Part shown: in pieces, positions 1 to 64,000 of the stretch
How positions within the stretch are numbered: the stretch's first letter is position 1
Layout of the letters: each line of letters opens with the position of its first letter
DNA from: an uncultured Desulfobacterales bacterium
GTDB lineage: Bacteria; Desulfobacterota; Desulfobacteria; Desulfobacterales; SpSt-501
Length of the DNA stretch: 64,000 nt
Reading direction: 5' to 3'
NCBI GenBank assembly: GCA_938048455.1
Contig: CALIUY010000021.1
Location: 1 to 64,000, forward strand
The notes under the pieces: model-generated
What the model saw: the letters and a program-made list of their open reading frames with translations, nothing else
Databases searched by the model: none
Told to the model about the DNA's origin: nothing
Made by a program: the position numbers and the translations under genes

Positions 1-491
1 GCCAAGATCAAATTTGATGTCTTCCTCATTGCTTTAACCTAACTCAATTTACAAGCTCGGTCCTTTTAAAATTCTGAAGCCCCTATTCCACTTACGAAGT
101 GGAAAACGGATTTTCCCAAAAGACTAAAAAGGGTCAAGGGAAAAATTGATTCATTTTTATTAAAATCTGATTTGGAAGGGGTGAGGTTATCAATTCAAAA
201 AGAGAGGAAAGAAAAATTTGAAGCAAAAATTGTTTTAGAGAATTTAAGGAATTTTGTTGACCGACTTAAAGAAATAAATCAAGAAGAAAAACCTTATTTG
301 TTTCAATACCTTATTAAGGACATAATTTACGGAAAAGATGAGATAAGAGTTAATCTGTTTTATCTGCCGAATTTCAGAGCGAACCTGCCAGCACAAAGCC
401 AGAGCGGTGGAACTGCGAGGGCGACTGCTGGTGGTGAGCCAGCATCACCCTTTTTGTTCCTTCTTATATAGGTTTGAAAAATCGTTCAAAA
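1..491. mobile_element. AT-rich end of a probable integrated element next to tRNA-Asn
   Basis: The first ~480 bases are visibly AT-rich, unlike the GC-rich remainder. They carry a serine-recombinase tail and stop at the 3' end of the tRNA-Asn gene, a common integration point for mobile DNA. No attachment-site duplicate can be seen because the other end lies outside the window. A weak hairpin (TGCTGG/CCAGCA, about 429-447) is followed by a short T-run and could end the recombinase transcript. The element assignment is inferred from composition, gene content and position. Confidence 0.4.
70..471 (+). pseudogene. C-terminal remnant of a large serine recombinase
   Basis: An open frame runs from just after a stop at 67-69 to 471 and has no convincing start; TTG at 172 is the first possible one. 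The product is Lys/Glu/Ile-rich. Its stretch LENLRNFVDRL...LFQYLIKDIIY...DEIRVNLFYLP resembles the last ~70 residues of large serine recombinases: the coiled-coil end, then a strand reading I.V.L. The catalytic resolvase domain and the zinc domain are absent, and the three forward frames upstream to base 1 show nothing recombinase-like. The last ~25 residues (Gly/Ala/Ser-rich) look like read-through into non-coding DNA. Most likely a decayed integrase fragment. Assignment rests on motif resemblance only. Confidence 0.5.
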
Positions 492-567
492 TGGCTCCCC
501 GAGCAGGACTCGAACCTGCAACCTAGTGGTTAACAGCCACCCGCTCTGCCGATTGAGCTATCGGGGA
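492..567 (-). tRNA. tRNA-Asn (GUU)
   Basis: The reverse strand folds as a complete 76-nt tRNA: acceptor TCCCCGA pairs with TCGGGGA, discriminator G, encoded CCA, anticodon loop CTGTTAA with anticodon GTT, and a T-arm containing GGTTCGAGTCC. The first pair is U1-A72. The D-loop has eight bases with no extra base at 20a. In bacteria these two features are known recognition marks for the GatCAB amidotransferase acting on Asp-tRNA(Asn). Confidence 0.97.
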
Positions 568-595
568 TCGAAGGCGGACGGGAAGCGGAAAACCC

Positions 596-610
596 CCCGC
601 TTGAAGCGGG
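596..610 (-). other. small hairpin in the tRNA-Asn leader
   Basis: CCCGC-TTGAA-GCGGG forms a 5-bp stem (7 bp if the inner T-A pairs form). It lies about 29 bases upstream of the mature tRNA 5' end and downstream of the probable promoter, so it would be in the precursor leader. On the minus strand it is followed by a GTTTT run, which looks terminator-like, but the short stem makes real termination doubtful. Confidence 0.4.
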
Positions 611-639
611 AGGCTACGCGTTCCTGTCGTAACCTTGAA

Positions 640-668
640 TTTCTATTGGACATTTTCCCCCTTGTCAA
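640..668 (-). promoter_or_regulatory. sigma-70-type promoter for tRNA-Asn
   Basis: On the minus strand TTGACA (663-668) is followed after 17 bases by TAGAAA (640-645). This gives a consensus -35, a 4/6 -10 and ideal spacing. Transcription would start near 633, leaving a leader of about 65 bases before the tRNA. Confidence 0.6.
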
Positions 669-766
669 TAGAGTTTTACGCCCAGGGGCCGCTTCATCTT
701 CGATTTTCCCTTGCTTTCGCCCACCGGCTGTGCCCAAAAGGGTTTGACGTCTCTGGAGGACGGACC

Positions 767-2152
767 ATGGAAAATCAAACGAAACGGGGCCGGGCGGCCG
801 GCCCGAACCTCGATCTCCTCTACCGTCGGCTGAGCAACGCTTACGAGGAGGTGCTCGGCCGCTTGCTCGAGCAGGCGGCCGAAACCCTGGGCGAGGAGGG
901 GATCTCTCTTGCGCTCGCCGACTTCCTCCTTTGGCCCGACGACGAAGAGGAGTTCCGGCGCGCCTACGAGGCGCACGCCGCGCTTTTCGTCCCCTGGCTC
1001 GTCTTCGACTGGACGCCCGACCCCGACGACGTCGACCCTGCGGTGCGAAAGGACTTTACGGAACCGCTGGCACGCCTGGCGCTCAAAAACCCCGTCCTCC
1101 AACTCGACCCCCTCGAGCGGCGCATCCTCGAGGCCGCGGGGGCGGAGCCCTTCAGCTTCCACGAGGTCATCGCCTGCCACCCGGGCGAGGGATTCATCCT
1201 CCGGGACATCCTGCGCGGCCGGGAGGTCGAGGTCTGCGAACGGCTGGGCTCCGAGAACGTGGCGCCGGGGGACATCCTCTTCGCCCGCGTCGTCCGCATC
1301 GAGCAAATCGCCATGCTCGCCGGTTGCGGGTCGCTCTTCTTCCCGCCGGATTTCAAGCCCAAGGTGATCGCGCTGCGCGCGAAGATCGCAGGCCGGCGCA
1401 AGGCGATCCCGGACGAGGAGCTGCGCCGGAACGACGCGGAGCTGCGCGATCTCTTCTTCGCCCTTCACGACGCCCTGACCTCGCCGCTTGAGCTTCGCAA
1501 CACCGATAACGAGGAGATCCTCTTTCACCGTCTGCACTGGGAGATCGACTCGGCGGCCGAGGCCTTCGAGCGCTTGAAACACCTCTGCGCCGACGAGGCC
1601 CCGGAGGAGATCCTCGGCCGCGCCGAGCGCACGGCGGACGGGACCCTCAAGCGCGTCCATTTTGCGTGGAGGCGCCGGGGCGACTCGAAAACCCCCGGGG
1701 TGCCGAACACGGTCCTCGGCAAGATCACCATCGAGGAGGGAAAGCTCCGGGTGGAGGTCAACTCCGCCGCACGCGCCGCACACATCCGCGAAACGGTCGA
1801 CCGCGCCCTGGGCGCGACCGGCCGCCACCGGGCGACCGAGGTTCTGGGAAAACAGCCCATTCCCCCATTCCCGCGCGATGACGCCGATGCGCTCGAGGAG
1901 ATCCGGAAGAGCCCGGAGGCCCGGGCGGAGATGGGAAAGCTCTTCGAGAATTACTGGATGGAGTGGACGACGACGAAGCTTCCGGCCCTGGGCGGAAAGA
2001 CCCCGCGGCAGGCAGTGCGCAGCGCCGACGGCCGGGAGAGCGTGGAGGCGATCCTCGCCGCGGCCGAGCGCGACGCGGTCCGCGCGGCGCAATTCCCCGA
2101 AGAGGCCCTCGCCGGCATCCGCAAAGCGCGACGGCTCCTCGGGCTTTCCTGA
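767..2152 (+). CDS. conserved hypothetical protein with C-terminal [13 protein letters not shown] motif
   Basis: A 461-residue cytosolic protein with no signal peptide. The ATG at 767 has GGAGG eight bases upstream; the open frame extends further 5' but without a better ribosome site. The N-terminal half is acidic and probably helical ([37 protein letters not shown]). A block reading [19 protein letters not shown] follows mid-protein. The end carries [13 protein letters not shown] followed by GRESVEAIL, a motif seen at the end of several uncharacterised SEC-C-associated and DUF2384-like proteins. No SEC-C cysteine motif is present. It faces aspS, 43 bases away. Function unknown; real gene by codon use and ribosome site. 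Confidence 0.75.
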
Positions 2153-2195
2153 ACGGCCCCGCAGGCCGCAGGCGGCCTCGGCGCCGCAGGCGTCC

Positions 2196-3980
2196 TCAGC
2201 GCGGGGCGCGCACCTTGATCCCCAGTTCGTCCAGCTGCGCGCGGCTCACCGCCGCGGGAGCGTTGGTGAGAAGACAGGCCGCCTTCTGGGTCTTGGGGAA
2301 GGCGATCACGTCGCGGATGGAGCTCTCCCCGCAGAGGAGCATCACCAGGCGGTCGAAGCCGAAGGCGATCCCGCCGTGCGGCGGAGCCCCGGAGTCGAGC
2401 GCCGCGAGGAGAAAGCCGAACTTCTCCTCGACCTCCTCGGCCGAAAGCCCGAGCGCACGGAAGATGCGCTCCTGGAGCGCCCGCCGGTGGTTGCGGATGC
2501 TTCCGCCACCGATTTCGAAGCCGTTCAGGACAAGATCGTAGGCGCGCGAGGAGACCGAGAGCGGCTCGGACTCGAGTCTTTCGGCATCCTCCTCGAGCGG
2601 CGCGGTGAAGGGGTGGTGGAGCGCCTGGAGCCGCTTTTCGGTCTCGTCCCACTCGAACATCGGAAATCGCGTCACCCAGACGAAAGAGAAGCCCTCCTTC
2701 GGGATGAGCCCCAGCTTCTCCCCCAGGTGGTTCCGCAGGTGGCCCAGCGCCTCATGCACCACCGCCGGCCGGTCGGCGACGAAGAAGACGAGATCCCCGG
2801 TCTCCAGCCCGAGGCGCTCGGCGAGCGCCGCCTTTTCCGCGTCGGTAAAGAATTTCGCGATCGGCGATTGCCAGCCCTCGGGGCGGATCTTGATCCAGGC
2901 GAGCCCCTGGGCGCGGTAGACGGCGGCGAAGGCGGTCAGGTCGTCGATTTCCTTGCGCGACATCTCGACACAGCCCTTGGCGTTCAGGGCCTTCACTCGG
3001 CCGCCCGCCGCGGCCGCCGCGGCGAAGACCTTGAAGCCCGAGCCGGCGACGATGTCGGTCACGTCCCGCAGCTCCAACCCGAAGCGGAGGTCGGGCTTGT
3101 CCAGGCCGTAGCGGTCGAGGGCCTCGGCGTAGGTGAGCCGCGGGAAAGGAAGCGCAAGCTCGATCCCCCGCACCTCGCGGAAGACCGCGGCCATCATCCC
3201 CTCGGCGACCGCGATCACGTCCTCTTCGCCCACGAAGGACATCTCGATGTCGATCTGGGTGAACTCGGGCTGGCGGTCGGCACGCAGATCCTCGTCGCGG
3301 AAGCAGCGCACGATCTGGTAGTAGCGGTCGAAGCCCGCGATCATGAAGAGCTGCTTGAAGATCTGCGGCGACTGGGGAAGCGCATAGAAGAGCCCCGGGT
3401 TGACCCGGCTCGGGACGAGATAGTCGCGCGCGCCCTCGGGGGTGCTGCGGGTGAGAAAGGGGGTCTCGAGGTCGAGAAAGCCCAGGCCGTTCAAATAGGA
3501 GCGCACCGCGGCCGCGGCGCGGTGCCGCAGGATGAGGTTTCTCTGCAGCCGCGGCCGCCGCAGGTCGATGTGGCGGTGCCGCAGGCGCACGGCCTCGGCC
3601 GTCTCGGTTTCGTCCTCGAGCGGAAAAGGCGGAGTCTGGGCGGTGTTCAGGATGCGCAGTTCGCTCGCCAGGACCTCGATCGCCCCGGTCGCGAGCGCCG
3701 GGTTCTCCATTCCCGGGGGCCGGCGCTCCACGCGGCCGGCGACGCCGAGCACGTATTCGCTGCGCACCGCTTCGGCCTTGGCGTGCGCCTCCGGAGCGAG
3801 CTCGGGGTTGAAGACGACCTGGGTGATCCCCTCGCGGTCGCGCAGGTCGACGAAGATCACCCCCCCGTGATCCCGGCGGCGAAGCACCCAGCCCGCGAGC
3901 ACCACCTCGCGCCCGACGTCGCCCGCGCCCAGCTCCCCGCAGGAGTGGGTGCGGCGCAGGGAAAGCAGTGGATCGGTCAC
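2196..3980 (-). CDS. aspS: aspartyl-tRNA synthetase, probably non-discriminating (Asp/Asn)
   Basis: 594 residues, the normal length of bacterial AspRS. It charges tRNA-Asp with aspartate. The order is an N-terminal anticodon-binding OB fold (about 1-110), the class II core with the GAD insertion (mid-protein), and motif 3 near the C-terminus ([15 protein letters not shown]). In the OB fold the sequence reads [10 protein letters not shown] with His at residue 38. Discriminating enzymes usually have Leu at this position (RRDLG), and His is the hallmark of enzymes that also charge tRNA-Asn. Together with the U1-A72 tRNA-Asn in this window this suggests the GatCAB pathway. It lies 39 bases downstream of hisS in the same direction, a frequent pair in bacteria. 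Confidence 0.96.
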
Positions 3981-4019
3981 CTTCCGGCTCCTTCCTTGTG
4001 CATTCGGGGAATTCGGGGC

Positions 4020-5276
4020 TCACTCGGTGAGCATCGCCGCGACCCGATCGACGAGCCCCGCGAGGGGAACCTCGCGCTGCCGCTTGGAGCGCATGTCGCG
4101 CAGCGAGGCCGTGCCGCGGGCGAGCTCCTCCTCGCCCACCATGAGCACCCAGGCCGCCCCTTCGCGGTCGGCGGCCTTGAGCTGGCTCTTCAGGCTCTTC
4201 TCTCCGAACTCCATCGCCACCCGGATCCCCCGCTCCCCGAGCCGGCAGTACCACGCGAAGGCGGCCTGCCGCGCCCGCGCCCCCAGCGCGGCCAAAAAGA
4301 GGTCGGGTTGGGGGCGGAGCTCCTCCGGGTTCAGGCCGGCGATTTCCGCGAGCCGGTCGAAGCCGATCGCAAAGCCCGTGGCCGGCAGATCCGGGCCGCC
4401 CAGCTCGGCGATCAGCCGGTCGTAGCGTCCGCCGCCGGCGACCGCGCTCTGCGCCCCGAGCGCGCCGGTCTGAATCTCGAAGGTCGCGCGCGTGTAGTAG
4501 TCGAGCCCGCGCACCAGCCGCGGGTCGACGACGTAGGGAACCCCGAGGGCGGCGAGCGCGTTCTGCAGCAGATCGAAGTCCCGACGGCAATCCGTGCAGA
4601 GATGATCGAGGATCGAGGGGGCCGCGGCGAGCGCCGCGCGGCACTCGGGCACCTTGCAGTCGAGCACGCGGAGCGGGTTGCGGCTGCGGCGGCGGCTGCA
4701 GTCCTCGCAGAGGCGGTCGCTCACCGAGGCGAGCATCTCCTGGAGCGCGTGCCGGAACGAGGGGCGGCAGGCGGCGCAGCCGAGGGAGTTCACGTGCGCC
4801 TCGACGTCGGCGACGGAAAGCCGCCGGAAGAGGCTCGTGAGCAGAAAAACGAGCTCGGCGTCGGCCAGCGGCGAGGCGACTCCGAGAATCTCGGCGTCGA
4901 TCTGGTAGAACTGCCGGTAGCGGCCCTTCTGCGGCCGCTCGCGGCGGAACATCGGGCCCACCATGTAGAGGCGCCGGGCGGGGTCCGGAGCGTAGAGCTT
5001 GTGTTGGATGTAGGCGCGCACGATGGAGGCGGTCGCCTCGGGGCGCATCGTGACCGTCTCGCCGCCGCGGTCGGCGAAGGTGTACATCTCCTTTTCGACG
5101 ATGTCGGTGTCCTCGCCGATGCTGCGCCGGAAGAGTTCGGTCTTCTCGAGAACGGGAATACGGATCTCGCGGAAGCCGAAGCGCTCGAGAAGCTCGCGCG
5201 CCTCGCGCTCGATCTTCTGCCAGAGCTCGACCTCGCCGGGGAGGATGTCCTTGAAGCCGCGGATGAGCTGGATCAT
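4020..5276 (-). CDS. hisS: histidyl-tRNA synthetase
   Basis: 418 residues, typical of HisRS. The start MIQLIRGFKDILPGE is the family's usual beginning and sits behind a GGGGAGG-type site, so upstream in-frame codons were rejected. Visible motifs are class II motif 2 (FRRERPQKGRYRQF), the histidine-specific block LVRGLDYYTRATFE, and GGGRYDRL. A central Cys-rich segment (CEDC...CKVPEC...CTDC) occurs in many bacterial HisRS. It is first gene of the hisS-aspS unit, with a plausible promoter at 5324-5353. Confidence 0.96.
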   Translation of the reverse strand: MIQLIRGFKDILPGEVELWQKIEREARELLERFGFREIRIPVLEKTELFRRSIGEDTDIVEKEMYTFADRGGETVTMRPEATASIVRAYIQHKLYAPDPARRLYMVGPMFRRERPQKGRYRQFYQIDAEILGVASPLADAELVFLLTSLFRRLSVADVEAHVNSLGCAACRPSFRHALQEMLASVSDRLCEDCSRRRSRNPLRVLDCKVPECRAALAAAPSILDHLCTDCRRDFDLLQNALAALGVPYVVDPRLVRGLDYYTRATFEIQTGALGAQSAVAGGGRYDRLIAELGGPDLPATGFAIGFDRLAEIAGLNPEELRPQPDLFLAALGARARQAAFAWYCRLGERGIRVAMEFGEKSLKSQLKAADREGAAWVLMVGEEELARGTASLRDMRSKRQREVPLAGLVDRVAAMLTE

Positions 5277-5323
5277 GGGTGTCCTGCGCCCCTCCCCCCG
5301 GCCGGAGGCCGGGGAAACCGGTC

Positions 5324-5353
5324 CATTTAGCGCGAGGCACACGCTTCCGTCAA
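5324..5353 (-). promoter_or_regulatory. putative promoter of hisS-aspS
   Basis: On the minus strand TTGACG (5348-5353) is separated by 18 bases from TAAATG (5324-5329). The -35 is strong and the -10 weak. It is the best candidate in the 155-base divergent gap. Confidence 0.35.
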
Positions 5354-5379
5354 CACTCTTCTCGCGCCGGGCCGACCGG

Positions 5380-5408
5380 TTGCGCCTTCGGTCGCCATCC
5401 GTTAGGAT
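5380..5408 (+). promoter_or_regulatory. putative promoter of the S58-type hydrolase
   Basis: TTGCGC (5380-5385), a 17-base spacer, then TAGGAT (5403-5408). The -10 matches 4/6 and the -35 is weak. The predicted start lies just before the GAGGAAG ribosome site. Confidence 0.3.
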
Positions 5409-5431
5409 CCCGCCCGAGCGAGGAAGCGGAC

Positions 5432-6439
5432 ATGAACACCGCCGGAGCGCAAAACGCCCTGACCGACGTGGAAGGCATCCTCGTCGGCCACCACACCGAT
5501 CTCGAGGCCGCAAGCGGGGTCACGGCGATCCTCTGCCCGGAGGGAGCGACGGCCGCGGTGGACGTGCGCGGAGCGGCCCCGGGGACGCGCGAGACCGACC
5601 TTCTCGCCCCGGAGAACCTGGTCGAAACGGTGCAGGCGGTCCTGCTCTGCGGCGGCTCGGTCTACGGGCTTGCCGCGGCCGACGGCGCCGTGCGCTGGCT
5701 TGCCGCCCGGGGCCTGGGCTTTCCCCTCGGCGAGGGTCGGGTCGCCCCGATCGTGCCCGCGGCGGTCCTCTTCGATCTCGGCCGCGGCCGCGATTTCCTT
5801 CCCCCCGTCGGCCCGCTCTGGGGCGAGTCCGCCTGCGCGCAGGCGACGGCCGGGTCGGTCGCCGAGGGCACAGTCGGCGCCGGCACCGGGGCGGTCGCCG
5901 GCGGCATCAAGGGCGGGATCGGCACGGCGAGTCTCGTTCTCGACTCCGGGATCACGGTGGCAGCCCTTGTTGCCGTGAACGCCGGAGGTTCGGTGATCGA
6001 CCCGGCGACGGGCAGGCCCTGGGAGATCGCCTCCGAGATCGGCGGGGAGTTCGGCGAACAAGGCCGGCGGTCGATCGTTTCGCCTGCGCCCCCGGCTCCG
6101 CAGCCGGCACGGAACACCACGATCGGCGTGGTCGCCACCGACGCCGTGCTCTCCAAATCCCAAGCCCTCAAGGTCGCGCAAATGGCGCACGACGGGCTCG
6201 CCCGCGCCGTGCGTCCGGCCCACACCCTCTTCGACGGCGACACCCTCTTCTGCCTCGCCACCGGCCGCCGGCCCCTGCCTCTGGAGGCGGGCGTCTTTCC
6301 CGTCCCGGCCGCCGGGGCCCTGAGCGCGATCGGCCATGCGGCGGCCCTGTGCACGGCGCGGGCGATCGTGCGCGCCGTGCTCGCCGCCCGCTCGCTTGCC
6401 GGCATCGCGGCCTTTCGCGATCTTCCCGACCGAACATGA
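5432..6439 (+). CDS. P1-family (S58, DmpA/NylC-like) self-cleaving aminohydrolase
   Basis: 335 residues, behind GAGGAAG. It belongs to the DmpA/NylC N-terminal-nucleophile family, whose members hydrolyse N-terminal residues of peptides or amide oligomers after autoproteolysis. The family block GIKGGIGTASL is present. The sequence ARNTTIGVVATDA places an Asn228-Thr229 bond where NylC cleaves itself, so Thr229 would become the nucleophile of a small C-terminal subunit. No signal peptide is seen, so it is probably cytosolic. It sits just upstream of a peptide-type ABC transporter operon, which fits a role in peptide or amide use. The exact substrate cannot be read from the sequence. Confidence 0.85.
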   Translation: MNTAGAQNALTDVEGILVGHHTDLEAASGVTAILCPEGATAAVDVRGAAPGTRETDLLAPENLVETVQAVLLCGGSVYGLAAADGAVRWLAARGLGFPLGEGRVAPIVPAAVLFDLGRGRDFLPPVGPLWGESACAQATAGSVAEGTVGAGTGAVAGGIKGGIGTASLVLDSGITVAALVAVNAGGSVIDPATGRPWEIASEIGGEFGEQGRRSIVSPAPPAPQPARNTTIGVVATDAVLSKSQALKVAQMAHDGLARAVRPAHTLFDGDTLFCLATGRRPLPLEAGVFPVPAAGALSAIGHAAALCTARAIVRAVLAARSLAGIAAFRDLPDRT

Positions 6440-6468
6440 GCCCTTTCGTTCCCACCCGTCCCCCCCTC

Positions 6469-6498
6469 TGGACAGGCGGAAGAAAATGCGCTTAAAGA
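6469..6498 (+). promoter_or_regulatory. weak putative promoter upstream of the dpp-type operon
   Basis: TGGACA (5/6 to the -35 consensus) and TAAAGA are separated by 18 bases in the 143-base gap before the substrate-binding protein gene. Weak and unproven. Confidence 0.25.
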
Positions 6499-6582
6499 AC
6501 AACAAACCCGTTTTTGCGCCCCGGGGACGCGGCATCCCGGCATGCGGTCCCGCGGGCCACGGCAGGATTTGAAGGAGGAGGT

Positions 6583-8079
6583 ATGAAACGACTGCTTGCG
6601 ATCGCCTGGGTTTTCGTTTTCGCCATCCCCTTTTCCGCCCCCGCGGCCGAGACGCCCAAGAAAGGCGGTGGTCTGATCGTCTGCGTCGGCGACGAGCCCC
6701 CGGGCCTCGACCCCACGGCCTCGGCCTCGGCGGCGATCGACCGCGTGGTCTACTCGAACCTCTTCGAGGGGCTGGTCAAGGTCGACCGCAACGGAAGACT
6801 CGTCCCCGGCCTCGCTCTCGGCTGGGAAATTTCCCCGGACGCGAAGACTTACACCTTCCGGCTGCGCCAGGGGGTCCGCTTCCACAACGGGGAGCCTTTC
6901 AACGCCCAGGTCGCGAAATGGAACCTCGAGCGCGGCGCGGCGCCGGATACCAAAAACGCGCACCCCGAGTTCTTCCGCCAGATCGAGAAAATCGAAACCC
7001 CCGACGACTCCACCCTGCGGCTCACCCTCAAGGACGTGAATGCGCTCTTTCTTTTCCAGATGGCCGAGGGCGACGCGGTCCTGTTGCCCATGAAAGGCTA
7101 TGAGGACACGGCCGCCCGGCCGATCGGGACCGGCCCCTTCCGCTTCGTCGAGTGGCGCCGCGGCGACAGCGTCGTCCTCGAGCGCAACCCCAACTACTGG
7201 AACCCGACGCTTCCCTACCTCGACCGGCTGACCTTCCGCTTCATCAAGGACCCCAGCGCCCAGGTCGCGGCCCTGAAGGCCGGGGACGTGGACGTGCTCG
7301 GCTGGATCCTCGCCCCGGAGATCGCCCGCGGCATCGCCCGCGACAACCGTTTCAAGATCCTCGCGGGCTCCTCGACCTCCGAGGTCATCATGTCCACGAA
7401 CAACAAGGCCAAGCCCTTCGACAACAAGCTCGTCCGCCAGGCGATGGCCCACGCGATCGACCGCAAGACGGTGAACGAGCTCGTGATGCTGGGCTACGGG
7501 ACCCCGATCGGCTCCCACTGGCCGCCGATCACGCCCTATTACGTGGATCTGACGAAGAAGTTCCCCTACGACCCGAAGAAGGCGAAAGAACTCCTCGCCC
7601 AGGCGGGCTACCCGAACGGCTTCTCCGCCCGCATTCAGCTGCCGGCGATCTACCCTTACGCCCAGAAGGCGGGCGAGGTGATCGCCGACATGCTGGGCCG
7701 GGTGGGGATCAAACTGAAGATCGAGATCGTCGAGTGGGGCTTCTGGCTCGACCGCATCTTCAAGCAGAAGGACTTCGAGCTCTCGATGATCGGCCACGCC
7801 GAGGCTTGGGACATCGGAATCTACGCCAACCCGAACTACTACTTCCAGTACGATTCGGCCGAGTTCCGCGACGCCTACCAGAAGGCCCTGCGCGCGACGA
7901 GCGAGGCGGAGAAAGCGAAGTGGTTCGCCCGCTGCCAGGAAATCGTGGCCGAGGACGCGGTGAACGGCTTTCTTTTCGTGAGCCCCTCGCTTTCGGCGAT
8001 GAAGGCCGAGGTGATGAACTGGTGGAAGGACTACCCGACGATCGCCCTCGACGCGACCGAGGTGTGGTGGAACAAATAG
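6583..8079 (+). CDS. dppA: ABC transporter substrate-binding protein, family 5 (peptide/nickel type)
   Basis: 498 residues with a clear Sec signal peptide (KRLLAIAWVFVFAIPFSAPA, cleavage near AAE). The ATG follows GGAGGAGG. It is a periplasmic solute receptor of SBP family 5 (DppA/OppA/NikA); the N-terminal block with YSNLFEGLVK and the long two-lobe domain are typical. It is the first gene of an operon continuing with two permeases, an M20 hydrolase, two ATPases and panB. A strong hairpin follows it (8134-8166), which often keeps receptor mRNA more abundant than downstream genes. The ligand is not determinable; peptides are favoured by the peptidase neighbours. Confidence 0.93.
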   Translation: MKRLLAIAWVFVFAIPFSAPAAETPKKGGGLIVCVGDEPPGLDPTASASAAIDRVVYSNLFEGLVKVDRNGRLVPGLALGWEISPDAKTYTFRLRQGVRFHNGEPFNAQVAKWNLERGAAPDTKNAHPEFFRQIEKIETPDDSTLRLTLKDVNALFLFQMAEGDAVLLPMKGYEDTAARPIGTGPFRFVEWRRGDSVVLERNPNYWNPTLPYLDRLTFRFIKDPSAQVAALKAGDVDVLGWILAPEIARGIARDNRFKILAGSSTSEVIMSTNNKAKPFDNKLVRQAMAHAIDRKTVNELVMLGYGTPIGSHWPPITPYYVDLTKKFPYDPKKAKELLAQAGYPNGFSARIQLPAIYPYAQKAGEVIADMLGRVGIKLKIEIVEWGFWLDRIFKQKDFELSMIGHAEAWDIGIYANPNYYFQYDSAEFRDAYQKALRATSEAEKAKWFARCQEIVAEDAVNGFLFVSPSLSAMKAEVMNWWKDYPTIALDATEVWWNK

Positions 8080-8133
8080 GAGAGGCGGACGGCTGTCCGC
8101 AACCCCTCGCCAACCCGAACGGAGCCGAACCCG

Positions 8134-8166
8134 CCGGGCGGGCCTCCAAGCGGAAGGCCCGCCCGG
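8134..8166 (+). terminator. intercistronic hairpin between dppA and dppB
   Basis: A perfect 12-bp GC-rich stem (8134-8145 with 8155-8166) encloses a 9-base loop. There is no U-run. It ends only ten bases before the dppB start. A role as attenuator or mRNA 3'-end stabiliser is inferred. Confidence 0.65.
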
Positions 8167-8176
8167 GCCGTTTCCC

Positions 8177-9121
8177 ATGCTGCGCTATTTTCTCACCAAG
8201 CTCGCCACCCTGGTTGTGCTGCTGTTTCTCGTCTCCCTGACCGTCTTCACGGTCCTCTTCGTCCTGCCCGGGGATCCGGCCCAGATCATCCTCGGGATTC
8301 ATGCCACGCCGGAGTCGCTGGCGCGGCTGCGCGCCGATCTCGGCCTCGACCGACCGTTCTTCGCCCAGTACGCGGACTGGGTCGGAAACCTGGTGCAAGG
8401 CCGAAGCGCGCTTTCGATCCACTACAAGATGCCCGTCTTCGAGCTCGTCGCCAGCCGGCTCGCCGTGACCGGGCCGCTCGCCCTGCTCGCCATGGTTTTC
8501 GCCGTCGTCTTCGCCCTGCCGCTCGGGATCTACGCCGCGCGCCACCAGAACCGGCCCCAGGACCTCGCCGTCATGACCTTCACCCAGCTCGGGCTGGCCA
8601 CACCGGAGTTCTGGCTGGGGATCCTCCTCGTGCTGTTCTTCTCGGTCGAGCTCAACTGGTTTGCGGCCGGAGGGTTCCCGGGCTGGCAGGCCGACGCCTG
8701 GGGGTCGCTCAAGGCGCTCTTGCTCCCGGCCTTCGCCCTGGGGATCATCCGCGCGGCGATCCTCGCGCGCCTCACGCGCTCCTCGATGCTCGACGTCCTG
8801 CGCGAGGATTACATCCGTACGGCGCGGGCCAAGGGGCTGCGCGAGCGCACGGTGATCTACGTCCACGCGCTGCGCAACGCCCTCATCCCCGTGCTCACGA
8901 TCCTGGGGTTGCAGCTCGGCCAGCTGCTCGCCGGGGCGATCATCATCGAAAACGTCTTCTTCCTCCCCGGCCTGGGGCGGCTGGTCTTCACCGCGATCGG
9001 GATGCGCGACCTTCCGGTCGTGCGCGATGTGGTCCTGCTCATGGCCGCGGCGGTCGTCTTCGTGAACTTTCTGGTCGACATCGCCTACGCCGCGGTCGAC
9101 CCGCGGATCGAGCTGCACTGA
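8177..9121 (+). CDS. dppB: peptide-type ABC transporter permease (DppB family)
   Basis: 314 residues with about six membrane helices; MLRYFLTKLATLVVLLFLVSL is the usual first helix. Mid-protein blocks GLATPEFWLGILLVLFF and the cytoplasmic EAA-like loop (RTARAKGLRERTVIYVHAL) contact the ATPases. The ATG at 8177 is chosen by family start, yet no Shine-Dalgarno sequence precedes it: the preceding bases are the tail of the hairpin and GTTTCCC. It pairs with the next gene to form the channel in the inner membrane. Confidence 0.95.
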   Translation: MLRYFLTKLATLVVLLFLVSLTVFTVLFVLPGDPAQIILGIHATPESLARLRADLGLDRPFFAQYADWVGNLVQGRSALSIHYKMPVFELVASRLAVTGPLALLAMVFAVVFALPLGIYAARHQNRPQDLAVMTFTQLGLATPEFWLGILLVLFFSVELNWFAAGGFPGWQADAWGSLKALLLPAFALGIIRAAILARLTRSSMLDVLREDYIRTARAKGLRERTVIYVHALRNALIPVLTILGLQLGQLLAGAIIIENVFFLPGLGRLVFTAIGMRDLPVVRDVVLLMAAAVVFVNFLVDIAYAAVDPRIELH

Positions 9122-9132
9122 AGAGAAGGACG

Positions 9133-9957
9133 ATGCGGCGGTTTTTCGGCAACAAGAACTTCACCGTGGGCTTCCTCCTCTCGGCCGCGGTCGTGCTCGC
9201 CGCGGCCCTGAGTCTGCTGTGGACGCCTTACGACCCCAACCGCATGAGCGCTCTCGAGCGGCTGGAGGGGCCCTCGCTGCGGCATCCCCTGGGGACCGAC
9301 CAGTACGGCCGCGACACGTTGAGCCGCATTCTCGCCGGGGCGGTGAACTCGATTCTCGTCGGCCTGGTCACGGTGGCGATCGGTCTCGTCCTCGGAGTGG
9401 CCCTTGGGCTGCTCGCCGCCTACGGGGGAAGGGCGGCGGACGAGGCGATCATGCGCCTGGCCGACCTCCTCTTCGGGTTCCCCGCGGTGCTGACCGCGAT
9501 CCTCATCACCTCGATCCTCGGCCCATCCATGGTGAACGCAATGCTTGCGATCGGGATTTTCTACATCCCGGTCTTCGCCCGCCTGACGCGGGCCGTCGCC
9601 CGGGTCGTCTGGGAAAAGGAGTTCATCGCCGCGGCGCGGGCGAGCGGAATCGGGGAGCTGGCGATCGTGCGGCGCCATGTGCTGCCGAACATTCTCTCGC
9701 CGCTTCTCATCCAGGGGACGATCCAGTTCGCGGTCGCGATTCTCGCCGAGGCGGGCCTGAGCTACCTCGGCCTCGGAACCCAGCCCCCGCACGCCTCCTG
9801 GGGTCGCATGCTGAACGAGGCCCAAACCTTCCTCGACACAAGCCCCTGGATGGCGATCTTCCCGGGTCTGGCCATCGCCTGGGCGGTCCTCGGCTTCAAC
9901 CTGATGGGCGACGGCCTGCGGGACGTGCTCGACCCCAAGATGGCGCGGCTGCGCTGA
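9133..9957 (+). CDS. dppC: peptide-type ABC transporter permease (DppC family)
   Basis: 274 residues, ATG behind GAAGGACG, 11 bases after dppB. DppC-family features: N-terminal helix followed by HPLGTDQYGRDTLSR, the conserved lead-in to the permease core, and the EAA loop AARASGIGELAIVRRHVLP. Later block GLSYLGLGTQPPHASWG is characteristic. Five to six membrane helices. It is the second subunit of the channel. Confidence 0.95.
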   Translation: MRRFFGNKNFTVGFLLSAAVVLAAALSLLWTPYDPNRMSALERLEGPSLRHPLGTDQYGRDTLSRILAGAVNSILVGLVTVAIGLVLGVALGLLAAYGGRAADEAIMRLADLLFGFPAVLTAILITSILGPSMVNAMLAIGIFYIPVFARLTRAVARVVWEKEFIAAARASGIGELAIVRRHVLPNILSPLLIQGTIQFAVAILAEAGLSYLGLGTQPPHASWGRMLNEAQTFLDTSPWMAIFPGLAIAWAVLGFNLMGDGLRDVLDPKMARLR

Positions 9958-9977
9958 AGACGGAAAGGAATTGCGCG

Positions 9978-11261
9978 ATGGTCTCTGCGGATCTCATCGA
10001 CCGGGTGCTCGACCGGCTCGATCCGGCGGAAGTGATCGAGCTCGCCGCGGCCCTCGTGCGCATCAACTCGGTCTTCGACCCCGAGGCCGGAACGAGCGAG
10101 CAGGAGGCGGCCGGGTTCGTCGCCCGCTGGGCCGAACGGCAGGGCTTCGCCGTCCTCGTCGAGGAGGCCGCCCCGCGGCGGCCGAACGTGATCGTGACCC
10201 ACGAGGGCTCCCCCGGAGGCAAACGAACCCTCATGTTCGAGGGCCACACCGACGTCGTGACCGCCGGCGATCCCGCCGCCTGGACGCACCCGCCGTTTGC
10301 GGCGACGATCGTCGGCCGCCGCATGTACGGCCGGGGGGCAAACGACACCAAGGGGAACCTGGCCGCCATGCTCTGCGCCATGGCGGCGCTGCGCCGCGCG
10401 GGGGTCCCCCTCTACGGCGACATCCTGGGCGGGGTCCTCTGCGACGAGGAGGGAGCCATGACCGGGGTGCAGGATTTCATCCGCCGCGGCCATGCCGACC
10501 GCGTGAGCGCGGCGGTGATCTGCGAGCCCCAGGACGGTCTGATCTGTACGAGCCAGAAAGGGGCGGTCCGCGCGCGCTTCACGATCACCGGCCGCATGTG
10601 CCACGGCGCGATGCCCCTTTCGGGCCTGAACCCGGCCCCCGCCGTGGCCGAGATCATCCGGGGGCTCCAGGCGCTCGAGGAAGAAGCCTGCCGCCGCCTC
10701 GGGCGCGACCCCGACCTGAACTGGCCGAGCTTCACCCCGACCGTGATCCAGGCCCCGCCCGAGGGGCCGGCGCAGCTGAACGTCGTCCCCTCCCGCGCGG
10801 TCGTCCTGGTCGACGTGCGCACGATTCCGCGTCAATCCCATCCCGCGATCGTCGCCGGCCTCGAGCGGCTCGCCGCGGAAACGCGGCGCCGGGTGCGCGA
10901 GGCGACCCTCGCCCGCGACGCCGAGCTCGGCGTCTCCCGCGACCCCGAACTCGGCGTCGACCTCGAGATCTTGAGCGACCGTCCCTGCACGCAGACCGAT
11001 CGGGGCGAGCCGGTCGTGCGCGCGGCGGCCTGGGCGACACGGGCGGTGACGGGACGCGAGCCCGTCTACGGCGGGGTCCCGGGGGCGACCGACGGGACGT
11101 TTCTTTCGGCCTGGAAAAGAATCCCGATCGTCACCCTGGGCGCGGGCCTCCGGGAAATCCCCCACCAGGTCGACGAGTGGGTCGACGTGGACCAGCTCGT
11201 CGAAACGGCCCGGATCTACGCCCTGACCGCACTCGCCTATCTCGGGAGCCCGCCGCCGTGA
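9978..11261 (+). CDS. M20-family metallohydrolase (ArgE/DapE-like)
   Basis: 427 residues. M20 metal ligands are readable: GHTDVV (His), GANDTKGN (bridging Asp), DEEGAM (catalytic and ligand Glu), CEP (Glu) and the C-terminal IPHQVDE (His). The lid domain lies between. The family removes N-acyl groups or cleaves small peptides. The gene sits inside the transporter operon, between the permease and ATPase genes, and overlaps the next gene (GTGA). It therefore probably processes the imported substrate in the cytosol. Acetylornithine deacetylase or desuccinylase activity is possible, but no biosynthetic neighbours support it. Confidence 0.88.
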   Translation: MVSADLIDRVLDRLDPAEVIELAAALVRINSVFDPEAGTSEQEAAGFVARWAERQGFAVLVEEAAPRRPNVIVTHEGSPGGKRTLMFEGHTDVVTAGDPAAWTHPPFAATIVGRRMYGRGANDTKGNLAAMLCAMAALRRAGVPLYGDILGGVLCDEEGAMTGVQDFIRRGHADRVSAAVICEPQDGLICTSQKGAVRARFTITGRMCHGAMPLSGLNPAPAVAEIIRGLQALEEEACRRLGRDPDLNWPSFTPTVIQAPPEGPAQLNVVPSRAVVLVDVRTIPRQSHPAIVAGLERLAAETRRRVREATLARDAELGVSRDPELGVDLEILSDRPCTQTDRGEPVVRAAAWATRAVTGREPVYGGVPGATDGTFLSAWKRIPIVTLGAGLREIPHQVDEWVDVDQLVETARIYALTALAYLGSPPP

Positions 11262-12268
11262 CCGACGAGGCGCTGCTTTCCATCGAGAATCTGCGCGTCC
11301 GCTTTCGCACCCCCGAGGGAACGGGGACGGCGGTCGACGGCGTCGATCTGGCGATCGCCGCGGGCGAAACCCTGGGCGTCGTGGGGGAGTCGGGGTGCGG
11401 GAAAAGCGTCACTGCGCTCGCCGTCTTGGGGCTGCTCGCGGCGCCGCCGGCCGAGATCGAGGCCGACGCGGTCCGCTTCGCCGGACGGGACCTGCTCGGG
11501 CTTTCCGCCGAGGAGCGCCGCCGCATCCGCGGCCGCGAGATCGCCATGATCTTTCAGGAGCCGATGACCTCGCTCAACCCGCTGCTCCCCATCGGGCGAC
11601 AGGTGGCCGAGCCCCTGCGGGTGCATCTGGAGCTGTCGGCCGCCGAGGCGCGCGACCTCGCCGCCACGTGGCTCGAGAAGGTCAAGATCCCCGACGCCCG
11701 TCGTCGCCTCGGAGACTTTCCGCACCAGCTCTCGGGCGGCATGCGCCAGCGGGTGATGATCGCCATGGCCATGGTCTGCCGCCCGCGGCTCTTGATCGCC
11801 GACGAGCCCACGACCGCCCTGGATGTCACCATCCAGGCCCAGATCCTCTCCTTGATGCGCGAGCTCAAGGAGGAGACGGGAACCGCGCTGCTGCTCATCA
11901 CCCACAACCTGGGTGTGGTCGCTCAGACGGCCTCCCGCGTGGTGGTCATGTACGCGGGGCAGATCGTCGAGGAAGCGCCGGTCGCGCGGCTCTTCGAGGA
12001 GCCCTTCCACCCCTACACCCGGGGGCTCCTCCGATCGATCCCCGTTCTGGGCGGCCGCACGGGCCTTGAAGCCGGCCGTCTGGCCGAAATTCCGGGGCTC
12101 GTGCCGGCGATCACCGAGCGCCTCGCGGGCTGCCGCTTCGCCGGCCGCTGCCCGCATGCCTTCGCCCTCTGCCGTGAAAACGCCCCCCCGCTTTTCGCCA
12201 TCGGTCCGGCGCATCACGCACGCTGCTGGCTGCAGGTTCACCCCGAACGGAGGCGGCGCGATGACTGA
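11258..12268 (+). CDS. dppD: peptide-type ABC transporter ATPase (DppD family)
   Basis: 336 residues starting with GTG overlapping the M20 stop codon. Walker A is [10 protein letters not shown], the signature LSGGMRQRV, and Walker [13 protein letters not shown]. The C-terminal oligopeptide-ATPase extension has a cysteine group ([15 protein letters not shown]). Peripheral inner-membrane subunit that energises the two permeases. Its end overlaps the next gene by 8 bases. Confidence 0.95.
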
Positions 12269-13295
12269 GAGGCCGCTGGTCCGCGCCGTGGACCTGACCA
12301 AGCGCTTCCCGATCGGAGGCGGGCTCTTTCGCCGGCCGCGGGCGTGGCTGCAGGCGGTGAACGGGGTCTCCTTTGCGATCTCCCGCGGCGAAAGCCTGGG
12401 GCTCGTGGGGGAGTCGGGCTGCGGCAAGTCGACGATCGGCCGCATGCTCCTCGGGCTGATCCCGCCCACCTCCGGCACGATCGCCTTCGACGGCATCGAC
12501 ATCGGCAAGCTCCCCCGCGCCGAGTTTTTGCGCCTGCGGCGGCGCATGCAAGTGATCTTCCAGGACCCCTACGCAAGCCTCGATCCGCGCATGACCGTCG
12601 AGGCCATCGTGACCGAGCCCCTCTTCGCCGGCCGTCCGCCGCGGCGCGCCGAACGGCGCCGCATCGCCGCCGGGCTGATCGAGCGCGTCGGCCTGCGGGC
12701 CTCCGATCTGGACCGCTACCCCCACGAGTTTTCCGGCGGCCAGCGGCAGCGGATCGGGATCGCCCGCGCCCTGTGCGTGCGCCCCGAGTTGATCGTGGCC
12801 GACGAGCCCGTGAGCGCGCTCGACGTCTCGATCCAGGCCCAGGTGATCAACCTGCTGCAGGACCTGCAGCGCGATTTCGGGCTCGCCTACCTGTTCATCT
12901 CCCACGACCTGAGCGTGGTCGAACACCTTTGCCGTCGCGTGGCGGTCATGTATCTCGGGGCGATCGTCGAGACCGCCCCCGCCTGGGACTTCAGCCGCCG
13001 GCCGCTTCACCCTTACACCGAGGCCCTGGTCGCCGCCGTGCCGGTTCCCGACGTGCGCCGCCCCCGGCCGCCGTTCCGCATGGAGGGCGATGTCCCCAGC
13101 CCCATCGATCCGCCGCCGGGATGCCCTTTCCACCCGCGCTGTCCCTACGCCTTCGACCCCTGCCCCCGCGCGACCCCTCCGCTCGTTGAGGCCGCGCCGG
13201 GCCGCGAGGTCGCCTGTTGGTTGAACGACGGCCGGGGGCTTTCCGCCCCTGCGACCGCCTCACCATCCCCCGCGAAAGGAGAACTTCACGCATGA
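12261..13295 (+). CDS. dppF: peptide-type ABC transporter ATPase (DppF family)
   Basis: 344 residues, start inside the dppD end. Walker [12 protein letters not shown], signature [10 protein letters not shown], Walker [13 protein letters not shown]. The C-terminal Cys motif [14 protein letters not shown] matches that of dppD. It forms the heterodimeric motor with DppD. The stop overlaps the panB ATG. Confidence 0.95.
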
Positions 13296-14146
13296 GCCGT
13301 CCCAAGGTCACCATTCAGGACATCCAGAAAGCGAAAGAGGAGCAACGCAAGCTCGTCATGGTCACGGCCTACGACTACCCCTTCGGGTTGATGGCCGACG
13401 AGGCCGAAGTCGATATCGTGCTGGTCGGGGATTCCCTCGGCATGGTGGTGATGGGGCTTTCCGGAACGGTGCCGGTCACCATGGAGCACATGATCCACCA
13501 CATCCAGGCCGTGATGCGCGGCTGCAAGAGCCCGCTCGTCGTGGGCGACATGCCTTTCATGAGCTACAACACCTCGATCCGCGAGGCGATCGCCAATGCG
13601 GGGCGGCTGATCAAGGAAGGCGGCTGCGACGTGGTGAAACTCGAAGGGGGGGTTCACTTCGCGCCCACGGTGGAAGCGATCGTCAAGGCGGGCATCCCCG
13701 TTCAGGGGCACATCGGCCTGACTCCCCAGACGGCGAGCGCGCTCGGCGGCTTCAAGATGCAGGGCAAGGACGCGGCGGCGGCCAAGCAGATCGTGGACGA
13801 CGCCAAGGCCCTGGAAGAGGCCGGCGTCTTTTCGATCATCCTCGAGGCGGTCCCCGCGCCGCTCGGCAAGCTCGTCGCCGAGGCCGTCCGCGTGCCGGTG
13901 ATCGGGATCGGCGCCGGCCCCGACGTCGACGGCCAGGTTCTCGTCACCCACGACATGATCGGCCTCTTCGACCGCTTCGTCCCCAAGTTCGTGAAGCAGT
14001 ACACGAAAATCCGGCCGATCATCCTCGAGGCGCTGCAGGCCTACCGGAAGGAGGTGCAGGCCGGCGCCTTTCCCGGCCCCGAGCACAGCTTCAAGATGCC
14101 CGAGGCCACCCTGGCGGAGCTCAAGCGCCTGGTCGCAAAAGGCTGA
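13292..14146 (+). CDS. panB: 3-methyl-2-oxobutanoate hydroxymethyltransferase
   Basis: 284 residues. It transfers a hydroxymethyl group from methylene-tetrahydrofolate to 2-oxoisovalerate to make ketopantoate for CoA synthesis. The start [11 protein letters not shown] follows AAAGGAGAA. Family blocks: [30 protein letters not shown], and SIILEAVP with the catalytic Glu. It overlaps dppF by four bases, so it appears to be translated as the last gene of the transporter operon. That is an unusual partner for panB; panC is not adjacent. Confidence 0.95.
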
Positions 14147-14171
14147 ACGAACCGGGGGAAAACGGAGAGCC

Positions 14172-17147
14172 TCAGATGCGGTGGAGCTCGAGCGGCTCGG
14201 CCAGCCGCCGGTTCGCCTGCGCGAGGCTCTCTTCGCTTCCGATCACGGCCACCGAGGCCCCCTTCAGCCCCTCGGGCAGCCAGCGTTCGGCCGCGGCCGC
14301 GACCGCACGGCGGTCGAGAGCGAGCAGCCGCGCCTTGAATTCGCGCCGCAGCTCGTCGGAGAGCCCGATCAGGCGGCGGGCGAAGGCCTTGCGGGCGGCG
14401 GGCCCCGGGGGGTCCGGTTTGTCGATGTCCGCGCAGACCTGGAGCAAGGCCTCGTGGATGTCGTTCTCCGTGACCTCCCCGCTCCGCAGGAAGGCCGGAG
14501 CGGCCTCGAAAACCGCGAGCGTCTCGACGATGTGCGGATCGCGGTAGGAGGCGAGGCTGAAGACGCCCTCCTCCGGGTTGTAGACGGCGAACCCGCCGTA
14601 AGCTCCGCCCTTCTCGCGGATCTCGCGGTGAAGAAAGAGCGCGCGCAGCAGTTTCGCGGTCACGGCAAGCGCGGGGGCGTCCTCGTGGGCGAAGCGCACG
14701 ACCGGAAGGGAGGCGGCGACGAAGTTCACGGCCGTCGCCGTGCTCCAGCCTTCGCGGATGCGCGGGCCGTGGGACTCCGGGCCGTCGAGGCGGAAACGGC
14801 GCTCCCCTTGCCCGGGCAATGCGGGCAAGAGCGCCGCGGCCTGCTCCTCCGCCGCCCGCACGGCCGCCTCTTCGCCGATCAGGGCGAGCTCCAGGTTCGG
14901 ACGCCGGAACAGGGCCTCGCCCAGGCGCGACAGCTTCGCCGCGAGAAGATCGAGGCGCTTCGCGTCGAGCGTCTCGGTCAGCCGCTTGACGGCGAGCAGC
15001 TGGTGGATCCCCCCCCAGGCTTCGCTCAAGGCCCGGGTGCGCGAGAAGTTGCGCTCGGCGAGCGAAATCGCCAGCCGGTGTCCCTGGTGCACGACCCCGG
15101 CTTCGAGCCCCGCGCGGTATTCGAGGAGAAGATTTCGCAGCCGGGTGCGGTCGCCGAAGTCGTATTCGGCGAGGAGCTCGGTCAAGAGCGCGAACATCGG
15201 CTCCAGGTTTCTCTCCAGGGCCTTCGCCGAGAGGGTCGCAAACGCCAGGGCTTCCCCTTCCCCGTCGAATGCGCTGTGCGGCGCCGCCGTCAGTCCCAGA
15301 CCGCCGGTCACGGCCTCGATCCAGCGCGCCATGGCCGCATAATCGCGGCGACGGGTCCCGATCCTCGTGAAGCTGTGGCAGAAGAAGGAAACGAGGGGGT
15401 GCAGCTCTTCGGGAATGCCGCCGCCGCCGGCGGCGGCCGCGAGGTAGAAAATCCCGGAGGTCGGCTGCTCGAAGCAGAGCAGCGGAAGCGTTTCGCCCCC
15501 CCGGCTCGGAGAGACGCCGGGAACCTCGGAGGGAATGTCCTCCCGCGCGAGCGTCGGAAGACAGGAGAGATCCTCGCGCGCCTCCTGCAGGCGGCGCAAG
15601 GCCTCGGCCTGCTCGCGCACGCGCCGCTCCTGCTGCGGGTCAAGACCGCGGCGGATCTCTTCGAGCAGCCGTTGCTCGCGCTCCTCCTCGCGTGCGGCGA
15701 GCTCCGGGTCGGGGTGCAGCGCGAAGCGCAGGCGGTGCGGGTTTGCGAGAAACCAGCGCTCGATCCGGCCCTCGAAGAAGCGGCCGTGCTCGACGCCGCG
15801 CCGGATCGCGGCCAAATCCTCCTCGAAACGAAGCACCCGCAGAGGGTCCCCGCCGTGGATCCAGGGGCCGGCGATCTCCAGCAGCAGTTTCAAACCGTAG
15901 GGGTAGGGGGTGTTGGTCACCTCGCGGCGGTGAAATTCCAACTGGTGGATCGCGGCCTCGATGCGCTCGGGCTCGATGCCGTCGGCGACAAGCCGCCCGA
16001 GCGTTTCGAGGACGATCCCTTCGACGGCCTCCTCGTCTGCGGCGCGCACCTCTTTCAGGCCGGCGGCGAACCGGGTGTCCCGCGGTTCGGGGTCGAAGCC
16101 GGAGCCGTCGGAAAGCGCCGCCCCCAGCCCGGAATCGATCAGCGCCTTGCGCAACGGGGCGGCGGCGGTTCCGAGAAGCATCTGGTCGAGCAGGACGAGC
16201 GCCAGCACCTCGGCCGTGTCGCGGACGTCGCAGGCGAGCCAGGCGACGCAGGCCTGGTGCTTTTGGGTCGGGTCCTCCCCCGGGGGGATCGGGTAGGCGG
16301 CCGCGGCCCTGCGCGGTGCATTCCAGCGCGGCTGGGGGGCGACCTCCGGGGCGGCAGCCGCCGCGGCGAAGCGCGTGAGCACCTGCCGTTCGACGAAGGC
16401 GAGATGATCCTCCAAGGGCAGGTCCCCGTAGCTGTAGAAAAAGGCGTTGCTCGGGTGGTAATGGCGGCGGTGGAACTCCCGCAGGCCCTCCCAGGTGAGC
16501 CGCGGGATCTCCTGCGGGTCCCCGCCCGAGTTGTGGGCGTAGGTCGTGTCCGGGCAAAGGGCCTGCTGCAGGCGGCGGACCATGACCTGGTCGGGCGAGG
16601 ACATCGCCCCCTTCATCTCGTTGTAGACGACCCCCCGGAAGACGAGCCGCTCGGAGCCCCCCGATCCGGGTTCGAACTCCAGACGGTGGCCCTCCTGGCG
16701 GAAGCTCAGCTCCTCCAGACGCGGGAAAAAGGCCGCATCGAGATAGACCGAAAGCAGGTTGGCGAAGTCCTTGCGGTTCTGGGTGGCGAAGGGATAGGAG
16801 GTCCAGTCGGAGCTCGTAAAGGCGTTCATGAAGGTGCTCAGGCTGCGCTTGAGCATGGCGAAGAAGGGGTCGCGGACGGGGTAGCGCTCCGAGCCGCAGA
16901 GAACGACGTGCTCGAGGATATGGGCGACCCCCGTCGAGTCGGCGGGCACGGTCCGGAAGGTGACGCCGAAAGCGTTCTCCCGGTCGTCCCGCTGGATGTG
17001 GATCCAGCGTGCGCCGGTCGGACCGTGGCGCAGCTCGTGGAACACGGCCCGGATCCAGGCAAGTTCCTCGACCCGTCGCACCTCCCAGCCCTGGATCGTG
17101 GCCCCGGGAAGAAAGGGCTGTTGCGCACCGCGCTCGATCGACGCCAT
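14172..17147 (-). CDS. M16C-family metalloprotease (PreP/Cym1-like)
   Basis: 991 residues, close to the ~1000 of presequence protease homologues. The inverted zinc motif is H76-I-L-E79-H80 (AHILEHVVLCGS), followed by YNEMKGAMSSP with the third metal ligand. Four M16-type domains joined by a long hinge are expected. A TTG lies 21 bases upstream, but the ATG at 17147 has GGAGG in front and was chosen. There is no signal peptide, so it is cytosolic. The role is degradation of peptides, perhaps cleaved signal or transit-type peptides. A second, unrelated-subfamily M16 protease with a signal peptide lies at 50745-53786. Confidence 0.92.
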   Translation of the reverse strand: MASIERGAQQPFLPGATIQGWEVRRVEELAWIRAVFHELRHGPTGARWIHIQRDDRENAFGVTFRTVPADSTGVAHILEHVVLCGSERYPVRDPFFAMLKRSLSTFMNAFTSSDWTSYPFATQNRKDFANLLSVYLDAAFFPRLEELSFRQEGHRLEFEPGSGGSERLVFRGVVYNEMKGAMSSPDQVMVRRLQQALCPDTTYAHNSGGDPQEIPRLTWEGLREFHRRHYHPSNAFFYSYGDLPLEDHLAFVERQVLTRFAAAAAAPEVAPQPRWNAPRRAAAAYPIPPGEDPTQKHQACVAWLACDVRDTAEVLALVLLDQMLLGTAAAPLRKALIDSGLGAALSDGSGFDPEPRDTRFAAGLKEVRAADEEAVEGIVLETLGRLVADGIEPERIEAAIHQLEFHRREVTNTPYPYGLKLLLEIAGPWIHGGDPLRVLRFEEDLAAIRRGVEHGRFFEGRIERWFLANPHRLRFALHPDPELAAREEEREQRLLEEIRRGLDPQQERRVREQAEALRRLQEAREDLSCLPTLAREDIPSEVPGVSPSRGGETLPLLCFEQPTSGIFYLAAAAGGGGIPEELHPLVSFFCHSFTRIGTRRRDYAAMARWIEAVTGGLGLTAAPHSAFDGEGEALAFATLSAKALERNLEPMFALLTELLAEYDFGDRTRLRNLLLEYRAGLEAGVVHQGHRLAISLAERNFSRTRALSEAWGGIHQLLAVKRLTETLDAKRLDLLAAKLSRLGEALFRRPNLELALIGEEAAVRAAEEQAAALLPALPGQGERRFRLDGPESHGPRIREGWSTATAVNFVAASLPVVRFAHEDAPALAVTAKLLRALFLHREIREKGGAYGGFAVYNPEEGVFSLASYRDPHIVETLAVFEAAPAFLRSGEVTENDIHEALLQVCADIDKPDPPGPAARKAFARRLIGLSDELRREFKARLLALDRRAVAAAAERWLPEGLKGASVAVIGSEESLAQANRRLAEPLELHRI

Positions 17148-17180
17148 GCCGCCTCCGCCACCGTGCAAGGATAATTGCGT

Positions 17181-17546
17181 TTACGCCGCGACGTAGAGGC
17201 CGCGTCCCTGCCGCTTGATCTTGCCCAGCTTGTAGAGCCGGAAGAGGATGTTGCGGATTTTCTTGTCGACGAAACCCGTCTTCGCCTGGATGTCGGCGAA
17301 GGTCATGCCGTTGCGGGAACGGCGGATGGCCTCGAGCACCAGGTCGGTCGCGGACCCCGCGGCCAGCCGGGCCGCCGCGCGTCTGCGGATCGCCACCCCC
17401 GAGGCGGCCTGGGCGACGAGCGTTTCCAGCCGGTCGAGACGGTTCAAGATCTTTTCCACATCCCTCTTGGTAGGAATCTGATAGGTCTGCATGAAGAACT
17501 TGACCATGGCGTCGAAGCTGACCGATTTTCCTTTTCTGCGGATCAT
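17181..17546 (-). CDS. small winged-helix protein with phasin-like N-terminal motif
   Basis: 121 basic residues behind AAGGAGGG. The N-terminal third reads YQIPTKRDVEKILNRLDRLE, which resembles the IPT-(K/R)-x-(D/E)-V plus coiled-coil stretch ending phasins and PhaE/PhaR polyester-synthase partners. The C-terminal half (LEAIRRSRNGMTFADIQAKTG...IRNILFRLYKLGKIKRQGRGLY) looks like a winged helix. A small DNA-binding regulator that oligomerises through the coil is the simplest reading. It has its own promoter-like sequence and is 33 bases upstream of the M16 gene on the same strand. Confidence 0.65.
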   Translation of the reverse strand: MIRRKGKSVSFDAMVKFFMQTYQIPTKRDVEKILNRLDRLETLVAQAASGVAIRRRAAARLAAGSATDLVLEAIRRSRNGMTFADIQAKTGFVDKKIRNILFRLYKLGKIKRQGRGLYVAA

Positions 17547-17597
17547 AAGCCCTCCTTCCCGCGCCGGAGGTTGACCGTCGCATCCGGCGGATGGGGC

Positions 17598-17626
17598 AAC
17601 CTAAACAGCGGAACTAGAAATGTCAA
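17598..17626 (-). promoter_or_regulatory. putative promoter of the winged-helix gene
   Basis: On the minus strand TTGACA (17621-17626), 17 bases, then TAGGTT (17598-17603). The -35 is perfect and the -10 poor. Confidence 0.4.
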
Positions 17627-17721
17627 GCAATCCGTCGGCTTATCGGAAGAAATCGGGATTGCCCGGCGATGCACGACCTGCTACGAAAAAGAGAAAACGG
17701 ATTCCTCCGGGAGCATCCGCC

Positions 17722-18561
17722 ATGAGCTCGCCGCGCACGATTCTCGCCGCCTGCGGTCTCCGGCCCCGCAAACGCCTGGGACAGCACTTTCTATCCGATC
17801 CCGCCGTCCCCCGGGCGATCCTCGCCCGGGCGGGGATCGGCCCGCGAGAGCCCGTGCTCGAAATCGGTCCCGGTCTGGGAGCCCTGACTTTCCCCCTGGC
17901 GGAAGCGGGGGCGCGGGTGACGGCGGTCGAAAAGGATCCGGAGCTCGGCCGGCTGCTGCGGGAGCGGCTTTCCGCCGCGGGGATCGACAACGTCCGGGTG
18001 ATCGAAGGCGACATTCTCGCGATCGATCTTGAGGCGCTCGCGCAGGAGGCGGGGGGGCGGCTCAGCGTCTTCGGGAACCTCCCCTACAACATCTCCTCGC
18101 AGGTCGTGATCCGCCTGATCGAGGGGCGCGCGCACATCGCACGCGCCGTGTTGATGTTTCAGCGCGAACTCGCCCTCCGCCTGCGCGCAGCCCCGGGGGG
18201 GAGGCAGGGAGGTAGAATCTCGGTGCTTTTGGCCCTCACCGGAAAGGTGCGCCCTCTCTTGCGCGTGGGACCGGGGGCTTTCCAGCCGCCGCCGAAGGTG
18301 GACTCCGAGGTCCTCGAGATCCGCTTCGCCGACGAGCCCGCGTTTCCCCCCGAGGCCGAAGGCCCCCTCTTCCGCCTCGTCGCGGCGGCCTTCGGGCAGC
18401 GCCGCAAGACGCTGCGCAACGCCTTGCGCGCCGCCTTTCCCCGCCTCGAGCCCCGGCGTCTCGACGCGGCGCTCTTGGCCTGCGGAATCGACCCGCAACG
18501 CCGGGCCGAGACGCTCTCTCCCGCTGAGTTCGTGCGGCTCTCCGCGCGTCTGAACGGCTGA
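17722..18561 (+). CDS. ksgA: 16S rRNA (adenine1518/1519-N6) dimethyltransferase
   Basis: 279 residues, normal for KsgA/RsmA. It dimethylates two adjacent adenines of the 16S rRNA 3' hairpin using SAM. The start MSSPRTILAACGLRPRKRLGQHFL matches the family's beginning; the in-frame extension to 17620 was rejected. SAM motif I is EIGPGLGALT and the catalytic motif IV is NLPYNIS. No convincing strong ribosome site precedes the ATG (GGGAGC is the nearest). Confidence 0.95.
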   Translation: MSSPRTILAACGLRPRKRLGQHFLSDPAVPRAILARAGIGPREPVLEIGPGLGALTFPLAEAGARVTAVEKDPELGRLLRERLSAAGIDNVRVIEGDILAIDLEALAQEAGGRLSVFGNLPYNISSQVVIRLIEGRAHIARAVLMFQRELALRLRAAPGGRQGGRISVLLALTGKVRPLLRVGPGAFQPPPKVDSEVLEIRFADEPAFPPEAEGPLFRLVAAAFGQRRKTLRNALRAAFPRLEPRRLDAALLACGIDPQRRAETLSPAEFVRLSARLNG

Positions 18562-18590
18562 ACGCTTGCCTTTTTCCCGTCGGAAGGCCC

Positions 18591-19850
18591 TTACGGCAAC
18601 AGGCGCGCGATCGATACCGTCCGCTCGCCCAGCATGTGGACGTAGCTTCCCTTCTCGTTGTCGTACCAGCCGTAGATTACGGCCTGGGTGATGGGGATGC
18701 GCACCACGGGGCTCGGCAGTCCGGCGATCGCCTGCGCCGGAAACCCGGGCACCTTGGCGAGATCGAGGCGGGCCTCGGCCGTTCGGGTGTGCGTTTCGCT
18801 TCCCTCGATGATCGCCGCCGCGCGCGGCAGCCCGATGATGTCGGTCGAGACGTTTTGCTCTTCGCTGTAAAGGAGATAGCCCTCGGCGCTTTCCTCGGCG
18901 GTCCGGCGGTAGACCGCATTCACCGCCGCGCGGTCGATCCGCGCACCCCCCGGTTCCTCCTGGAAGTTGACGACGAGAAGGATCAGCGAGCCCGTGCTGG
19001 TCGGAATGCGCACGGACTCGGCGATGAAAGGGATCTCCTTCATCTGCGGGATGACCAAGCGCAGGGCGTTCGCCGCCCCGGTCGTGGTCAGGATGATGTT
19101 GTTGAGCACGCTGCGGTTCTTGCGCAGATCCCCTTTGCCCGCCTCGGGCGGGCGGTCGAGGACCGGCTGGGAACTCGTCGCCGCGTGCACCGTGGCCATG
19201 GAGGCCGAGAGAATGCGGCCGGCGCCGAAGGCGTCGATCAGCGGCTTCATCATGTGCGCCAGACACGTCGTCGTGCAGGAGGCGGCCGAGACGATCCGGT
19301 GGCGCCGCGGATCGTAATCGTTGCCGTTGACCCCCATCACGGTCGTGATCGCATCCGACGGAAACGGAGCGCTCTTGTCTTTGGCCTTGAAGGGCGCGGA
19401 GACGACCACCTTCTCGGCTCCGGCGGCGAGGTGCCCGCGCACGGAGCCCCGGGGGTCGGCCTCGTCGGCCGCGGGGTCGAGGAACTTTCCGGTCGTGTCC
19501 ACGACGAGGCGCACCCCGAGCCGCCCCCAGCCGATCTCCGCGGGATTGCGCTTCTCGCGCAGGATGCGGACCCTCACCCCGTCGACCCGCAGCGTGCCCG
19601 CGGCTTCGTCGAGATCGGAGATGACCGACGGCGCCCGGTGCCCGTGGAGGAAGGCGTGCAGCCGACCGTAGGTCGAGTCGCGCTCGATGTACTGGGCGAT
19701 GTCGGCCAGCGACCGCCCCGCCGGGCGGCCGAGGTTCACCACGATTTCGGGGAACGCCCGGCGCGCGACCTGGTCCCAGAGGGTCAACTTGCCGATACGC
19801 CCCAGTCCGTTGATCCCGAGCGGAAACGAAAAGGTGTCCGATGGCGTCAT
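18591..19850 (-). CDS. divergent glyceraldehyde-3-phosphate dehydrogenase-like protein
   Basis: 419 residues, about 80 more than ordinary GAPDH. The N-terminal Rossmann motif GINGLGRIGKL and the catalytic Cys192 (SCTTTC) and the His of TVHAAT are kept. The normally invariant Asn three residues after the Cys (SCTTN) is Thr195. The segment usually reading HAYTNDQ is HAATSSQ. GAPDH phosphorylates glyceraldehyde-3-phosphate oxidatively with NAD(P). The altered pocket raises the possibility of another phosphorylated aldehyde as substrate, but this is inference. It begins two bases after the stop of the giant dikinase-like gene, so the two are almost certainly co-translated. Confidence 0.85.
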   Translation of the reverse strand: MTPSDTFSFPLGINGLGRIGKLTLWDQVARRAFPEIVVNLGRPAGRSLADIAQYIERDSTYGRLHAFLHGHRAPSVISDLDEAAGTLRVDGVRVRILREKRNPAEIGWGRLGVRLVVDTTGKFLDPAADEADPRGSVRGHLAAGAEKVVVSAPFKAKDKSAPFPSDAITTVMGVNGNDYDPRRHRIVSAASCTTTCLAHMMKPLIDAFGAGRILSASMATVHAATSSQPVLDRPPEAGKGDLRKNRSVLNNIILTTTGAANALRLVIPQMKEIPFIAESVRIPTSTGSLILLVVNFQEEPGGARIDRAAVNAVYRRTAEESAEGYLLYSEEQNVSTDIIGLPRAAAIIEGSETHTRTAEARLDLAKVPGFPAQAIAGLPSPVVRIPITQAVIYGWYDNEKGSYVHMLGERTVSIARLLP

Positions 19851-19851
19851 C

Positions 19852-22800
19852 TCAGGCCTCCTTGACCGGCAAGAATCCGCGGTAGACCGATCCTTCCTGG
19901 CCGTCGATGCTCAGCGGGTCCCCGGAGCGGATCACGGCCGAAGGGAAACGGCAGCATTTTTCTCTCTCGTCGCAAACCAGTTCCTCGCAGCCGACGACAC
20001 AGGTCTTGCCGAGCCGATGGGCGACGATCGCCGCATGCGAGGTCAGCCCGCCCCGGGCCGTAAGCAGCCCGTCGGCGGCGTAAATTTCGCGGATATCGTC
20101 GGGGACGGTGTCGGTGCGCGCGAGGATGAGGCGGGTGGCGGGCTCGCGGCTGCGCCAGCTTTCGATCTCCTCCAGGCTGAAGACCAGCCGCCCGCTCAAG
20201 GCCCCGCCGCTGACGCCGATCCCGTGGCCGAGCAGAAGCTCCTGCGGAGGAGCCTCGAAAGCGAAGCGCAGCACCCGCGGGCTTTCGCGGATCGCCATGT
20301 CGCGCGTCTGAAGCATGTAGAGGTCCTCGGCCGCCGGGCCCTCGAAGGTGAACTCGATCTCCTGGGGGCTCCAGCCCTGCTCTTCGATCAGGATCTGGGC
20401 CCAGCGTTTGAGCTCGCGGAAGATCGCCGGGAAATGGGTTTCGAGCGTGATGTCGGTGTCGCGCATTTCGATCTCCTGCTGGAAGATCGAAACGGGCATC
20501 GTGCGCACCAATCCCGAAACGACGTCCTCCCCCTGGTTTGCGGTCGTAAAATCCCCCCACAGCCGAAGCACGTCCCCCGACCAGCGCGGGTTGTGGGTGA
20601 AGATGACCCCGGTGCCCGATTCCGGGGAACGGTTGCCGAAGACCATCGCCTGCACGGCGATCGCCGTGCCCCAGTCGTCGGAAATCCCCATGATGCGGCG
20701 GTAGGCGCGCGCCTTCGGGGATTCCCAGGAGTTGAGAACGCGCCGGACGGCGAGCAGCAGCTGCTCGAAGGGATCGTCGATCACCGCGACCCCGGCCTCC
20801 TCGATCAGCCGGCGGTAGGCGAGCGCCGCCTCGCGCATCTGGTCTCCGGAGAGCAGCCGCTTGAGCGGAACCCCCCAGCGTTTTTTGCAGGCGTCGATGA
20901 CCGCGTCGAAGGCGTCGCGCTCGAGGTCGTGCGCCATGCCGTAGCTCTGCAGAAACCGGCGGTAGCAGTCCCAGGCGAACCAGGCGTTCCCGGTCCGCTC
21001 CGCCAGCCCCCGCGTGACCGCCTCGTTGTTGCCCACGTTGAGCAGCGTGTCCATCATCCCCGGCTGGGAGATGGAGGCGCCGCTGCGCACCGAGAGCAAA
21101 AGCGGGCGCCGCGGGTCCCCGAAGCGCAGCGCCGTCTTCTCCTCGAGGCGTCGCAAATGCGCCAGCACCTGCTCGTGGAAATTGCGTCGCGCCGGCTCGT
21201 AAGACTCGATCACCTCGCGGCAGCGAAAAACCTCGGTGGTGATGATGAAGCCCGGCGGGACCCGGAATCCCAACCGCCGGAGGCGCACGAGGTTGAAGCC
21301 CTTGGTGCCGAGATGGATCACGCCGGCTACGGAGGAGGGCGGCTCGTCGATCGCCACCACGCCGTGCCGCGGATCGTAGAGCAGCAGCTGGTGGACGCGG
21401 TCGCGCGGCAACATCTCGGACTGGCGGTAGAGCGTCTGCAGGATGCGGGCGAGGAAGCGGTCCAGGGGTTGGAGGCCGGGGGTCTCGGCGATGCGGTCGC
21501 GGAAGAAGATCTCGGTGATGCGGTGCCGCAGCCGTTCGAGGTCCTCCACCGGTTCCCGCGGCAGGTATTTCGGCAGCACCCGGTCGACGACCTGGGGCAG
21601 AATGCGATTCAGGTTCGCCCCGTGCAGGTTGTTGAAGTAGTCCTTGACGATGTTCTGCACGGCGAGCGTGAAGCCTTTGAAGATGTCGAGATACTGGGTC
21701 AGGGTGAACCCCCGGACGGCGAGGGAGTCGGCAAGGAACTCGAGCTGACGCTCGAACTCCACGGAGCGGATCCCGTCCAGGCGCAACGCCCGATCGAAGA
21801 GGCGCAGCACCTCGAGGATCTCCCCGAAGGTGGCCTTGGTGATCAGGCCGAGATCGATCTCCTCGACCAGGTCCTCGAAGAGCACCTGGACCCGCGCCTC
21901 GAGGCGCAGAGCGAGCCCCAGGCAGTCGAATTTCATCTCGTGGTAGCTGCCGTACATCGAGGGGATGTCGATCGTGATGTGCCGCTTCTGGTAGATGTCC
22001 TCGCGGACCGGAAAGCGCTCGCCGGAGAGAACGACCGCCTTCAACCGCTCGGCGGCCGCCAGCAGCCCCTCGAGCCTCCGGAAGCGGTCGGGCTCGGAGA
22101 GGGCCTCTTCGAGGCGATCGATTCCGGGGATCCCCTCGGTGCGCAGCGAGGCGAGGTAGACCTCCAGATCGACGATGTCGCGGTGGTATTTCTGGTGCAG
22201 CAGGCGGTAGAATTCGACGACCAGAGCAAAACGCCGCCGGTCGAGCTCGGAGACCCCGGGGACGAAGCCGAGCAGCGCCTCCAGCTCCGCGGGAGATCGC
22301 GTCAGGAGATCGTCCGGGATGCGCACCCCTTTTTTCGCCAGCCGCTGGACCAGCCGGTGCAGGCCCTTGACGTAAGGCCCCTGCGAGTCGATCTGCCGGT
22401 GGATCGAAGGCGGGACGAACGCGGCGAGCTCCTCGCGGTCGAGATCCTTCCAGAAGCGGAACACGGCCTCCACGAAGGCGATGATGCGGCTGGAACTCTC
22501 GACATGGCTCTGCTTGCGCAGGAAATGCACGAGCGGGTCGCGACGCTGGAGGAGCTCGTCGACCTGGGTGGAGACGTCGCGCAAGCGGCCCTCGGCGCCG
22601 ATGTCGTTGAAGAACACCGGCAGCAGCCGCACGAGCTGCTTGACCAAGTGGTAGACGGGCTCGATCGGGCTGTCGAGCAGCGCGGTCACGTCCCGCGGAA
22701 AGAGATCGACGTCGCGGATGAAAACGCCTTCGAGCGCCAGATGGATCACCAGCGCCGAGAGCAGCCGCGTGGAGCGCTTCGGGTTGCGCTTGATCAGCTC

Positions 22801-24042
22801 GAGCCAGGTGCGGATGTTCTGCAGGTGGGCGCCGTTCGCCTGGATGCGCCACTCCTCGTCCACGCCCTGCACCGCGGGCGGTTGAAAGCCGAAGTCGATC
22901 AGGGCGTCGATGAAGAAGTTGAGCAGATCGGCGTCCTCGGTGCGGTAGACCCCCAGGCCCATGTTGAGCAGGCAGTCGAGCGCCGTCCCCGGAAAAGCCC
23001 CGCCGCGGGCCTTGAGGATGGAGATCGTCTTTCGCAGGAGCTGCTGGATGTTGCGGTAGTGATCGTTCACGATGATCCAGGTCACGGCCTGGTTGATCTC
23101 GCGGAGCATTTCCTCGTGGAGCACCGCCAGCCCCGAGAGGTTCATGATCTGAAAGAGGCAGATCAGCTCGAGGTGCCGGCCGCGGGAGGGGTCGGCTTCG
23201 GCTTCGCGCAAACGCCGGGGGATGCGGCGGTAGGTTTCGACGAAATGGGCGAAGGCCGGGAGCGCCAGCAGCCGGCGCGCGGCCGCGGAGGTGTCCAGCC
23301 CGGGGCCGGCGGCGATCTCCTCGAGGGTCTCCCGCCAAGCGGCGATCCGGCGGTGGGAGATCTCCTCGAAAAAGGCCTCGACCGGGCCGCTGCCGCCGAA
23401 CTCCGCCGCCTCCCGGCGGAAGACCTCCGCCGGGTCGGGCTCCTGCGCCCAGATCTCGTAGGTCCGCCGCAGGCAGCGGAGGAGAAGCCGATTGACCGCC
23501 TCCCAGTCCCGCTCCTCCTCCACGGCCTGCTCGGTCATCAGCGCGGCAAGACGCGGCAGGCTGTAATAGCTTTTCACCAAAAGATCGAAGGGCGCCTCGG
23601 GCAGCGCGAGCATCCGCTCGCAGAAGGAGAGCAGCAGGCTTCGAAACGGCGGGCTTTTCCGGCCCGCCTCGCGCACGAGCGTCTGCAGATAGCGCAACAG
23701 GTCGTCGGCGGCGGCCGCCCGGACTTCGGGCGATTTCGCCTCGGCCATGGCCTGCAGGAACACCCCGCCCAACATCCCGGCCGCCTCCACCCCCCGCGGG
23801 TGGGAGCGCAGCAGCCGGACGTAGTCGAGGGCGTAACGGCGCGCCTCGGCGAGCACGACTTTCCAATTCCGGTAGGGGTGGGAGAGCTCCCGCAGGAAGC
23901 CGTTTACGGACTCGACCAGACCGTAGTAGGCGCTCATCACCTCGCACAGCACTTCGTAGCGGGGATCGACGACGACCTCCACCCGGGATTCGGCGAGGTT
24001 GGCCTCGAGGGCCTGAGATCGGATTCGGGGGACGGAGTCCAT
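19852..24042 (-). CDS. giant PPDK-like protein lacking the PEP-binding domain
   Basis: 1396 residues from ATG 24042. Earlier starts at 24108 (ATG) and 24132 (TTG) are open, and none has a strong ribosome site. Residues about 910-1210 form a PPDK/PEP-synthase-type ATP-grasp region: GTKGFNLVRL, VPPGFIITTE, then SVRSGA...QPGMMDT near 981. A phosphohistidine swivel domain follows with GGLTSHAA, His at 1336. The spacing between these motifs matches PPDK. Only ~60 residues follow the His, so the PEP/pyruvate TIM barrel is missing. The first ~900 residues are helix-rich and not recognisable. It could autophosphorylate on His from ATP and pass phosphate to an unknown acceptor. Co-translated with the GAPDH-like gene. 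Confidence 0.85.
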   Translation of the reverse strand: MDSVPRIRSQALEANLAESRVEVVVDPRYEVLCEVMSAYYGLVESVNGFLRELSHPYRNWKVVLAEARRYALDYVRLLRSHPRGVEAAGMLGGVFLQAMAEAKSPEVRAAAADDLLRYLQTLVREAGRKSPPFRSLLLSFCERMLALPEAPFDLLVKSYYSLPRLAALMTEQAVEEERDWEAVNRLLLRCLRRTYEIWAQEPDPAEVFRREAAEFGGSGPVEAFFEEISHRRIAAWRETLEEIAAGPGLDTSAAARRLLALPAFAHFVETYRRIPRRLREAEADPSRGRHLELICLFQIMNLSGLAVLHEEMLREINQAVTWIIVNDHYRNIQQLLRKTISILKARGGAFPGTALDCLLNMGLGVYRTEDADLLNFFIDALIDFGFQPPAVQGVDEEWRIQANGAHLQNIRTWLELIKRNPKRSTRLLSALVIHLALEGVFIRDVDLFPRDVTALLDSPIEPVYHLVKQLVRLLPVFFNDIGAEGRLRDVSTQVDELLQRRDPLVHFLRKQSHVESSSRIIAFVEAVFRFWKDLDREELAAFVPPSIHRQIDSQGPYVKGLHRLVQRLAKKGVRIPDDLLTRSPAELEALLGFVPGVSELDRRRFALVVEFYRLLHQKYHRDIVDLEVYLASLRTEGIPGIDRLEEALSEPDRFRRLEGLLAAAERLKAVVLSGERFPVREDIYQKRHITIDIPSMYGSYHEMKFDCLGLALRLEARVQVLFEDLVEEIDLGLITKATFGEILEVLRLFDRALRLDGIRSVEFERQLEFLADSLAVRGFTLTQYLDIFKGFTLAVQNIVKDYFNNLHGANLNRILPQVVDRVLPKYLPREPVEDLERLRHRITEIFFRDRIAETPGLQPLDRFLARILQTLYRQSEMLPRDRVHQLLLYDPRHGVVAIDEPPSSVAGVIHLGTKGFNLVRLRRLGFRVPPGFIITTEVFRCREVIESYEPARRNFHEQVLAHLRRLEEKTALRFGDPRRPLLLSVRSGASISQPGMMDTLLNVGNNEAVTRGLAERTGNAWFAWDCYRRFLQSYGMAHDLERDAFDAVIDACKKRWGVPLKRLLSGDQMREAALAYRRLIEEAGVAVIDDPFEQLLLAVRRVLNSWESPKARAYRRIMGISDDWGTAIAVQAMVFGNRSPESGTGVIFTHNPRWSGDVLRLWGDFTTANQGEDVVSGLVRTMPVSIFQQEIEMRDTDITLETHFPAIFRELKRWAQILIEEQGWSPQEIEFTFEGPAAEDLYMLQTRDMAIRESPRVLRFAFEAPPQELLLGHGIGVSGGALSGRLVFSLEEIESWRSREPATRLILARTDTVPDDIREIYAADGLLTARGGLTSHAAIVAHRLGKTCVVGCEELVCDEREKCCRFPSAVIRSGDPLSIDGQEGSVYRGFLPVKEA

Positions 24043-24167
24043 TGAGGATCGACCCGGCGCGGAATGCGGGCCGCAAACCGATCGGCTCGCCTCTTCCGGC
24101 CTCGCCATCAGGGGACGGCTGCAGTCTACCAACGGCGCGGGGCGCTGGCAAGTCGCCGGAAACGAAA

Positions 24168-24201
24168 CCGGGCCCCTCCCGGCGAATCGGGAGGGGCCCG
24201 G
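24168..24201 (-). terminator. Rho-independent terminator of the acs operon
   Basis: A 13-bp perfect GC-rich stem (24168-24180 with 24189-24201) and an 8-base loop lie just after the acsE stop. On the minus strand it is followed by the T-rich run TTTCGTTT. Good intrinsic terminator. Confidence 0.8.
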
Positions 24202-24232
24202 CTGGGGGCATCGGGGGCTCGCCGCGGGGGCT

Positions 24233-25123
24233 TCAGACCTCCAACCAGGAGTCGGAGTAGAGCGTTTTCCCGAGGATGACGTTCACCGTTTTGACGTAGT
24301 GCTGCATCTCCTGGGGCAGGGAAGCGAGCTCCGGGGTTTCGCCGTCCATCACGCGGTAAATCAGATCCACGATGTCCGGGCGCCGCCCCTTGGCGATCGC
24401 GATCAGCTGGTCGTCCAGAGGATCGGCGATCACGGAGTACATCCCGTATTTCTGCAGCATGACCATGTACGTCTGATTCAGGATCGGCCGCAGGTGACCG
24501 GGCGGGCCGTTCGAGATGTTGGAGAGTCCGCAGGTGCTTTTCGCGCCGGGAGCGATGTCGGGAAGCATGGCCTGGAAGTTCATCAGGCTGACCGCCTGGG
24601 GCTGCTGGATGTTCACCGGGGTCACGATCCCGTCGACCCAGATCTTCTCGTTGGGGATGCCCGCCTCGTTGGCATGGTAGAGCAGATCGACGCAGAGGGC
24701 GGCGCGCTCGTTCTCGTCGCGGGGCAGCCCGTCCGGCCCCCACATGAGGGCGATGAAATCGGCGCCGGTGTCCCGGGCGATGGGGATCATCCGCTGGTAG
24801 CGCTCGGGGCGGGCCATGATCGAGTTGATCAGAGGCGGCTGGGGGGTCGGTTTGTAGACCTTGAGCGCGGCCTCGATCGCCTCGATGTTCGAGGTATCGA
24901 GCGCCAGGGGAATTTCGGGGACGACCTCCTGCACGGTCTTCACCACCCAGGGCATCAGCTCATGGCCTTCCTTTTTCGCCGGCCCCAGGTTGATGTCGAT
25001 GTAATCCATGCCCTTCGACTGCTGGAGCAGGGCCTCCTCCTGGATCGGCTTGGGGTCGCGTTCCTTGAAGGCCCGGCCGATTTTCTTGGAGATGACGTTC
25101 AGGCTCTCACCGATCAGTATCAT
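24233..25123 (-). CDS. acsE: methyltetrahydrofolate:corrinoid/iron-sulfur protein methyltransferase
   Basis: 296 residues, somewhat longer than the ~262 of acetogen AcsE. ATG is preceded by GGAGG at ideal distance. A pterin-binding TIM barrel: it starts MILIGESLNVISKK, with blocks GMDYIDINLGP, PLALDTSNIEAI, and STCGLSNISNG (the loop that binds the pterin). It moves the methyl group from methyl-H4folate to the cobalt of the corrinoid protein AcsCD. Last gene of the operon, followed by a terminator. Confidence 0.93.
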   Translation of the reverse strand: MILIGESLNVISKKIGRAFKERDPKPIQEEALLQQSKGMDYIDINLGPAKKEGHELMPWVVKTVQEVVPEIPLALDTSNIEAIEAALKVYKPTPQPPLINSIMARPERYQRMIPIARDTGADFIALMWGPDGLPRDENERAALCVDLLYHANEAGIPNEKIWVDGIVTPVNIQQPQAVSLMNFQAMLPDIAPGAKSTCGLSNISNGPPGHLRPILNQTYMVMLQKYGMYSVIADPLDDQLIAIAKGRRPDIVDLIYRVMDGETPELASLPQEMQHYVKTVNVILGKTLYSDSWLEV

Positions 25124-25184
25124 GCGATCCTCCCTCTCGCAGGAAGTCGGCGGGCGACGGCCTCGAAGGGCCGGCTCCCCCGTT

Positions 25185-26525
25185 TCAACGCGCCTTCAGA
25201 AAGGCCGGGATGTGCGCGGCCTCCCGGGGCCCGACGGTGACCTTCCAGCCGGGCAGCTCCTCCTCCATGTCGCCGGCGATGGCCGCGGCGTAGCCGGGGA
25301 TGATGACCTCGCGGGTTTTCGTCTTTTCCTCGATGCCGCTTTTCTTCACGAACTGGCCGACGTCGTCGCCGGAGAACTTGCCCGCGGCCCAGGCGGTCAT
25401 GACCGAAAGCCCTTCGGAGTCCTTGATCAGAAGGTAGGAGGGCACCCGGCTCGATTCGATTTCGCCGGAGACGATGAAGTAGGTGAGGGCGAAGTTCGTG
25501 GTCACGAGCACCGGCGAATTCTCGTTCGGGTTGTTGATCTCGTAGATCCCCTGGGTGACGGTCATCGGCCGCTGCGGGTCGGTGAAGATGTTGAGCCGCT
25601 CGAGAAGCAGCGGAAAGAGGCTCTCGCCGGCGAAATCGGAGAGCACCACGATCCCGCCGTATTTCGCCACGAAGGTCGCGGCGAGCATCGTCTCGACGTC
25701 GAGGTTGGAGGCCATCTCGCAGGGAAAGACGATCGTCGGGAAGCCGAGCGCGCGGTTGCCGTCTTTGAGCGCCGCCCGGCGGATGGCGACCATGTCCTCG
25801 TGCGCCTGCTTGAGCTCGCGGCTGCCCGGATCGAGAACCAGGTCCTTCAACCCCATCGCCGTGAGTTTCTGCGTGAGCGCCACGAGATCGGGCACGGAGG
25901 GAGCCTTGACGGCGAGCGGAAGGCCGCTTTCCTTGGCGAGCGCGCCCATGGCGTCGAGGTTCGCGGCGGTCGCGGCGTAAAGGAGCGGCCGCTTGAAGCC
26001 GGCGGCGGCCACCCCGGCCTTCATCACGGCGGGATCCTCGGTCAGGAGGATCAGGTTGAACTCCGAGGTCTCGGCCACGGTCTTCGCCGTGCGCGCGAAG
26101 GGCTCGGCGCCCTTTCCCGTATCCTGCACGGCCACGAGCTCGGGGCGCAGGTTGAGCCCCACCCGCTCGTACTGGAAGGCGTTCCAGGTTTTCAGGCGCC
26201 GGCCGAGCTCGCCGGGGTCGAGGTCGGCCGGCACCCGGGCCGCAAGCAGGGTCGGGTTATAGAAGGTCTTCTCGTGCCGGTACTGCACGGTCTCGCCGCC
26301 GGCCGTCGCCTGACGCACGCCTTTGCCGATCCCGACCGGCCGGATCGGCGGGGCGGCGGCCTCGGAGAGTGCGGCCCGCGCCTCCTCGGAGACATAGGGG
26401 CAGCTGTCGAGCTCGGCCTTGCCCGAGGCGAGGTTCATCGCGAACGCGAGGCAAGTCGGAACGCCGCATTCCTTGCAGTTGGTCTTGGGAAGCAGCTTGA
26501 AGATCTGGATTCCGGTGAGGGCCAT
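25185..26525 (-). CDS. acsC: corrinoid/iron-sulfur protein large subunit
   Basis: 446 residues. The N-terminal [4Fe-4S] motif has Cys17, Cys20, Cys25 and Cys42 (TNCKECGVPTCLAFA...SCPY). A TIM barrel follows, and a C-terminal cobalamin-binding domain reads up to VTVGPREAAHIPAFLK. It carries the methyl group on cobalt between AcsE and acetyl-CoA synthase. It is the large partner of the upstream acsD product. Lies between acsB and acsE on the same strand with short gaps. Confidence 0.95.
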   Translation of the reverse strand: MALTGIQIFKLLPKTNCKECGVPTCLAFAMNLASGKAELDSCPYVSEEARAALSEAAAPPIRPVGIGKGVRQATAGGETVQYRHEKTFYNPTLLAARVPADLDPGELGRRLKTWNAFQYERVGLNLRPELVAVQDTGKGAEPFARTAKTVAETSEFNLILLTEDPAVMKAGVAAAGFKRPLLYAATAANLDAMGALAKESGLPLAVKAPSVPDLVALTQKLTAMGLKDLVLDPGSRELKQAHEDMVAIRRAALKDGNRALGFPTIVFPCEMASNLDVETMLAATFVAKYGGIVVLSDFAGESLFPLLLERLNIFTDPQRPMTVTQGIYEINNPNENSPVLVTTNFALTYFIVSGEIESSRVPSYLLIKDSEGLSVMTAWAAGKFSGDDVGQFVKKSGIEEKTKTREVIIPGYAAAIAGDMEEELPGWKVTVGPREAAHIPAFLKAR

Positions 26526-26610
26526 GTCGTTCTCCTTCCCGTCATGCGGTGCGCCCGGCCGGGGCCCCGGCGGACGTTCGGCGCCGAGGCCCCGGGTCCG
26601 AAGCCCGGGT

Positions 26611-28827
26611 TCATCCGCCGATCAGCGGCTCCATCGAAAGCGCGGGGTGCTTCTTCTCCTGGAGGAAGGGGAGAATCTCCTCTTCCGTCGTACCCACGGT
26701 CTCGTCGGCGATCCGGTCGATCAGGTCGGGGATCCCGATTTCCTCCCCCCGCTTGAGCAGCCGCTCGCGCAGCTCCTCCTTGAGCATCTTGGGCATCCAC
26801 ACGAGCCGCTTGATCCCGCCGTCGCCGGCGATGAACTTGCGCTGGGTGATGTTGTACTTGGAATGGCCGACGAATCCCGGCGAGGACTGCCCCCCGCCCA
26901 TGACCCCGGCCAGGGTCGTGAACTTCATGCCGCAGGGGGTGTCCCCGGTGTACTCGCGGTTCACGGTCATGATGCCGTTGCAGGAAGGGAGCATCGCCGC
27001 GATGCATTCGCAGCAGCCGCAGGTCGTCATCGGGCTGTGCACGAGGGAGTAGAAGTTGTAGTGCGAAACCGCCCCGCGCGAGGCTTTCTGGACGAACTCG
27101 TTCACCCCCTTCCACTGCCCGAGCTTGGGGTCGAGGCACTCGCCCTTGACGATGGGCTGGTTGGGGCCGGTGGGGTTGATCTCGTAGGAGGCCTTGCAGT
27201 CCATCCAGTTGTAGGCGCCGCACAACCCGGTGCGCTCCGGGCTCACGGTGCAGACGTGGCTCGGGGCGAAGGACTGGCAGAGGGTGCAGGAGTAGTAGAT
27301 CTCGACGTCCTCGTCGGTCATCTTCTCCACGCGGTCGTCGCGCTGCTTGTATTCGGCCCGCGCCCGCTGCGTCAGCTTGTCCACGTCTTCCTTCTTGGTG
27401 AAGAGCGTGACCTGCACTTTATCCACGATCTTGGTGAAGTCCTGATGGAACTTGGCGTGGAGCACGACGCCCAGGTGCTTGAGGGAGAAGCCTTTCTGGA
27501 CGGCCGCCTTGCTCACCCGGATCCAGGCGATGTCGCGCTGGCCGATGTGCATCACCCCCTGAATGTAGTTGATCAGGTGGTGGATCTGGCGCTCGAGGAT
27601 CGGCTCGAAGTCGGTCTGGAACTCCCGGCCGGCGATCTGGACGAAGATCCCGAGCGGCATCGCGCCGCCCTCCTTCACCTGGTCGATGTCCGGCCCGACG
27701 AGGACCACCTTGCCGTCCTCGATCTCGTTCATCTCGGCCATTTTGACGAGCTCGGTGCACTGGGTCTTGCCGCCGCCCATCTGGCAGTAGAGGTCCTGGC
27801 CGCGCACACGCTCGCCCTCGTAGGCCGGGCCGAAGGAAAGCGGGATGTCGATCTGGGTCACGGTCACCTTGAGGCCGCGCACCTCGATCGATTTCTGGAC
27901 GATCTCCGAATGGGGGACGTTCGAGACGACGTGCTCGTAAGTGCAGATGCCCGTCGGCAGAACCTGGGGAATGTCGGTGTCGGCGATCGTGGGAAAGCCC
28001 CAGTTGATGGCCCCGGCGGCGGCCGCGGCCCAGTCGGTGCCCACTTCGCCCAGCGCGTTCACGAAGGCGAAAATGCGGTTCTTGTTGTAGAGGAGCATGC
28101 GGCGGTAGTCGCCCGGCTGAACCCCGCCGAAGGCCATGGCCGCCCGGTTGGCGAAGCCGAGGGCGAAGATCGCCGAGGAGATGTCGGGTCCGAAGGGGAC
28201 GATCCGCGTGTTCCAGCCGATCTGGACCCCGGCCTGCAAGAGCTGCTGGGCGACGGTCGTGTGGTTGTGATTGGCGGCGAGAAAGACGTAGAGACCGCGG
28301 CGCTGATATTCCTCGACGATCAGCTTGGCCGTCTCGGGGTCCGGGGCGGCGCCGACGATGGCCGCGAATCCCGGAGCGGAGCCGTCGACGAACTCGACGC
28401 CGCGCTTGCGGAAAACCGTGTCGTCGGCCGCGCCCAGCCAGATCTTGCCCGCCTCCTCGTCGATCTCCTCGGAGTGCAGATAGAAATCGGGCTCGTTCAG
28501 GTAGCGCAGGGCCTCGCGGATCTCGAAGCAGAAGAGCGCCGCCATGCCGGCGTCCAGAAGCGGCCCGAGGTAGGGCAGGTGGTTCATGCCCTTGATGTGC
28601 GGCGGCAGCAGTTTGCGGGCGACCTCCAGCACCTGTTTCATGTCCTCGAGTTTTTCGACTTTGATGCCGAGCAGCGAATAGATCACGGGCAGGTAGTAGG
28701 CGGTGTTGGGAAATCCTACGGGAGTGTCGGCCTGGAAGGTTTCGAGGGCTTTTTTGTATTCGCCCTCGACTTGGGAGACGATGTTGTAGGCACCTTGGAT
28801 CGCGGCAAATGCTACCAGTTTCGACAT
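26611..28827 (-). CDS. acsB: acetyl-CoA synthase catalytic subunit
   Basis: 738 residues, the full bacterial length including the N-terminal CODH-binding domain that archaeal CdhC lacks. It assembles acetyl-CoA from CO, a methyl group and CoA at the Ni-Ni-[4Fe-4S] A-cluster. The cluster cysteines read C-x2-C-x8-C-x9-C (CTLCQSFAPSHVC...LCGAYNW). The nickel-binding loop is Cys603-Gly-Cys605, here followed by a further Cys606 (TCGCCEC). No carbon monoxide dehydrogenase subunit gene (acsA) is in the window, so CO must come from a subunit encoded elsewhere. Confidence 0.97.
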   Translation of the reverse strand: MSKLVAFAAIQGAYNIVSQVEGEYKKALETFQADTPVGFPNTAYYLPVIYSLLGIKVEKLEDMKQVLEVARKLLPPHIKGMNHLPYLGPLLDAGMAALFCFEIREALRYLNEPDFYLHSEEIDEEAGKIWLGAADDTVFRKRGVEFVDGSAPGFAAIVGAAPDPETAKLIVEEYQRRGLYVFLAANHNHTTVAQQLLQAGVQIGWNTRIVPFGPDISSAIFALGFANRAAMAFGGVQPGDYRRMLLYNKNRIFAFVNALGEVGTDWAAAAAGAINWGFPTIADTDIPQVLPTGICTYEHVVSNVPHSEIVQKSIEVRGLKVTVTQIDIPLSFGPAYEGERVRGQDLYCQMGGGKTQCTELVKMAEMNEIEDGKVVLVGPDIDQVKEGGAMPLGIFVQIAGREFQTDFEPILERQIHHLINYIQGVMHIGQRDIAWIRVSKAAVQKGFSLKHLGVVLHAKFHQDFTKIVDKVQVTLFTKKEDVDKLTQRARAEYKQRDDRVEKMTDEDVEIYYSCTLCQSFAPSHVCTVSPERTGLCGAYNWMDCKASYEINPTGPNQPIVKGECLDPKLGQWKGVNEFVQKASRGAVSHYNFYSLVHSPMTTCGCCECIAAMLPSCNGIMTVNREYTGDTPCGMKFTTLAGVMGGGQSSPGFVGHSKYNITQRKFIAGDGGIKRLVWMPKMLKEELRERLLKRGEEIGIPDLIDRIADETVGTTEEEILPFLQEKKHPALSMEPLIGG

Positions 28828-28900
28828 GCAGGGTTCCTCCTTCGTTGAGGATGATGGAAGATCCGGGTTCGTCCCGCGCGTTCCTCCCGGTCGCGGCCGC

Positions 28901-30517
28901 CTACCGGTTGCGGCGGTGGATCCAGGAGAGGTTCTCGATCAGCCGCTCGACCACCGTCTGCGGCTCGACCGCGGGGGCCTTCGGGCCCCGGGCCGGGGAT
29001 TCGGGCCGCGGTTTCTCCTGGGGTGCGGCCGACGGCGCGGCGGCGTGTTGGGCGGCGCGGGCTTCGCGCTCTTTCGCCCGTTGCTGGCGGATGCGCTCGA
29101 GTTCGCCTTCGAGTTTCGCCTTCGCCTCGGCTTCGGCCTGAGCTTTGGCCTCGGCCTCCGCCTTCGCGCGGGCCTCGGCTTCCGCCTTCGCTTTGGCTTC
29201 CGCTTCCGCCTTCGCGCGGGCTTCGGCCTCGGCTTTGGCCTTCGCCTCGGCCTCGGCTTTGGCCTTCGCCTCGGCTTCCTCGCGGGCACGGCGCACAGCC
29301 TCGTCCTCCGCCGGCGCGGCCTTCGGCCCCTCGGGGACGGCCGCGGGCTTCGGGGCGGCGGCAGCGGGCTTGGCCTCCGCGGCGGGTGCCGCCGCAGGCT
29401 TCGGGGGCGGCGCCGGGGCGGCCTTGGCCTCGGCGGCCGGCTTTTTCTCCTTCTCTTCGGGAATCGTCAAATCGGGGGCCGGGGCGAGCGCGGCGAGATC
29501 CACGGCAACCGCCGGCAGGCGCTTGGCGATCGGGGCGATCTGACGGGCATCCCCGCCGCTCAAGATCAGGCCGATGTAGCTCTTCACCAGCCGCACCGAC
29601 TCGGGGTGGCGCAGGATGAGGATGTCGGAGCCCGCCATCAGGTAAGCCACGGCGGCCGTCGTCTCCATGAGCACCGCCCGACGCTCCGGATCGCCCAGAG
29701 TCGGGGCGTCCGCGGCGCCGAGCTTGGCCTCCTTGCTCTTCCAGACCTCGTTGCCGATGTTGTTCACGATCGGCAGCTGGAGCTTGTCGTCGCCCTGGGC
29801 GAGGGCGGCCATGCGGAGGCGTTCCATGACGGAGTACGTGTACTCCAGGCCGTAGCCCAACCCGCCGGTCGTGGGGTCGATCAGCATCCGCTGCGGCGGG
29901 ACCCCCAGGTTTTCGAGGAGGATGTTGATCTGCTTGGCGAGATTGACGTCGATCGGCGAGGAGGCGATGACGAAGTGCCCGAAGCCCATGGCCGCCGCCC
30001 CGATCGCCTTGTGGTTCTTGTCCTCGACCGGCCCGAGGATGAGATTCATCCCCTGGCAGGCCTCGGCGATCTTTTTGAGGACGGCCTCATCCTTTTCCAC
30101 GTTGGCGCAGCCCCAGACGATCAGCGGCACCTCGACCGCCGCACGCACCTTCCGGACGGTTGCCACCGCCTCCTCCGCGGAGGCGTTGCGGCCGTTCGGA
30201 TCGATGCTTTTCAGCTGCAACGCGATCAGCTCCGCTCCGTATTCCGCGACGCACTTTTTCGCCCAGGCCGCCGGGTCGGCAAGGACGCCCCGAAAGGGGG
30301 CGATCGCCGCCTCGGGCCAGTCCTCCGGTTCCATGTCCCAGACCTCCATCGCCACGCGCGGAGGGTGGGGCATTTTCCCCTCGAACTGGTAAAAGGGGTA
30401 ACAGCTCTCGCCGCCGACGGTAACGGCCTTCGGGCCGTCTCCCAGCGTGATCTCCCTGATCCTGCCGCTGTAGGATTCCTTGAAGAATTGCCAGCCCAAC
30501 GTTCCCTCCTTTGGCAT
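28901..30517 (-). CDS. acsD: corrinoid/iron-sulfur protein small subunit with long charged C-terminal extension
   Basis: 538 residues. Residues 1-~335 are the AcsD TIM-barrel core (FFKESYSGRIREITLGDG, LIDPTTGGLGYGLEY). This is followed by an Ala/Pro/Lys linker (~340-400), then ~90 residues of Ala/Glu/Lys/Arg repeats predicted to form one long helix or coiled coil. A conserved-looking tail ends VVERLIENLSWIHRR. Acetogen AcsD is about 310-320 residues, so some 200 residues are extra. The tail may tether the corrinoid protein to acetyl-CoA synthase or another partner; that is inference. Followed by acsB after 73 bases. Confidence 0.95.
   Translation of the reverse strand: MPKEGTLGWQFFKESYSGRIREITLGDGPKAVTVGGESCYPFYQFEGKMPHPPRVAMEVWDMEPEDWPEAAIAPFRGVLADPAAWAKKCVAEYGAELIALQLKSIDPNGRNASAEEAVATVRKVRAAVEVPLIVWGCANVEKDEAVLKKIAEACQGMNLILGPVEDKNHKAIGAAAMGFGHFVIASSPIDVNLAKQINILLENLGVPPQRMLIDPTTGGLGYGLEYTYSVMERLRMAALAQGDDKLQLPIVNNIGNEVWKSKEAKLGAADAPTLGDPERRAVLMETTAAVAYLMAGSDILILRHPESVRLVKSYIGLILSGGDARQIAPIAKRLPAVAVDLAALAPAPDLTIPEEKEKKPAAEAKAAPAPPPKPAAAPAAEAKPAAAAPKPAAVPEGPKAAPAEDEAVRRAREEAEAKAKAEAEAKAKAEAEARAKAEAEAKAKAEAEARAKAEAEAKAQAEAEAKAKLEGELERIRQQRAKEREARAAQHAAAPSAAPQEKPRPESPARGPKAPAVEPQTVVERLIENLSWIHRRNR
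29096..29285 (-). repeat. acsD: Ala/Lys/Glu codon repeats in acsD
   Basis: Imperfect tandem repeats (units reading AEAKAKAEAEARAK or close variants) encode a highly charged helix. On the plus strand they show as repeated CTTCGCC/CTCGGC/TTTGGC blocks. The number of copies may vary between strains by slippage. Confidence 0.85.
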
Positions 30518-30656
30518 GTGAACCGGTTCGCTTGACGGACCTCGCCCCTTCGTGGGTTCACCGGTCGATGGGAACCGCCCTCGGTGAATTCAACTTTTCT
30601 TCTTCAGGATCCCCGGAATGAAAAACGACCGCAAAATCGGCGTGTAAGGATCACCC

Positions 30657-30684
30657 TTTAGAAGATGGAGGGTCCCTTTGTCAA
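30657..30684 (-). promoter_or_regulatory. putative internal promoter before acsD
   Basis: On the minus strand TTGACA (30679-30684, overlapping the end of the activator gene), 16 bases, TCTAAA (30657-30662). It lies at the head of the 163-base gap before acsD, the largest gap in the operon. It could raise expression of acsDBCE over the activator. Confidence 0.45.
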
Positions 30685-32660
30685 GTGCGGAGGGGGGGGC
30701 CGTTTCCGGGTTCTTCTCGGGTTTCGCCGCGGCGTGCGGCGAGTCTCGCCTTCACGCGTGGAAAGCGGTCGATATCGGTGTGGGGCAGAAACAGGGCGGC
30801 GATGTAGTTGTCCATGTAGGAGGGGGTCTCGGAGAGCTCGAAGTTCGTCATGCGACGCACGACCGCCACCACGTCGCGGCGCACGCGGTTGGTGAGCGAG
30901 GCCATCTTGGCCCCCAGAAGAGAGCCGTTTCCGAGGTAGGTGACCCGCGCGGGGTCGATCTCGGGCAACAGGCCGATCGCCATCGCCTTTTCGAGGTCGA
31001 TGTAGCTGCCGAAACCGCCGGCGAGGATGATGCGCTCGATGTCCCCGACGCCCAGGCCCACCTCGCCGAGCAGCGTCATGCAGCCGCTGTAGATCGCGCC
31101 CTTGGCGCGGATCAGGTTTTCGATGTCGATCTCGGAGAGCGTGATGTCGCGCTCGATCTGGGTCTCCTCCCGCCAGGCGATCACGTATTCCCGGCAGCCG
31201 TCGGCCTCGCGGATGCGGGGGGTGCGGAGCGCGGGGTCGAACTTGCCGCGGCTGTCGATCACGCCGGTTTCGAAGAGCACGGCGACCGCCGAGATCAGCC
31301 CCGAGCCGCAGATCCCCTTCGGCCGCACCCGGCCGATGGTGACGATCATCGGCTCGAGCGTGACCGGATCGACCAAGACCTCCTCGATCGCCCCGCGCGC
31401 GGCCCGCATGCCGAAACGGATGCCGCCTCCTTCGAAGGCCGGGCCGGCCGAACAGGCGGCGCAGACGAGCCAGTCGCGATTGCCGATCACGATCTCGGCG
31501 TTCGTGCCGACATCGAGAAACAGGGTGAGCGCCTCGGAGCGGTAAAGCCCCGAGCCCATGACCCCGGCCACGATGTCGCCGCCCACGTAGCTCGAAACGC
31601 AGGGGTAGACGAGAGCCGTCACGTGGTCGCCCACCTTGAGCCCCACATCCCGCGCCTTGAAGGGGGGATAGATCGACGCCGCCGGGACGTAGGGGGCGCG
31701 CCGCAGCGGCCGGGGGTCGATGCGCAGCAAAAGCTGGGTCATGGTCGTGTTGCCGGCGAGCGCGATCGTGGCGATATCCTCGGGATCGACCCCTGAGCGC
31801 CGGATGAGTTTTTTCAGGATCGCATTCAGGGTGCCGACGACGACCTCCTGCAGGCGCTCGAGGCCGCCGGGCTTCTCGGCGTAGACGATACGGCTGATCA
31901 CGTCCTCGCCGTAGCTGATCTGGGCATTGAAGTCGGCATGCTCGGCGAGCGTGGCCCCGGTCGCCAGATCGATCAGCTCGCCGCAGACGGTGGTGGTGCC
32001 GACATCGATCGCCACCGCGAACCCGCTTCGCGTCGTATCGCCGGGCTGAACGTTGATCAGCCGCGTGCGGCCGTCCTCGCGTACCGGCCGCACGAGCGTC
32101 GCCGTCACCCGGAAGCCGGCCTCGCGCAGCACGGCGGGCAGCTTGCGGATCACGGGAAGATCCACCTCCAAGCGGTGCTCGCCGCGCTCGCGGGTGAGGT
32201 AGCCGATCAGCCGGCTTACGTCGGGCTGGTTGTCCTGAGCCGAGGGCGGCGGAATCTCAAGATAAGTCTTTTCCACGGGCGCCAGGAACAAGCCCTGTTC
32301 TTTCAGTTGCTCGAAATCGAAGCGCTGCATGCGCGCCGTGCGTCGGGGCGGCGGCCGGCGGGCGAGGACCCCGGTATCGAGCGCCGATTCGACGGGGATG
32401 CGCACGCGGCAGTCGCCCGTGACGAACGCCTGGCAGGCGAGCCGGTAGCCCTGGGCGACATCCTCGGCGCTCAGCTTCTCCGAGACCCCGCCCTCGACGG
32501 CTCCCTCCTCGATCCGGACCCGGCACTTGCCGCAGACCCCCTCGCCCCCGCAGGAGGCGTTGATGTGGACGCGGGCGTCGAGCGCGGCCTGGATGATCGA
32601 GGTTCCGGGAGCGACTTCGATTTCGATCTCGTGCGGCAGAAAGGTGACGCGACAGGGCAT
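30681..32660 (-). CDS. acsV: reductive activator of the corrinoid protein (RACo/AcsV-type)
   Basis: 659 residues. The N-terminal [2Fe-2S] ferredoxin domain has SCGGEGVCGKC and a later Cys (RLACQAF). A linker and middle domain follow. The ASKHA-type ATPase domain has AIDVGTTTVCGE, ALAGNTTMTQ, CSAGPAFEG and AGGFGSYIDLE. The family uses ATP to drive an electron from the ferredoxin onto inactive Co(II) of the corrinoid protein AcsCD, restoring Co(I). Located 28 bases after the CoA-transferase fusion and upstream of acsD. Confidence 0.93.
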   Translation of the reverse strand: MPCRVTFLPHEIEIEVAPGTSIIQAALDARVHINASCGGEGVCGKCRVRIEEGAVEGGVSEKLSAEDVAQGYRLACQAFVTGDCRVRIPVESALDTGVLARRPPPRRTARMQRFDFEQLKEQGLFLAPVEKTYLEIPPPSAQDNQPDVSRLIGYLTRERGEHRLEVDLPVIRKLPAVLREAGFRVTATLVRPVREDGRTRLINVQPGDTTRSGFAVAIDVGTTTVCGELIDLATGATLAEHADFNAQISYGEDVISRIVYAEKPGGLERLQEVVVGTLNAILKKLIRRSGVDPEDIATIALAGNTTMTQLLLRIDPRPLRRAPYVPAASIYPPFKARDVGLKVGDHVTALVYPCVSSYVGGDIVAGVMGSGLYRSEALTLFLDVGTNAEIVIGNRDWLVCAACSAGPAFEGGGIRFGMRAARGAIEEVLVDPVTLEPMIVTIGRVRPKGICGSGLISAVAVLFETGVIDSRGKFDPALRTPRIREADGCREYVIAWREETQIERDITLSEIDIENLIRAKGAIYSGCMTLLGEVGLGVGDIERIILAGGFGSYIDLEKAMAIGLLPEIDPARVTYLGNGSLLGAKMASLTNRVRRDVVAVVRRMTNFELSETPSYMDNYIAALFLPHTDIDRFPRVKARLAARRGETREEPGNGPPLRT

Positions 32661-32688
32661 GCGGCGGAAATTCCTCCTTTCGCCTCTT

Positions 32689-34572
32689 TCAGGGGGCGAC
32701 GGGCTCTTTGAAGTGGGCGCGCAGCGTGACCATGTCGCCCTCGATCGCGGTCGTGACCCGGCAGGAGAGGCTGTTGAAGAGCCGGATCATGCCCGTATTG
32801 GCGGCCGAGGTGTAGGCGTAAAAGCCCGCGATGCCGTGCTCGCGCGCGGCGGCTTCGAGCTTCTTGAGCAGCAGGCGGCCCAAGCCCATGCGTTGGTAAG
32901 GGCGGCTGATGGAAAAGGCGATCTCGGCCAGGTTGCTGGCGGGGTCGAGCAGGTACTCGCCGACCCCGACCACACGGCCGAAGCCGAACTCCCCCACCAG
33001 GGCGAGCATCGTCAGGTCCTTCACGTAGTCGACCTGGGCGGCTTCTTCGGCCTCCTCGCGCTCGAAGCTGCGCCGCTCATGGAAAAAGCGCGCGATCACG
33101 TCCTCGGGGTCAAGGGCGTAGAAGTGCTCTTGAATGCGACGGGCGTCGACCGGCTTGGCCGGTCGGATGGTGATCTTCTCGCCGTGGATCTCGACCGTCT
33201 CCTCGAGGTGGACGGGGTAGACGCCGTGGAGACTCTCGTGAAGGCTTTTTTCCCCGGCGAGCAGCCCCATTTTTTTCGCCTGGAAAAAGAGCTCGTCGCG
33301 GAAATCGGGGTGCGCGATGCTGATCAGGCCGAGGGCCCGCTCCTGGAAGCTCTTGCCGAAGAGGTTCACCGCGCCGTATTCGGTGACCACGAGCTGGACG
33401 TCGCTTCGGGGCACCACGACCGCCGTCTCCCGCAGCAGGGGGACGATGCGGCTTTTCTTCCCCTGCTGGGCGGTCGAGGGCATCATCAGGATCGATTTGC
33501 CTCCCGGCGAGAGGCTCGCCCCGCGGATGAAATCGAGGACCCCGGTGACCCCCGAGAACTGGTTGTGCGGCAGCGCATCGGCGGCGACCTGTCCGGTCAA
33601 ATCGATCGCCATGGCGACACTCATCGCCACCATGCGCTCGTGACGGGCGATCACGGCCGGGTCGTTCACGTAATCGGAGGGATAAAACTCGATCGCGGGA
33701 TTGTCGTCCAAAAACTCGTAGAAGGCTTCGTTGCCGATCGCGCTCGAGGCGACCATCTTGCCCTCGTTGTATCCTTTTTTGCGGTTGGTGATCACGCCGC
33801 GCGCAAAGAGGTGCATCATGTCCGCCGTGAGATATTGGGTATGCACCCCGAGGTCGTTCTTGTCGGAGAGGGCCAAGAGCACCGCCTCGCTCGTCGCCCC
33901 GAGACCGATGGCGATCGTGGAGCCGTCCTCGACGAGCCGGGAGGAGATGAGCCGGGCGATTCCCCGCGCGGCCTCGAGCGGCGGCGCCTCTTTGACGGTG
34001 AGCAACGGCTCTTCGTGCTCGACGAAGACGTCGACTTGGTTCACGTGGATGAAGCTCCGGCCGAGCACCCGGGGCATGCGGGGGTTCACCTGGGCGATGA
34101 CCAGGTCGGCCGACTCGGCGGCGGCGAGCGTGATGTCGACCGAAATGCCGAGGCTCATCCAGCCGAAATCGTCCGGCGGAGAGACCTGGATCAGGGCCGT
34201 GTGCACGGGAAGCAGCCGGCTGCGGAAGAGCCGGGGCACGGCCGAGAGGTTGACCGGGGTGAGGAAGCGCTGGTTGCGCGCGATCGAGGAACTCCCGGCC
34301 GAGCCCGCGTAAAAGGAGCGGATGTTCAGCGCTTGATCGCCGGTCTTGTTGGCGATCAGGGTGAGCGGTGTGGTCTCCAGGTTGAAGAGCCGAACGATTT
34401 CGATGTCTTTGAGGGACTCGGCGGCCTCCGCGAGCGCGCGCAGCAGATGCTGCGGCTCGCCGCAGGAGGAGCCGATGAAAACACGAGTCCCGGGCCGGAT
34501 GCGGGCGATCGCCTCGGCGGCGGTGCTCCGGTTGGCGGCGTAGCGGTCCGCCCAATAGGAAAAATCGGCCAT
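32689..34572 (-). CDS. acetyl-CoA hydrolase/transferase fused to a GNAT acetyltransferase
   Basis: 627 residues. Residues 1-~460 are the acetyl-CoA hydrolase/4-hydroxybutyrate CoA-transferase family (FIGSSCGEP, IGLGATSEAV, PHNQFSGVTG, and VVTEYGAVNLFG with the likely catalytic Glu). Residues ~465-627 are a GNAT domain (ITIRPAKPVDARRI...ISRPYQRMGLGRLLLKKLE, the acetyl-CoA loop). This fusion exists in other bacteria. It may transfer CoA between acetyl-CoA and an acid, while the GNAT part may acetylate the enzyme or a partner in response to acetyl-CoA. As first gene of the acetyl-CoA synthase operon it is placed to act on the pathway product. Confidence 0.9.
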   Translation of the reverse strand: MADFSYWADRYAANRSTAAEAIARIRPGTRVFIGSSCGEPQHLLRALAEAAESLKDIEIVRLFNLETTPLTLIANKTGDQALNIRSFYAGSAGSSSIARNQRFLTPVNLSAVPRLFRSRLLPVHTALIQVSPPDDFGWMSLGISVDITLAAAESADLVIAQVNPRMPRVLGRSFIHVNQVDVFVEHEEPLLTVKEAPPLEAARGIARLISSRLVEDGSTIAIGLGATSEAVLLALSDKNDLGVHTQYLTADMMHLFARGVITNRKKGYNEGKMVASSAIGNEAFYEFLDDNPAIEFYPSDYVNDPAVIARHERMVAMSVAMAIDLTGQVAADALPHNQFSGVTGVLDFIRGASLSPGGKSILMMPSTAQQGKKSRIVPLLRETAVVVPRSDVQLVVTEYGAVNLFGKSFQERALGLISIAHPDFRDELFFQAKKMGLLAGEKSLHESLHGVYPVHLEETVEIHGEKITIRPAKPVDARRIQEHFYALDPEDVIARFFHERRSFEREEAEEAAQVDYVKDLTMLALVGEFGFGRVVGVGEYLLDPASNLAEIAFSISRPYQRMGLGRLLLKKLEAAAREHGIAGFYAYTSAANTGMIRLFNSLSCRVTTAIEGDMVTLRAHFKEPVAP

Positions 34573-34617
34573 GGAAGCCTTCCCAAGATAGCGAGATCGC
34601 CGTGCGGCGCTGAATTT

Positions 34618-34646
34618 GTCATAAAGGAATCAACGGCGTTTAGCAA
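34618..34646 (-). promoter_or_regulatory. putative promoter of the acs operon
   Basis: On the minus strand TTGCTA (34641-34646), 17 bases, TATGAC (34618-34623). Both hexamers match 4/6 with ideal spacing. It lies back to back with the TRAP promoter in the 197-base divergent gap. Confidence 0.45.
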
Positions 34647-34666
34647 GCGGCCGAAAGTTTATTTCC

Positions 34667-34695
34667 TTGACTCAAGCGCCGGATTTCACTAAAAC
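34667..34695 (+). promoter_or_regulatory. promoter of the TRAP transporter operon
   Basis: TTGACT (34667-34672), a 17-base spacer, then TAAAAC (34690-34695). Strong sigma-70-type match. It is only 20 bases from the divergent acs promoter, so one regulator could control both. Confidence 0.6.
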
Positions 34696-34769
34696 GCCAC
34701 CGCGTTTCGGTAATGCATCCCACACCGTAGGCAACGTTCCTCTTGCCCGCGGATTCGGGGAATCCGACC

Positions 34770-35300
34770 ATGAAGTTTCTCTTGAAACTCGCGGCCCTCG
34801 TCGACCGCCTGAACGGTTGGGCCGGCAAGGCGGCCTCCTGGGTGACCCTCGGCCTCGTCCTGGTGGTCTTCGTGGATGTCGTCATGCGCTACGCCTTCAA
34901 GACGAGCTTCGTCCTCACCCAAGAGCTCGAGTGGCACGTCTTCGCCTTCATCTTCTTGGTGGGCGCAGGCTACACGCTTCTCTCCGACGGGCACGTGCGG
35001 GTGGACATCCTCTACCAGCGCTACGGTCCGAAAGGGCGCGCCTGGACCAACCTGCTCGGGGTCGTCTTCTTCCTCATCCCCGGCTGCATCCTCGTCGTCG
35101 CCACCTCCTGGCATTTCATGCTGCGCGCCTTCCAGGTGGGCGAAGGCTCCCCGGATCCGGGGGGCATCCCCTACCGCTTCATCGTGAAGGGGTTCATTCC
35201 GCTCGGCTTCAGCCTCCTTCTGCTTCAAGGGGTCTCTTTGGGCATCCGCAGCCTGCTGGAAATTTTAGGCGTTTCCCGCGGGTCCGGAAAGGAGGCCTGA
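34770..35300 (+). CDS. dctQ: TRAP transporter small membrane subunit
   Basis: 176 residues with four membrane helices. The N-terminal blocks (ASWVTLGLVLVVFVDVVMRY and TQELEWHVFAFIFLVGAGYTL) match the DctQ family. ATG 34770 is chosen from the family start; the ribosome site is weak. It partners the large DctM subunit, two bases downstream of its stop. Confidence 0.93.
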   Translation: MKFLLKLAALVDRLNGWAGKAASWVTLGLVLVVFVDVVMRYAFKTSFVLTQELEWHVFAFIFLVGAGYTLLSDGHVRVDILYQRYGPKGRAWTNLLGVVFFLIPGCILVVATSWHFMLRAFQVGEGSPDPGGIPYRFIVKGFIPLGFSLLLLQGVSLGIRSLLEILGVSRGSGKEA

Positions 35301-35301
35301 G

Positions 35302-36627
35302 ATGGACTACTCGGCCGCCTGGATGTTCCTGGCCATGAGTGTCCTGCTCTTGGCCGGGTTTCCCGTCGCCTTCACCCTGCTCGGAACGGCCTTTCTCTTC
35401 GGGGTGACCCACTTCGGCTTCGGCTTCTTCAATCTGCTTCCGCTGCGCATCTGGGGGGTGATGACGAACATCACCCTGATGGCCGTGCCCCTCTTCGTTT
35501 TCATGGGGGTCATGCTCGAGCGCTCGGGACTCGCCGAGGATCTTCTCGATACGATGGCGCTCTGCCTGGGAAGGATCCGCGGGGGCCTGGCGATCTCGGT
35601 CGTCGTCGTGGGAGCGCTTCTCGGGGCCACGACCGGCATCGTGGGGGCGACCGTCGTCACCATGGGGCTGCTTTCGGTTCCGACGATGATCCGCCGCGGC
35701 TACAGCAAAGAACTCGCCACCGGCACCGTCGCCGCCTCGGGAACTCTCGGCCAGATCATCCCGCCGAGCATCGTGCTCGTGCTCATCGGCGACATCATCG
35801 GCGTCCCCGTGGGCGACGTCTTCATCGGCGCCGTCTTCCCGGGGCTGCTCCTGGTAGGGATCTTCATCGCCTACATCGCCGTCGTCAGCATCGTCCGGCC
35901 GCGGCTGGCGCCGCCCATTCCGAAGGAGGAGCTCGCGGCGATCGGCGCGCGGGAGCTCCTCCGCCGCGTGCTCCGCGCTCTCATCCCGCCGGTGGTTTTG
36001 ATTCTCGCCGTTTTGGGATCGATTTTCGCCGGGGTCGCCTCGCCGACCGAGGCCGCCGCCGTGGGCGCCGTGGGGGCGATCGCCCTCACCGCCTTCAACG
36101 GCCGCTTCAATCGCAAGCTGCTCGAAGAGACGATGATCTCGACCCTCCGGCTCACCTGCATGGTCTTCATCATCCTCTGCGGGGCCGCCGCCGTGGGGCT
36201 GGTCTTCCGCGGCCTGGGAGGCGACACTCTGGTCCGCAGCATGCTGGGCGGCATCGCCGAGCAGTACTCGAAGAACGCGGTGCTCGCGATCGTGATGGGG
36301 CTCATCTTCTTTCTGGGCTTCTTTCTCGACTTCATCGAGATCGTCTTCATCTATGTCCCCGTGCTCGCCCCGATCCTGATCGAGTTCGGCTTCGATCCGC
36401 TCTGGTTCTGCGTGATCTTGGGGGTCAATCTGCAGACCTCGTTTCTGACCCCGCCCTTCGGTTTTTCGCTCTTCTACCTCAAGGCGGTCACTCCGCCCGA
36501 GGTGACCACCGGCCACATCTATCGCGGGATCGTGCCTTTCGTCGCCTGCCAGCTCGTGGGGCTCGTACTCGTCATCCTCTACCAGCCTCTGGCCACCTGG
36601 CTGCCGCGGGTGGTTTTCGGACCCTGA
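35302..36627 (+). CDS. dctM: TRAP transporter large permease subunit
   Basis: 441 residues with about twelve hydrophobic segments, preceded by AAAGGAGG. DctM-family features: LLAGFPVAFTLLGTAFLFG, GATTGIVGATVVTMG, ASGTLGQIIPPS, ASPTEAAAVGAVGA and GVNLQTSFLTPPFGFSLFYL. Sodium-coupled carrier subunit of the inner membrane. Starts one base after the dctQ stop. Confidence 0.96.
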   Translation: MDYSAAWMFLAMSVLLLAGFPVAFTLLGTAFLFGVTHFGFGFFNLLPLRIWGVMTNITLMAVPLFVFMGVMLERSGLAEDLLDTMALCLGRIRGGLAISVVVVGALLGATTGIVGATVVTMGLLSVPTMIRRGYSKELATGTVAASGTLGQIIPPSIVLVLIGDIIGVPVGDVFIGAVFPGLLLVGIFIAYIAVVSIVRPRLAPPIPKEELAAIGARELLRRVLRALIPPVVLILAVLGSIFAGVASPTEAAAVGAVGAIALTAFNGRFNRKLLEETMISTLRLTCMVFIILCGAAAVGLVFRGLGGDTLVRSMLGGIAEQYSKNAVLAIVMGLIFFLGFFLDFIEIVFIYVPVLAPILIEFGFDPLWFCVILGVNLQTSFLTPPFGFSLFYLKAVTPPEVTTGHIYRGIVPFVACQLVGLVLVILYQPLATWLPRVVFGP

Positions 36628-36697
36628 AGGAGGCGGGCGGCCCGCACCGCAACGGAAGAGGCGGCCAACATCGAACCCTATCATCGGAGGAGGAAGC

Positions 36698-37801
36698 ATG
36701 AAACGACGGGATTTCCTTAAAAAAGTCGGCCTGGGAGCCGCAGCCGCGGTGGGCGCCTCCACCCTCGCCGCCCCCGCGGTCATCGCGCAGAAGAAATTCC
36801 AGTGGCGGATGGTCACGACCTGGCCGCCCAAGCTGCCCGTTCTCCAGGACGGCTGCGAGCGGCTGGCCAAACGGATCGGGGAGCTCTCCGAGGGCCGGCT
36901 CCAGATCCAGGTCTTCGCCGCAGGCGAGCTGGTCCCCGCGCTCGAATCCTTTCAGGCCGTCTCCGACGGGACCGTCGAGGTCGGAAGCGGCGCCTCCTAC
37001 TATTGGGCCGGCAAGGAGCCCGCGACCCAGTGGTTTTCGGCCGTGCCCTTCGGCATGAACGGCCAGGGGATGGCGACCTGGTTCCACGGCGGCGACGGGC
37101 TCCAACTTTGGGAAGAGGTCTACGCCCCCTTCAACCTCATTCCGCGGCCGGGCGGCTCGACCGGGGTTCAGATGGGCGGTTGGTTCCGCAAGCGCATCGA
37201 GACGATCGACGATTACAAGGGCTTGAAGATGAGGATTCCCGGCCTGGGCGGCAAAGTGGTCGCCAAGGCGGGCGGAACCGTGGTCCTCACCCCCGGAGGG
37301 GAGATCTTCACCAACCTCGAGCGCGGCGTGATCGACGCGACCGAATGGGTGGGCCCGCTGCACGACCTGCGGCTCGGCCTCTACAAGGCGGCCAAGTACT
37401 ACTATTACCCCGGCTGGCACGAGCCCGGGACCTACCTCGAGTACTTCTTCAACAAGAAGGCCTTCGAGTCCCTGCCGAAGGACCTGCAGCATATCGTGAA
37501 CGCGGCCTGCGTCGAAAACGAGCACTGGGTGCTCGCGCAGTTCGAGGCCCAGAACGGGGCGGCCCTCCAGGAGCTGATCACCAAGCACAAGGTCGAGCTC
37601 GTCAAGTTTCCCGCCGAGGTGCTGAAGCGGCTGGCGAAACTCGCCGAGGAGGTGAACGAGGAGGAAGCGGCGAAATCCCCCATCGCCAAAAAAGTGAATG
37701 AATCGTTCAAGAAATTCGCTAAAGTGGTCGGCACCTGGGGGATGATCTCGGAGAAAGCCTACTACGATTCCATCGTTCCTCCCTATCCGCTCAAAGACTA
37801 A
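36698..37801 (+). CDS. dctP: TRAP substrate-binding protein, TakP-like (2-oxo acid type)
   Basis: 367 residues with a twin-arginine signal (MKRRDFLKKVGLGAAAAVGAS, cleavage after IAQ), so it is exported folded. ATG follows GGAGGAGG. Blocks KMRIPGLGGKVVAKAGG, EWVGPLHDLRLGLYKAAKYYYYPGW and HEPGTYLEYFFNKKAFE resemble the dimeric TakP clade, whose characterised member binds pyruvate and other 2-oxo acids. Substrate assignment is by resemblance only. Import of 2-oxo acids would feed the neighbouring acetyl-CoA metabolism. Ends before a strong shared hairpin. Confidence 0.92.
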   Translation: MKRRDFLKKVGLGAAAAVGASTLAAPAVIAQKKFQWRMVTTWPPKLPVLQDGCERLAKRIGELSEGRLQIQVFAAGELVPALESFQAVSDGTVEVGSGASYYWAGKEPATQWFSAVPFGMNGQGMATWFHGGDGLQLWEEVYAPFNLIPRPGGSTGVQMGGWFRKRIETIDDYKGLKMRIPGLGGKVVAKAGGTVVLTPGGEIFTNLERGVIDATEWVGPLHDLRLGLYKAAKYYYYPGWHEPGTYLEYFFNKKAFESLPKDLQHIVNAACVENEHWVLAQFEAQNGAALQELITKHKVELVKFPAEVLKRLAKLAEEVNEEEAAKSPIAKKVNESFKKFAKVVGTWGMISEKAYYDSIVPPYPLKD

Positions 37802-37839
37802 AGACCGAAGAACCCCGCCCGCGGCGGAAAACGCCTTGC

Positions 37840-37884
37840 CGCGAACCAAAGGGCCGCCCTTCCCGGGCGGCCCTTTGGTTCGCG
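37840..37884. terminator. bidirectional terminator hairpin between dctP and pspF
   Basis: A perfect 20-bp inverted repeat (37840-37859 with 37865-37884) surrounds a 5-base loop TTCCC. It lies between convergent genes and can serve both. There is no long U-run, though CCCTTTGG sits in the stem. Confidence 0.8.
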
Positions 37885-37914
37885 CGGAAACCGGCCCGGC
37901 TGGAAATGCCGTGT

Positions 37915-38961
37915 TCAGCGATCCTGAGGCGGCAGCTCGGCCTGCATCCGGCGGTAGAGGCTGCGGAAGCGGTCGTAGCTCAAGCCCAGAAGATCGGCCG
38001 CGCAACGCCGGTTCCAACGGCAGCGCTCGAGCGCGCGGGCAAGCAGGCGTTTTTTCAACTCGCGCACGGCCTCGGGCAGGGGGCGGGCGAAGAGATCGCT
38101 CTCCCGTCCCTCGAGCCCCTGAGGCGGCGGCGCCTCCTCCGTCCTGGCCCGCAGCGATGCCGGCTGCCCCGCCTCGGATCCAAAGGGGTCGAAAACCAGA
38201 TCCCGGATGAGGGGCCCCGTCGCGCGGTAGACCGCACGCTCGACCACGTTTTTCAGCTCGCGCACGTTTCCCGGCCATGAGTAGGCCTCGAGCGCGGCGA
38301 GAGCCGCCGCGGAAAAGCGCGGCGCCTCCTTCCGGCCCAGCTCCGCCGCCATGGCCTGCGCGAAACGGCCGGCGAGCAGCGCCACATCGCCCCTGCGCTC
38401 GCGAAGCGGCGGAAGACGCAGCACCTCGAAGCTCAGGCGGTCCAAAAGGTCCCGTCGGAAGGCTCCCGCCGCGGCCATGGCGGGAAGATCCGCGTGGGTG
38501 GCGGCCACGATGCGCACGTCCACGCGCACGGGGGTCGCACCGCCGACCCGCTCGATCACCCGGTATTCCACGGCACGAAGCAGTTTTTCCTGAACCTCGA
38601 GGGGCACGTTTCCGATCTCGTCCAGAAACAGGGTGCCCCCGTCCGCCGCCTCGAAACGGCCGATGCGACGATCGGTAGCGCCGGTGAAAGCGCCGCGTTC
38701 GTAGCCGAAAAGCTCGGCTTCGATGAGGCCGGGGGATAGGGCGGCGCAGTTCAGGGTGACAAGCGGCCGCTGCCAGCGGCCGGAAAGAAAATGCAACCGC
38801 ATCGCCGCCAGTTCCTTTCCCGTGCCGCGCTCGCCCACGATCAGAACCGGCCGCTGCACCCCCGCCACGCGCGCCAGGCGGTCTTGAAAAGCAAGAAAGG
38901 GCTCCGATTCACCCAACGCCTCGGGAACCCCATCCAAGAGAAGAGGAACCATTCGCTTCAT
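37915..38961 (-). CDS. pspF: sigma-54 transcription activator of the psp operon
   Basis: 348 residues, no receiver or other N-terminal sensory domain, as in PspF. The AAA+ core has Walker A GERGTGKE, the sigma-54-contacting loop GAFTGA, Walker B GTLFLDEIG and sensor blocks. The C-terminal helix-turn-helix is in LLARALERCRWNRRCAADLLGLSYDRFRSLYRR. It points away from pspA, and its start codon touches the tandem sites at 38963-39005, so it probably represses its own synthesis. In the known system PspA holds PspF inactive until membrane stress. Confidence 0.92.
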   Translation of the reverse strand: MKRMVPLLLDGVPEALGESEPFLAFQDRLARVAGVQRPVLIVGERGTGKELAAMRLHFLSGRWQRPLVTLNCAALSPGLIEAELFGYERGAFTGATDRRIGRFEAADGGTLFLDEIGNVPLEVQEKLLRAVEYRVIERVGGATPVRVDVRIVAATHADLPAMAAAGAFRRDLLDRLSFEVLRLPPLRERRGDVALLAGRFAQAMAAELGRKEAPRFSAAALAALEAYSWPGNVRELKNVVERAVYRATGPLIRDLVFDPFGSEAGQPASLRARTEEAPPPQGLEGRESDLFARPLPEAVRELKKRLLARALERCRWNRRCAADLLGLSYDRFRSLYRRMQAELPPQDR

Positions 38962-38962
38962 T

Positions 38963-39005
38963 GGTTTATTTTACCTAATGTTGGTTCTTTCTACCATAAT
39001 TCGGT
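38963..39005 (+). promoter_or_regulatory. tandem upstream activator sites for PspF
   Basis: GGT-N7-ACC occurs at 38963-38975 and again at 38983-38995, exactly 20 bases apart. A third GGT half-site lies at 39003, again 20 bases on. The repeats are in an AT-rich stretch, about 75 bases before the sigma-54 promoter and directly next to the pspF start. Position and symmetry fit enhancer sites for a dimeric bEBP. Confidence 0.65.
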
Positions 39006-39068
39006 TTTTTTCTTCGCCAATTTTTCCCAGAAAAATTTCAACAAATTGTTTTTATTCATCTTCTTTTT

Positions 39069-39084
39069 CGGCATGGCGTTTGCC
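39069..39084 (+). promoter_or_regulatory. sigma-54 promoter of pspA
   Basis: CGGCATGGCGTTTGCC contains GG (39070-39071) and GC (39082-39083) with exactly ten bases between, the -24/-12 arrangement. It resembles the TGGCACG-N4-TTGC consensus. The expected start near 39095 leaves a ~33-base leader ending in AAGAGGAGGG before the pspA ATG. Confidence 0.8.
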
Positions 39085-39127
39085 CTCTCTTCGGCAGTCT
39101 TCTCGCGTACCGCCAAGAGGAGGGCAT

Positions 39128-39802
39128 ATGGGCATTTTCACCCGTTTCCGCGACATCGTGAGCGCCAACATCAACGCCATGCTCGATCGCGCCGAAGATC
39201 CGCAAAAGCTGATCCGTCTCATGATCCGGGAAATGGAGGACACGCTGGTCGAGCTGAAATCCTCCTGCGCGGGCCTCATGGCCGCCTCCCGGGTACGCCG
39301 GCGGCGGATCGCAGAGGCCCTGGAAAAAAGCGTTTCCTGGGGACAGCGGGCCGAGCTCGCCGTCACAAAGGGCCGCGATGACCTCGCCCGGGAGGCCCTG
39401 GTCGAAAAGCGACGCTGGCGGCGCGAGGCCGAAGGACTCGAGCGGGAGGCGTCCGAGGAGCAGGCGCTGATCGAACAGTACCTCGAAGACATTCGGCTCC
39501 TCGAGGAGAAGCTTATCGCCGCGCGGGAAAAACAGCGTCTGCTCGCCGAGCGCCACCGCCACGCGGACCGGGCGCGACGCGCGCGCGAGGAGATCCGACG
39601 GCTCGACGGCGTCCAGGCGGCCGTGCGCTTCGAGGAATTCGAAAAGAAAATCGCGCGTATGGAGGCCGAAAGCGAGCTCGTCTTGCCGGCCGCAACGGGA
39701 GGACTCGCGGAGAGCTTCGAGCGGCTCTGCCGCGACGAGGAAATCGAGCACGAGCTCGAGACCCTGAGGGCGACGCACGGCCGCGAGCGGGGGAGGTCCT
39801 GA
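39128..39802 (+). CDS. pspA: phage shock protein A
   Basis: 224 residues, standard PspA/IM30/Vipp1 length. It starts MGIFTRFRDIVSANINAMLDRAEDPQKLIRLMI, including the amphipathic membrane-binding helix. The rest is a long charged coiled coil (EALEKS, REAEGLEREASEEQALIEQYLE). It coats stressed inner membrane and inhibits PspF. Strong ribosome site. First gene of pspA-B-C, driven by a sigma-54 promoter. Confidence 0.95.
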   Translation: MGIFTRFRDIVSANINAMLDRAEDPQKLIRLMIREMEDTLVELKSSCAGLMAASRVRRRRIAEALEKSVSWGQRAELAVTKGRDDLAREALVEKRRWRREAEGLEREASEEQALIEQYLEDIRLLEEKLIAAREKQRLLAERHRHADRARRAREEIRRLDGVQAAVRFEEFEKKIARMEAESELVLPAATGGLAESFERLCRDEEIEHELETLRATHGRERGRS

Positions 39803-39851
39803 TCCCGCGGCTTTCCGTTGCTCCGCGCCGCGGCATGACCTATAAACGGAA

Positions 39852-39867
39852 GGGGGGCAAGCCCCCC
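39852..39867 (+). other. GC-rich hairpin between pspA and pspB-like gene
   Basis: GGGGGG-CAAG-CCCCCC, a 6-bp stem just before the AAAGGAGG ribosome site of the next gene. It may reduce read-through or adjust pspB/pspC translation. Confidence 0.4.
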
Positions 39868-39888
39868 CGCAAAGGAGGAAGAGGCCGG

Positions 39889-40116
39889 TTGAAATTCATG
39901 GTCGACACGACGGGACTCGTGGTCCTGGGCGGCCTGGTCGCCTTGCTGGTCGTAGCGGCGGCCCGCTGGTTGCGAAGCGGCCGAGGCGAGCCGGGCGCGC
40001 GGGAGGAAGCCGCCTCCACCGCGGAGATCGAGGCCGCCATCGAGCGCTTGGAGAAGCGGGTCGCCGCGCTCGAGATCCTGCTCTCCGAATCCCGGAAACC
40101 GGAGGGGCGGCCGTGA
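39889..40116 (+). CDS. pspB: PspB-like small membrane protein
   Basis: 75 residues from a TTG start, ten bases after AAAGGAGG; an ATG three codons later is farther from the site. One membrane helix (GLVVLGGLVALLVVAAARWL) is followed by a coiled coil reading IERLEKRVAALEILLSES. This resembles the C-terminal part of PspB (RIQALESIL). PspB and PspC together sense membrane stress and recruit PspA. Assignment rests on position, size and this pattern. Confidence 0.7.
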   Translation: MKFMVDTTGLVVLGGLVALLVVAAARWLRSGRGEPGAREEAASTAEIEAAIERLEKRVAALEILLSESRKPEGRP

Positions 40117-40469
40117 GCCTGAGGTCCAGCAAAAGCCTCCACCGTTCGCGCTCGGGCGCGGTCTTCGGCGTCTGCCGCGGGCTGGCCGCCTATTTCGAAT
40201 TCCCGGTCTTCTGGGTACGCCTCTTCTGTGCGGTGCTGATCGTCTTCACCGGGTTCTGGCCGGGGCTGATCCTCTATGTTCTCGCCGCGCTGTTGATGAA
40301 GCCCGAGCCTGTCGCCGGCGCCGGGCCGGAGAAGCCGGCCGCGGCCAGGCCTTCGCGGGAAGATTTTCGAAAGCGGCTTGCGGATCTCGAGCGGCGCATC
40401 CGCGACATGGAGGACCGGGTCACTTCGCGGGAGTTCGACTGGGAACGCCGCCTGCGCCACCGGCCCTGA
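40113..40469 (+). CDS. pspC: phage shock protein C
   Basis: 118 residues from GTG, overlapping the previous stop (GTGA) and preceded by GGAGGGG. The PspC domain reads FGVCRGLAAYFEFPVFWVRLFCAVLIVFTGFWPGLILY, with one hydrophobic hairpin or helix. A C-terminal coiled coil follows (FRKRLADLERRIRDMEDRV), as in enterobacterial PspC. Membrane stress sensor partner of PspB. Confidence 0.92.
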   Translation: MSLRSSKSLHRSRSGAVFGVCRGLAAYFEFPVFWVRLFCAVLIVFTGFWPGLILYVLAALLMKPEPVAGAGPEKPAAARPSREDFRKRLADLERRIRDMEDRVTSREFDWERRLRHRP

Positions 40470-40475
40470 GGGCCC

Positions 40476-41078
40476 TCAGGCGGCTTGCGCTTCGAGCTCG
40501 TCGAGAAGCGCGGCGGAAGTCATGACCCGCAACAGCGGAAAGAGCGGATTGCGGCGGTAGACGGAGACCAGCGCCTCGTGGCGCTCGAGGGGGAAAGCGA
40601 CGGCGGCGTCCTCGAGGATCACCGCCTTGAAATCGTGGCTCAGGGCGTCAAGCGCGGAAGCGAGCACACAAAAGGGGGTGGAGACCCCGCCGAGCGCGCA
40701 CAGCGTCACCCCTTTGCCGCGGAGCCACGCCGCCAGATCCGTTCCGAAAAAAGCCGAAAACCGCCGCTTCGGAAGCCACAGGTCGCCTTCCCGGAAATCG
40801 AGCTCGGCGGCGACCCGCGACCCCTCGGAGCCGCGAAGGGAATAGGGCGCGAGGGCCCCGCCGAACAGGAAATCCCCCGCCTCGAAGGCGTCCGTCGTGA
40901 AGACGACCGGCCAGCCCGCCCCCCGGAAACGGCCGATCAGGCGGTTCAACACCGGCACGATCGCCCGCGCCGACGGGGTGATCGGAAACCCCCGGCGCTC
41001 GTCCAGGGTGTCGCGCTCCAGGTCGATCACCAAGAGCGCCGGCGTCTCCACCGCTCGATCGCGGGGGTCCATCGGCAT
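40476..41078 (-). CDS. isochorismatase-family cysteine hydrolase
   Basis: 200 residues from ATG 41078, which has GGGAGAA in front; the upstream ATG at 41099 has none. The catalytic triad is visible: Asp in LLVIDLERD, Lys in LPKRRFSAF, and Cys in GGVSTPFCVLASA. The family hydrolyses amides such as nicotinamide, N-carbamoyl compounds or isochorismate. The residues around the Cys do not settle which. Convergent with pspC, 6 bases apart. Confidence 0.88.
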   Translation of the reverse strand: MPMDPRDRAVETPALLVIDLERDTLDERRGFPITPSARAIVPVLNRLIGRFRGAGWPVVFTTDAFEAGDFLFGGALAPYSLRGSEGSRVAAELDFREGDLWLPKRRFSAFFGTDLAAWLRGKGVTLCALGGVSTPFCVLASALDALSHDFKAVILEDAAVAFPLERHEALVSVYRRNPLFPLLRVMTSAALLDELEAQAA

Positions 41079-41255
41079 TTCTCCCGAACCAGGATCCATG
41101 AAGGGAATCGCGCGTGCACGAACCGGCGCAGCGAAAGCAACGGGTTCCCTTTAGCGTGTACGCCCCGGCAAGACAACCCGCCGGGCAAGGGGCCTTCCTT
41201 GCGCCGCCGAGCGGAAGCCTTTCAGACGGATCGAGGGAGGGCCGAAGCCGCGGAT

Positions 41256-41525
41256 TCAGATCCGCTCCAGCACCTCAAGCGGCAGGCAGTAGGATTCGGC
41301 GGCCGAAAAATTATGCCCACTCGAGAGCGTGTCGCTCAGCACCGTCTGGATGCGGTCCAGGATCTGGCAGCTCTCCATGCACCCGGGAAACGAGGAATAC
41401 TTGCCGCAGCCGCGACAGGGACTCTTCACGAGGTAGCCCCGGTCGTAGTCGAAATTTTGGGTCAGCGCTCGGGAGCTTCTCATCTTCCCACCGTCCTTTC
41501 CGGAAACCCACACCCCACGTTCCAT
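41256..41525 (-). CDS. small cysteine-rich protein of unknown function
   Basis: 89 residues from ATG 41525 (AGGA five bases upstream); ATGs at 41540 and 41483 are alternatives. The core is SPCRGCGKYSSFPGCMESC, a C-x2-C-x8-C-x3-C arrangement fit for a metal or Fe-S site. This is followed by an amphipathic helix (QILDRIQTVLSDTL). Similar short C-x2-C...C-x3-C proteins ending in an IL-x-R-I-Q helix are common hypotheticals in Desulfobacterota, to my recollection. No operon partner. Confidence 0.55.
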   Translation of the reverse strand: MERGVWVSGKDGGKMRSSRALTQNFDYDRGYLVKSPCRGCGKYSSFPGCMESCQILDRIQTVLSDTLSSGHNFSAAESYCLPLEVLERI

Positions 41526-41711
41526 CCTGATCCTATCCATCGGCGGATTCGACGAGAATCTTGATCCGATGGATGCTACAAAACTATACAACTATCGTGC
41601 CACACCCGGAGAAACCATTAACTATTTGAAATTAATACGTGTTGTCTTTTTGCTGTCGAAGCCGGAAAGGGCGAAATGAAGGCCGTCCGGGCGTTTGGCG
41701 TCAAAAATCCG

Positions 41712-41924
41712 TCATTGCCGGCCTGACGACGCTTTCGGGGCTTTCTCCGAAGACTTGTTCCCGGGAGCGCCCGCCGCGCCGAGGCGATCCCGGCCGCGCA
41801 GCCACCAGGCGACCCACAGCGCGGCGGAGAGAGCGGAGAACCCATGGAAAAGGTGACCGTCGGGAGCGTTCATTCCGAGCGTCCCCCAGAGCATCGCCGT
41901 CCAGAAGAGCAACTTGCGCCGCAT
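41712..41924 (-). CDS. very small membrane protein
   Basis: 70 residues from ATG 41924, which has AAGGAG four bases before it. Two hydrophobic stretches are separated by a polar turn: RKLLFWTAMLWGTLGMNAP and FHGFSALSAALWVAWWLRG. A Gly/Ser/Lys tail follows. The longer frame starting at 42032 has no ribosome site. Function unknown; the good ribosome site and membrane pattern support a real gene. It diverges from the HsdR_N-like gene. Confidence 0.5.
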   Translation of the reverse strand: MRRKLLFWTAMLWGTLGMNAPDGHLFHGFSALSAALWVAWWLRGRDRLGAAGAPGNKSSEKAPKASSGRQ

Positions 41925-42075
41925 GCATCTCCTTGCCGGGATTTCGTCTTCGCGGTTCTCATCGGAGTTATCGGCGAAGCGGCGGCGGAGCTTGAACGCG
42001 CTCCCCGGAGAGCCGGCTTCGAAACGTCTCAAGGCAGCGGGCCCTCCGGCCGATATCGGCTTTCAGGAGGACCCC

Positions 42076-43227
42076 ATGAAGCCGGCCCGGAAAATCGCCT
42101 CCGTGATCGAAACCTGGAAAGCCGACCCCAAGCTCCCGCGGCTGGAAGAGGCGCTGCTGCGCCAGGCGGTCGGGCTCCGGGTGCTCTCGCTTCTCGGCTG
42201 GGACATTTTCAATGTCGAGGAGGTGCAGCCCGACTTCCGCACCGGCGGCGTCCCGGTCGCCTTTGCGCTCTGTTTGGACGGGTTGCCCCGGATTCTCTTC
42301 GAGGTGCGGCGCGAAGAGGGAGATCTCGAAGCGTTCCATCGCGCCTTGCTCGAGGGGGCGCGGAAAACCGGCGCCGAGCTCGCCCTGCATACCGACGGGC
42401 GGCGATGGTGGTCCTTTCTGCCGGGCGCCGGAGAAACCGCCTCCGAGGCGCTGGTCGGCCGCCGCGACCTGACGCGGGATCCGGCCGAACCGCTGGCGGA
42501 AGAGCTCGTGGCCCTCTTTTCCCGCGAGCAGGTCGCCTCCGGGAGCTTTCTCGCCGAGGCCGAGCAGCGCCACCGCGGACGTCGACGCGCCCGCCTTCTC
42601 GAAGCCCTGCCCCAGGCCTGGGTGCAGCTCCTCGTGGGGCCGGACCCCCGGCTCGTCGCGCTCTTGAGCGCCGCGGTCGAGGCTCTGTGCGGTCAGACCC
42701 CGGAGGAGTCCTGGGTGGTCGATTTTCTTCGCCGACACGCCGCTCCGGAAACGCTTCGCGGCCCCGAGAGCATCTTCCAACGCGATTTCGAGGACGATCC
42801 GCGGAGCGACCGCGGGACGCCGGAGGCCGTCCCCCCGGTCGATGCGGGCATCCGACGGCGCAGGCCGGAGTTTTTCAGCGGGCAGACCGTCCGCGCCTTC
42901 ACCTTCCACGGCAAAACGGTGGCCGTGAATTCCTGGGAGGAGCTTCTCGTGCGCCTCTGTCACGAGTTCGCCGCCGCGCATCCCCAGGACTTCGAGAAGG
43001 TGCTCTGGATGAACGAAGGGGGGCCGCTTCGTTTTTCCCGCTACTCCGATCAGCTCAAGATCCCGGAGAAGATCCGCAAGACCGCCATCTACGTGGAAAC
43101 CCGCCTTTCCCCGGAGGAGATCGTGCGCACGGCGATCGATCTGCTGCAAAGCTTCGGCTACGCCCTGGACGATCTCATTCTCACCACCGGGGCGGCCCGG
43201 CCCGAATCCCGGCCGGCCCACGGCTGA
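42076..43227 (+). CDS. degenerate HsdR_N-like protein with a conserved C-terminal domain
   Basis: 383 residues, ATG after AGGAGG. Residues ~20-150 follow the pattern of the type I restriction HsdR N-terminal nuclease fold (E-LLRQAVGLRVLSLLGWDIFN-EV-PD..., ILFEVRREEG). The usual catalytic Asp position reads FAL and the final Lys of E-x-K is Arg, so nuclease activity is doubtful. The C-terminal ~95 residues (FTFHGKTVAVNSWEELLVRLC...FSRYSDQLKIPEKI...YVETRLSPEEIV) resemble a domain found behind restriction-type proteins. There is no methyltransferase or helicase next door. It may bind DNA or be a domesticated defence protein. Confidence 0.6.
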   Translation: MKPARKIASVIETWKADPKLPRLEEALLRQAVGLRVLSLLGWDIFNVEEVQPDFRTGGVPVAFALCLDGLPRILFEVRREEGDLEAFHRALLEGARKTGAELALHTDGRRWWSFLPGAGETASEALVGRRDLTRDPAEPLAEELVALFSREQVASGSFLAEAEQRHRGRRRARLLEALPQAWVQLLVGPDPRLVALLSAAVEALCGQTPEESWVVDFLRRHAAPETLRGPESIFQRDFEDDPRSDRGTPEAVPPVDAGIRRRRPEFFSGQTVRAFTFHGKTVAVNSWEELLVRLCHEFAAAHPQDFEKVLWMNEGGPLRFSRYSDQLKIPEKIRKTAIYVETRLSPEEIVRTAIDLLQSFGYALDDLILTTGAARPESRPAHG

Positions 43228-43291
43228 GGGCTTCTCGGTCGGGAGGGTTCACCCTTGACAACCCGGCCCCGGCGGCGCACACAAAGCCGCG

Positions 43292-44758
43292 ATGGCCGAA
43301 ACCTTTCTGTTCTACGACATCGAAACCAGCGGACTGAGCCGCTCGCTCGACCAGATCCTCGAATTCGCCGCCATCCGCACCGACGACGGCCTCCGGGAGC
43401 TCGAACGGGTGCGGATCTCCGTGCGGCTTCGCCCCGACGTCATCCCCTCCCCCGCGGCGCTGCTGGTCCATCGCCTTCGGCCGGCGCGGCTCAGCGCCGG
43501 GATGGGCGAGTACGAAGCCATGCGCGCGATCCACGCGCTGCTCACCCGGCCGCAGACCTGGAGCCTGGGCTACAACTCGATCGGTTTCGACGACGAGTTC
43601 CTGCGCTTTTCCTTTTATCGCAACCTCCTTGCCCCCTACGAGCACCAGTCCGCCCGCGGCTGTCGCCGCCTCGATCTCTTCCCCGTGACTCTGCTCTACT
43701 GGCTCCAGGGAAGCGAACTGCTTTCCTGGCCGCACCCCGAGGGCCGCCTTTCGCTCCGGCTCGAGGATCTGGCCCGCGAAAACGCCCTTTCCGAGGACCG
43801 CGCCCACGATGCGCTGGGAGACGCCGCCGCCTGCCTGGCGCTCGCCCGACGCCTCGCCCGGAACCCGGCCCTGTGGCGTTGGGCGCTCGCGGCCTTCGAC
43901 CCCGCGGTCGACGCCCAACGCATGGAACGTCTGCCCGTCGCCTTCCGCAGCGCACGGGGAGAGCATCGCCTGGCGCTCCTCCTCTCGGGGGAGTGGGGCA
44001 CGCGAAGCGGCTTTCTCGCCCCCGTGCTCGGGATCGGCTTTTCCGAGCCTTACCCGCGGCAGAGCCTCTGGCTCCGGCTCGACCGCCCCCCCGGCGGGCC
44101 GGAGGAAGAGGAGGGCGGACTCAAAGCCGGCGCCTGGGTCACCCGCAAGCGCCTCGGCGAGCCGGGGATTCTGCTTCCGCCCGAGGAGCGCTTTCTCGAG
44201 CGGCTGGGCAAGGAGCGCCGCGGGCTTCTCGAGGAACATTTGGCCTGGCTTGCGGCGCATCCGGAAGCCTTCGTCGCGCTGATCGAACGCCATCGGGGGT
44301 TCCGTTACCCCCCCGTGCCGGATCTCGACCCCGACGCCGGTCTCTACCAGAACGGGTTTTTGCCGCGCTCCGACGAGGCGCTCTGCCGCGCCTTCCACGA
44401 AGCCCCTTGGGAGGAGCGACTCGCCCGGCTCGGGCGATTCTCAAGCCCCCAGGCCCGTCTCCTTGCGCGACGTCTGATCTTCCGCAACTTTCCGGAAGGC
44501 CTGCCGCCGGAGCTGGCGCGCGAAGCCGAGGAGCACCGGCGGAGCATCGCCCGCGGCCTCCCGGCGCGCGACCACACCGGCCGTACCCGTCGCACGCCGA
44601 ACGAGGCTCTCGCGGAAATCGAACGGCTCGAACGGGAGACGAAAACCGACGCCGAGGGCCGCGGGCTGCTGGACGAGCTGCGGCGGGAGATCCGGATTCG
44701 ATGGGGAAAGGAGCTTGCGTCCGCCGCGCCGGACCCTTACCCGGCGAGCGGCCGATGA
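43292..44758 (+). CDS. sbcB: exodeoxyribonuclease I
   Basis: 488 residues, similar to the ~475 of E. coli ExoI. DEDDh exonuclease motifs: D9-I-E11-T, GYNSIGFDDEFLR, and HDALGD. SH3-like and C-terminal helical domains follow (LYQNGFLPRSDEALCR). It digests single-stranded DNA 3' to 5' in recombination and repair. The ATG lacks a clear ribosome site. The stop overlaps the next start (ATGA), making it head of a seven-gene overlapping cluster whose other members are metabolic. Confidence 0.92.
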   Translation: MAETFLFYDIETSGLSRSLDQILEFAAIRTDDGLRELERVRISVRLRPDVIPSPAALLVHRLRPARLSAGMGEYEAMRAIHALLTRPQTWSLGYNSIGFDDEFLRFSFYRNLLAPYEHQSARGCRRLDLFPVTLLYWLQGSELLSWPHPEGRLSLRLEDLARENALSEDRAHDALGDAAACLALARRLARNPALWRWALAAFDPAVDAQRMERLPVAFRSARGEHRLALLLSGEWGTRSGFLAPVLGIGFSEPYPRQSLWLRLDRPPGGPEEEEGGLKAGAWVTRKRLGEPGILLPPEERFLERLGKERRGLLEEHLAWLAAHPEAFVALIERHRGFRYPPVPDLDPDAGLYQNGFLPRSDEALCRAFHEAPWEERLARLGRFSSPQARLLARRLIFRNFPEGLPPELAREAEEHRRSIARGLPARDHTGRTRRTPNEALAEIERLERETKTDAEGRGLLDELRREIRIRWGKELASAAPDPYPASGR

Positions 44759-45852
44759 CGGCCGTCCTTTCGGCTGCGGCCCTCGTTCTGCTCGCCGCAG
44801 GCGGCGGGACGATCGCCTTTCTTGCGGGCGCCGGCGCGGCGTTGCGCTGGGCGGCCGGCGCCGCCGCGGCGATGGCCGTCTTTCTTCTGCGCGGGGGCCG
44901 GCTGCTTGCGGCCGGACGGGGCCCCATCGGGGAGCCGCGAGGGCTGCACCTGGGGCCGGCGACGAGCTTGACCCTCGGCCGGGGGCTTCTCGTCTGCGGC
45001 CTCGCCGGATTCCTTTTCTGGATCCCGGCCGAGGAGACCGCGGCGGGGGCCCTCCGCTGGAGCCCGGGAGTCCTCTTCGGTCTGGCGGCCCTTCTCGATG
45101 CCGTCGACGGTGCGATCGCCCGTCGCCGCGGCGAGACCTCGGCCCTGGGCGCCGCTCTCGACACCGAGGCCGACGCCCTGGGGATTCTGCTCGCCGCTCT
45201 CGTGCTCGTCCACAGCGGGAAAGTACACCCCCTCTACGCGGCGACCGGCGTCGGGTACTATGCCCTGCGTCTGGCGGTCCGCCTGCGCGCCGCCCTCGGG
45301 CTTGCCCTCCATCCCGTGGCTCCCCGGCCCGGGGCGCGCCTCGTCGCCGGTTGCACGATGGCCTTTTCCACGGCCGCGCTGCTGCCGCTCTTCGACCCCC
45401 GGGCACTCGTCCCCGCTTCGCTCGGGGTGACCGCGGTGTTCCTGGCCGGATTGGCGACCGACTGGCTGGTCGTCATCGGCCGCGCCGACGCGCAGGGCCG
45501 CGCGCGCGGTCCGCGGCTCGCCTGGGCGCAACGCCTCGCGCACACGGCGGCTCCGCTCTTCGTCCGCCTTGCGCTCGCCGCATCGATGGCCGCCGCCTGC
45601 CTCTCCCCCTGCGCCGGAGCGGAAGCGCCGCAGAGGCTCGCTGCGGCCCTGCTCGCCCTTTTGGGCGCACTCGGCCTTGCGGCGCGCGGCGCGGCGGTGC
45701 TATTGAGCATTCTTGCCGCCCGGCTCGATGCTGTGGGGTGCATCGCGTTTGCACCGGTTGCGGCGGCCGCCGTCGCCTTGCTTCTGCTGGGGGCCGGACG
45801 GTGGCGGATCGCTCAGCCCGAAGACCGCTGGTTGCTGAAAGGCCGCCCATGA
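44755..45852 (+). CDS. CDP-alcohol phosphatidyltransferase-family membrane enzyme
   Basis: 365 residues, strongly hydrophobic with about nine or ten helices, longer than typical (~200-250) family members. The signature is complete: D118-G-x2-A-R-x8-G132-x3-D136-x3-D140. The family joins a CDP-activated lipid or polyol to an alcohol in the membrane. The extra helices on both sides are unusual. It overlaps sbcB and the RibD-like gene by four bases each. The substrate may be a product of the following pterin/riboflavin-like enzymes; inference. Confidence 0.85.
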   Translation: MTAVLSAAALVLLAAGGGTIAFLAGAGAALRWAAGAAAAMAVFLLRGGRLLAAGRGPIGEPRGLHLGPATSLTLGRGLLVCGLAGFLFWIPAEETAAGALRWSPGVLFGLAALLDAVDGAIARRRGETSALGAALDTEADALGILLAALVLVHSGKVHPLYAATGVGYYALRLAVRLRAALGLALHPVAPRPGARLVAGCTMAFSTAALLPLFDPRALVPASLGVTAVFLAGLATDWLVVIGRADAQGRARGPRLAWAQRLAHTAAPLFVRLALAASMAAACLSPCAGAEAPQRLAAALLALLGALGLAARGAAVLLSILAARLDAVGCIAFAPVAAAAVALLLLGAGRWRIAQPEDRWLLKGRP

Positions 45853-46631
45853 CCCCCGAGCGTTTCTCCCCTTCGGGCCCGTCCTCCGTTCCGGAGGATC
45901 CCGCGCTCGCGTCCCCGGTTCCCGAGCCGCTCCGTCGGCGGCTGGCACAGGCGCAAGCGTGGCGCGCCGCGCGGGGCCGTCCGTTTGTTTTGCTCACCTA
46001 CGCGCAGAGCCTCGACGGCAGCATCGCCGGGCCCCGCCGCGAGCGGGTCCGCCTGAGCGGCCCGCAGGCGATGCGTCTGACCCACGGCCTGCGCGAGCGC
46101 TGCGAGACGATCGTCGTGGGGATCGGCACCGTGCTCGCCGACGATCCCCGCCTCACCGTCAAACCGCCGGGGACTTCCGGGCCGCGGCCGATCGTGCTCG
46201 ACACGCATCTCCGAACCCCCCGGGAGGCACGCCTGTTGCGGCGAAGCGACGTCCGCCCGCTTCTGGTCCATAGCCCGCAGGTTCCGGAACGGAGGCGGCG
46301 CGAGATGAAGGCCGCGGGGGCCGAGCCCGTCTCTTGCCCGCTCGGTCCGGACGGGCGGATCGACGCGGGAGTCCTCCTCGAGCGGCTCGCCCGGGAGTCG
46401 GTCAACAGCGTCATGGTGGAGGGCGGGGCCCGCGTGATCACCTACTTCCTGCAGCACCGGCTCGCCGACTTCCTGCTGATTACGATCGCGCCGCGATTTC
46501 TCGGCGGACTTCCGGCCCTCGAAGAGTCCCCGGGGTCCGGGGGACTTGCGATCGAGTTTTCCGTTTCCGGCTTCGAGCGCCTCGGCGTCGACGCCGTCTT
46601 CTGGGCCGAGCCTTCGTGGGCGGGACGATGA
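45849..46631 (+). CDS. RibD C-terminal-type (dihydrofolate reductase-fold) reductase
   Basis: 260 residues. It has only the reductase domain of RibD, without the deaminase half. Family blocks: LTYAQSLDGSIAG, VVGIGTVLADDPRL, and MVEGGARVITYFLQHRLADFLLITIAPRFLGG. Relatives reduce the ribose of pyrimidine intermediates of riboflavin or archaeal deazaflavin/methanopterin synthesis using NADPH. No ribA, ribB or ribE is present here, so a dedicated pathway is more likely than ordinary riboflavin synthesis. Overlaps both neighbours (ATGA). Confidence 0.88.
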   Translation: MTPERFSPSGPSSVPEDPALASPVPEPLRRRLAQAQAWRAARGRPFVLLTYAQSLDGSIAGPRRERVRLSGPQAMRLTHGLRERCETIVVGIGTVLADDPRLTVKPPGTSGPRPIVLDTHLRTPREARLLRRSDVRPLLVHSPQVPERRRREMKAAGAEPVSCPLGPDGRIDAGVLLERLARESVNSVMVEGGARVITYFLQHRLADFLLITIAPRFLGGLPALEESPGSGGLAIEFSVSGFERLGVDAVFWAEPSWAGR

Positions 46632-47644
46632 AACGACGGGTGCTCCTCTTTGCCGCGCCGCGGCAGATCCGCATCGTCGAGGAGCCGCTCCCGGAGCCCT
46701 CCCCCGGAGAGGTCACGGTCGAAACGATGCTCTCGGCCGTAAGCCCGGGTACGGAGCGGCTCGTCTACCGCGGGGAGCTCCCTGCGGGTCTGCCCCTCGA
46801 CGATACGCTTCCGGCCCTTGCCGGCGGGGCCGTTTACCCCCTGCGCTACGGGTACGCTGCGGTCGGCCGCATCGTGGCCCGGGGATCGGGGGTTCCGGCC
46901 GGAGTGGAGGGAAGGTGGGTCTTCTGCTTCCACCCCCACGCCTCGCACCTGAACGTCCCCCTTGCCGAGGCCTTCCTCGTCCCGGAGGGGATCGACCCCC
47001 GGGACGCCGGTTTTCTGGCCACGATGGAGACCGCGCTCACCCTGGTCTGGGACGGCCGGCCGCTGGCCGGGGAAACGGCGCTCATTTTCGGCCAGGGGAT
47101 CGTGGGCCTGCTGACCGCCGCGCTGCTCGCCCGCCACCCCTTGGAGCGAGTGCTCACGGTGGACCCCCGGGCCCCGCGAAGGGAGCTCTCGCGGGAGGTC
47201 GGCGCGCACGCCAGCCTCACCCCCGACGAGCTTCCCGCTTATCTCGCGCGCGAAACCCGCGGGAGACTGGCCGATCTGGTCTTCGAGCTCTCGGGCGCGC
47301 CCGCCGTTTTGGGGGAGGCGATCGCCGCCTGCGGCTTCGGCGGACGCGTGGTCATCGGCTCCTGGTACGGAACGCGCCGGGCGGCGCTCGACTTCGGGGG
47401 GCGCTTCCACCGCAGCCGCATCCGGCTGATCGCCAGCCAGGTGAGCACCTTGCCCGCCCACGCCGCCTTGCGCTGGAACCGGAAACGACGCCGGGAGGCC
47501 TGCTGGGAATTCATCCGTGCCTTGCGACCCTCGCGCTTCATCGACCAGGAGATCCCCTTCGAGGCCGCGGCGGAGGCCTACGCGATGCTGGAGTCCGAGG
47601 CCCAAGCCCCGCTGCAGATCCTTTTCGCTTATCGGAGACCGTGA
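46628..47644 (+). CDS. MDR-family NAD(P)-dependent dehydrogenase (BchC-like)
   Basis: 338 residues. GroES-like N-terminal domain with LSAVSPGTERLVYRG, where classical zinc alcohol dehydrogenases have the catalytic Cys. The structural zinc Cys cluster is also absent. The Rossmann fold has LIFGQGIVGLL. It resembles BchC-type and other zinc-free MDR oxidoreductases. A secondary alcohol or hydroxyalkyl side chain is the expected substrate. Overlaps the RibD-type gene by four bases. Confidence 0.85.
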   Translation: MKRRVLLFAAPRQIRIVEEPLPEPSPGEVTVETMLSAVSPGTERLVYRGELPAGLPLDDTLPALAGGAVYPLRYGYAAVGRIVARGSGVPAGVEGRWVFCFHPHASHLNVPLAEAFLVPEGIDPRDAGFLATMETALTLVWDGRPLAGETALIFGQGIVGLLTAALLARHPLERVLTVDPRAPRRELSREVGAHASLTPDELPAYLARETRGRLADLVFELSGAPAVLGEAIAACGFGGRVVIGSWYGTRRAALDFGGRFHRSRIRLIASQVSTLPAHAALRWNRKRRREACWEFIRALRPSRFIDQEIPFEAAAEAYAMLESEAQAPLQILFAYRRP

Positions 47645-48024
47645 TGATGTATGCCGTCGGGGTGCAACGCGAGTTCATCGCCCGGCACGTCCTCGGCGGG
47701 GATGCCCCCGCCGCCGAGCGCGTGCCGCACGCCCACGCCTACCGGGTCGAATGCCGGGTCCGGGGTTCCGCTCTCGACGACCGGGGCTACCTCCTCGACC
47801 TCGACCGCCTCTCGGCCGCCCTCGAGGCGGTGATCGCCGGCCTGCGGGACCGCCTGCTGAACGAGTTGGAGGCGTTTCGGGGGTTGAACCCGAGCCTCGA
47901 GCATCTGGCCCGCATCGTCTGGGAAAGCCTGCGCGCTCGCGCGCGGCTTCCCCGGGGGCTCCGGCTTTCGGTCACCGTCTGGGAAAGCGCAACCGCCTGG
48001 GCCTCCTTCGCCGAAGACGGCTGA
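47644..48024 (+). CDS. 6-pyruvoyl-tetrahydropterin synthase homologue with altered active site
   Basis: 126 residues. ATG 47644 has GGAG six bases upstream; GTG 47641 and ATG 47647 are alternatives. Zinc ligands His15, His29 and His31 (EFIARH, PHAHAY) are kept, and a C-terminal Glu (VWESATAW). The catalytic Cys four residues before HxH is Glu25, as in PTPS-III-type enzymes. The Asp-His pair (LDHHYLN in QueD) is replaced (LRDRLLN). So it binds zinc and probably a pterin but should not do the classical QueD/PTPS reaction. Overlaps neighbours by one base on each side. Confidence 0.85.
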   Translation: MMYAVGVQREFIARHVLGGDAPAAERVPHAHAYRVECRVRGSALDDRGYLLDLDRLSAALEAVIAGLRDRLLNELEAFRGLNPSLEHLARIVWESLRARARLPRGLRLSVTVWESATAWASFAEDG

Positions 48025-49142
48025 TGGAGATCGCTTTTCTCATCCCCGGCCGCCTCGAGCCCCTGACCGGCGGCTCGCTCTACAACCGTTTCCTGGCCGA
48101 AGCGCTCGCCCGCCGGGGGCACCGCCTTCGCCTCTATCCCGTTCCCCTCCGCCCCCGCCTCCGGCTTTGGCTCGAAAATGTCCGGCCGGCGACCTGGCGC
48201 CGCTGTTCGCCGGAGAGGGGGGCGGTCGTGATCGTCGACGGCCTCATCCACGAAGGCCTTCTTCTCCCGCTCCGCATCGGCCGCCGGTCGGGGGGCGCCC
48301 GGATCGCGCTGCTCCACCAGCTCACCCCGGCTTCGCCCGAGGGGGAGGCCGGCCGCCGTTTCCGCGAGAGGATTTTTCTTGGCGGCATGAGCGGTGTTCT
48401 CTGCCCGGGAGAAATTCTCGCCGCGGAGATCACGCGCCGGACGCGCGGGCGACTTCCCGTCCACCCCGCCTCTCCGGGGGGCGACCGGCTCGGCCGGGCT
48501 CCGAACGAAGCGTTCATCCTTCGCCGCGCCCGAACGCCCGGGCCGCTTGAGCTGCTCTTCGTCGGCAACCTCTCGCCGGTCAAAGGGCTTCCCGCCCTGC
48601 TCTCCGCGCTCGCGGGCCTGCCGCCCCCTCTCTGGCGGCTCACCGTGGTGGGAAGCCTCTCTTTTGACCCGGCGGCCGCGCGCGCCGCACAGCAGACGGC
48701 CGACCGCTTCGGCCTGGGGGAGCGGGTACGCTTCCGCGGCGCCCTGAACGGGGCCGAGCTTGCACGGTGCTATGAGACCGCCCAGGTCTTCGCCATGCCC
48801 TACGCGCGCGAGAGCTTCGGCATCGCCGCGCTCGAGGCCATGGCTTTCGGGCTGCCGGTGATCGGCTCGGCCGCGGGCGGGGTGCGGGAATTCGTGCGCC
48901 ACGGCGAAAACGGGTTTCTCATCCCCCCGGGGGATCTCGCCGGCTGCCGGCGCGCGGTCGCGATCCTGGCGCAGGACCGCCGCCGGCTCGCCGACCTGGG
49001 GTCGCAGGCCTTTCGCGATTTTCTCCGGCGACCCGGTTGGCGCGATTCCCTCGCGGGAGCCTGCCGCTTCCTGGAAACGTGGGCAACGCGCCCTCCCGGG
49101 CGGAAGCCGGGCCCGGCCCGGGCAAGAGGGCATTGCCGATGA
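48024..49142 (+). CDS. GT4-family glycosyltransferase
   Basis: 372 residues, starting in a TGATG overlap. GT-B fold: N-terminal MEIAFLIPGRLEPLTGGSLYNRFLAEAL, donor-binding C-terminal half with FVGNLSPVKGLPALLSAL and the E-x7-E motif ESFGIAALE, followed by MAFGLPVIGSAAGGVREFV. Retaining transfer from a nucleotide sugar is expected. No membrane helix is seen. Its partner genes suggest a small membrane-bound acceptor rather than O-antigen. Confidence 0.9.
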   Translation: MEIAFLIPGRLEPLTGGSLYNRFLAEALARRGHRLRLYPVPLRPRLRLWLENVRPATWRRCSPERGAVVIVDGLIHEGLLLPLRIGRRSGGARIALLHQLTPASPEGEAGRRFRERIFLGGMSGVLCPGEILAAEITRRTRGRLPVHPASPGGDRLGRAPNEAFILRRARTPGPLELLFVGNLSPVKGLPALLSALAGLPPPLWRLTVVGSLSFDPAAARAAQQTADRFGLGERVRFRGALNGAELARCYETAQVFAMPYARESFGIAALEAMAFGLPVIGSAAGGVREFVRHGENGFLIPPGDLAGCRRAVAILAQDRRRLADLGSQAFRDFLRRPGWRDSLAGACRFLETWATRPPGRKPGPARARGHCR

Positions 49143-50818
49143 CCGGAACCCGGAAAAGGAGCCGGCCCTTCGCGCTCCTGCGCACCGTCCTCGCCTTCGG
49201 CTTTCTGAACGCGCTGCTTTCGCTTTCGTTTCCCGCCGAATCCTGGACGCCGGCCGCGTGGCTGCGCCTGTCCCCCGATGCCCTGATTCTGACGGCGATC
49301 CTCGCCGTTTCCCACCGTCTCGGGGCGCGCGGCCGCCGCCTGCGCCTCGGGGCGCTGGCGGCCCTGGTGCTGGGGCTGCGGCTGTTTCAGAGCGCCGAGG
49401 CGGCGATCCCGCTTTTTTTCCACCGCGCCTTCCATCTTGCCATGGACCTTCCCCGGCTCGCCGACTTCTTCCGCCTCCTCACGCTCACCCGGACCCCGAC
49501 CGAGACGGCCGGTCTCGCCCTCGCGGCGGCCGGAGCGGGGATCGGAATCGCTCTCGTTCTCTACCGGGCGCTCGCGACGCTCGAGGCCGGATCGGCAGGA
49601 CGGGGGCGGCGGCCGGGCTCAGGGGCCGCGAGGATCGTTCTCGGGGGAAGCCTCGCCGCCGCGCTCTTCGCCGCCGCGGATCCAGGCCTCATCGCCCCGG
49701 CCGCGGCTCCTCGGCTGGCGGCGGAGATCGTCCGATGGCTGCGGATGGATGCGATCCGCTCCGAGTGGAACGAGCGCTTTGTCGAAGCGGCGGCGCGCGC
49801 GGCGGCGCTGCGTCCCGATTTCTCGGGACTCGGGCGGGAAAGCGTGTTCGTGGTCTTTGTCGAATCCTACGGGGCGAACGCTCTGTTCGACCCGCGGATC
49901 GCCGGCGAAGGGGTCCCCGCGCTCAAGCGCCTCGAAGCCGATCTCGCGGCGGCGGGATTCGGCCTCGCCAGCACCCTGCGCCGTTCGCCGACCGCGGGCG
50001 GCGGTTCCTGGTTGGCGCACGCCACGCTCGCCTCGGGCGTGCGCATCGACAACCAGCTCGCCCACGACCTGCTGCTCGCCTCGCCGCTTGTCCCGCTGGC
50101 GGCTTACTTTCGGGAAGCGGGCTACCGCACGCTTCGCGCCGCCCCCGGCACCCGCTGGCCCGCGGCCGAGGCGGCTTTTTATCGTTTCGAGCAGACGCGG
50201 ATCGCCTCCGGGTTCGGTTACCGCGGCCCCGGCTTCGGGTTTTCCCCCGTGCCGGATCAGTTCGTGCTGGAGTGGATCGGCCGTTACACGGCGGGCGGAG
50301 GACCGTTCTTCGTGGAGGTGATCCTGACCGGAAGCCACACCCCCTTCGATCGCCGGGCCCCGTATCTCGAAGACTGGGAGGCGCTCGGCGACGGATCCGT
50401 CTACTACGGAGGAGCGGCGCAGGAGGCGCAAGGGGGGATCTTCGGCGCCCGCGGAGCCCATGAGGCCTACCGCACCCTGCTGCTCGATTCGCTTGCGGCC
50501 GTGGCCGGCTTCGCCCGCCGCCACCTGCGGGGAGAGGAGCTTCTGATCGTCCTGGGGGACCACGCTCCCCCCATCGAGATCCCCTCCGCGGTGGAGGCCT
50601 TCGCCGTCCCGGTTCACCTCGTGACGCGCAACCCCGCCGCGCTCGCGGAGTTCCTCCGCCGGGGTTTCCGGCCGGGAATCCTCCCCGAGCCTCACTCCGC
50701 GCCGCCGGGTCTCGAGACCCTTTTTTGGGATCTGATCGCGGGCTTCAACGCCAGTCGATCTCCCGAAAGGGAAGTTGCAGGCGATCGGCAAGCGAGCGCA
50801 GCTCCTCCTCCAGGGTGA
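49139..50818 (+). CDS. membrane-anchored sulfatase/phosphatase-fold protein (LtaS-like)
   Basis: 559 residues. About four to five N-terminal membrane helices (to ~180) are followed by an extracytoplasmic alkaline-phosphatase-superfamily domain. The domain has VFVVFVESYGANAL (metal ligand Glu), RSPTAGGGSWLAHATLASGV (likely nucleophile region), GSHTPF and LGDHAPP (metal Asp/His). Relatives move phosphoglycerol or phosphoethanolamine groups onto glycolipids or cleave phosphates/sulfates. Last of the overlapping cluster. Its final 74 bases overlap the end of the convergent M16 gene. Confidence 0.82.
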   Translation: MTGTRKRSRPFALLRTVLAFGFLNALLSLSFPAESWTPAAWLRLSPDALILTAILAVSHRLGARGRRLRLGALAALVLGLRLFQSAEAAIPLFFHRAFHLAMDLPRLADFFRLLTLTRTPTETAGLALAAAGAGIGIALVLYRALATLEAGSAGRGRRPGSGAARIVLGGSLAAALFAAADPGLIAPAAAPRLAAEIVRWLRMDAIRSEWNERFVEAAARAAALRPDFSGLGRESVFVVFVESYGANALFDPRIAGEGVPALKRLEADLAAAGFGLASTLRRSPTAGGGSWLAHATLASGVRIDNQLAHDLLLASPLVPLAAYFREAGYRTLRAAPGTRWPAAEAAFYRFEQTRIASGFGYRGPGFGFSPVPDQFVLEWIGRYTAGGGPFFVEVILTGSHTPFDRRAPYLEDWEALGDGSVYYGGAAQEAQGGIFGARGAHEAYRTLLLDSLAAVAGFARRHLRGEELLIVLGDHAPPIEIPSAVEAFAVPVHLVTRNPAALAEFLRRGFRPGILPEPHSAPPGLETLFWDLIAGFNASRSPEREVAGDRQASAAPPPG

Positions 50819-53786
50819 CCTTGCGGCCGCCGGTCCCGCTGCCGGGCGTCGCCTTATCGGCCACGACGAACACCTGGACCCGCCGCGGGTCGAAAAAGAG
50901 CGCGGCGAGCTCCTGCAGTTCCTCGGCCGTAGCGTTGAAGTAGCTCTCCTGAATGCGGGCCAGGGTGTCGGCGGGCTCTCCGCGCAAGTCGAAGCGCGCG
51001 TGGGCCCGCGCGAGGTCATACGGGGAGCTCACGTGGAAGACGAAGCTGTTCAGCGCATCCAACCGCTTGAGCTCGACCTCCTCCCGGGGTACCCCGCGCT
51101 TGAGCTCCTCCATGAGGCGAAGGGTCTCCTCGATCGCCGCCGCCATCCGGTCGCTGCGGGCGCCGATCCTCCCTACGGCCATCCCCGCCTGGAGCCGCGA
51201 GGCCGGATAAAAGCCTGCGGAGTAGACGTAGCCCAGGTCGTCGCGCAGGCGCGTATAAACCAGGGAGTCGTTGCCGCCGAAAATTTCCGTGAGCAACCCG
51301 AGCTTCCAAAAACGGGGATCCGAACGCGGAATCGTGCGCAGCACAAGCGCCGCCTGCGCCTGGACTTGGCCCGGCTTGTGCACGAGGGCGAGAACCGGCG
51401 GGGTCGTCCCCGGCGGGGGGAGGGCGTTGCGGCCGGAACCGGCCGGGCGGAAGGCCTGGACCAGGCGGCTCAGACCCCGCTCCAGGCCCTCCTCGGAGAT
51501 ATCCCCCGCCGCGGCGATGACCAGGTTGCCGGCGGTGAGCCGGTCGCGCAGGAAAACCCGAAGATCCTCGGCCGAAACCCGGGGCAGGGTCTGGAGCGCC
51601 CGAAGCGGGTCTCGACCGTAAGGGTGCCCGGCGAAATGCCAGATCATCGCCTCGCGCAGGGCCACGGCGGAGGCATCTTCACCCCGGCGCCGCAGGGCGT
51701 CCAGGATCCGCCGCCGGGCCGACTCGAGGATACGCGCATCGAAGCCCGGCCGTGCGAGCACTTCGGCCAAAAGCTCGATTCCCTTCTCCCAATCGGCGGC
51801 TAACGTCGAGAGATGCAGCGAGGACTCCTCCAGCCCGAAGGAGACCTCCAGGCGGATCGCATGGTCATCGAGGACGGCCGCGAGCTCCTCCGGCGGCCGG
51901 GCCTCGGTGCCGCCTTCGACCAGGGTCTCCTCGAGGAGATCGGTCAACCCGATGAGCCCCTCGGGCTCGTCCACCGCGCCGGTGCGCGACAGCAGCACCA
52001 GGTCGACGACCGGCAGTTCGGGATCCGGCAGGAAAACCACCGGCACGCCGCCGACCGTGAGCCGCCGCGGCGGCGGGTAGTCGATGCGCCGCGGTTCGCG
52101 CCGGAAGGAAAGCGGATGCTTCCAGCCTTCGGGGGTGGGATAGCGCGAGTGGTTTTCGAAGTCCGGCGGCTCGATCGCCCGCCGGCCCGCCGCGGCGCTC
52201 GGGATCGAGCGCTCCTCGCGGTACTCCTCGGGCGGGCGCGCGGCCGTCCCCCCGGGGATCACGTAAACCGTGCTGCGACGGTCGCGCCGCAGAACCTCGG
52301 CCGCCACCCGGCGGATGTCCTCCGCCGTCACGGCCTCCATGCGGGCGAGGTAGTCCTGGACGTAGCGCCATCCCGCCTGGACCTCGAGGGCGGCGAGCAG
52401 GCCGGCGATGGCGCCGTTGCTGCGCAGCCGGTCGAGAAAATCGCGGCGGTTGAGCCTTTTCATCCGCGAAAGTTCCTCCTCGGAGATCGGCTCGTCGCGA
52501 ATCCGCTCGATCTCGGCGAGCAACCGCTCCTCGAGTTCCTCGCAGGCCCGCAGGTACGCCGCGCGCCGTTTCTCCTCGGAGGAAGCCTGCAGAGCCGCCT
52601 CGGGCTCGACGGGGGTTGCCCCGAGCACGAACAGGCCGGCGTAGCGCCGATCCGGGTTCATCGCCCAGGCCTCGGCCGCCAGCCCCGTCTCGACCAGGCG
52701 GCGGGTGAGCCGGGCGCTCCGTCCCTGGCTGAGCAGCAGCGACAGGGCGTCCAGGGCGTAGAAATCGGGGTGCGTCATGCGCGGGCCGTGGAAGGCGATG
52801 CGCACGAGCGGAGTCCGCGCGCCCTCGAGAAAGCGAACGCTCCGGCGCGGTCCGGCCTGGGGCGGCTCGGCGGTGACGATCTCCGGAGCGCGGGTCCCGG
52901 CGGGGTAACGTCCGAAATAGAGGGCCGCGAGCCGCTGGACCTCTTCCCGCCGGACATCGCCGACGACGACGCAGACGGCGTTGGCGGGCCGGTAGTAGCG
53001 CTCGTGGAAGGCCATGGCGTCGCGGGTGCCGAGACGCTCGATGTCGGCGAGCCAGCCGATCACGGGGTTGCGGTAGGGGTGCGCCTGGTAAGCGAGGGCG
53101 TGCAGGTCGAGCCAGGCCGCCCCGCCGGGGTCGTTGGCGTAGCGGAAGGCCCACTCGCGCTTGACGACCTCCTTTTCCACGTAGAACTCGCGCCAGGCCG
53201 GCTCGAAGACCTGTTCGCTCACGATCGAAAACCACTGCTCGAGCATGTCCGCGGGCACGGAGGCGACGTACTGGGTCTGATCCGTGTTCGTGAAGGCGTT
53301 CACGCCCACGGCGCCGTTTTTGCCGAGTTGGGTGGAAAAGACCTGCGGGATGTAGAGGCCCTGGGCCTCGAGACGCAGCCGCTCCATTTCTTCGCCCAGC
53401 CGACGGATGCGCTCGCGATCGGGATGGCGGCGGGCCTCCTCGGCGCGGAGCTCCTCGAAGAGCGCATCGATTCGCTCCTGGATCTCGGCGTCGCGACGGA
53501 AGTCGCGCGAGCCGAAGTTGCGCGTACCCTTGAAGAGCATGTGCTCGACCAAATGCGCCAGCCCCGTCCGCCCGGCGTCCTCGAGGGCGGAGCCGGCGCG
53601 GATCGCCAGCCGTACCGCGACCTGGGGCGTGGTGTGCCGCTCGACGACGAGAAAGAGCATGCCGTTCGGCAGCGTGAATTCCTGCACGGCAAGCCCGGGA
53701 AGCGCCTCCGTCCCCGCGGCGGCGCCGAGCGCGCCGACGAGAATCAAAAGCACCCCCAGAAAGCGGCGCCACAGCTTCCGCATCAT
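50745..53786 (-). CDS. periplasmic M16 metalloprotease, two fused M16 units
   Basis: 1013 residues, start MMRKLW behind GGGAGG, with a Sec signal peptide (RRFLGVLLILVGALGAAAG). The first unit carries the zinc motif H78-L-V-E81-H82 (HLVEHMLFKGT). The second (from about residue 560: RLTVGGVPVVFLPDPELPVVD) lacks an HxxEH and probably shapes the chamber. Charged insert at ~95-140 (RRDAEIQERIDALFEELRAEE). Pitrilysin-like peptide degradation outside the cytoplasm is expected. Convergent overlap with the sulfatase-fold gene. Confidence 0.92.
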   Translation of the reverse strand: MMRKLWRRFLGVLLILVGALGAAAGTEALPGLAVQEFTLPNGMLFLVVERHTTPQVAVRLAIRAGSALEDAGRTGLAHLVEHMLFKGTRNFGSRDFRRDAEIQERIDALFEELRAEEARRHPDRERIRRLGEEMERLRLEAQGLYIPQVFSTQLGKNGAVGVNAFTNTDQTQYVASVPADMLEQWFSIVSEQVFEPAWREFYVEKEVVKREWAFRYANDPGGAAWLDLHALAYQAHPYRNPVIGWLADIERLGTRDAMAFHERYYRPANAVCVVVGDVRREEVQRLAALYFGRYPAGTRAPEIVTAEPPQAGPRRSVRFLEGARTPLVRIAFHGPRMTHPDFYALDALSLLLSQGRSARLTRRLVETGLAAEAWAMNPDRRYAGLFVLGATPVEPEAALQASSEEKRRAAYLRACEELEERLLAEIERIRDEPISEEELSRMKRLNRRDFLDRLRSNGAIAGLLAALEVQAGWRYVQDYLARMEAVTAEDIRRVAAEVLRRDRRSTVYVIPGGTAARPPEEYREERSIPSAAAGRRAIEPPDFENHSRYPTPEGWKHPLSFRREPRRIDYPPPRRLTVGGVPVVFLPDPELPVVDLVLLSRTGAVDEPEGLIGLTDLLEETLVEGGTEARPPEELAAVLDDHAIRLEVSFGLEESSLHLSTLAADWEKGIELLAEVLARPGFDARILESARRRILDALRRRGEDASAVALREAMIWHFAGHPYGRDPLRALQTLPRVSAEDLRVFLRDRLTAGNLVIAAAGDISEEGLERGLSRLVQAFRPAGSGRNALPPPGTTPPVLALVHKPGQVQAQAALVLRTIPRSDPRFWKLGLLTEIFGGNDSLVYTRLRDDLGYVYSAGFYPASRLQAGMAVGRIGARSDRMAAAIEETLRLMEELKRGVPREEVELKRLDALNSFVFHVSSPYDLARAHARFDLRGEPADTLARIQESYFNATAEELQELAALFFDPRRVQVFVVADKATPGSGTGGRKVTLEEELRSLADRLQLPFREIDWR

Positions 53787-53924
53787 CGGAACCTCCCGTG
53801 CGCGGCGGGATCCGTTGCCGCGCGCATGATCGGCCAAGCTAGGAATCTCCGGCGGAAATCGCAAGCCGCGGCCCGCCGTTCCCCGTCCGGCGGGGAGGCG
53901 GCTTTCCGGCCGCGGCGGCCGGAC

Positions 53925-54563
53925 TTACGCGGGGTAAAGGACGGCGAGAATCGTCGCCCGCTCGCCCCGAGCGGAAATCCGGTGGGGGGTCGTGGAGAGG
54001 TAATAGGCGCTGTCGCCGGGGTCGAGGTCGAAGGTCTCTCCGCCGATTTCCAGCCGCGCCGTACCCTCGAGCACGAAGACGAACTCTTCACCCTCGTGCA
54101 GCGAGAGGCCCTGTTCGGCGGCCGGACCGAGCTGGACGAGAAAGGCTTCCATGTGCCGCCCGCGCACCTGCGGGGCGAGGCTGCGGTAGCTGTAGAGGTG
54201 GCGCTTTCCGCCCGGGGCGGAGGAGCGCTGGACGAGGCGGCGCTCGTGGACGCGCGTGACCGCGTAGGGCTTTTCCCCCGCGCCGGAGACGATGGCCCCG
54301 AAGGCGCTGTGCAGAGCCCGGGAGAGCCGCATGAGCTCCCCCAGCGGCGGCTGGATCTCCCCGGCCTCGACGCCCGCCAGGTAATCGAGCTCGAACCCGG
54401 TCAGGCGGGCGAGTTCTTCGCGGGAGATCCCCTGCTCTTCCCGCACCGATCGGATGCGTCGGCCGATCGATTCGGCCTCCGCCGGGGCGGAACAGGCGAG
54501 TTCGCCCGTCAGGTCCTCGAAAAAATCGATGTCGGCCAGGGTCTTTCGTCCGCCGGTCTCCAT
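53925..54563 (-). CDS. XRE-family regulator with cupin sensor domain
   Basis: 212 residues, start after GAGGAGG. HTH_XRE at about 33-87 (IGRRIRSVREEQGISREELARLTGFELDYLAGVEAG), cupin_2 barrel at ~140-205 (LHEGEEFVFVLEGTARLEIGGETFDLDPGDSAYYLSTTPHRI). The family senses small metabolites. It follows the acyl-CoA dehydrogenase by 26 bases in the same direction and probably regulates that unit. Confidence 0.9.
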   Translation of the reverse strand: METGGRKTLADIDFFEDLTGELACSAPAEAESIGRRIRSVREEQGISREELARLTGFELDYLAGVEAGEIQPPLGELMRLSRALHSAFGAIVSGAGEKPYAVTRVHERRLVQRSSAPGGKRHLYSYRSLAPQVRGRHMEAFLVQLGPAAEQGLSLHEGEEFVFVLEGTARLEIGGETFDLDPGDSAYYLSTTPHRISARGERATILAVLYPA

Positions 54564-54589
54564 GGGTCCTCCTCCGGGTCGAATCCCGA

Positions 54590-55747
54590 CTACAGGCAGC
54601 GGGCCCCGATGTGGCGCGAGATGACGATGCGCTGCACCTCGGAGGTGCCTTCTCCGATCTCCAGCAGTTTCTGGTCCCGGTAAAATCGTTCCACGTCGTA
54701 TTCCTTCATCAGCCCGTAGCCGCCGTGAAGCTGCACGGCGTGGTTCGCGCAACGGTACATCACCTCGGAGCAGTACAGTTTCGCCATGGCCGCCTCCTTG
54801 GCGAAGGGCAACTCGCGGTCGCGCAGCCAGCAGGCCTTGTAGAGGAGCAGCCGGGCGCACTCGATCTCGGTGGCCATGTCGGCGAGTTTGAAGGCGTTCG
54901 CCTGGAAGGTGGCGATGGGACGGCCGAACTGCTCGCGCTGGTTCGCGTAGCGCAGGGCGCGGTCGAAGCAGCCCTGCGCCCCGCCGAGCCCCATCGCCGC
55001 AATCGAAAGCCGGCCGCCGTCCAGGGTCTGCATCATCTGGTGGAACCCGTGCCCGCGCTCGCCCAGGAGGTTCTCCCGCGGCACGCGGCAATCCTCGAAG
55101 TAGAGCTCGGCGGTGTTGGAGGCGCGCCACATCATCTTGCCGTGCATCGGGCGCGCCGTGAATCCGCGCGCCCCGGTTTCGACCAGCAGGCAGGAGAGCT
55201 CGGGCTTGCCGTTCGGTCGCGTGCCGGTCCGCGCGAGCACGGTGACCCCGGCGGTGATGTCGGTGGCGGCGTTGGTGATGAAGATCTTGCTGCCGTTGAT
55301 CACCCACTCGTTTCCGTCCAGAACCGCGGTGGTACGGGTGTTGGCGGCATCCGAGCCCGCGTTCGGCTCGGTCAGCCCGAAGCCCCAGAGGGTCTCTCCT
55401 CGGCAGAGCTGCGGCAGGTAGCGGCGCTTCTGCTCCTCGCTGCCGAAGTAATAGAGCGGCCCGATGCCGAGCGAATTGCCCGCCGCCACCGTCGCCGCGT
55501 GCGAGCCGTCGACGCGCGCGAGTTCCTCGACGGCGATGATGTAGGAGAGGTAATCCATGGCCTGTCCGCCGTAGGCTTCGGAGACGAAGATGCCGAAGAG
55601 GCCGAGTTCGGCCATCTTGGCCATCGTCTCGTAGGAAAAGGCCTCCCGCTCGTCGAGTTCACGGGCGACGGGTTGGATCTCGTTTTCGGCGAAGCTGCGG
55701 ACCGTGTCGCGGAGGATCTCGTGCTCGGTGGAGAGGGTGAAGTCCAT
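54590..55747 (-). CDS. acyl-CoA dehydrogenase
   Basis: 385 residues, normal short-chain family length. ATG follows GGGAGAA. Signature blocks [17 protein letters not shown] and [43 protein letters not shown], with the catalytic Glu in GEGT as in short/medium-chain dehydrogenases. It oxidises an acyl-CoA at alpha-beta with FAD and passes electrons to ETF. Substrate unknown; glutaryl- or branched-chain types are not indicated. Co-directional with the XRE-cupin gene. Confidence 0.93.
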
Positions 55748-55964
55748 GGCTTTCTCCCGCTCGCTTCCGGGGAAGGGGGATCCCCCGGGGCCTGGGCGCG
55801 GCGGGGGCGGCTCGGCTCCCCGCCGGCGTTCTTGGCAACCGGCGCCGCATCTGGTAGGGGGGAGGTAGACGGGCGGCGGCCCGCGGCGTTCAGCCCCACC
55901 CGGCATGCCGGCGTTATAGGGGCGGGGCGCGGACAAGTCAACCCGCCGCGTTCGTCCCGGCACC

Positions 55965-56801
55965 ATGCCCGAGCTTCCGGAAGTCGAAACCATCGCCCGC
56001 GACCTGCGCGCGGCGGGCCTTCCCGGCCGCGTCCTCGCCTGCGCCCGCGTCACGTGGCCCCGCGCGGTGGCCGAGCCCGGAGCGGAGGAGTTCTGCCGCC
56101 GCATCGCCGGCCGCCGGATCGAGGAGGTCGGCCGCCGCGGAAAGTTCCTCGTGATCACGCTGGAGGGCGGCGGGCACCTGCTGCTTCACCTGCGCATGTC
56201 GGGCCGCCTCGACTGGTGCGATCCCTGCACGCCGCGCTCGCCCCACGAGCACGTCGTCCTCGCCTTTCGCGACGGCGGCGAGCTGCGCTTTCACGACACC
56301 CGCAAGTTCGGCCGCCTCTACCTCACCGCGGATGCCGGGCGGATCCTGGGGAAGCTCGGCCCCGAGCCCCTGGGAGAGGACTTCCGCGCCGGGGCCTTCC
56401 ACCGGGCGCTCCAACGGCGGCGGCGCCGGATCAAGCCGCTGCTGCTCGACCAGGGCTTTCTCGCCGGCCTGGGCAACATCTACACCGATGAGGCCCTCTG
56501 GGAGGCGGAGGTCCACCCCGCGCGCCGCTCCGACACCCTGACCGCCAAGGAGGCCTACCGCCTCCACGGGGCGATCCGCCGCGTGCTGCGCCGCGGCATC
56601 CGCAACTTGGGCACCTCGCTCGGCACCGGAAAGGCGAACTACTTCTCCGTCGGCGGCCGCCGGGGGCGAAACGGCGACGCCCTCCGCGTCTTTCGGCGCA
56701 CGGGCGCGCCTTGCCCGCGCTGCGGCACCCCGATCCTCCGTGTCGTCCTGGGCGGCCGCGGCACCCATTTCTGCCCGCACTGCCAGCCGGAGGCGCAATG
56801 A
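55965..56801 (+). CDS. mutM: formamidopyrimidine-DNA glycosylase
   Basis: 278 residues, starting MPELPEVETIARDL with the catalytic Pro1-Glu2 after Met removal. H2TH region LLDQGFLAGLGNIYTDEALW and the C-terminal zinc finger CPRCG...FCPHC are complete. It removes oxidised purines such as 8-oxoG. Overlaps the following DUF3786 gene (ATGA). Confidence 0.96.
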   Translation: MPELPEVETIARDLRAAGLPGRVLACARVTWPRAVAEPGAEEFCRRIAGRRIEEVGRRGKFLVITLEGGGHLLLHLRMSGRLDWCDPCTPRSPHEHVVLAFRDGGELRFHDTRKFGRLYLTADAGRILGKLGPEPLGEDFRAGAFHRALQRRRRRIKPLLLDQGFLAGLGNIYTDEALWEAEVHPARRSDTLTAKEAYRLHGAIRRVLRRGIRNLGTSLGTGKANYFSVGGRRGRNGDALRVFRRTGAPCPRCGTPILRVVLGGRGTHFCPHCQPEAQ

Positions 56802-57409
56802 CGAACCGCGAAAAGCCGGTCTGCGGCACCTGGGAGTCCGTTCGGGCGCGGGATCCGGCGGAGCTGGCGCGTACGTCGGGTTTCGATCCGGATCCCGCGG
56901 GCGGACTCGTTTTCCGCTTTCTCGGAGAGGCGCGGCGGGTCGACCTCCAGGCCGCAAGACTTGAACGTCTGCGGAGGAAGGTGTGGGAGCCCGCCGAGGA
57001 TCCGCTGCTCGAGATCGTGCTGCGGCAATACCTCTGCCGCGTGCGCGAGTCCCTCCCCGCGGGAGAACCGCTCGTCGGCGTCCGCGACCTGCGCGAGGGC
57101 CATTTTTTCCGCGGCCCCCACGCCCTCGATTTCGGCCCGCTTCTCGCCCGCTACGGCCGCGATCCCGCGGGCTTCGCCGCGGCGGCGGAAAAGCTCGACG
57201 CCCGGCCGGTCGAAATGGCCGACTGCGCCTTCCGCTTCCTGCCCCTGCCGCGTGTTCCGGTCACGCTGCTTCTGTGGACCGCCGACGAGGAGTTCCCGGC
57301 GCGGATGACCGCGCTCTTCGAGCCGACGATCGAGGAGGTCCTCCCTGCGGATGCGATCTGGGCGCTCGTCATGCGCGTCGTGCGGGCTCTCCTCGAGGGA
57401 GGGCCCTGA
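56798..57409 (+). CDS. DUF3786-type protein
   Basis: 203 residues, overlapping mutM by four bases. Pattern VGVRDLREGHFFRGPHALDF and FLPLPRVPVTLLLWTADEEFPARMTALFEPTIEEVLP matches DUF3786, a family of unknown function frequent in anaerobes and often near corrinoid-dependent enzymes. No membrane segment. Overlap with mutM looks like opportunistic coupling. Confidence 0.75.
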   Translation: MTNREKPVCGTWESVRARDPAELARTSGFDPDPAGGLVFRFLGEARRVDLQAARLERLRRKVWEPAEDPLLEIVLRQYLCRVRESLPAGEPLVGVRDLREGHFFRGPHALDFGPLLARYGRDPAGFAAAAEKLDARPVEMADCAFRFLPLPRVPVTLLLWTADEEFPARMTALFEPTIEEVLPADAIWALVMRVVRALLEGGP

Positions 57410-57427
57410 CCGCGGACGAGGCCCGGC

Positions 57428-58411
57428 TCAGGCGGGAGCGAAAACCTCGGGGTTCACCGTGTGCTGCGGCCGCTCTCCTCTCGCGAAGGCGAGGATCTGC
57501 TCCACGATCCCGGTGCTCATGTTGTTCAGGCCCTCGTAGGTGAAGGCCGCCGTGTGCGGAGTGAGAACCACGTTGTCGAGCGTGAGCAGCGGCGAAGCAA
57601 GCGGGGGCTCCTCCTCGAAGACATCGAGACCGGCGCCGGCGATGGCGCCGGTCCGCAGGGCTTCGGCCAGGTCGGCCTCGTGGACGATTCCGCCGCGCGA
57701 GCAGTTGATGAGCAAGGCGCTTTTCTTCATGCGCGCGAGCGCCCGTGCGTCGATCAGATGGCGACTCTCGGGGGTGAGCGGGACGTGCAGGCTCACGATG
57801 TCGGCGCGCTCGAGGAGCTCCTCGAGGGCGACGCGTTCGATGCCGTGCTCCGCGGCGAAAGCCTCGGGCCAATAGGGGTCGTAGGCGAGGATGCGCATCT
57901 GGAAGCCCTTCGCCCGCAGGGCGACACAGCGGCCGATCGCCCCCAAACCGATCAGGCCGAGGGTCTTGTTCCAGATCTCGACCCCGAGAATGCGCGTATG
58001 CTCCCAGCGCTTGGCGCGCAGGCCGCGGTCGCATTCGAGGATGCGGCGCGCGAGGGCGAGGATCAGGGCGAAGGTGTGGTCGGCCACGGCCTGGTTGTTC
58101 GCCCCCGGCGTGTGGAAAACGGGAATGCGGCGGCGCGTCGCGGCGGCGATGTCCACCGTGTCCAGACCCGCCCCGAGCTTGGCCACGGCGCGCAGACGGC
58201 CGGCGCGCGCGAGCACCGCGTCGTCGACGCGCAGGTCGTTGCCGCAGAGCAGAAGGTCCGCCCGGCCGAGGGCCTCGAGGAAGCGCCCCTCCGCGAGGCC
58301 GGAACCCCGCAAATCGGAGATCTCGAAGCCCGCGCGGCGCAGAGTCTCGAGCGGGGCGGGGTCGAAGGCGCTGAAGGGTCGGGCTTCGATCAGCACGTGC
58401 AGGGCGCTCAT
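57428..58411 (-). CDS. D-2-hydroxyacid dehydrogenase (phosphoglycerate dehydrogenase-like)
   Basis: 327 residues. NAD-binding motif GLIGLGAIGR, catalytic Arg in NCSRGG, Glu in GAGLDVFEEEPP, and His in TPHTAAFT. There is no ACT or other regulatory domain, so it is the short form. Candidate reactions are phosphoglycerate oxidation for serine or reduction of another 2-oxo acid. Its start overlaps the end of purB by four bases. Confidence 0.88.
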   Translation of the reverse strand: MSALHVLIEARPFSAFDPAPLETLRRAGFEISDLRGSGLAEGRFLEALGRADLLLCGNDLRVDDAVLARAGRLRAVAKLGAGLDTVDIAAATRRRIPVFHTPGANNQAVADHTFALILALARRILECDRGLRAKRWEHTRILGVEIWNKTLGLIGLGAIGRCVALRAKGFQMRILAYDPYWPEAFAAEHGIERVALEELLERADIVSLHVPLTPESRHLIDARALARMKKSALLINCSRGGIVHEADLAEALRTGAIAGAGLDVFEEEPPLASPLLTLDNVVLTPHTAAFTYEGLNNMSTGIVEQILAFARGERPQHTVNPEVFAPA

Positions 58412-59781
58412 GCCGGATCCTCCTCTTCGAAGTCGGGGACGATCCCCGTGTAGGTGTGGGGGGTGAGGCGAAGCAGTTCCTCCTTCACCCGTTGCGGGAC
58501 GGCGAGCGCCGCGATGAAGGCCGCGATCGTCTCCCGCGTGATGCGCTCCCCGGTGCGCGTGAGCTCCTTGAGCGCCTCGTAGGGGCGGGGAAAGCCCTCG
58601 CGGCGCAACACGGTCTGGATCCCCTCGGCCACCACCTCCCAGTGCTCTTCCAGCTCGGCGCGCAAGGCTTCCTCGTCGAGGGCGATCTTGCCCAGGCCGC
58701 GGAGCAGGCTGCGGTAGGCGATCAGCCCGTGGGCGAGCGCGACCCCCAGATTGCGCAGGACGGTCGAGTCGGTGAGATCGCGCTGCAGGCGCGAGACGGG
58801 AAGTTTCGCGGCCAGGTGCCCGAGCAACGCGTTGGCGACCCCGAGGTTGCCCTCCGAGTTTTCGAAGTCGATCGGGTTCACCTTGTGCGGCATGGCCGAG
58901 GAGCCCACCTCCTCGGGGCGGATCCTCTGGCGGAAGAGGTCGAGGGCGATATAGGTCCAGAAGTCGCGGTTCAGGTCGATCAGAATGGTGTGGATGCGCC
59001 GCAGGGCGTCGCAGAAGGCGGCGAGATGGTCGTAGGGCTCGATCTGGGTCGTGAGCCGCGTGCGGGAAAGACCGAGGGTTTCGTTCACGAAGCGGTCGGC
59101 GAAGGCGATCCAGTCGATCTCCGGGTAGGCTGCGTGGTGGGCGTTGAAGTTGCCCGTCGCCCCGCCGAATTTGGCGGAAAAGGGGATCGCGCGAAGCTGT
59201 CCGAGCTGCCCTCGGAGACGCGCCACGAACACCTGGATCTCCTTGCCGACCCGGGTGGGCGAGGCGGGCTGGCCGTGGGTGCGGGCGAGCATGGGGACCT
59301 CGCGCCACTGCCGCGCGAGCGCCGCCAGGCGCGCGACGACCTCTTCGAGCGCGGGGCCGAGGACCTCCCGCCAGGCGTCCTTCAGGGCGAGCGGCAGGGC
59401 CGTATTGTTGATGTCTTGGGAGGTGAGGCCGAAGTGGACGAACTCCCGCCAGGGCTCGAGCCCGAGCTCGACCACGATTTCCTTCAGGCGGTACTCGACC
59501 GCCTTGACGTCGTGGTTGATCTCGGCCTCGATCGCCTTGACCCGTTCCTCGTCGGCGCGCGTGAGGCGATCCAGGCGTTGCCGCAGCGCCGCCAGACGCC
59601 CGGGGTCGATCCCCCGCAGCGCCGGAAGCGGCAGCCGGCACAGGGCGATGAAGTACTCCCCTTCGACGCGCAGGCGGTAGCGGATGAGGGCGCCTTCCGA
59701 AAAGAAGGCGGCCAACGGCTCGGCCTGGCGGCGGTAGCGGCCGTCCACAGGAGAGAGGGCGGTCAGGGGATCGAGGGTCAT
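58408..59781 (-). CDS. purB: adenylosuccinate lyase
   Basis: 457 residues, length and sequence like the E. coli-type enzyme (LTALSPVDGRY near the start; signature GSSAMPHKVNPIDFENSEGN). It cleaves SAICAR and adenylosuccinate in purine synthesis. ATG 59781 has GGAG three bases upstream; a GTG 12 bases earlier has none. Overlaps the downstream dehydrogenase (ATGA). Confidence 0.95.
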   Translation of the reverse strand: MTLDPLTALSPVDGRYRRQAEPLAAFFSEGALIRYRLRVEGEYFIALCRLPLPALRGIDPGRLAALRQRLDRLTRADEERVKAIEAEINHDVKAVEYRLKEIVVELGLEPWREFVHFGLTSQDINNTALPLALKDAWREVLGPALEEVVARLAALARQWREVPMLARTHGQPASPTRVGKEIQVFVARLRGQLGQLRAIPFSAKFGGATGNFNAHHAAYPEIDWIAFADRFVNETLGLSRTRLTTQIEPYDHLAAFCDALRRIHTILIDLNRDFWTYIALDLFRQRIRPEEVGSSAMPHKVNPIDFENSEGNLGVANALLGHLAAKLPVSRLQRDLTDSTVLRNLGVALAHGLIAYRSLLRGLGKIALDEEALRAELEEHWEVVAEGIQTVLRREGFPRPYEALKELTRTGERITRETIAAFIAALAVPQRVKEELLRLTPHTYTGIVPDFEEEDPA

Positions 59782-59824
59782 GGTCTCCGGCACGGCAAGC
59801 GGCGATCGGCGGAGAGGCCGTCGG

Positions 59825-59858
59825 CCGAGGCCCGCCTTCCCGCGCCGGCGGGCCTCGG
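59825..59858 (-). terminator. hairpin between vanZ-like gene and purB
   Basis: 12-bp perfect stem (59825-59836 with 59847-59858), 10-base loop, no U-run. It separates the thrS-vanZ unit from purB and may attenuate read-through. Confidence 0.5.
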
Positions 59859-59877
59859 AGGGGATCCGCCGCCGGTA

Positions 59878-60291
59878 TTAGACGGGATCGCGAGACCTGT
59901 CAAGGCGCCCCCGCGCGGAGCCCGCGCCGCGGCGGCGCGTCGCCAGCAGGTACACCAGCACCCCGGCCGCCGCCCCCAGGCTGTCGGCGAGCCAGTCCGC
60001 GGGATCCGCGGAGCGGCCCGGGACGAAGGCCTGGTGGATCTCGTCCAGGAGGCCGTAAAGCGCGGCCGAAAGGAGGCTCAGGTTGCCGAGGCCCCAGCCG
60101 GAGAGGCCGGGCCAGCGGGCGCGATAGGCGCGGGCGAAGAGAACGCCGAGTCCGGCGTAGGCGGCGAAGTGGAGCGCCTTGTCCGCCCCTTCGACGGAGG
60201 GCAAGGGCGGCGCTTGGGGCACAGAGGAAACGGTGAAGATCGCCGCGGCGTAAAGAAACAGCGGCAGTCCATGGGTGAATGCCTTGCGCAT
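59878..60291 (-). CDS. VanZ-family small membrane protein
   Basis: 137 residues with four hydrophobic helices. VanZ pattern: DKALHFAAYAGLGVLFARAY and YGLLDEIHQAFVPGRSADPADWLADSLGA. Function of the family is poorly defined. It lies 19 bases after the small Cys-rich gene on the same strand. Confidence 0.88.
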   Translation of the reverse strand: MRKAFTHGLPLFLYAAAIFTVSSVPQAPPLPSVEGADKALHFAAYAGLGVLFARAYRARWPGLSGWGLGNLSLLSAALYGLLDEIHQAFVPGRSADPADWLADSLGAAAGVLVYLLATRRRGAGSARGRLDRSRDPV

Positions 60292-60310
60292 CGGCGATCC
60301 CCCGAGGCCT

Positions 60311-60544
60311 TCAGAATCCCGTCGTGGGGCGCCGCCGCCCGAAGCGGGCCTCGCAGGGGGCGTTTTTGGTCACGTGCCGTTTCAATTTCCGGCACCACAG
60401 GCAGACGAAGGTGCGGCAGGAGCCGTCCAAGCCGGGGGTCTTCGCGAAATCGGCCTCCGGACAGCGCAGATCGCAGAAAGGGATGCGGCTCGTCGTAACC
60501 CCGGCGTTTTTTGCCGGTCCGCGGGGGCGGGGGCGCCGTGCCAT
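60311..60544 (-). CDS. small conserved Cys-containing protein
   Basis: 77 residues, ATG 60544 with GAGGAGG nine bases before, inside the end of thrS region. Basic N-terminus, then CDLRCPEADFAKTPGLDGSCRTFVCLWCRKLKRHVTKNAPC. The order C-x3-C ... GSCRTF ... LWC ... KNAPC is a recurring small-hypothetical pattern of anaerobic Proteobacteria-like genomes. The six Cys suggest a metal or Fe-S site. Follows thrS by 14 bases. Confidence 0.65.
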   Translation of the reverse strand: MARRPRPRGPAKNAGVTTSRIPFCDLRCPEADFAKTPGLDGSCRTFVCLWCRKLKRHVTKNAPCEARFGRRRPTTGF

Positions 60545-60558
60545 CGGAGCGGTCCTCC

Positions 60559-62475
60559 TCAACCGGCGAAGCCTTCGAAGGAAAGCGCGCGGCGGCGGAC
60601 GTTTTCCCGGAGGGCGGCGACGAAGTGGCCGCAGTCGACCCCCGGGGTCACCCGGCCGTCGAGGGTGCGCACGGCGAGCGTGCCGCTTTCCCTCTCGCGC
60701 GGGCCCACGGTGAGAATGAGCGGCACTTGCGCGAGCTGGGCCTCGCGCACCTTGCGGTTGAGGCTCTCGGTGCGGCCGTCGAGCTCGACGCGCAGCCCCT
60801 CGGCTTCAAAGCGGCTGCGGAGCTGCTGCGCGTGCGCGACGAGCTCGTCGTTCATCGGCAGGAGCACGGCCTGCACGGGCGCCATCCAGAGCGGAAAGCG
60901 GCCCGCGAAGTGCTCGATCAGGATGCCCAGGAAGCGCTCGATCGAGCCGTAGATCACGCGGTGGATCATGATCGGCCGCTTGCGCTGGTTGTCGCGGTCG
61001 ACAAAGACGAGCTGGAAGCGCTCGGGAAGCGACATGTCGAGCTGGATCGTGCCGCACTGCCAGGTGCGGCCCAAGGCGTCCTTGATGTGGATGTCGATCT
61101 TCGGACCGTAGAAGGCGCCGTCGCCCTCGTTCACTTTGTAGTCCCGGCCGTAGGCGGCCAGCGCACAGCGAAGCCCGTCGGTGGCGAGCGCCCACTGTTC
61201 GTCGGTGCCGATCGATTTTTTCGGCCGGGTCGAGAGTTCGAGGTGGAAGCCCAGCCCGAAGGTGGCGTAGATGCGCTCGACCAGCCGCAGCACGCCGAGG
61301 ATTTCCTCCTCGATCTGCTCGGGGGCCATGAAGATGTGGGCGTCGTCCTGGTGGAAGGCGCGCACGCGGAAGAGCCCCGAGAGAACCCCGGAGAGCTCGT
61401 GGCGGTGGACGAGTCCGATCTCGGCCGCCCGGAGGGGTAGCTCGCGGTAGGAATGCGGCCGGCGGTTGTAGAGGAGCATCCCCCCCGGGCAGTTCATCGG
61501 CTTGATGGCGTACTCGGTCTCCTCGATCGTCGTCGTGTACATGTTTTCGCGGTAGTTGTCCCAGTGCCCGGAGCGCTCCCAGAGCGCGCGGTTCAGCAGA
61601 ATCGGGGTCTTCGTCTCCACGTAGCCCGCCGCCCGGTGCTCCTCGCGCCAGTAGTCGAGCAGCGCGTTCCAGAGGACCATCCCCCGCGGGTGGAAAAACG
61701 GCATCCCCGGAGCCTCGTCGTGGAAGCTGAAGAGGTCGAGGGCCTGGCCGATCCGGCGGTGGTTTCGTCGGCGCGCCTCTTCGAGGAAGCGCAGATAGGC
61801 GTCGAGTTCCTTCTTGTCGAAAAAGGCCGTCCCGTAGATCCGCTGCAACTGGGCCCTCGAGGGATCCGCACGCCAATAGGCGCCCGAGACCTTGAGCAGC
61901 TTGATCGCCTTGACGAAGCCGGTGTGCGGAACGTGGGGACCGCGGCAGAGGTCGGCGAACTCGCCCTGCTCGTAGACCGAAATCCCCCCCTCGGGAAGCT
62001 CGCGGATCAGCTCGAGCTTGTAGGGTTCGTCGCGGTAGAGGGCGAGCGCCTCCTCGCGGCTCACCTCGCGGCGCCGGATGGGGAGCTTCGCTTGGATGAT
62101 CTTCTGCATCTCGGCCTCGATGCGGGGAAAATCCTCTTCGGACACCGGGGGCATGTCGATGTCGTAGTAGAAACCGTCCTCGACGACGGGGCCGACGGTG
62201 AGCTTGGCCTCGGGGTAGAGCCGCAGGATGGCCTGGGCCATCACGTGGGCCGCGCTGTGGCGCATGATCTCGAGGGCCTCGGGGTCCCGGGTGGTGATCA
62301 GGCGCACCGCGGCGTCGCGGTCGATCGGGGTTTCCAGGTCGACGAGCCGGTGATCGAGCTCGAGGGCGACCGTATTGCGGGCGAGGCCCTCGGAGAGGCT
62401 CCGAGCCAACTCGAGTCCGCTCACGGGGCGCTCGAAGCGCCGTTCGCTGCCGTCGGGAAGCGTGATGCGAACCAT
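60559..62475 (-). CDS. thrS: threonyl-tRNA synthetase
   Basis: 638 residues, full length. TGS domain 1-60, editing domain with MRHSAAHVMAQA, class II core with MNCPGGM, HRHELSG and motif 3 region MIHRVIYGSIERFLGILIEH, anticodon domain at the end. ATG 62475 follows GGAGGGAC. Zinc ligands Cys (NCPGG) and His (HRHE) are present. No infC follows, unlike the common thrS-infC arrangement, and no T-box leader is visible upstream. Confidence 0.97.
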   Translation of the reverse strand: MVRITLPDGSERRFERPVSGLELARSLSEGLARNTVALELDHRLVDLETPIDRDAAVRLITTRDPEALEIMRHSAAHVMAQAILRLYPEAKLTVGPVVEDGFYYDIDMPPVSEEDFPRIEAEMQKIIQAKLPIRRREVSREEALALYRDEPYKLELIRELPEGGISVYEQGEFADLCRGPHVPHTGFVKAIKLLKVSGAYWRADPSRAQLQRIYGTAFFDKKELDAYLRFLEEARRRNHRRIGQALDLFSFHDEAPGMPFFHPRGMVLWNALLDYWREEHRAAGYVETKTPILLNRALWERSGHWDNYRENMYTTTIEETEYAIKPMNCPGGMLLYNRRPHSYRELPLRAAEIGLVHRHELSGVLSGLFRVRAFHQDDAHIFMAPEQIEEEILGVLRLVERIYATFGLGFHLELSTRPKKSIGTDEQWALATDGLRCALAAYGRDYKVNEGDGAFYGPKIDIHIKDALGRTWQCGTIQLDMSLPERFQLVFVDRDNQRKRPIMIHRVIYGSIERFLGILIEHFAGRFPLWMAPVQAVLLPMNDELVAHAQQLRSRFEAEGLRVELDGRTESLNRKVREAQLAQVPLILTVGPRERESGTLAVRTLDGRVTPGVDCGHFVAALRENVRRRALSFEGFAG

Positions 62476-62596
62476 GCCTGTCCCTCCTCGGGATGGGCCC
62501 GAAACGACAGGACCGGCGCGGCCGTCGCCCGCCGGTTCCCGCCGGTGGGGAATCCGGGCTTGTTTTTCGTAAAAGGTTTATTGTAGATAGGAACTT

Positions 62597-63769
62597 ATGT
62601 CCGGGTCAAGACGGTCAGCGGAAGCCTTTACGGAAGCGCCTTTTCTCTGGATCGAGACCGCCGCGGCTCTTTCCGCCTTCGGCCGCGAGATCGCCTCCGC
62701 CCCCGCCGTCGGGGTCGACCTCGAGGCCGACTCGCTGCATCATTTCCACGAGAAGGCCTGCCTGCTGCAGATCGCCGCCCCGCCGCGGCATGCGGTGGTG
62801 GACACCCTCGCCCTGCGGGACCTGGGCTGTCTCGAGCCGCTGTTCCGCGACGCCCGCATCCGCAAGGTCTTCCACGGCGCCGACTACGACTTGCGGCTGC
62901 TGCAACGCGATTTCGGCATCCGCGTCGCCGGGCTCTTCGACACCCAGCTCGCCTGCCGCTTCCTCGGCTATGCCGAGACCGGCCTCGAGGCCGCCCTCAA
63001 ACGCACCTTCGGCGTCGAACTCGACAAGCGGCAGCGCCGCAAAGACTGGTCGCTTCGCCCGCTGCCGCCGGAAATGGTCGCCTACGCCGCGGCCGACGTG
63101 CGCCATCTCGTCCCGCTCGCGGAGCACCTGGAGGCGGAGCTCGCCTCCCGCGGACGGCTGGACTGGATGCTCGAGGAGTGCCGGCTGCTCGCGGAAGCGA
63201 TCCCCGCGGCGGACAAGGAACCCGCGCCGCGTTTTCTCTCCTGCAAGGGGGCGGGCCGCCTGGACCCGCGGGGCTTGGCGGTGCTCGAGGCCCTGCTTCG
63301 CCTGCGCGAGGATCTGGCGCGGCAAAAAGACCGGCCGCCCTTCAAGGTCTTCCGCACCGAAAGCCTGATCACCCTGGCCGAGGGCCGACCGCGCGACGCC
63401 CGGGCCCTCGCCGAATCCGGGGCGCTCAGCCCGCTCCAAATCGAGCGCTACGGCCGGGAGATTCTTGCGGCGATCGCCTCCGCGCTCGAGCTCCCCGAAG
63501 AGCGCCTGCCCCGCTACCCGCGCCGGCCCCGCATGCCGTTGAACGCCGCCGCCGGCGAGCGCCTTCCGCTTCTGCGTCGCTGGCGCGAACGGAAGGCCCG
63601 AGACCTCGGCCTCGAGCCCGCGCTGGTCTGCTCCAAGGCGGCGATGCGGTCGCTGGCCGAACGAAGGCCCCGCACCGAGGACGAACTCGAGGCGATCGCC
63701 GAGCTGCGCCCCTGGCAGCGTGCGGCCTTCGGAGAGGAGATCCTCGCGCTCCTGCGGGGCAAACGCTGA
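62597..63769 (+). CDS. rnd: ribonuclease D
   Basis: 390 residues, ATG after TAGGAAC. DEDDy exonuclease: VGVDLEADS, HGADYDLRLL and YAAADVRHL with the Tyr. One or two HRDC-type domains follow (ALLRLREDLARQKDRPPFKV; LRRWRERKARDLGLEPALV). It trims 3' ends of tRNA precursors. Divergent from thrS. Confidence 0.93.
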   Translation: MSGSRRSAEAFTEAPFLWIETAAALSAFGREIASAPAVGVDLEADSLHHFHEKACLLQIAAPPRHAVVDTLALRDLGCLEPLFRDARIRKVFHGADYDLRLLQRDFGIRVAGLFDTQLACRFLGYAETGLEAALKRTFGVELDKRQRRKDWSLRPLPPEMVAYAAADVRHLVPLAEHLEAELASRGRLDWMLEECRLLAEAIPAADKEPAPRFLSCKGAGRLDPRGLAVLEALLRLREDLARQKDRPPFKVFRTESLITLAEGRPRDARALAESGALSPLQIERYGREILAAIASALELPEERLPRYPRRPRMPLNAAAGERLPLLRRWRERKARDLGLEPALVCSKAAMRSLAERRPRTEDELEAIAELRPWQRAAFGEEILALLRGKR

Positions 63770-63772
63770 GGG

Positions 63773-64000
63773 ATGGCCGTGACCGAGCGGGCGGTGTTCC
63801 TCCCCTGCGGCGACATCGAGCTCGAGGGCCGGCTGGCGGAGGCGGACGGCCCCCGCGCGGCGCTCGTGGCCCATCCTCATCCGCTCTACGGGGGGGATCT
63901 GGACAACGCCGTCGTGCGCACCGTGGCGCAGGCCTTTCACCGGGCGGGCCGGAAAGTCTTGCGCTTCAATTTTCGGGGGGTGGGCGCCAGCGGCGGCAAA
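63773..64000 (+). CDS. alpha/beta hydrolase, N-terminal part (runs off the window)
   Basis: First 76 residues from ATG 63773, four bases after the rnd stop. HPHPLYGGDLDN and LRFNFRGVGASGG are the oxyanion/strand blocks of small S9/S15-like alpha/beta hydrolases often annotated as esterase or dienelactone-type. The nucleophile serine lies beyond the window. Probably co-transcribed with rnd. Confidence 0.8.
   Translation, partial: MAVTERAVFLPCGDIELEGRLAEADGPRAALVAHPHPLYGGDLDNAVVRTVAQAFHRAGRKVLRFNFRGVGASGGK

Follow-up and report, generated by a model that had tools for sequence, protein, structure and literature searches.

In the glucan water dikinases, the swivel domain that bears the histidine precedes the ATP-grasp domain, and starch-binding modules are present. 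A different order is described for rifampin phosphotransferase (RPH), whose acceptor domain is situated between the ATP-grasp domain and the C-terminal histidine (PMC4844700). The two-component dikinases PpsAB (phenol), CreHI and HpeHI are reported to have acceptors other than pyruvate (PMC12167813). A PEP synthase entry in a genome paper is very probably the dikinase gene examined in this study (PMC8780430). Among the papers listed by searches of the open-access PMC library, none was found to describe this dikinase family or a phosphoglycerate dikinase; one of these searches gave a rice proteomics paper as its only hit.

The gene is situated in a window of 64,000 nt, the whole of the DNA stretch analysed, from an uncultured Desulfobacterales bacterium. 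It occupies positions 19852..24042 on the minus strand and encodes 1396 aa, from an ATG at 24042 to a stop codon at 19852-19854. A start at an alternative in-frame TTG (24132) would lengthen the reading frame by 30 codons; the closest relative (L001) has an ATG start at the same place as the window's gene. The gene and coordinates given by the first-pass annotation were correct, as was the numbering of H1336, within GGLTSHAAIV. The locus gave no match in PADLOC, and a reading of it as a defence system was dropped on that ground.

The catalytic half and the missing barrel

Only two Pfam families matched the protein with useful E values: PPDK_N at residues 953-1250 (1.5e-29) and PEP-utilizers at residues 1306-1384 (3.9e-18). 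The former falls in an ATP-grasp region of residues 911-1250 (20293..21312, minus strand), and the latter represents the phosphohistidine swivel domain containing H1336 (19891..20127, minus strand). The best NCBIfam model was TIGR01828 (pyruvate, phosphate dikinase; PPDK), whose match begins at residue 911 and scores 396.5 bits, the whole-protein score being below the curated cut-off of 843.45 bits. The PPDK catalytic residues K22, R92, E323, Q335, R337 and H455 correspond to K914, R986, E1230, Q1245, R1247 and H1336. Of 68 relatives, 66 or 67 retain each of them, and the others have a gap there. These 68 loci are partly redundant, since L020 and L103 are very probably one contig, and L024 and L027 are fragments of a single genome. 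Histidine occupies the H1336 column in all 66 relatives having it; PPDK D321 is replaced by E1228, with glutamate in 65 of 66 relatives. Judged by sequence, residues 911-1396 make up the two halves, ATP-grasp and phosphohistidine, of a dikinase of PPDK type that keeps its catalytic residues, in agreement with the motifs first noted.

In PDB searches, residues 911-1396 matched PPDK, and the match went no further than residue 514-515 of PPDK, which has about 874; the barrel half is therefore absent. Nor was any Pfam match to the barrel family PEP-utilizers_C (PF02896) found anywhere in the protein, and the absence of the barrel claimed initially was thereby borne out. A split gene for a PEP/pyruvate barrel was also sought near the dikinase and none was found: the sole PEP-utilizers_C match in the window's genome is PTS enzyme I, on a different contig, which rules this explanation out. 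A degenerate PPDK relic, devoid of phosphotransfer and retained as a structural partner of the neighbouring GapX, would account for the missing barrel and for the exchange of D321 for E1228 almost throughout the family, but the other catalytic residues examined are unchanged in 66-67 of the 68 relatives, and this explanation is considered very improbable.

Distribution, phylogeny and the N-terminal region

Of 395 genomes sampled from the window's phylum, which are related species, 115 had the N-terminal part of the protein. Among 27 Desulfobacterota-type relatives, 25 align over some 1300 residues or more, with identities of 50-89%, and the other two are fragments; an architecture arising by chance is excluded because so many relatives are near full-length at such identities. 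The dikinase is an old, widely conserved bacterial family and no one-off. In a tree of 35 rows, 19 dikinases form one clade (100/98), sister to 11 PPDKs (93/91), all from the same phylum, and five PEP synthases fall outside both groups.

That PPDK is the sister clade is consistent with a PEP-forming dikinase, in which a new pyruvate site would have arisen in the N-terminal domain, supplying PEP to the same sugar-synthesis route as GapX. Such an enzyme would also fit the PEP synthase entry mentioned above, which very probably concerns this gene (PMC8780430), and the barrel counts of three genomes: G014 lacks a PEP-binding barrel altogether, and in the window's genome and in G210 the barrel occurs only in PTS enzyme I. 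On the other hand, the barrel that carries the pyruvate site has been lost, a barrel protein sized like PEP synthase or PPDK (809-1131 aa frames) is encoded in 15 of 18 dikinase genomes tested, and there would be no reason for a single GAPDH paralogue to accompany the dikinase almost without exception, as described below. PEP formation is regarded as unlikely.

Residues 1-895 (21358..24042, minus strand) constitute an all-helical region, presumed to be the acceptor domain. With this region from 26 family members Pfam gave nothing beyond chance (best E 0.004), a profile search of PDB sequences gave no match, and the N-terminal ~900 residues gave no match in NCBIfam; the statement that the first two thirds resemble nothing recognizable was thus upheld. 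A structure model of the region had a mean pLDDT of 83.2 and was helical nearly throughout. The proposed fold search for a known substrate domain returned weak solenoid-type matches only, HEAT/karyopherin-type alpha-solenoids being the known fold considered: the top Foldseek rows had TM-scores of about 0.1-0.2, and the best VIA match had a Z of 9.3 over just 98 residues at 2.9 A. The lack of a better match is no evidence for a new fold.

Two motifs stand out in this new, conserved domain among the 68 loci. In the first (residues 480-517; 22492..22605, minus strand), E484, R488, D495, E496, R500, D502, R509, K510 and H513 are nearly invariant; in the second (residues 683-709; 21916..21996, minus strand), K686, R687, H688, E702 and K704 are identical in 68 of 68. 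A second model, made to see whether the motifs pack against the catalytic half, was too poor to use (mean pLDDT 69, with motif 2 still under 50). The invariant basic motifs would suit an anionic acceptor.

The helical model, which is alpha-solenoid-like, is also what might be expected if the phosphohistidine donated to a protein, either GapX or a PTS-like regulator, and the N-terminal region were a scaffold switching GapX on. Likely rpoN, ptsN and rapZ genes and a PTS EIIA-like gene, named from their sequences, are found upstream at 9 to 11 of the 68 loci, which would favour such a role. Most loci, however, have no PTS-like genes nearby, and the invariant basic motifs look less like an extended surface for binding than like an active site, so that protein phosphorylation appears quite improbable.

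Pairing with GapX and the gene neighbourhood

Starting one base past the dikinase stop codon is a gene for a divergent, long GAPDH of 419 aa, here called GapX (18591..19850, minus strand), which matches PDB GAPDHs and TIGR01534 (314.1 bits, below the curated cut-off of 367.2). It keeps the catalytic Cys and His, TTGAA, the RxP substrate-site residues and WYDNE. The Asp that marks NAD use is lost (NxGR replaces ND), and LDR is found in the S-loop; these cofactor residues hint at use of NADP(H).

It is apparent from the 395 genomes of the phylum that the two genes occur together: 114 have both, one has only the dikinase, two have only GapX and 278 have neither, GapX scoring at least 331 bits and canonical GAPDHs at most 159. 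One positive genome, G066, had two additional pieces in the GapX search, at 407 and 197. The contig of the dikinase-only genome (G113, family f20) stops just beyond the dikinase, and that of G005 stops within GapX. Both GapX-only genomes belong to one genus (g19); in G078 (62% complete) GapX lies away from the contig ends and the dikinase was not found, which was counted against the function proposed below. By eye, the two genes co-vary in the six families holding both states (f12, f20, f21, f44, f59 and f63). Outside the phylum, the dikinase was found in 2 of 140 sampled genomes, and GapX in both. At 49 of the 68 loci GapX is the next gene downstream and shares the dikinase's strand, at 6 it is adjacent on the opposite strand, and the pairing persists without linkage, for example in G014, G195 and G210. 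A strict dikinase-GapX partnership is well supported by these sequence data.

Near the dikinase, pgk is found in 12 of 68 loci and tpi in 13; in G195, G240 and G261 the dikinase is elsewhere and GapX adjoins pgk-tpi. GapX is the sole GAPDH match in three genomes that share a genus (G028, G065 and G227; completeness 100), and in the sister genomes G100 and G345 the canonical GAPDH has no TTGAA site. Because of the kept catalytic and substrate-site residues, the pgk-tpi neighbours and the sole-GAPDH genomes, GapX probably acts at the GAP/1,3-bisphosphoglycerate (1,3-BPG) step.

Upstream of the dikinase are an AcsE-like methyltransferase gene (24233..25123, minus strand) and, successively beyond it, AcsC (25185-26525), AcsB (26611-28827), AcsD (28901-30517) and AcsV (30681-32660). 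Between acsE and the dikinase gene lies a stem-loop of 16 pairs (24166..24203, minus strand), terminator-like but without a good T run; its 66-base stretch has a folding energy of -40.9 kcal/mol (z -4.33), equalled by 0 of 200 shuffles, and a terminator pattern scan found three sites in 6.1 kb vs 3.4 expected. An acsE-type gene of CO2 fixation is upstream in 22 of 68 loci. Strong AcsB matches occurred in 35 of 41 genomes with the dikinase vs 15 of 39 without it, weak matches in G083, G030 and G032 being scored as no; the tie to CO2 fixation is one of enrichment and is not strict.

Proposed function and comparison with known systems

The nearly constant pairing of the dikinase with GapX suggests that central carbon metabolism includes a phosphate transfer not described before. 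The preferred reading, to which a probability of about 0.35 is assigned, is that the dikinase phosphorylates 3-phosphoglycerate (3PG) to 1,3-BPG, converting ATP to AMP and feeding, or draining, GapX. The protein would be a PPDK-lineage dikinase in which a large helical acceptor domain at the N terminus has taken the place of the pyruvate barrel, if a barrel was ever there. H1336 would be phosphorylated by ATP, and the swivel domain would then bring the phosphoryl group to an acceptor that the N-terminal domain binds at, or close to, its two invariant motifs rich in Arg, Lys and His. That acceptor would be part of the reaction of the obligate partner GapX, and the likeliest candidate would be the carboxylate of 3PG: 3PG + ATP (+ Pi) <-> 1,3-bisphosphoglycerate + AMP + PPi, with phosphate presumably used rather than water. 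Reduction of this acyl phosphate by GapX would yield glyceraldehyde 3-phosphate for sugar synthesis from C1/C2/C3 carbon, or the steps would be reversed.

Bacteria activating sulfate generate much AMP and PPi. A reversible 'phosphoglycerate dikinase' (ATP + Pi + 3PG <-> AMP + PPi + 1,3-BPG) that hands its acyl phosphate to a dedicated GAPDH is put forward tentatively, as a doubtful proposal; if true, it would be a second route through the PGK step in such bacteria. The 3PG reaction would duplicate PGK, because 377 of the 395 genomes, among them that of the window, have PGK, and all 18 dikinase genomes examined have a second, canonical-type GAPDH (the copy in G100 looks damaged). Of the 115 dikinase genomes, PGK was missing only from G175 and G199, whose assemblies are fragmented or incomplete and belong to a single genus. 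A simple replacement of PGK by the dikinase was dropped in view of the PGK count, and since PGK and canonical GAPDH are usually co-present, the dikinase-GapX pair is likewise no simple replacement. A pyruvate-accepting dikinase would fit a sugar-synthesis operon too, which also counts against the 3PG reading.

The partnership data would also accommodate another triose-level acceptor (glycerate, glyceraldehyde, dihydroxyacetone or an acid related to them), with GapX consuming or making its phosphorylated form, and other dikinases have adopted very different acceptors (PMC12167813, PMC4844700). GapX, however, has the residues of a normal GAP/1,3-BPG site and is sometimes the sole GAPDH match in a genome, pointing to the normal triose phosphate, and a plain kinase would suffice for most such acceptors; this reading is thought rather unlikely.

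About 3 in 10 sampled genomes of the phylum carry this large conserved enzyme, which probably belongs to central metabolism, and because of its strict tie to GapX it can be studied as a module of two enzymes, with a short list of possible substrates, instead of as an undefined dikinase. Were 3PG the acceptor, a textbook step could also proceed by a so far unrecognised route coupled to AMP and PPi, and flux and energy models would change for sulfate reducers and autotrophic anaerobes; were it pyruvate, a new pyruvate site would have arisen. The initial suggestion of a new type of phosphotransfer enzyme holds for the absent barrel and the unmatched N terminus. It is not quite right for the chemistry, a class already known from non-pyruvate dikinases of the same mechanism (PMC4844700, PMC12167813).

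GapX resembles type I GAPDH (TIGR01534) in its catalytic Cys and His and its substrate-site residues, and differs in a family length of about 400-476 aa, several insertions, loss of the coenzyme Asp and a score below cut-off. Unlike in glucan water dikinases, the His domain of the dikinase is C-terminal, and residues 1-895 have no Pfam match beyond chance. It shares dikinase chemistry with PpsAB, CreHI and HpeHI (PMC12167813), but carries ATP-grasp and swivel domains on one chain rather than on separate ones, with a PPDK-like rather than PEP-synthase-like grasp domain and a central-carbon gene context. RPH and other single-chain small-molecule dikinases likewise combine a PPDK-like ATP-grasp domain and a swivel domain with another acceptor domain; in contrast to RPH, the order here is the unmatched domain, ATP-grasp and then directly the His domain, and the RPH model gives 34.5 bits against a cut-off of 999. 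PEP synthase (TIGR01418) is alike in the general type of reaction, in which ATP goes to AMP via phosphohistidine, but is far more distant (best model NF005057, 77.9 bits vs 396.5 for PPDK; TIGR01418, 65.8 bits vs a cut-off of 739.75), and its barrel is lacking here. The closest likeness is to PPDK (TIGR01828; PDB 1kbl/1dik), in which the ATP-grasp domain is followed directly by the phosphohistidine domain with the same spacing and catalytic residues; the dikinase differs from it in lacking the PEP/pyruvate barrel at the C terminus and in having some 900 additional residues at the N terminus, E for D321, a GapX partner and a position outside the PPDK clade, as its sister.

The catalytic half of the dikinase and its phylogeny

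The dikinase gene (19852-24042, minus strand) encodes one protein of 1396 residues. A Pfam search of the whole protein identified PPDK_N and PEP-utilizers as its domains, and PEP-utilizers_C was absent. When the protein was aligned with pyruvate, phosphate dikinase (PPDK), its C-terminal 486 residues corresponded to PPDK residues 18-515, the match ending at the point from which PPDK continues into its PEP/pyruvate barrel half. The catalytic residues, identified by eye in comparison with the PPDK sequence, are K914, R986, E1230, Q1245, R1247 and H1336. Among 68 relatives, each is unchanged in 66 or 67, the remainder being gaps only, and Glu occupies the position of PPDK D321 in 65 of 66 relatives. 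Given the domain matches, the absent barrel and the constant catalytic residues, the first-pass annotation was therefore right to describe ATP-grasp and phosphohistidine halves with PPDK spacing and no PEP/pyruvate barrel. A 1452-aa open frame (19687-24045, plus strand) lies antisense to nearly the entire gene, and a second (19847-24211, minus strand) runs across it; both are artefacts of high G+C content, able to mislead searches. Contigs C16, C60, C7 and C18 of the same genome (loci L065 and L067-L070) encode five further dikinase-like proteins, 723-927 aa long, in which Pfam identifies PPDK_N and PEP-utilizers and no barrel.

A genome scan revealed 27 relatives in Desulfobacterota-type records, of which 25 approach full length, and a profile of residues 1-895 matched 115 of the 395 genomes sampled from the phylum. 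Outside the phylum, the dikinase was found in 2 of 140 genomes, a sample drawn around G395, the genome labelled Myxococcales that holds locus L028. Domain order was unchanged across the 68 loci studied, the four short proteins (L014, L024, L027 and L086) being fragments or cut by a contig end. A tree built on the catalytic half groups its 19 dikinases in a single clade (support 100/98), adjoined by a second clade holding the 11 true PPDKs (93/91); five PEP synthases fall outside. This separate clade thus rules out both a PEP synthase and a recently broken PPDK of this phylum. In one genome, G065, the dikinase occupies two overlapping frames (L201, 4933-6888 and 6716-9100); the cause may be a frameshift, a misassembly or a gene that is genuinely split.

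The N-terminal region

The first two thirds of the protein had been reported as unrecognised, and this was borne out: no Pfam family scored above chance in the window protein or 26 relatives, and a profile of this region gave no match among PDB sequences at E 10. The structure prediction and fold search that had been recommended for residues 1-900 yielded an AlphaFold model that is helical almost throughout (mean pLDDT 83.2), but only weak solenoid-type matches to known folds. The Foldseek and VIA matches (karyopherins, CAND1, huntingtin and designed repeats) had TM-scores of about 0.15 or covered short or loosely aligned stretches. These matches describe the region as helical solenoid-like, and nothing beyond that. 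Conservation peaks at residues 480-517 and 683-709, two stretches in which invariant Arg, Lys, His and Glu are abundant. Within these stretches, residues 480-482 and 684-697 are low-confidence loops (pLDDT under 50), and a second model including the catalytic half was of poor quality.

Pairing with GapX and metabolic context

GapX, a divergent, long GAPDH-like protein of 419 aa (18591-19850, minus strand), starts 1 base past the dikinase stop codon. It scores 314.1 bits, under the curated GAPDH cut-off of 367.2. Sequence comparison indicated that the catalytic Cys and His, the TTGAA and RxP substrate-site residues and WYDNE are retained; there are several insertions, LDR in the S-loop, and NxGR in place of the ND of NAD-dependent enzymes. 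Of the 68 loci, 49 have GapX immediately downstream of the dikinase in the same orientation, no more than 405 bases away, and six have it adjoining on the opposite strand; of the other 13, some are cut by a contig end and others have GapX elsewhere in the genome.

In the GapX protein search, two separate score groups were observed, GapX at 331 bits or more and canonical GAPDH at 159 bits or less; one positive genome (G066) gave additional pieces at 407 and 197 bits. Both genes were present in 114 of the 395 genomes, the dikinase only in one, GapX only in two and neither in 278, a pairing for which an exact test is overstated because the species are related. Six families contain both states, and in each the two genes travel together, except in the incomplete genome G113. 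The three exceptions to the pairing are 62-79% complete; in two of them a contig end accounts for the gap, and G078 has no such explanation. In a chosen set of 26 genomes, GapX was found in 18/18 with the dikinase and 0/8 without. Outside the phylum, GapX was again directly downstream in both dikinase genomes, and ten compared genomes without the dikinase gave canonical-type matches (138 bits or less) or none. G101 carries GapX and pgk in duplicate (C1:505497-506711 and 1778716-1779930), the two copies of each scoring identically.

GapX almost never occurs without the dikinase, despite phosphoglycerate kinase (PGK) being present nearly always. The most economical interpretation is that the dikinase produces or consumes the substrate or product of GapX. 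GapX adjoins pgk and tpi in G195, G240 and G261, where the dikinase lies elsewhere; of the 12 loci with pgk, 11 have it downstream of the dikinase and one, L091, upstream. In one genus with small genomes, G180 carries an intact canonical GAPDH, and those of G100 and G345 have lost the TTGAA site; none was found by the GapX-protein search in G028, G065 and G227, which retain the dikinase (in two frames in G065), GapX and PGK. GapX can therefore probably carry the GAPDH step. Across these loci (L087, L200-L204) canonical GAPDH appears to be lost stepwise, and dikinase and GapX are always kept.

A Wood-Ljungdahl cluster (AcsE, AcsC, AcsB, AcsD, AcsV; 24233-32660, minus strand) lies directly upstream of the dikinase, separated by a strong stem-loop (24166-24203). 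Genes for acsE-type CO2 fixation precede the dikinase in 22 of 68 loci, and AcsB is commoner with it (35/41 genomes) than without (15/39). A glycogen-synthase-like gene, named by eye, is upstream in five loci (L093, L082, L104, L107 and L074). M16-family metallopeptidases, the first PreP-like, are encoded at 14172-17144 and 50745-53864 (both minus strand). In PMC8780430, CO2 fixation in Dissulfurimicrobium hydrothermale is a genome prediction, the pathway is described as serving gluconeogenesis, and LGS26_08520, flanked by GAPDH genes 08515 and 08525, is listed among PEP synthases; its placement makes it very probable that LGS26_08520 is the dikinase described here.

Proposed reaction and comparison with known dikinases

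In view of the pairing and the GAPDH-step context, a path is proposed in which the phosphoryl group would pass from ATP through phosphohistidine to 3-phosphoglycerate (3PG) and on to GapX. A dikinase reaction between 3PG and 1,3-bisphosphoglycerate would be near equilibrium, and the PPDK lineage suggests the use of Pi/PPi. We place at about 0.7 the probability that the dikinase has a non-pyruvate acceptor and works with GapX; that the acceptor is specifically 3PG, with its product passed to GapX, is a tentative prediction at somewhat longer odds than even. Pyruvate is a serious rival as acceptor, the sole PEP-binding barrel in the window's genome being that of PTS enzyme I, but PEP synthase or PPDK is additionally present in 15 of 18 dikinase genomes. 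The initial suggestion of a new type of phosphotransfer enzyme holds in part: no earlier description of this dikinase's acceptor domain, domain order, partner or metabolic place was found in searches of open-licence PMC papers, but dikinases with acceptors other than pyruvate are already known, as set out in PMC4844700 and PMC12167813.

Follow-up and report, generated by a model that had tools for sequence, protein, structure and literature searches.

A conserved gene cluster that may divert the first riboflavin intermediate into a glycosylated, membrane-handled pterin-type compound

Six adjoining genes of an uncultured Desulfobacterales bacterium form a conserved unit, and the same gene families were found together in other bacteria and in archaea. 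As a tentative but plausible reading, we propose that this unit encodes a dedicated pathway, through which the first committed riboflavin intermediate would be diverted to a pterin-type compound that bears a sugar and is handled at the membrane.

The locus and its conserved unit

In the window (the whole 64,000-nucleotide stretch analysed), seven ORFs are located on the + strand between 43292 and 50818, abutting or overlapping at six tight junctions.

43292-44758, + strand: exonuclease I (RNase_T + Exonuc_X-T_C, above Pfam cut-off)
44755-45852, + strand: CDP-alcohol phosphotransferase (CDP-AP), 365 aa (PF01066, E=1.2e-12)
45849-46631, + strand: RibD-type reductase domain (PF01872, E=5e-41)
46628-47644, + strand: zinc-free MDR dehydrogenase of BchC-like architecture (PF00107)
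47641-48024, + strand: variant 6-pyruvoyl-tetrahydropterin synthase (PTPS) homologue (PF01242, E=5e-24)
48024-49142, + strand: GT4 glycosyltransferase with MshA/BshA-like C-terminal half (PF00534, E=6.5e-32)
49139-50818, + strand: putative LtaS/GacH/EptA-type membrane enzyme of the alkaline-phosphatase superfamily, ~559 aa (predicted-structure match)

This layout is that of the original prediction, a seven-gene cluster, and the family names given there were correct, RNase_T with Exonuc_X-T_C, CDP-OH_P_transf, RibD_C, ADH_zinc_N, PTPS and Glycos_transf_1 all being matched above the Pfam cut-off. The last ORF, named LtaS-like from the beginning, has no Pfam match, and its predicted model fits the LtaS catalytic domain. 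The PTPS ORF starts with GTG at 47641; the family N-terminus, MYxVxV, suggests ATG at 47647 as the start, in which case the MDR/PTPS junction may have no overlap. The canonical riboflavin genes are located on the same contig about 43-46 kb downstream, beyond the 64-kb window.

Close relatives of the MDR dehydrogenase were detected in at least 563 stretches by a scan of species genomes, their hosts being Desulfobacterota, Chloroflexota, haloarchaea, Bathyarchaeota, Pseudomonadales and Legionella. Plasmid-borne clusters were found besides in Rhizobium, Methylosinus, Thiodictyon and Streptomyces, the carriers including Methylosinus trichosporium OB3b. Neighbours were counted at 50 MDR loci with full flanks, where the genes near the MDR gene include GT4 (46 loci), the variant PTPS (44), the RibD reductase (36), CDP-AP (28), a methyltransferase (25) and GTP cyclohydrolase II (GCH II; 22). 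CDP-AP is also present in clusters on Streptomyces, Rhizobium, Thiodictyon and haloarchaeal plasmids, and several clusters, such as those of Methylosinus and Neorhizobium, show none. An LtaS-like gene is located near the cluster at 16 of 34 Desulfobacterota loci and also in Rhizobium and Thiodictyon, and genes of the LtaS-like and LPG-synthase types are found repeatedly in different phyla. Against the pathway proposed below, some clusters are without membrane genes, partly owing to short contigs. The cluster of Streptomyces fungicidicus contains CDP-AP, MDR, PTPS, GT4, methyltransferase, creatininase and GCH II, and that of the isolate Thermanaerothrix daxensis contains GCH II, RibD, MDR, PTPS, GT4 and methyltransferase. 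Genes for cytochrome b, YceI and molybdopterin oxidoreductase adjoin some clusters.

The neighbourhood survey proposed with the original prediction thus found the genes co-occurring across phyla, not dispersed, and the presence of the same families together in two domains of life indicates that the grouping is not due to chance. The cluster proteins show correlated pairwise identities (r 0.25-0.82, mostly at least 0.55). The inclusion of exonuclease I in the cluster did not hold, since it is located near the core at only 7 of 97 loci, all in Desulfobacterota. Exonuclease I is a local passenger and the remaining six genes are the real conserved unit, the common membership of which is well supported.

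Entry from the riboflavin pathway

A GTP cyclohydrolase gene, also proposed as a search target in related clusters, was found in the form of GCH II at the 22 full-flank loci noted above and of GCH III at one archaeal locus, in Natrarchaeobaculum, where it overlaps the MDR gene (PF05165, 293 bits). The Desulfobacterota clusters are almost always without GCH II, which is present at 1 of 34 loci; this counts against the pathway proposed below. In related clusters GCH II is located directly upstream of RibD on the same strand, and in 9 of 44 cases, Legionella and a Bathyarchaeote among them, the two are fused as a GCH II-RibD reductase. The Streptomyces cluster GCH II carries Met at the position of Tyr105, which is conserved in all 44 others, and a creatininase-family gene adjoins it. 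A creatininase-family enzyme is known to deformylate precisely the nucleotide concerned (PMC9478397). Two lineages replace GCH II by other enzymes giving the same intermediate, in support of the proposed pathway. The entry at the first riboflavin intermediate is well supported.

The RibD protein consists of the reductase domain alone, without the deaminase domain of the bifunctional RibD of riboflavin operons. The closest solved relatives, 2azn (E=1e-46) and 6p8c (E=9e-45), are archaeal-type pyrimidine ribotide reductases, and the nearest solved RibDs include reductases of a 2-amino substrate; against the curated equivalog TIGR01508 the score was 118.7 bits, below the cut-off of 186.5. In a phylogenetic tree the protein groups with other cluster RibDs, apart from the canonical RibD of its own genome.

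Six clustered genomes are without lumazine synthase (no PF00885 match); each has one GCH II, that of the cluster, and the cluster RibD is the sole strong RibD_C match. This combination argues that the cluster does not serve riboflavin synthesis. The host genome of the window carries separate housekeeping copies, and its folate synthesis has FolE2, HPPK and a second PTPS of its own. Independence from the riboflavin, folate and queuosine pathways is well supported. The cluster has the same entry enzymes as the early riboflavin pathway (GCH II, or GCH III plus formamidase, and pyrimidine ribotide reductase) and would share its first two or three reactions, but its RibD is without the deaminase domain, MDR, PTPS and GT4 come after, and the genomes carrying it can be without lumazine synthase.

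Enzymes following RibD

The MDR dehydrogenase was rightly described as zinc-free. In 58 sequences the Cys/His ligands of the catalytic zinc are replaced, position 40 being variable (P/A/S/R/H/T) and position 76 being Tyr throughout, which separates the family from zinc-dependent ADH; Tyr74, Tyr76, His104 and Glu134 are invariant. The best NCBIfam match is BchC, but at 76 bits it is below the cut-off of 291, and the cluster MDR is located outside any chlorophyll cluster. BchC is a precedent for an MDR enzyme of such type oxidising a secondary alcohol, and among solved MDR structures the closest to the cluster enzyme are those of polyol or secondary-alcohol dehydrogenases. Zinc-free MDR enzymes are often reductases, which counts against the oxidation proposed below.

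The PTPS homologue retains the superfamily fold, the three Zn-binding His and the pterin-anchoring Glu. The active-site survey bore out its description as altered: Glu25 is located at the position of the catalytic Cys (invariant in 58 sequences), and the Asp-His dyad (D70-H71) is replaced by Arg-Asp in most of 79 sequences. QueD (6-carboxytetrahydropterin synthase) was rejected as an identity, both the Cys of CxxxHGH and the Asp-His dyad being absent; the TIGR03367 score was 47 bits for a cut-off of 89. The cluster PTPS shares with PTPS-III, the FolB-replacing type (Plasmodium 2a0s/1y13), the Glu in place of the catalytic Cys, the three Zn His and the anchor Glu. It differs from PTPS-III by Arg-Asp in place of Asp-His, and host folate synthesis has its own enzymes; with the dyad lost, the protein is not a standard PTPS-III. 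Streptomyces coelicolor SCO6650 (PDB 3d7j), a PTPS homologue, is both the best PDB profile match and the closest fold to the predicted model (pLDDT 96; TM 0.91). SCO6650 represents a Streptomyces/alphaproteobacterial subtype, which has lost both the Glu that replaces Cys and the third His (HGAT motif); a search of the open-licence literature gave neither a pathway nor a product for it. SCO6655 is reportedly a published GCH II variant.

The catalytic motif DAVDGAIARRRGETSALGAALDTEAD of CDP-AP is intact, and the consensus D(x)2DG(x)2AR(x)8G(x)3D(x)3D is matched exactly in the window protein and is present in 44 of 46 cluster homologues. The extra C-terminal helices are present; their origin by fusion with the small membrane protein c8 was rejected, as the c8 profile gave no match in the CDP-APs. 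The LtaS-like protein gave no match in Pfam or in a PDB sequence search. Its AlphaFold model (pLDDT 83), with long N-terminal helices, was aligned by VIA-align to S. aureus LtaS 2w5q (Z 21.6, rmsd 4.3, 271 residues) and to GacH (Z 20.7), and the metal-site motifs ESYG, SHxPF and GDHxP are invariant or nearly so. By its predicted structure the last ORF is of LtaS-type architecture, combining membrane helices with an alkaline-phosphatase-superfamily domain. It shares this layout with LtaS, GacH and EptA (Z ~20), although identity is about 12% in the aligned region.

Proposed pathway and alternatives

The proposed pathway would start with the conversion of GTP by GCH II into 2,5-diamino-6-ribosylamino-4(3H)-pyrimidinone 5'-phosphate, using the cluster-own enzyme in many relatives and housekeeping RibA in this genus. 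The RibD reductase would then convert the ribosyl into a ribityl chain; without a deaminase, the molecule would retain the 2-amino group characteristic of pterins. The subsequent steps, with all chemistry past RibD and the lipid attachment, we infer as follows. The MDR dehydrogenase may oxidise a secondary hydroxyl, most simply at C2', upon which the 5-amino group would condense to give a 7,8-dihydropterin, so that RibD and MDR would stand in place of the Amadori step of GCH I. The side chain would be the target of the Glu-type PTPS, one possibility being a retro-aldol cleavage that gives 6-hydroxymethyl-dihydropterin. A sugar would be added by GT4 and, in many lineages, a methyl group by the methyltransferase. 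Finally, CDP-AP, the LPG-synthase-type membrane protein and the LtaS-like phosphotransferase may attach the unit to a membrane lipid or process it with one. As the host already possesses FolE2 and HPPK, it would have no need of a second source of plain dihydroneopterin, so that the actual product must be a different one. The main idea of the original prediction, glycosylation and membrane handling of a unit derived from a pterin or pyrimidine, passed both the co-occurrence and the GTP cyclohydrolase tests.

Alternatively, the product could be a soluble pterin glycoside of the cyanopterin or limipterin kind, serving in light protection, in signalling or as a tetrahydropterin cofactor, with the membrane genes being for export or mere neighbours. 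Cyanopterin is 6-hydroxymethylpterin with a 4-O-methylglucuronyl-galactoside, made in cyanobacteria with PgtA, a glycosyltransferase acting on 6-hydroxymethylpterin (PMC3546692). This sugar- and methyl-bearing structure fits PTPS(Glu), GT4 and methyltransferase well, and the clusters without CDP-AP agree with it. Known pterin glycosides, however, begin with GCH I, and the description of cyanopterin includes neither a GCH II-RibD-MDR route nor CDP-alcohol or LtaS-type genes (PMC3546692). The wide occurrence of CDP-AP, at 28 of 50 full-flank loci and on plasmids, and the recurrence of LtaS-like and LPG-synthase-type genes also point away from a soluble product, which we regard as possible but on the unlikely side.

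Somewhat less likely still, the pathway may remain with a pyrimidine or give another heterocycle (toxoflavin-like or deazapurine-like), PTPS and MDR remodelling the ribityl chain without formation of a pterin. The PTPS catalytic residues are indeed unlike the canonical class, and toxoflavin synthesis, too, has a dedicated GCH II and a RibD-like enzyme at its start and involves a methyltransferase. Against this stand the retained PTPS fold and pterin-anchoring Glu, and no toxoflavin-specific genes were seen in the clusters.

A remodelled riboflavin, folate or queuosine operon for the ordinary vitamin or tRNA pathway is highly improbable: the early enzymes are all homologous to Rib or Que proteins, but housekeeping copies exist separately, lumazine synthase is absent from six clustered genomes, and the RibD deaminase domain and the catalytic Cys of QueD are both missing. 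Grouping by chance or gene density without a shared pathway has next to no probability; for the core, the survey of neighbourhoods has refuted it. Although start/stop overlaps are common in compact GC-rich genomes and exonuclease I looks like such a passenger, the same families stand together in Chloroflexota, Desulfobacterota, Gamma- and Alphaproteobacteria, Streptomyces, haloarchaea and Bathyarchaeota, and a GCH II-RibD fusion exists.

Within the proposed pathway to a glycosylated, membrane-handled pterin-type compound, a more specific form is speculative and rather unlikely as a whole: a second, GCH I-free pterin route through GCH II, RibD reductase and MDR, with the pterin serving as the sugar-bearing head group of a lipid in the membrane. 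Such a lipid may be redox-active, in view of the genes for cytochrome b, YceI and molybdopterin oxidoreductase by some clusters. Most pterins start from GTP cyclohydrolase I (PMC13259868). A pterin product would break the rule that this enzyme initiates the synthesis of biological pterins; if lipid-linked, it would represent a new class of membrane lipid. Neither the gene combination nor pterin lipids were found described in open-licence papers, which is weak evidence of absence. Hundreds of species, ranging from Streptomyces to haloarchaea, carry a core of five to nine genes, which indicates a common metabolite for which no description was found, and since the first substrate can be read from the genes, the pathway is testable stepwise. 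Many annotations as '6-carboxytetrahydropterin synthase', 'RibD family' and 'zinc-binding alcohol dehydrogenase' are probably wrong and would be explained by this pathway.

Gene content and conserved neighbourhood of the cluster

The window lies on contig C21 of the host genome (3.38 Mb). All seven ORFs of the cluster were confirmed, with the junctions originally predicted, although one junction is uncertain. Since homologues of the 6-pyruvoyl-tetrahydropterin synthase homologue (PTPS) begin with MYxVxV, its start is probably ATG 47647, leaving its junction uncertain. The families proposed for six ORFs, exonuclease I, CDP-alcohol phosphotransferase (CDP-AP), RibD reductase (RibD_C), MDR dehydrogenase (MDR; ADH_zinc_N), PTPS and GT4, were assigned by Pfam. 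A convergent M16-type metalloprotease-like gene (50745-53864, − strand) shares at most 74 bases with the 3' end of the LtaS-like gene.

The MDR protein was searched first among relatives, followed by a scan of a single genome for each GTDB species. Among the matches listed, the closest named relative was a 'Desulfatibacillum sp.' MAG (MDR 73% identical), and many bacterial neighbours in the species scan were Desulfobacterota/Deltaproteobacteria. The protein was present in five of the six other same-genus genomes searched, but is patchy across the class (16/291). Across the species genomes, at least 563 stretches carry a relative, with Desulfobacterota, Chloroflexota, haloarchaea, a Bathyarchaeote, Pseudomonadales and Legionella represented; plasmid-borne clusters were found in Haloarcula, Natronorubrum, Methylosinus, Neorhizobium, Palleronia, Rhizobium, Thiodictyon and Streptomyces.

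Neighbour families were defined by all-against-all clustering of the ORFs around 97 MDR genes together with profile searches, and counted over those 50 loci that have 6 kb of flanking sequence on each side of MDR. The expected recurrence of RibD, MDR, PTPS and GT4 together was observed, the MDR neighbours being GT4 (46 loci), PTPS (44), RibD (36), CDP-AP (28), methyltransferase (25), GTP cyclohydrolase (GCH) II (22), LPG-synthase-type membrane protein (17) and LtaS-like protein (13). The genes usually run from CDP-AP through LPG-type, (small membrane protein), GCH II, RibD, MDR, PTPS and GT4 to the methyltransferase. Pairwise protein identities correlated between families with r of 0.25-0.82, mostly 0.55 or above, to which common ancestry contributes.

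The first ORF had been taken as a member of the set:

43292-44758, + strand, exonuclease I-like gene, overlapping the cluster

It scores 188 bits with the NCBIfam ExoI model, short of the cut-off of 260. We rejected its membership, and it is probably a passenger, because it lies beside the cluster in only 7 of the 97 loci, all from Desulfobacterota.

Further neighbours were seen in some of the clusters. A lipid-type neighbour, a PlsC-type acyltransferase (PF01553), lies within or beside the cluster in ten Chloroflexota loci (L054:6084-7046 and nine others), and an mdoH-type membrane glucosyltransferase gene adjoins MDR in two Alphaproteobacteria (L039:6067-7869, L040:6079-7992); no CDP-AP was seen in the clusters of these two. 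Neighbours of a redox or isoprenoid-binding kind also recur, namely a YceI-like protein in Pseudomonadales (L105:6926-7546; also L108, L086 and L106) and, in the Rhizobium and Thiodictyon clusters, cytochrome b (L135:11528-12085, L136:11026-11565).

Pathway entry and separation from riboflavin synthesis

A GTP cyclohydrolase, sought in related clusters as the original prediction had proposed, was found as GCH II, located immediately 5' of RibD on the same strand and joined with the RibD reductase in one polypeptide in 9 of 44 cases; in the Legionella fusion protein both domains score above the Pfam cut-off. The zinc cysteines, catalytic Arg128 and Tyr105 are conserved in 44/44. Two lineages depart from this arrangement. 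In Natrarchaeobaculum, a GCH III gene (PF05165, 293 bits) overlaps MDR by 4 bases. In Streptomyces fungicidicus, Met takes the place of Tyr105 in GCH II, whose gene adjoins one of the creatininase family; such a gene also lies near the Haloarcula cluster. The reaction of archaeal GCH III ends at the formylated nucleotide, as reportedly does that of the S. coelicolor Tyr-to-Met GCH II, SCO6655. The creatininase-family enzyme BrbF removes the formyl group from this nucleotide (PMC9478397). Three different enzyme solutions (GCH II, GCH III and Met-type GCH II plus creatininase-family protein) thus converge, and point to 2,5-diamino-6-ribosylamino-4(3H)-pyrimidinone 5'-phosphate as the common intermediate.

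In Legionella sp. PC1000 (L120:7673-9001), the fusion gene accompanies MDR, PTPS and GT4, and neither CDP-AP nor an LtaS-like gene was found in the 9-kb flanks. In Caldilineaceae (L113:6752-7414, L061:2520-3167, L071), an MsrP/YedY-like molybdopterin oxidoreductase gene (PF00174, checked in L113) lies immediately 5' of the fusion gene, with more conserved genes 5' of it.

Riboflavin synthesis was rejected as the role of the cluster, because six carriers, five Chloroflexota (including the isolate Thermanaerothrix daxensis and one single-contig chromosome) and one Bathyarchaeote, gave no Pfam match to lumazine synthase and have a single GCH II each, at the coordinates of the cluster. Their sole strong RibD_C match is likewise that of the cluster. 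MAG incompleteness might account for one or two of these absences, but hardly for all six. The genome of the window has separate RibD, RibA and RibH about 43-46 kb downstream on the same contig, as well as FolE2, HPPK and QueD-type PTPS; no GCH I was found in it. In a tree, the cluster RibDs, including that of the window, and the canonical RibDs from the same lineages formed separate groups (support 83/89 and 96/78, respectively). As this genome has its own RibA and only 1 of 34 Desulfobacterota clusters contains GCH II, the genus probably takes the substrate from housekeeping RibA.

Enzymes of the cluster and the proposed route

The window RibD is closest, among solved structures, to archaeal-type reductases, whose substrate is a 2-amino compound. 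Since it lacks a deaminase domain, the 2-amino group that distinguishes pterins from flavins would be retained. As proposed, the catalytic zinc ligands are missing from the MDR, which resembles BchC; its nearest solved structures are polyol/secondary-alcohol dehydrogenases such as sorbitol, butanediol and galactitol-1-phosphate dehydrogenase. The PTPS retains three zinc histidines and the Glu anchoring the 2-amino-4-oxo ring, and is indeed altered, with an invariant Glu at the catalytic Cys position and loss of the Asp-His dyad. The Glu substitution is shared with PTPS-III, from which the window PTPS differs in lacking the dyad. In predicted structure the window PTPS is closest in fold to SCO6650 of S. 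coelicolor (TM 0.91), a close homologue of which is present in the S. fungicidicus cluster. In alphaproteobacterial and Streptomyces PTPS (L041, L039, L040, PDB 3d7j), HGAT replaces HxH, and these proteins retain neither the third zinc histidine nor the Glu that substitutes for Cys; they form a second subtype, possibly of different action.

The last ORF gave no Pfam match and no PDB sequence match. Its AlphaFold model (pLDDT 83) aligns to S. aureus LtaS (Z 21.6, 271 residues) and the phosphoglycerol transferase GacH (Z 20.7), in agreement with the predicted LtaS-like membrane protein, and by this modelled fold it is assigned as a membrane phosphotransferase of LtaS/EptA type. The best NCBIfam match of CDP-AP, a weak one, is archaetidylinositol-phosphate synthase.

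Conversion of GTP to the diaminopyrimidine ribotide by GCH II and of ribosyl to ribityl by RibD would open the route; the GCH II-RibD fusion, the replacement of GCH II in two lineages and homology support these two steps. For the later steps we infer that MDR would oxidise the C2'-OH and that the 5-amino group would condense on the resulting ketone to give a 7,8-dihydropterin, RibD reduction plus MDR oxidation yielding the same carbon skeleton as the Amadori rearrangement of GCH I. PTPS would then work on the side chain, GT4 add a sugar and the methyltransferase a methyl group. CDP-AP together with the LPG-type and LtaS-like proteins suggests that the product is lipid-linked, crosses the membrane and is modified outside. 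The main objection is redundancy: dihydroneopterin triphosphate is already supplied by FolE2 of the host, so the actual product has to be a different compound.

No published description of the cluster was found in the open-licence papers searched; parts of it were reportedly noticed in work on SCO6650/SCO6655 of S. coelicolor. Most biological pterins still begin at GCH I according to a 2026 review (PMC13259868). Pterin glycosides such as cyanopterin are already known (PMC3546692), but this type begins from GCH I.
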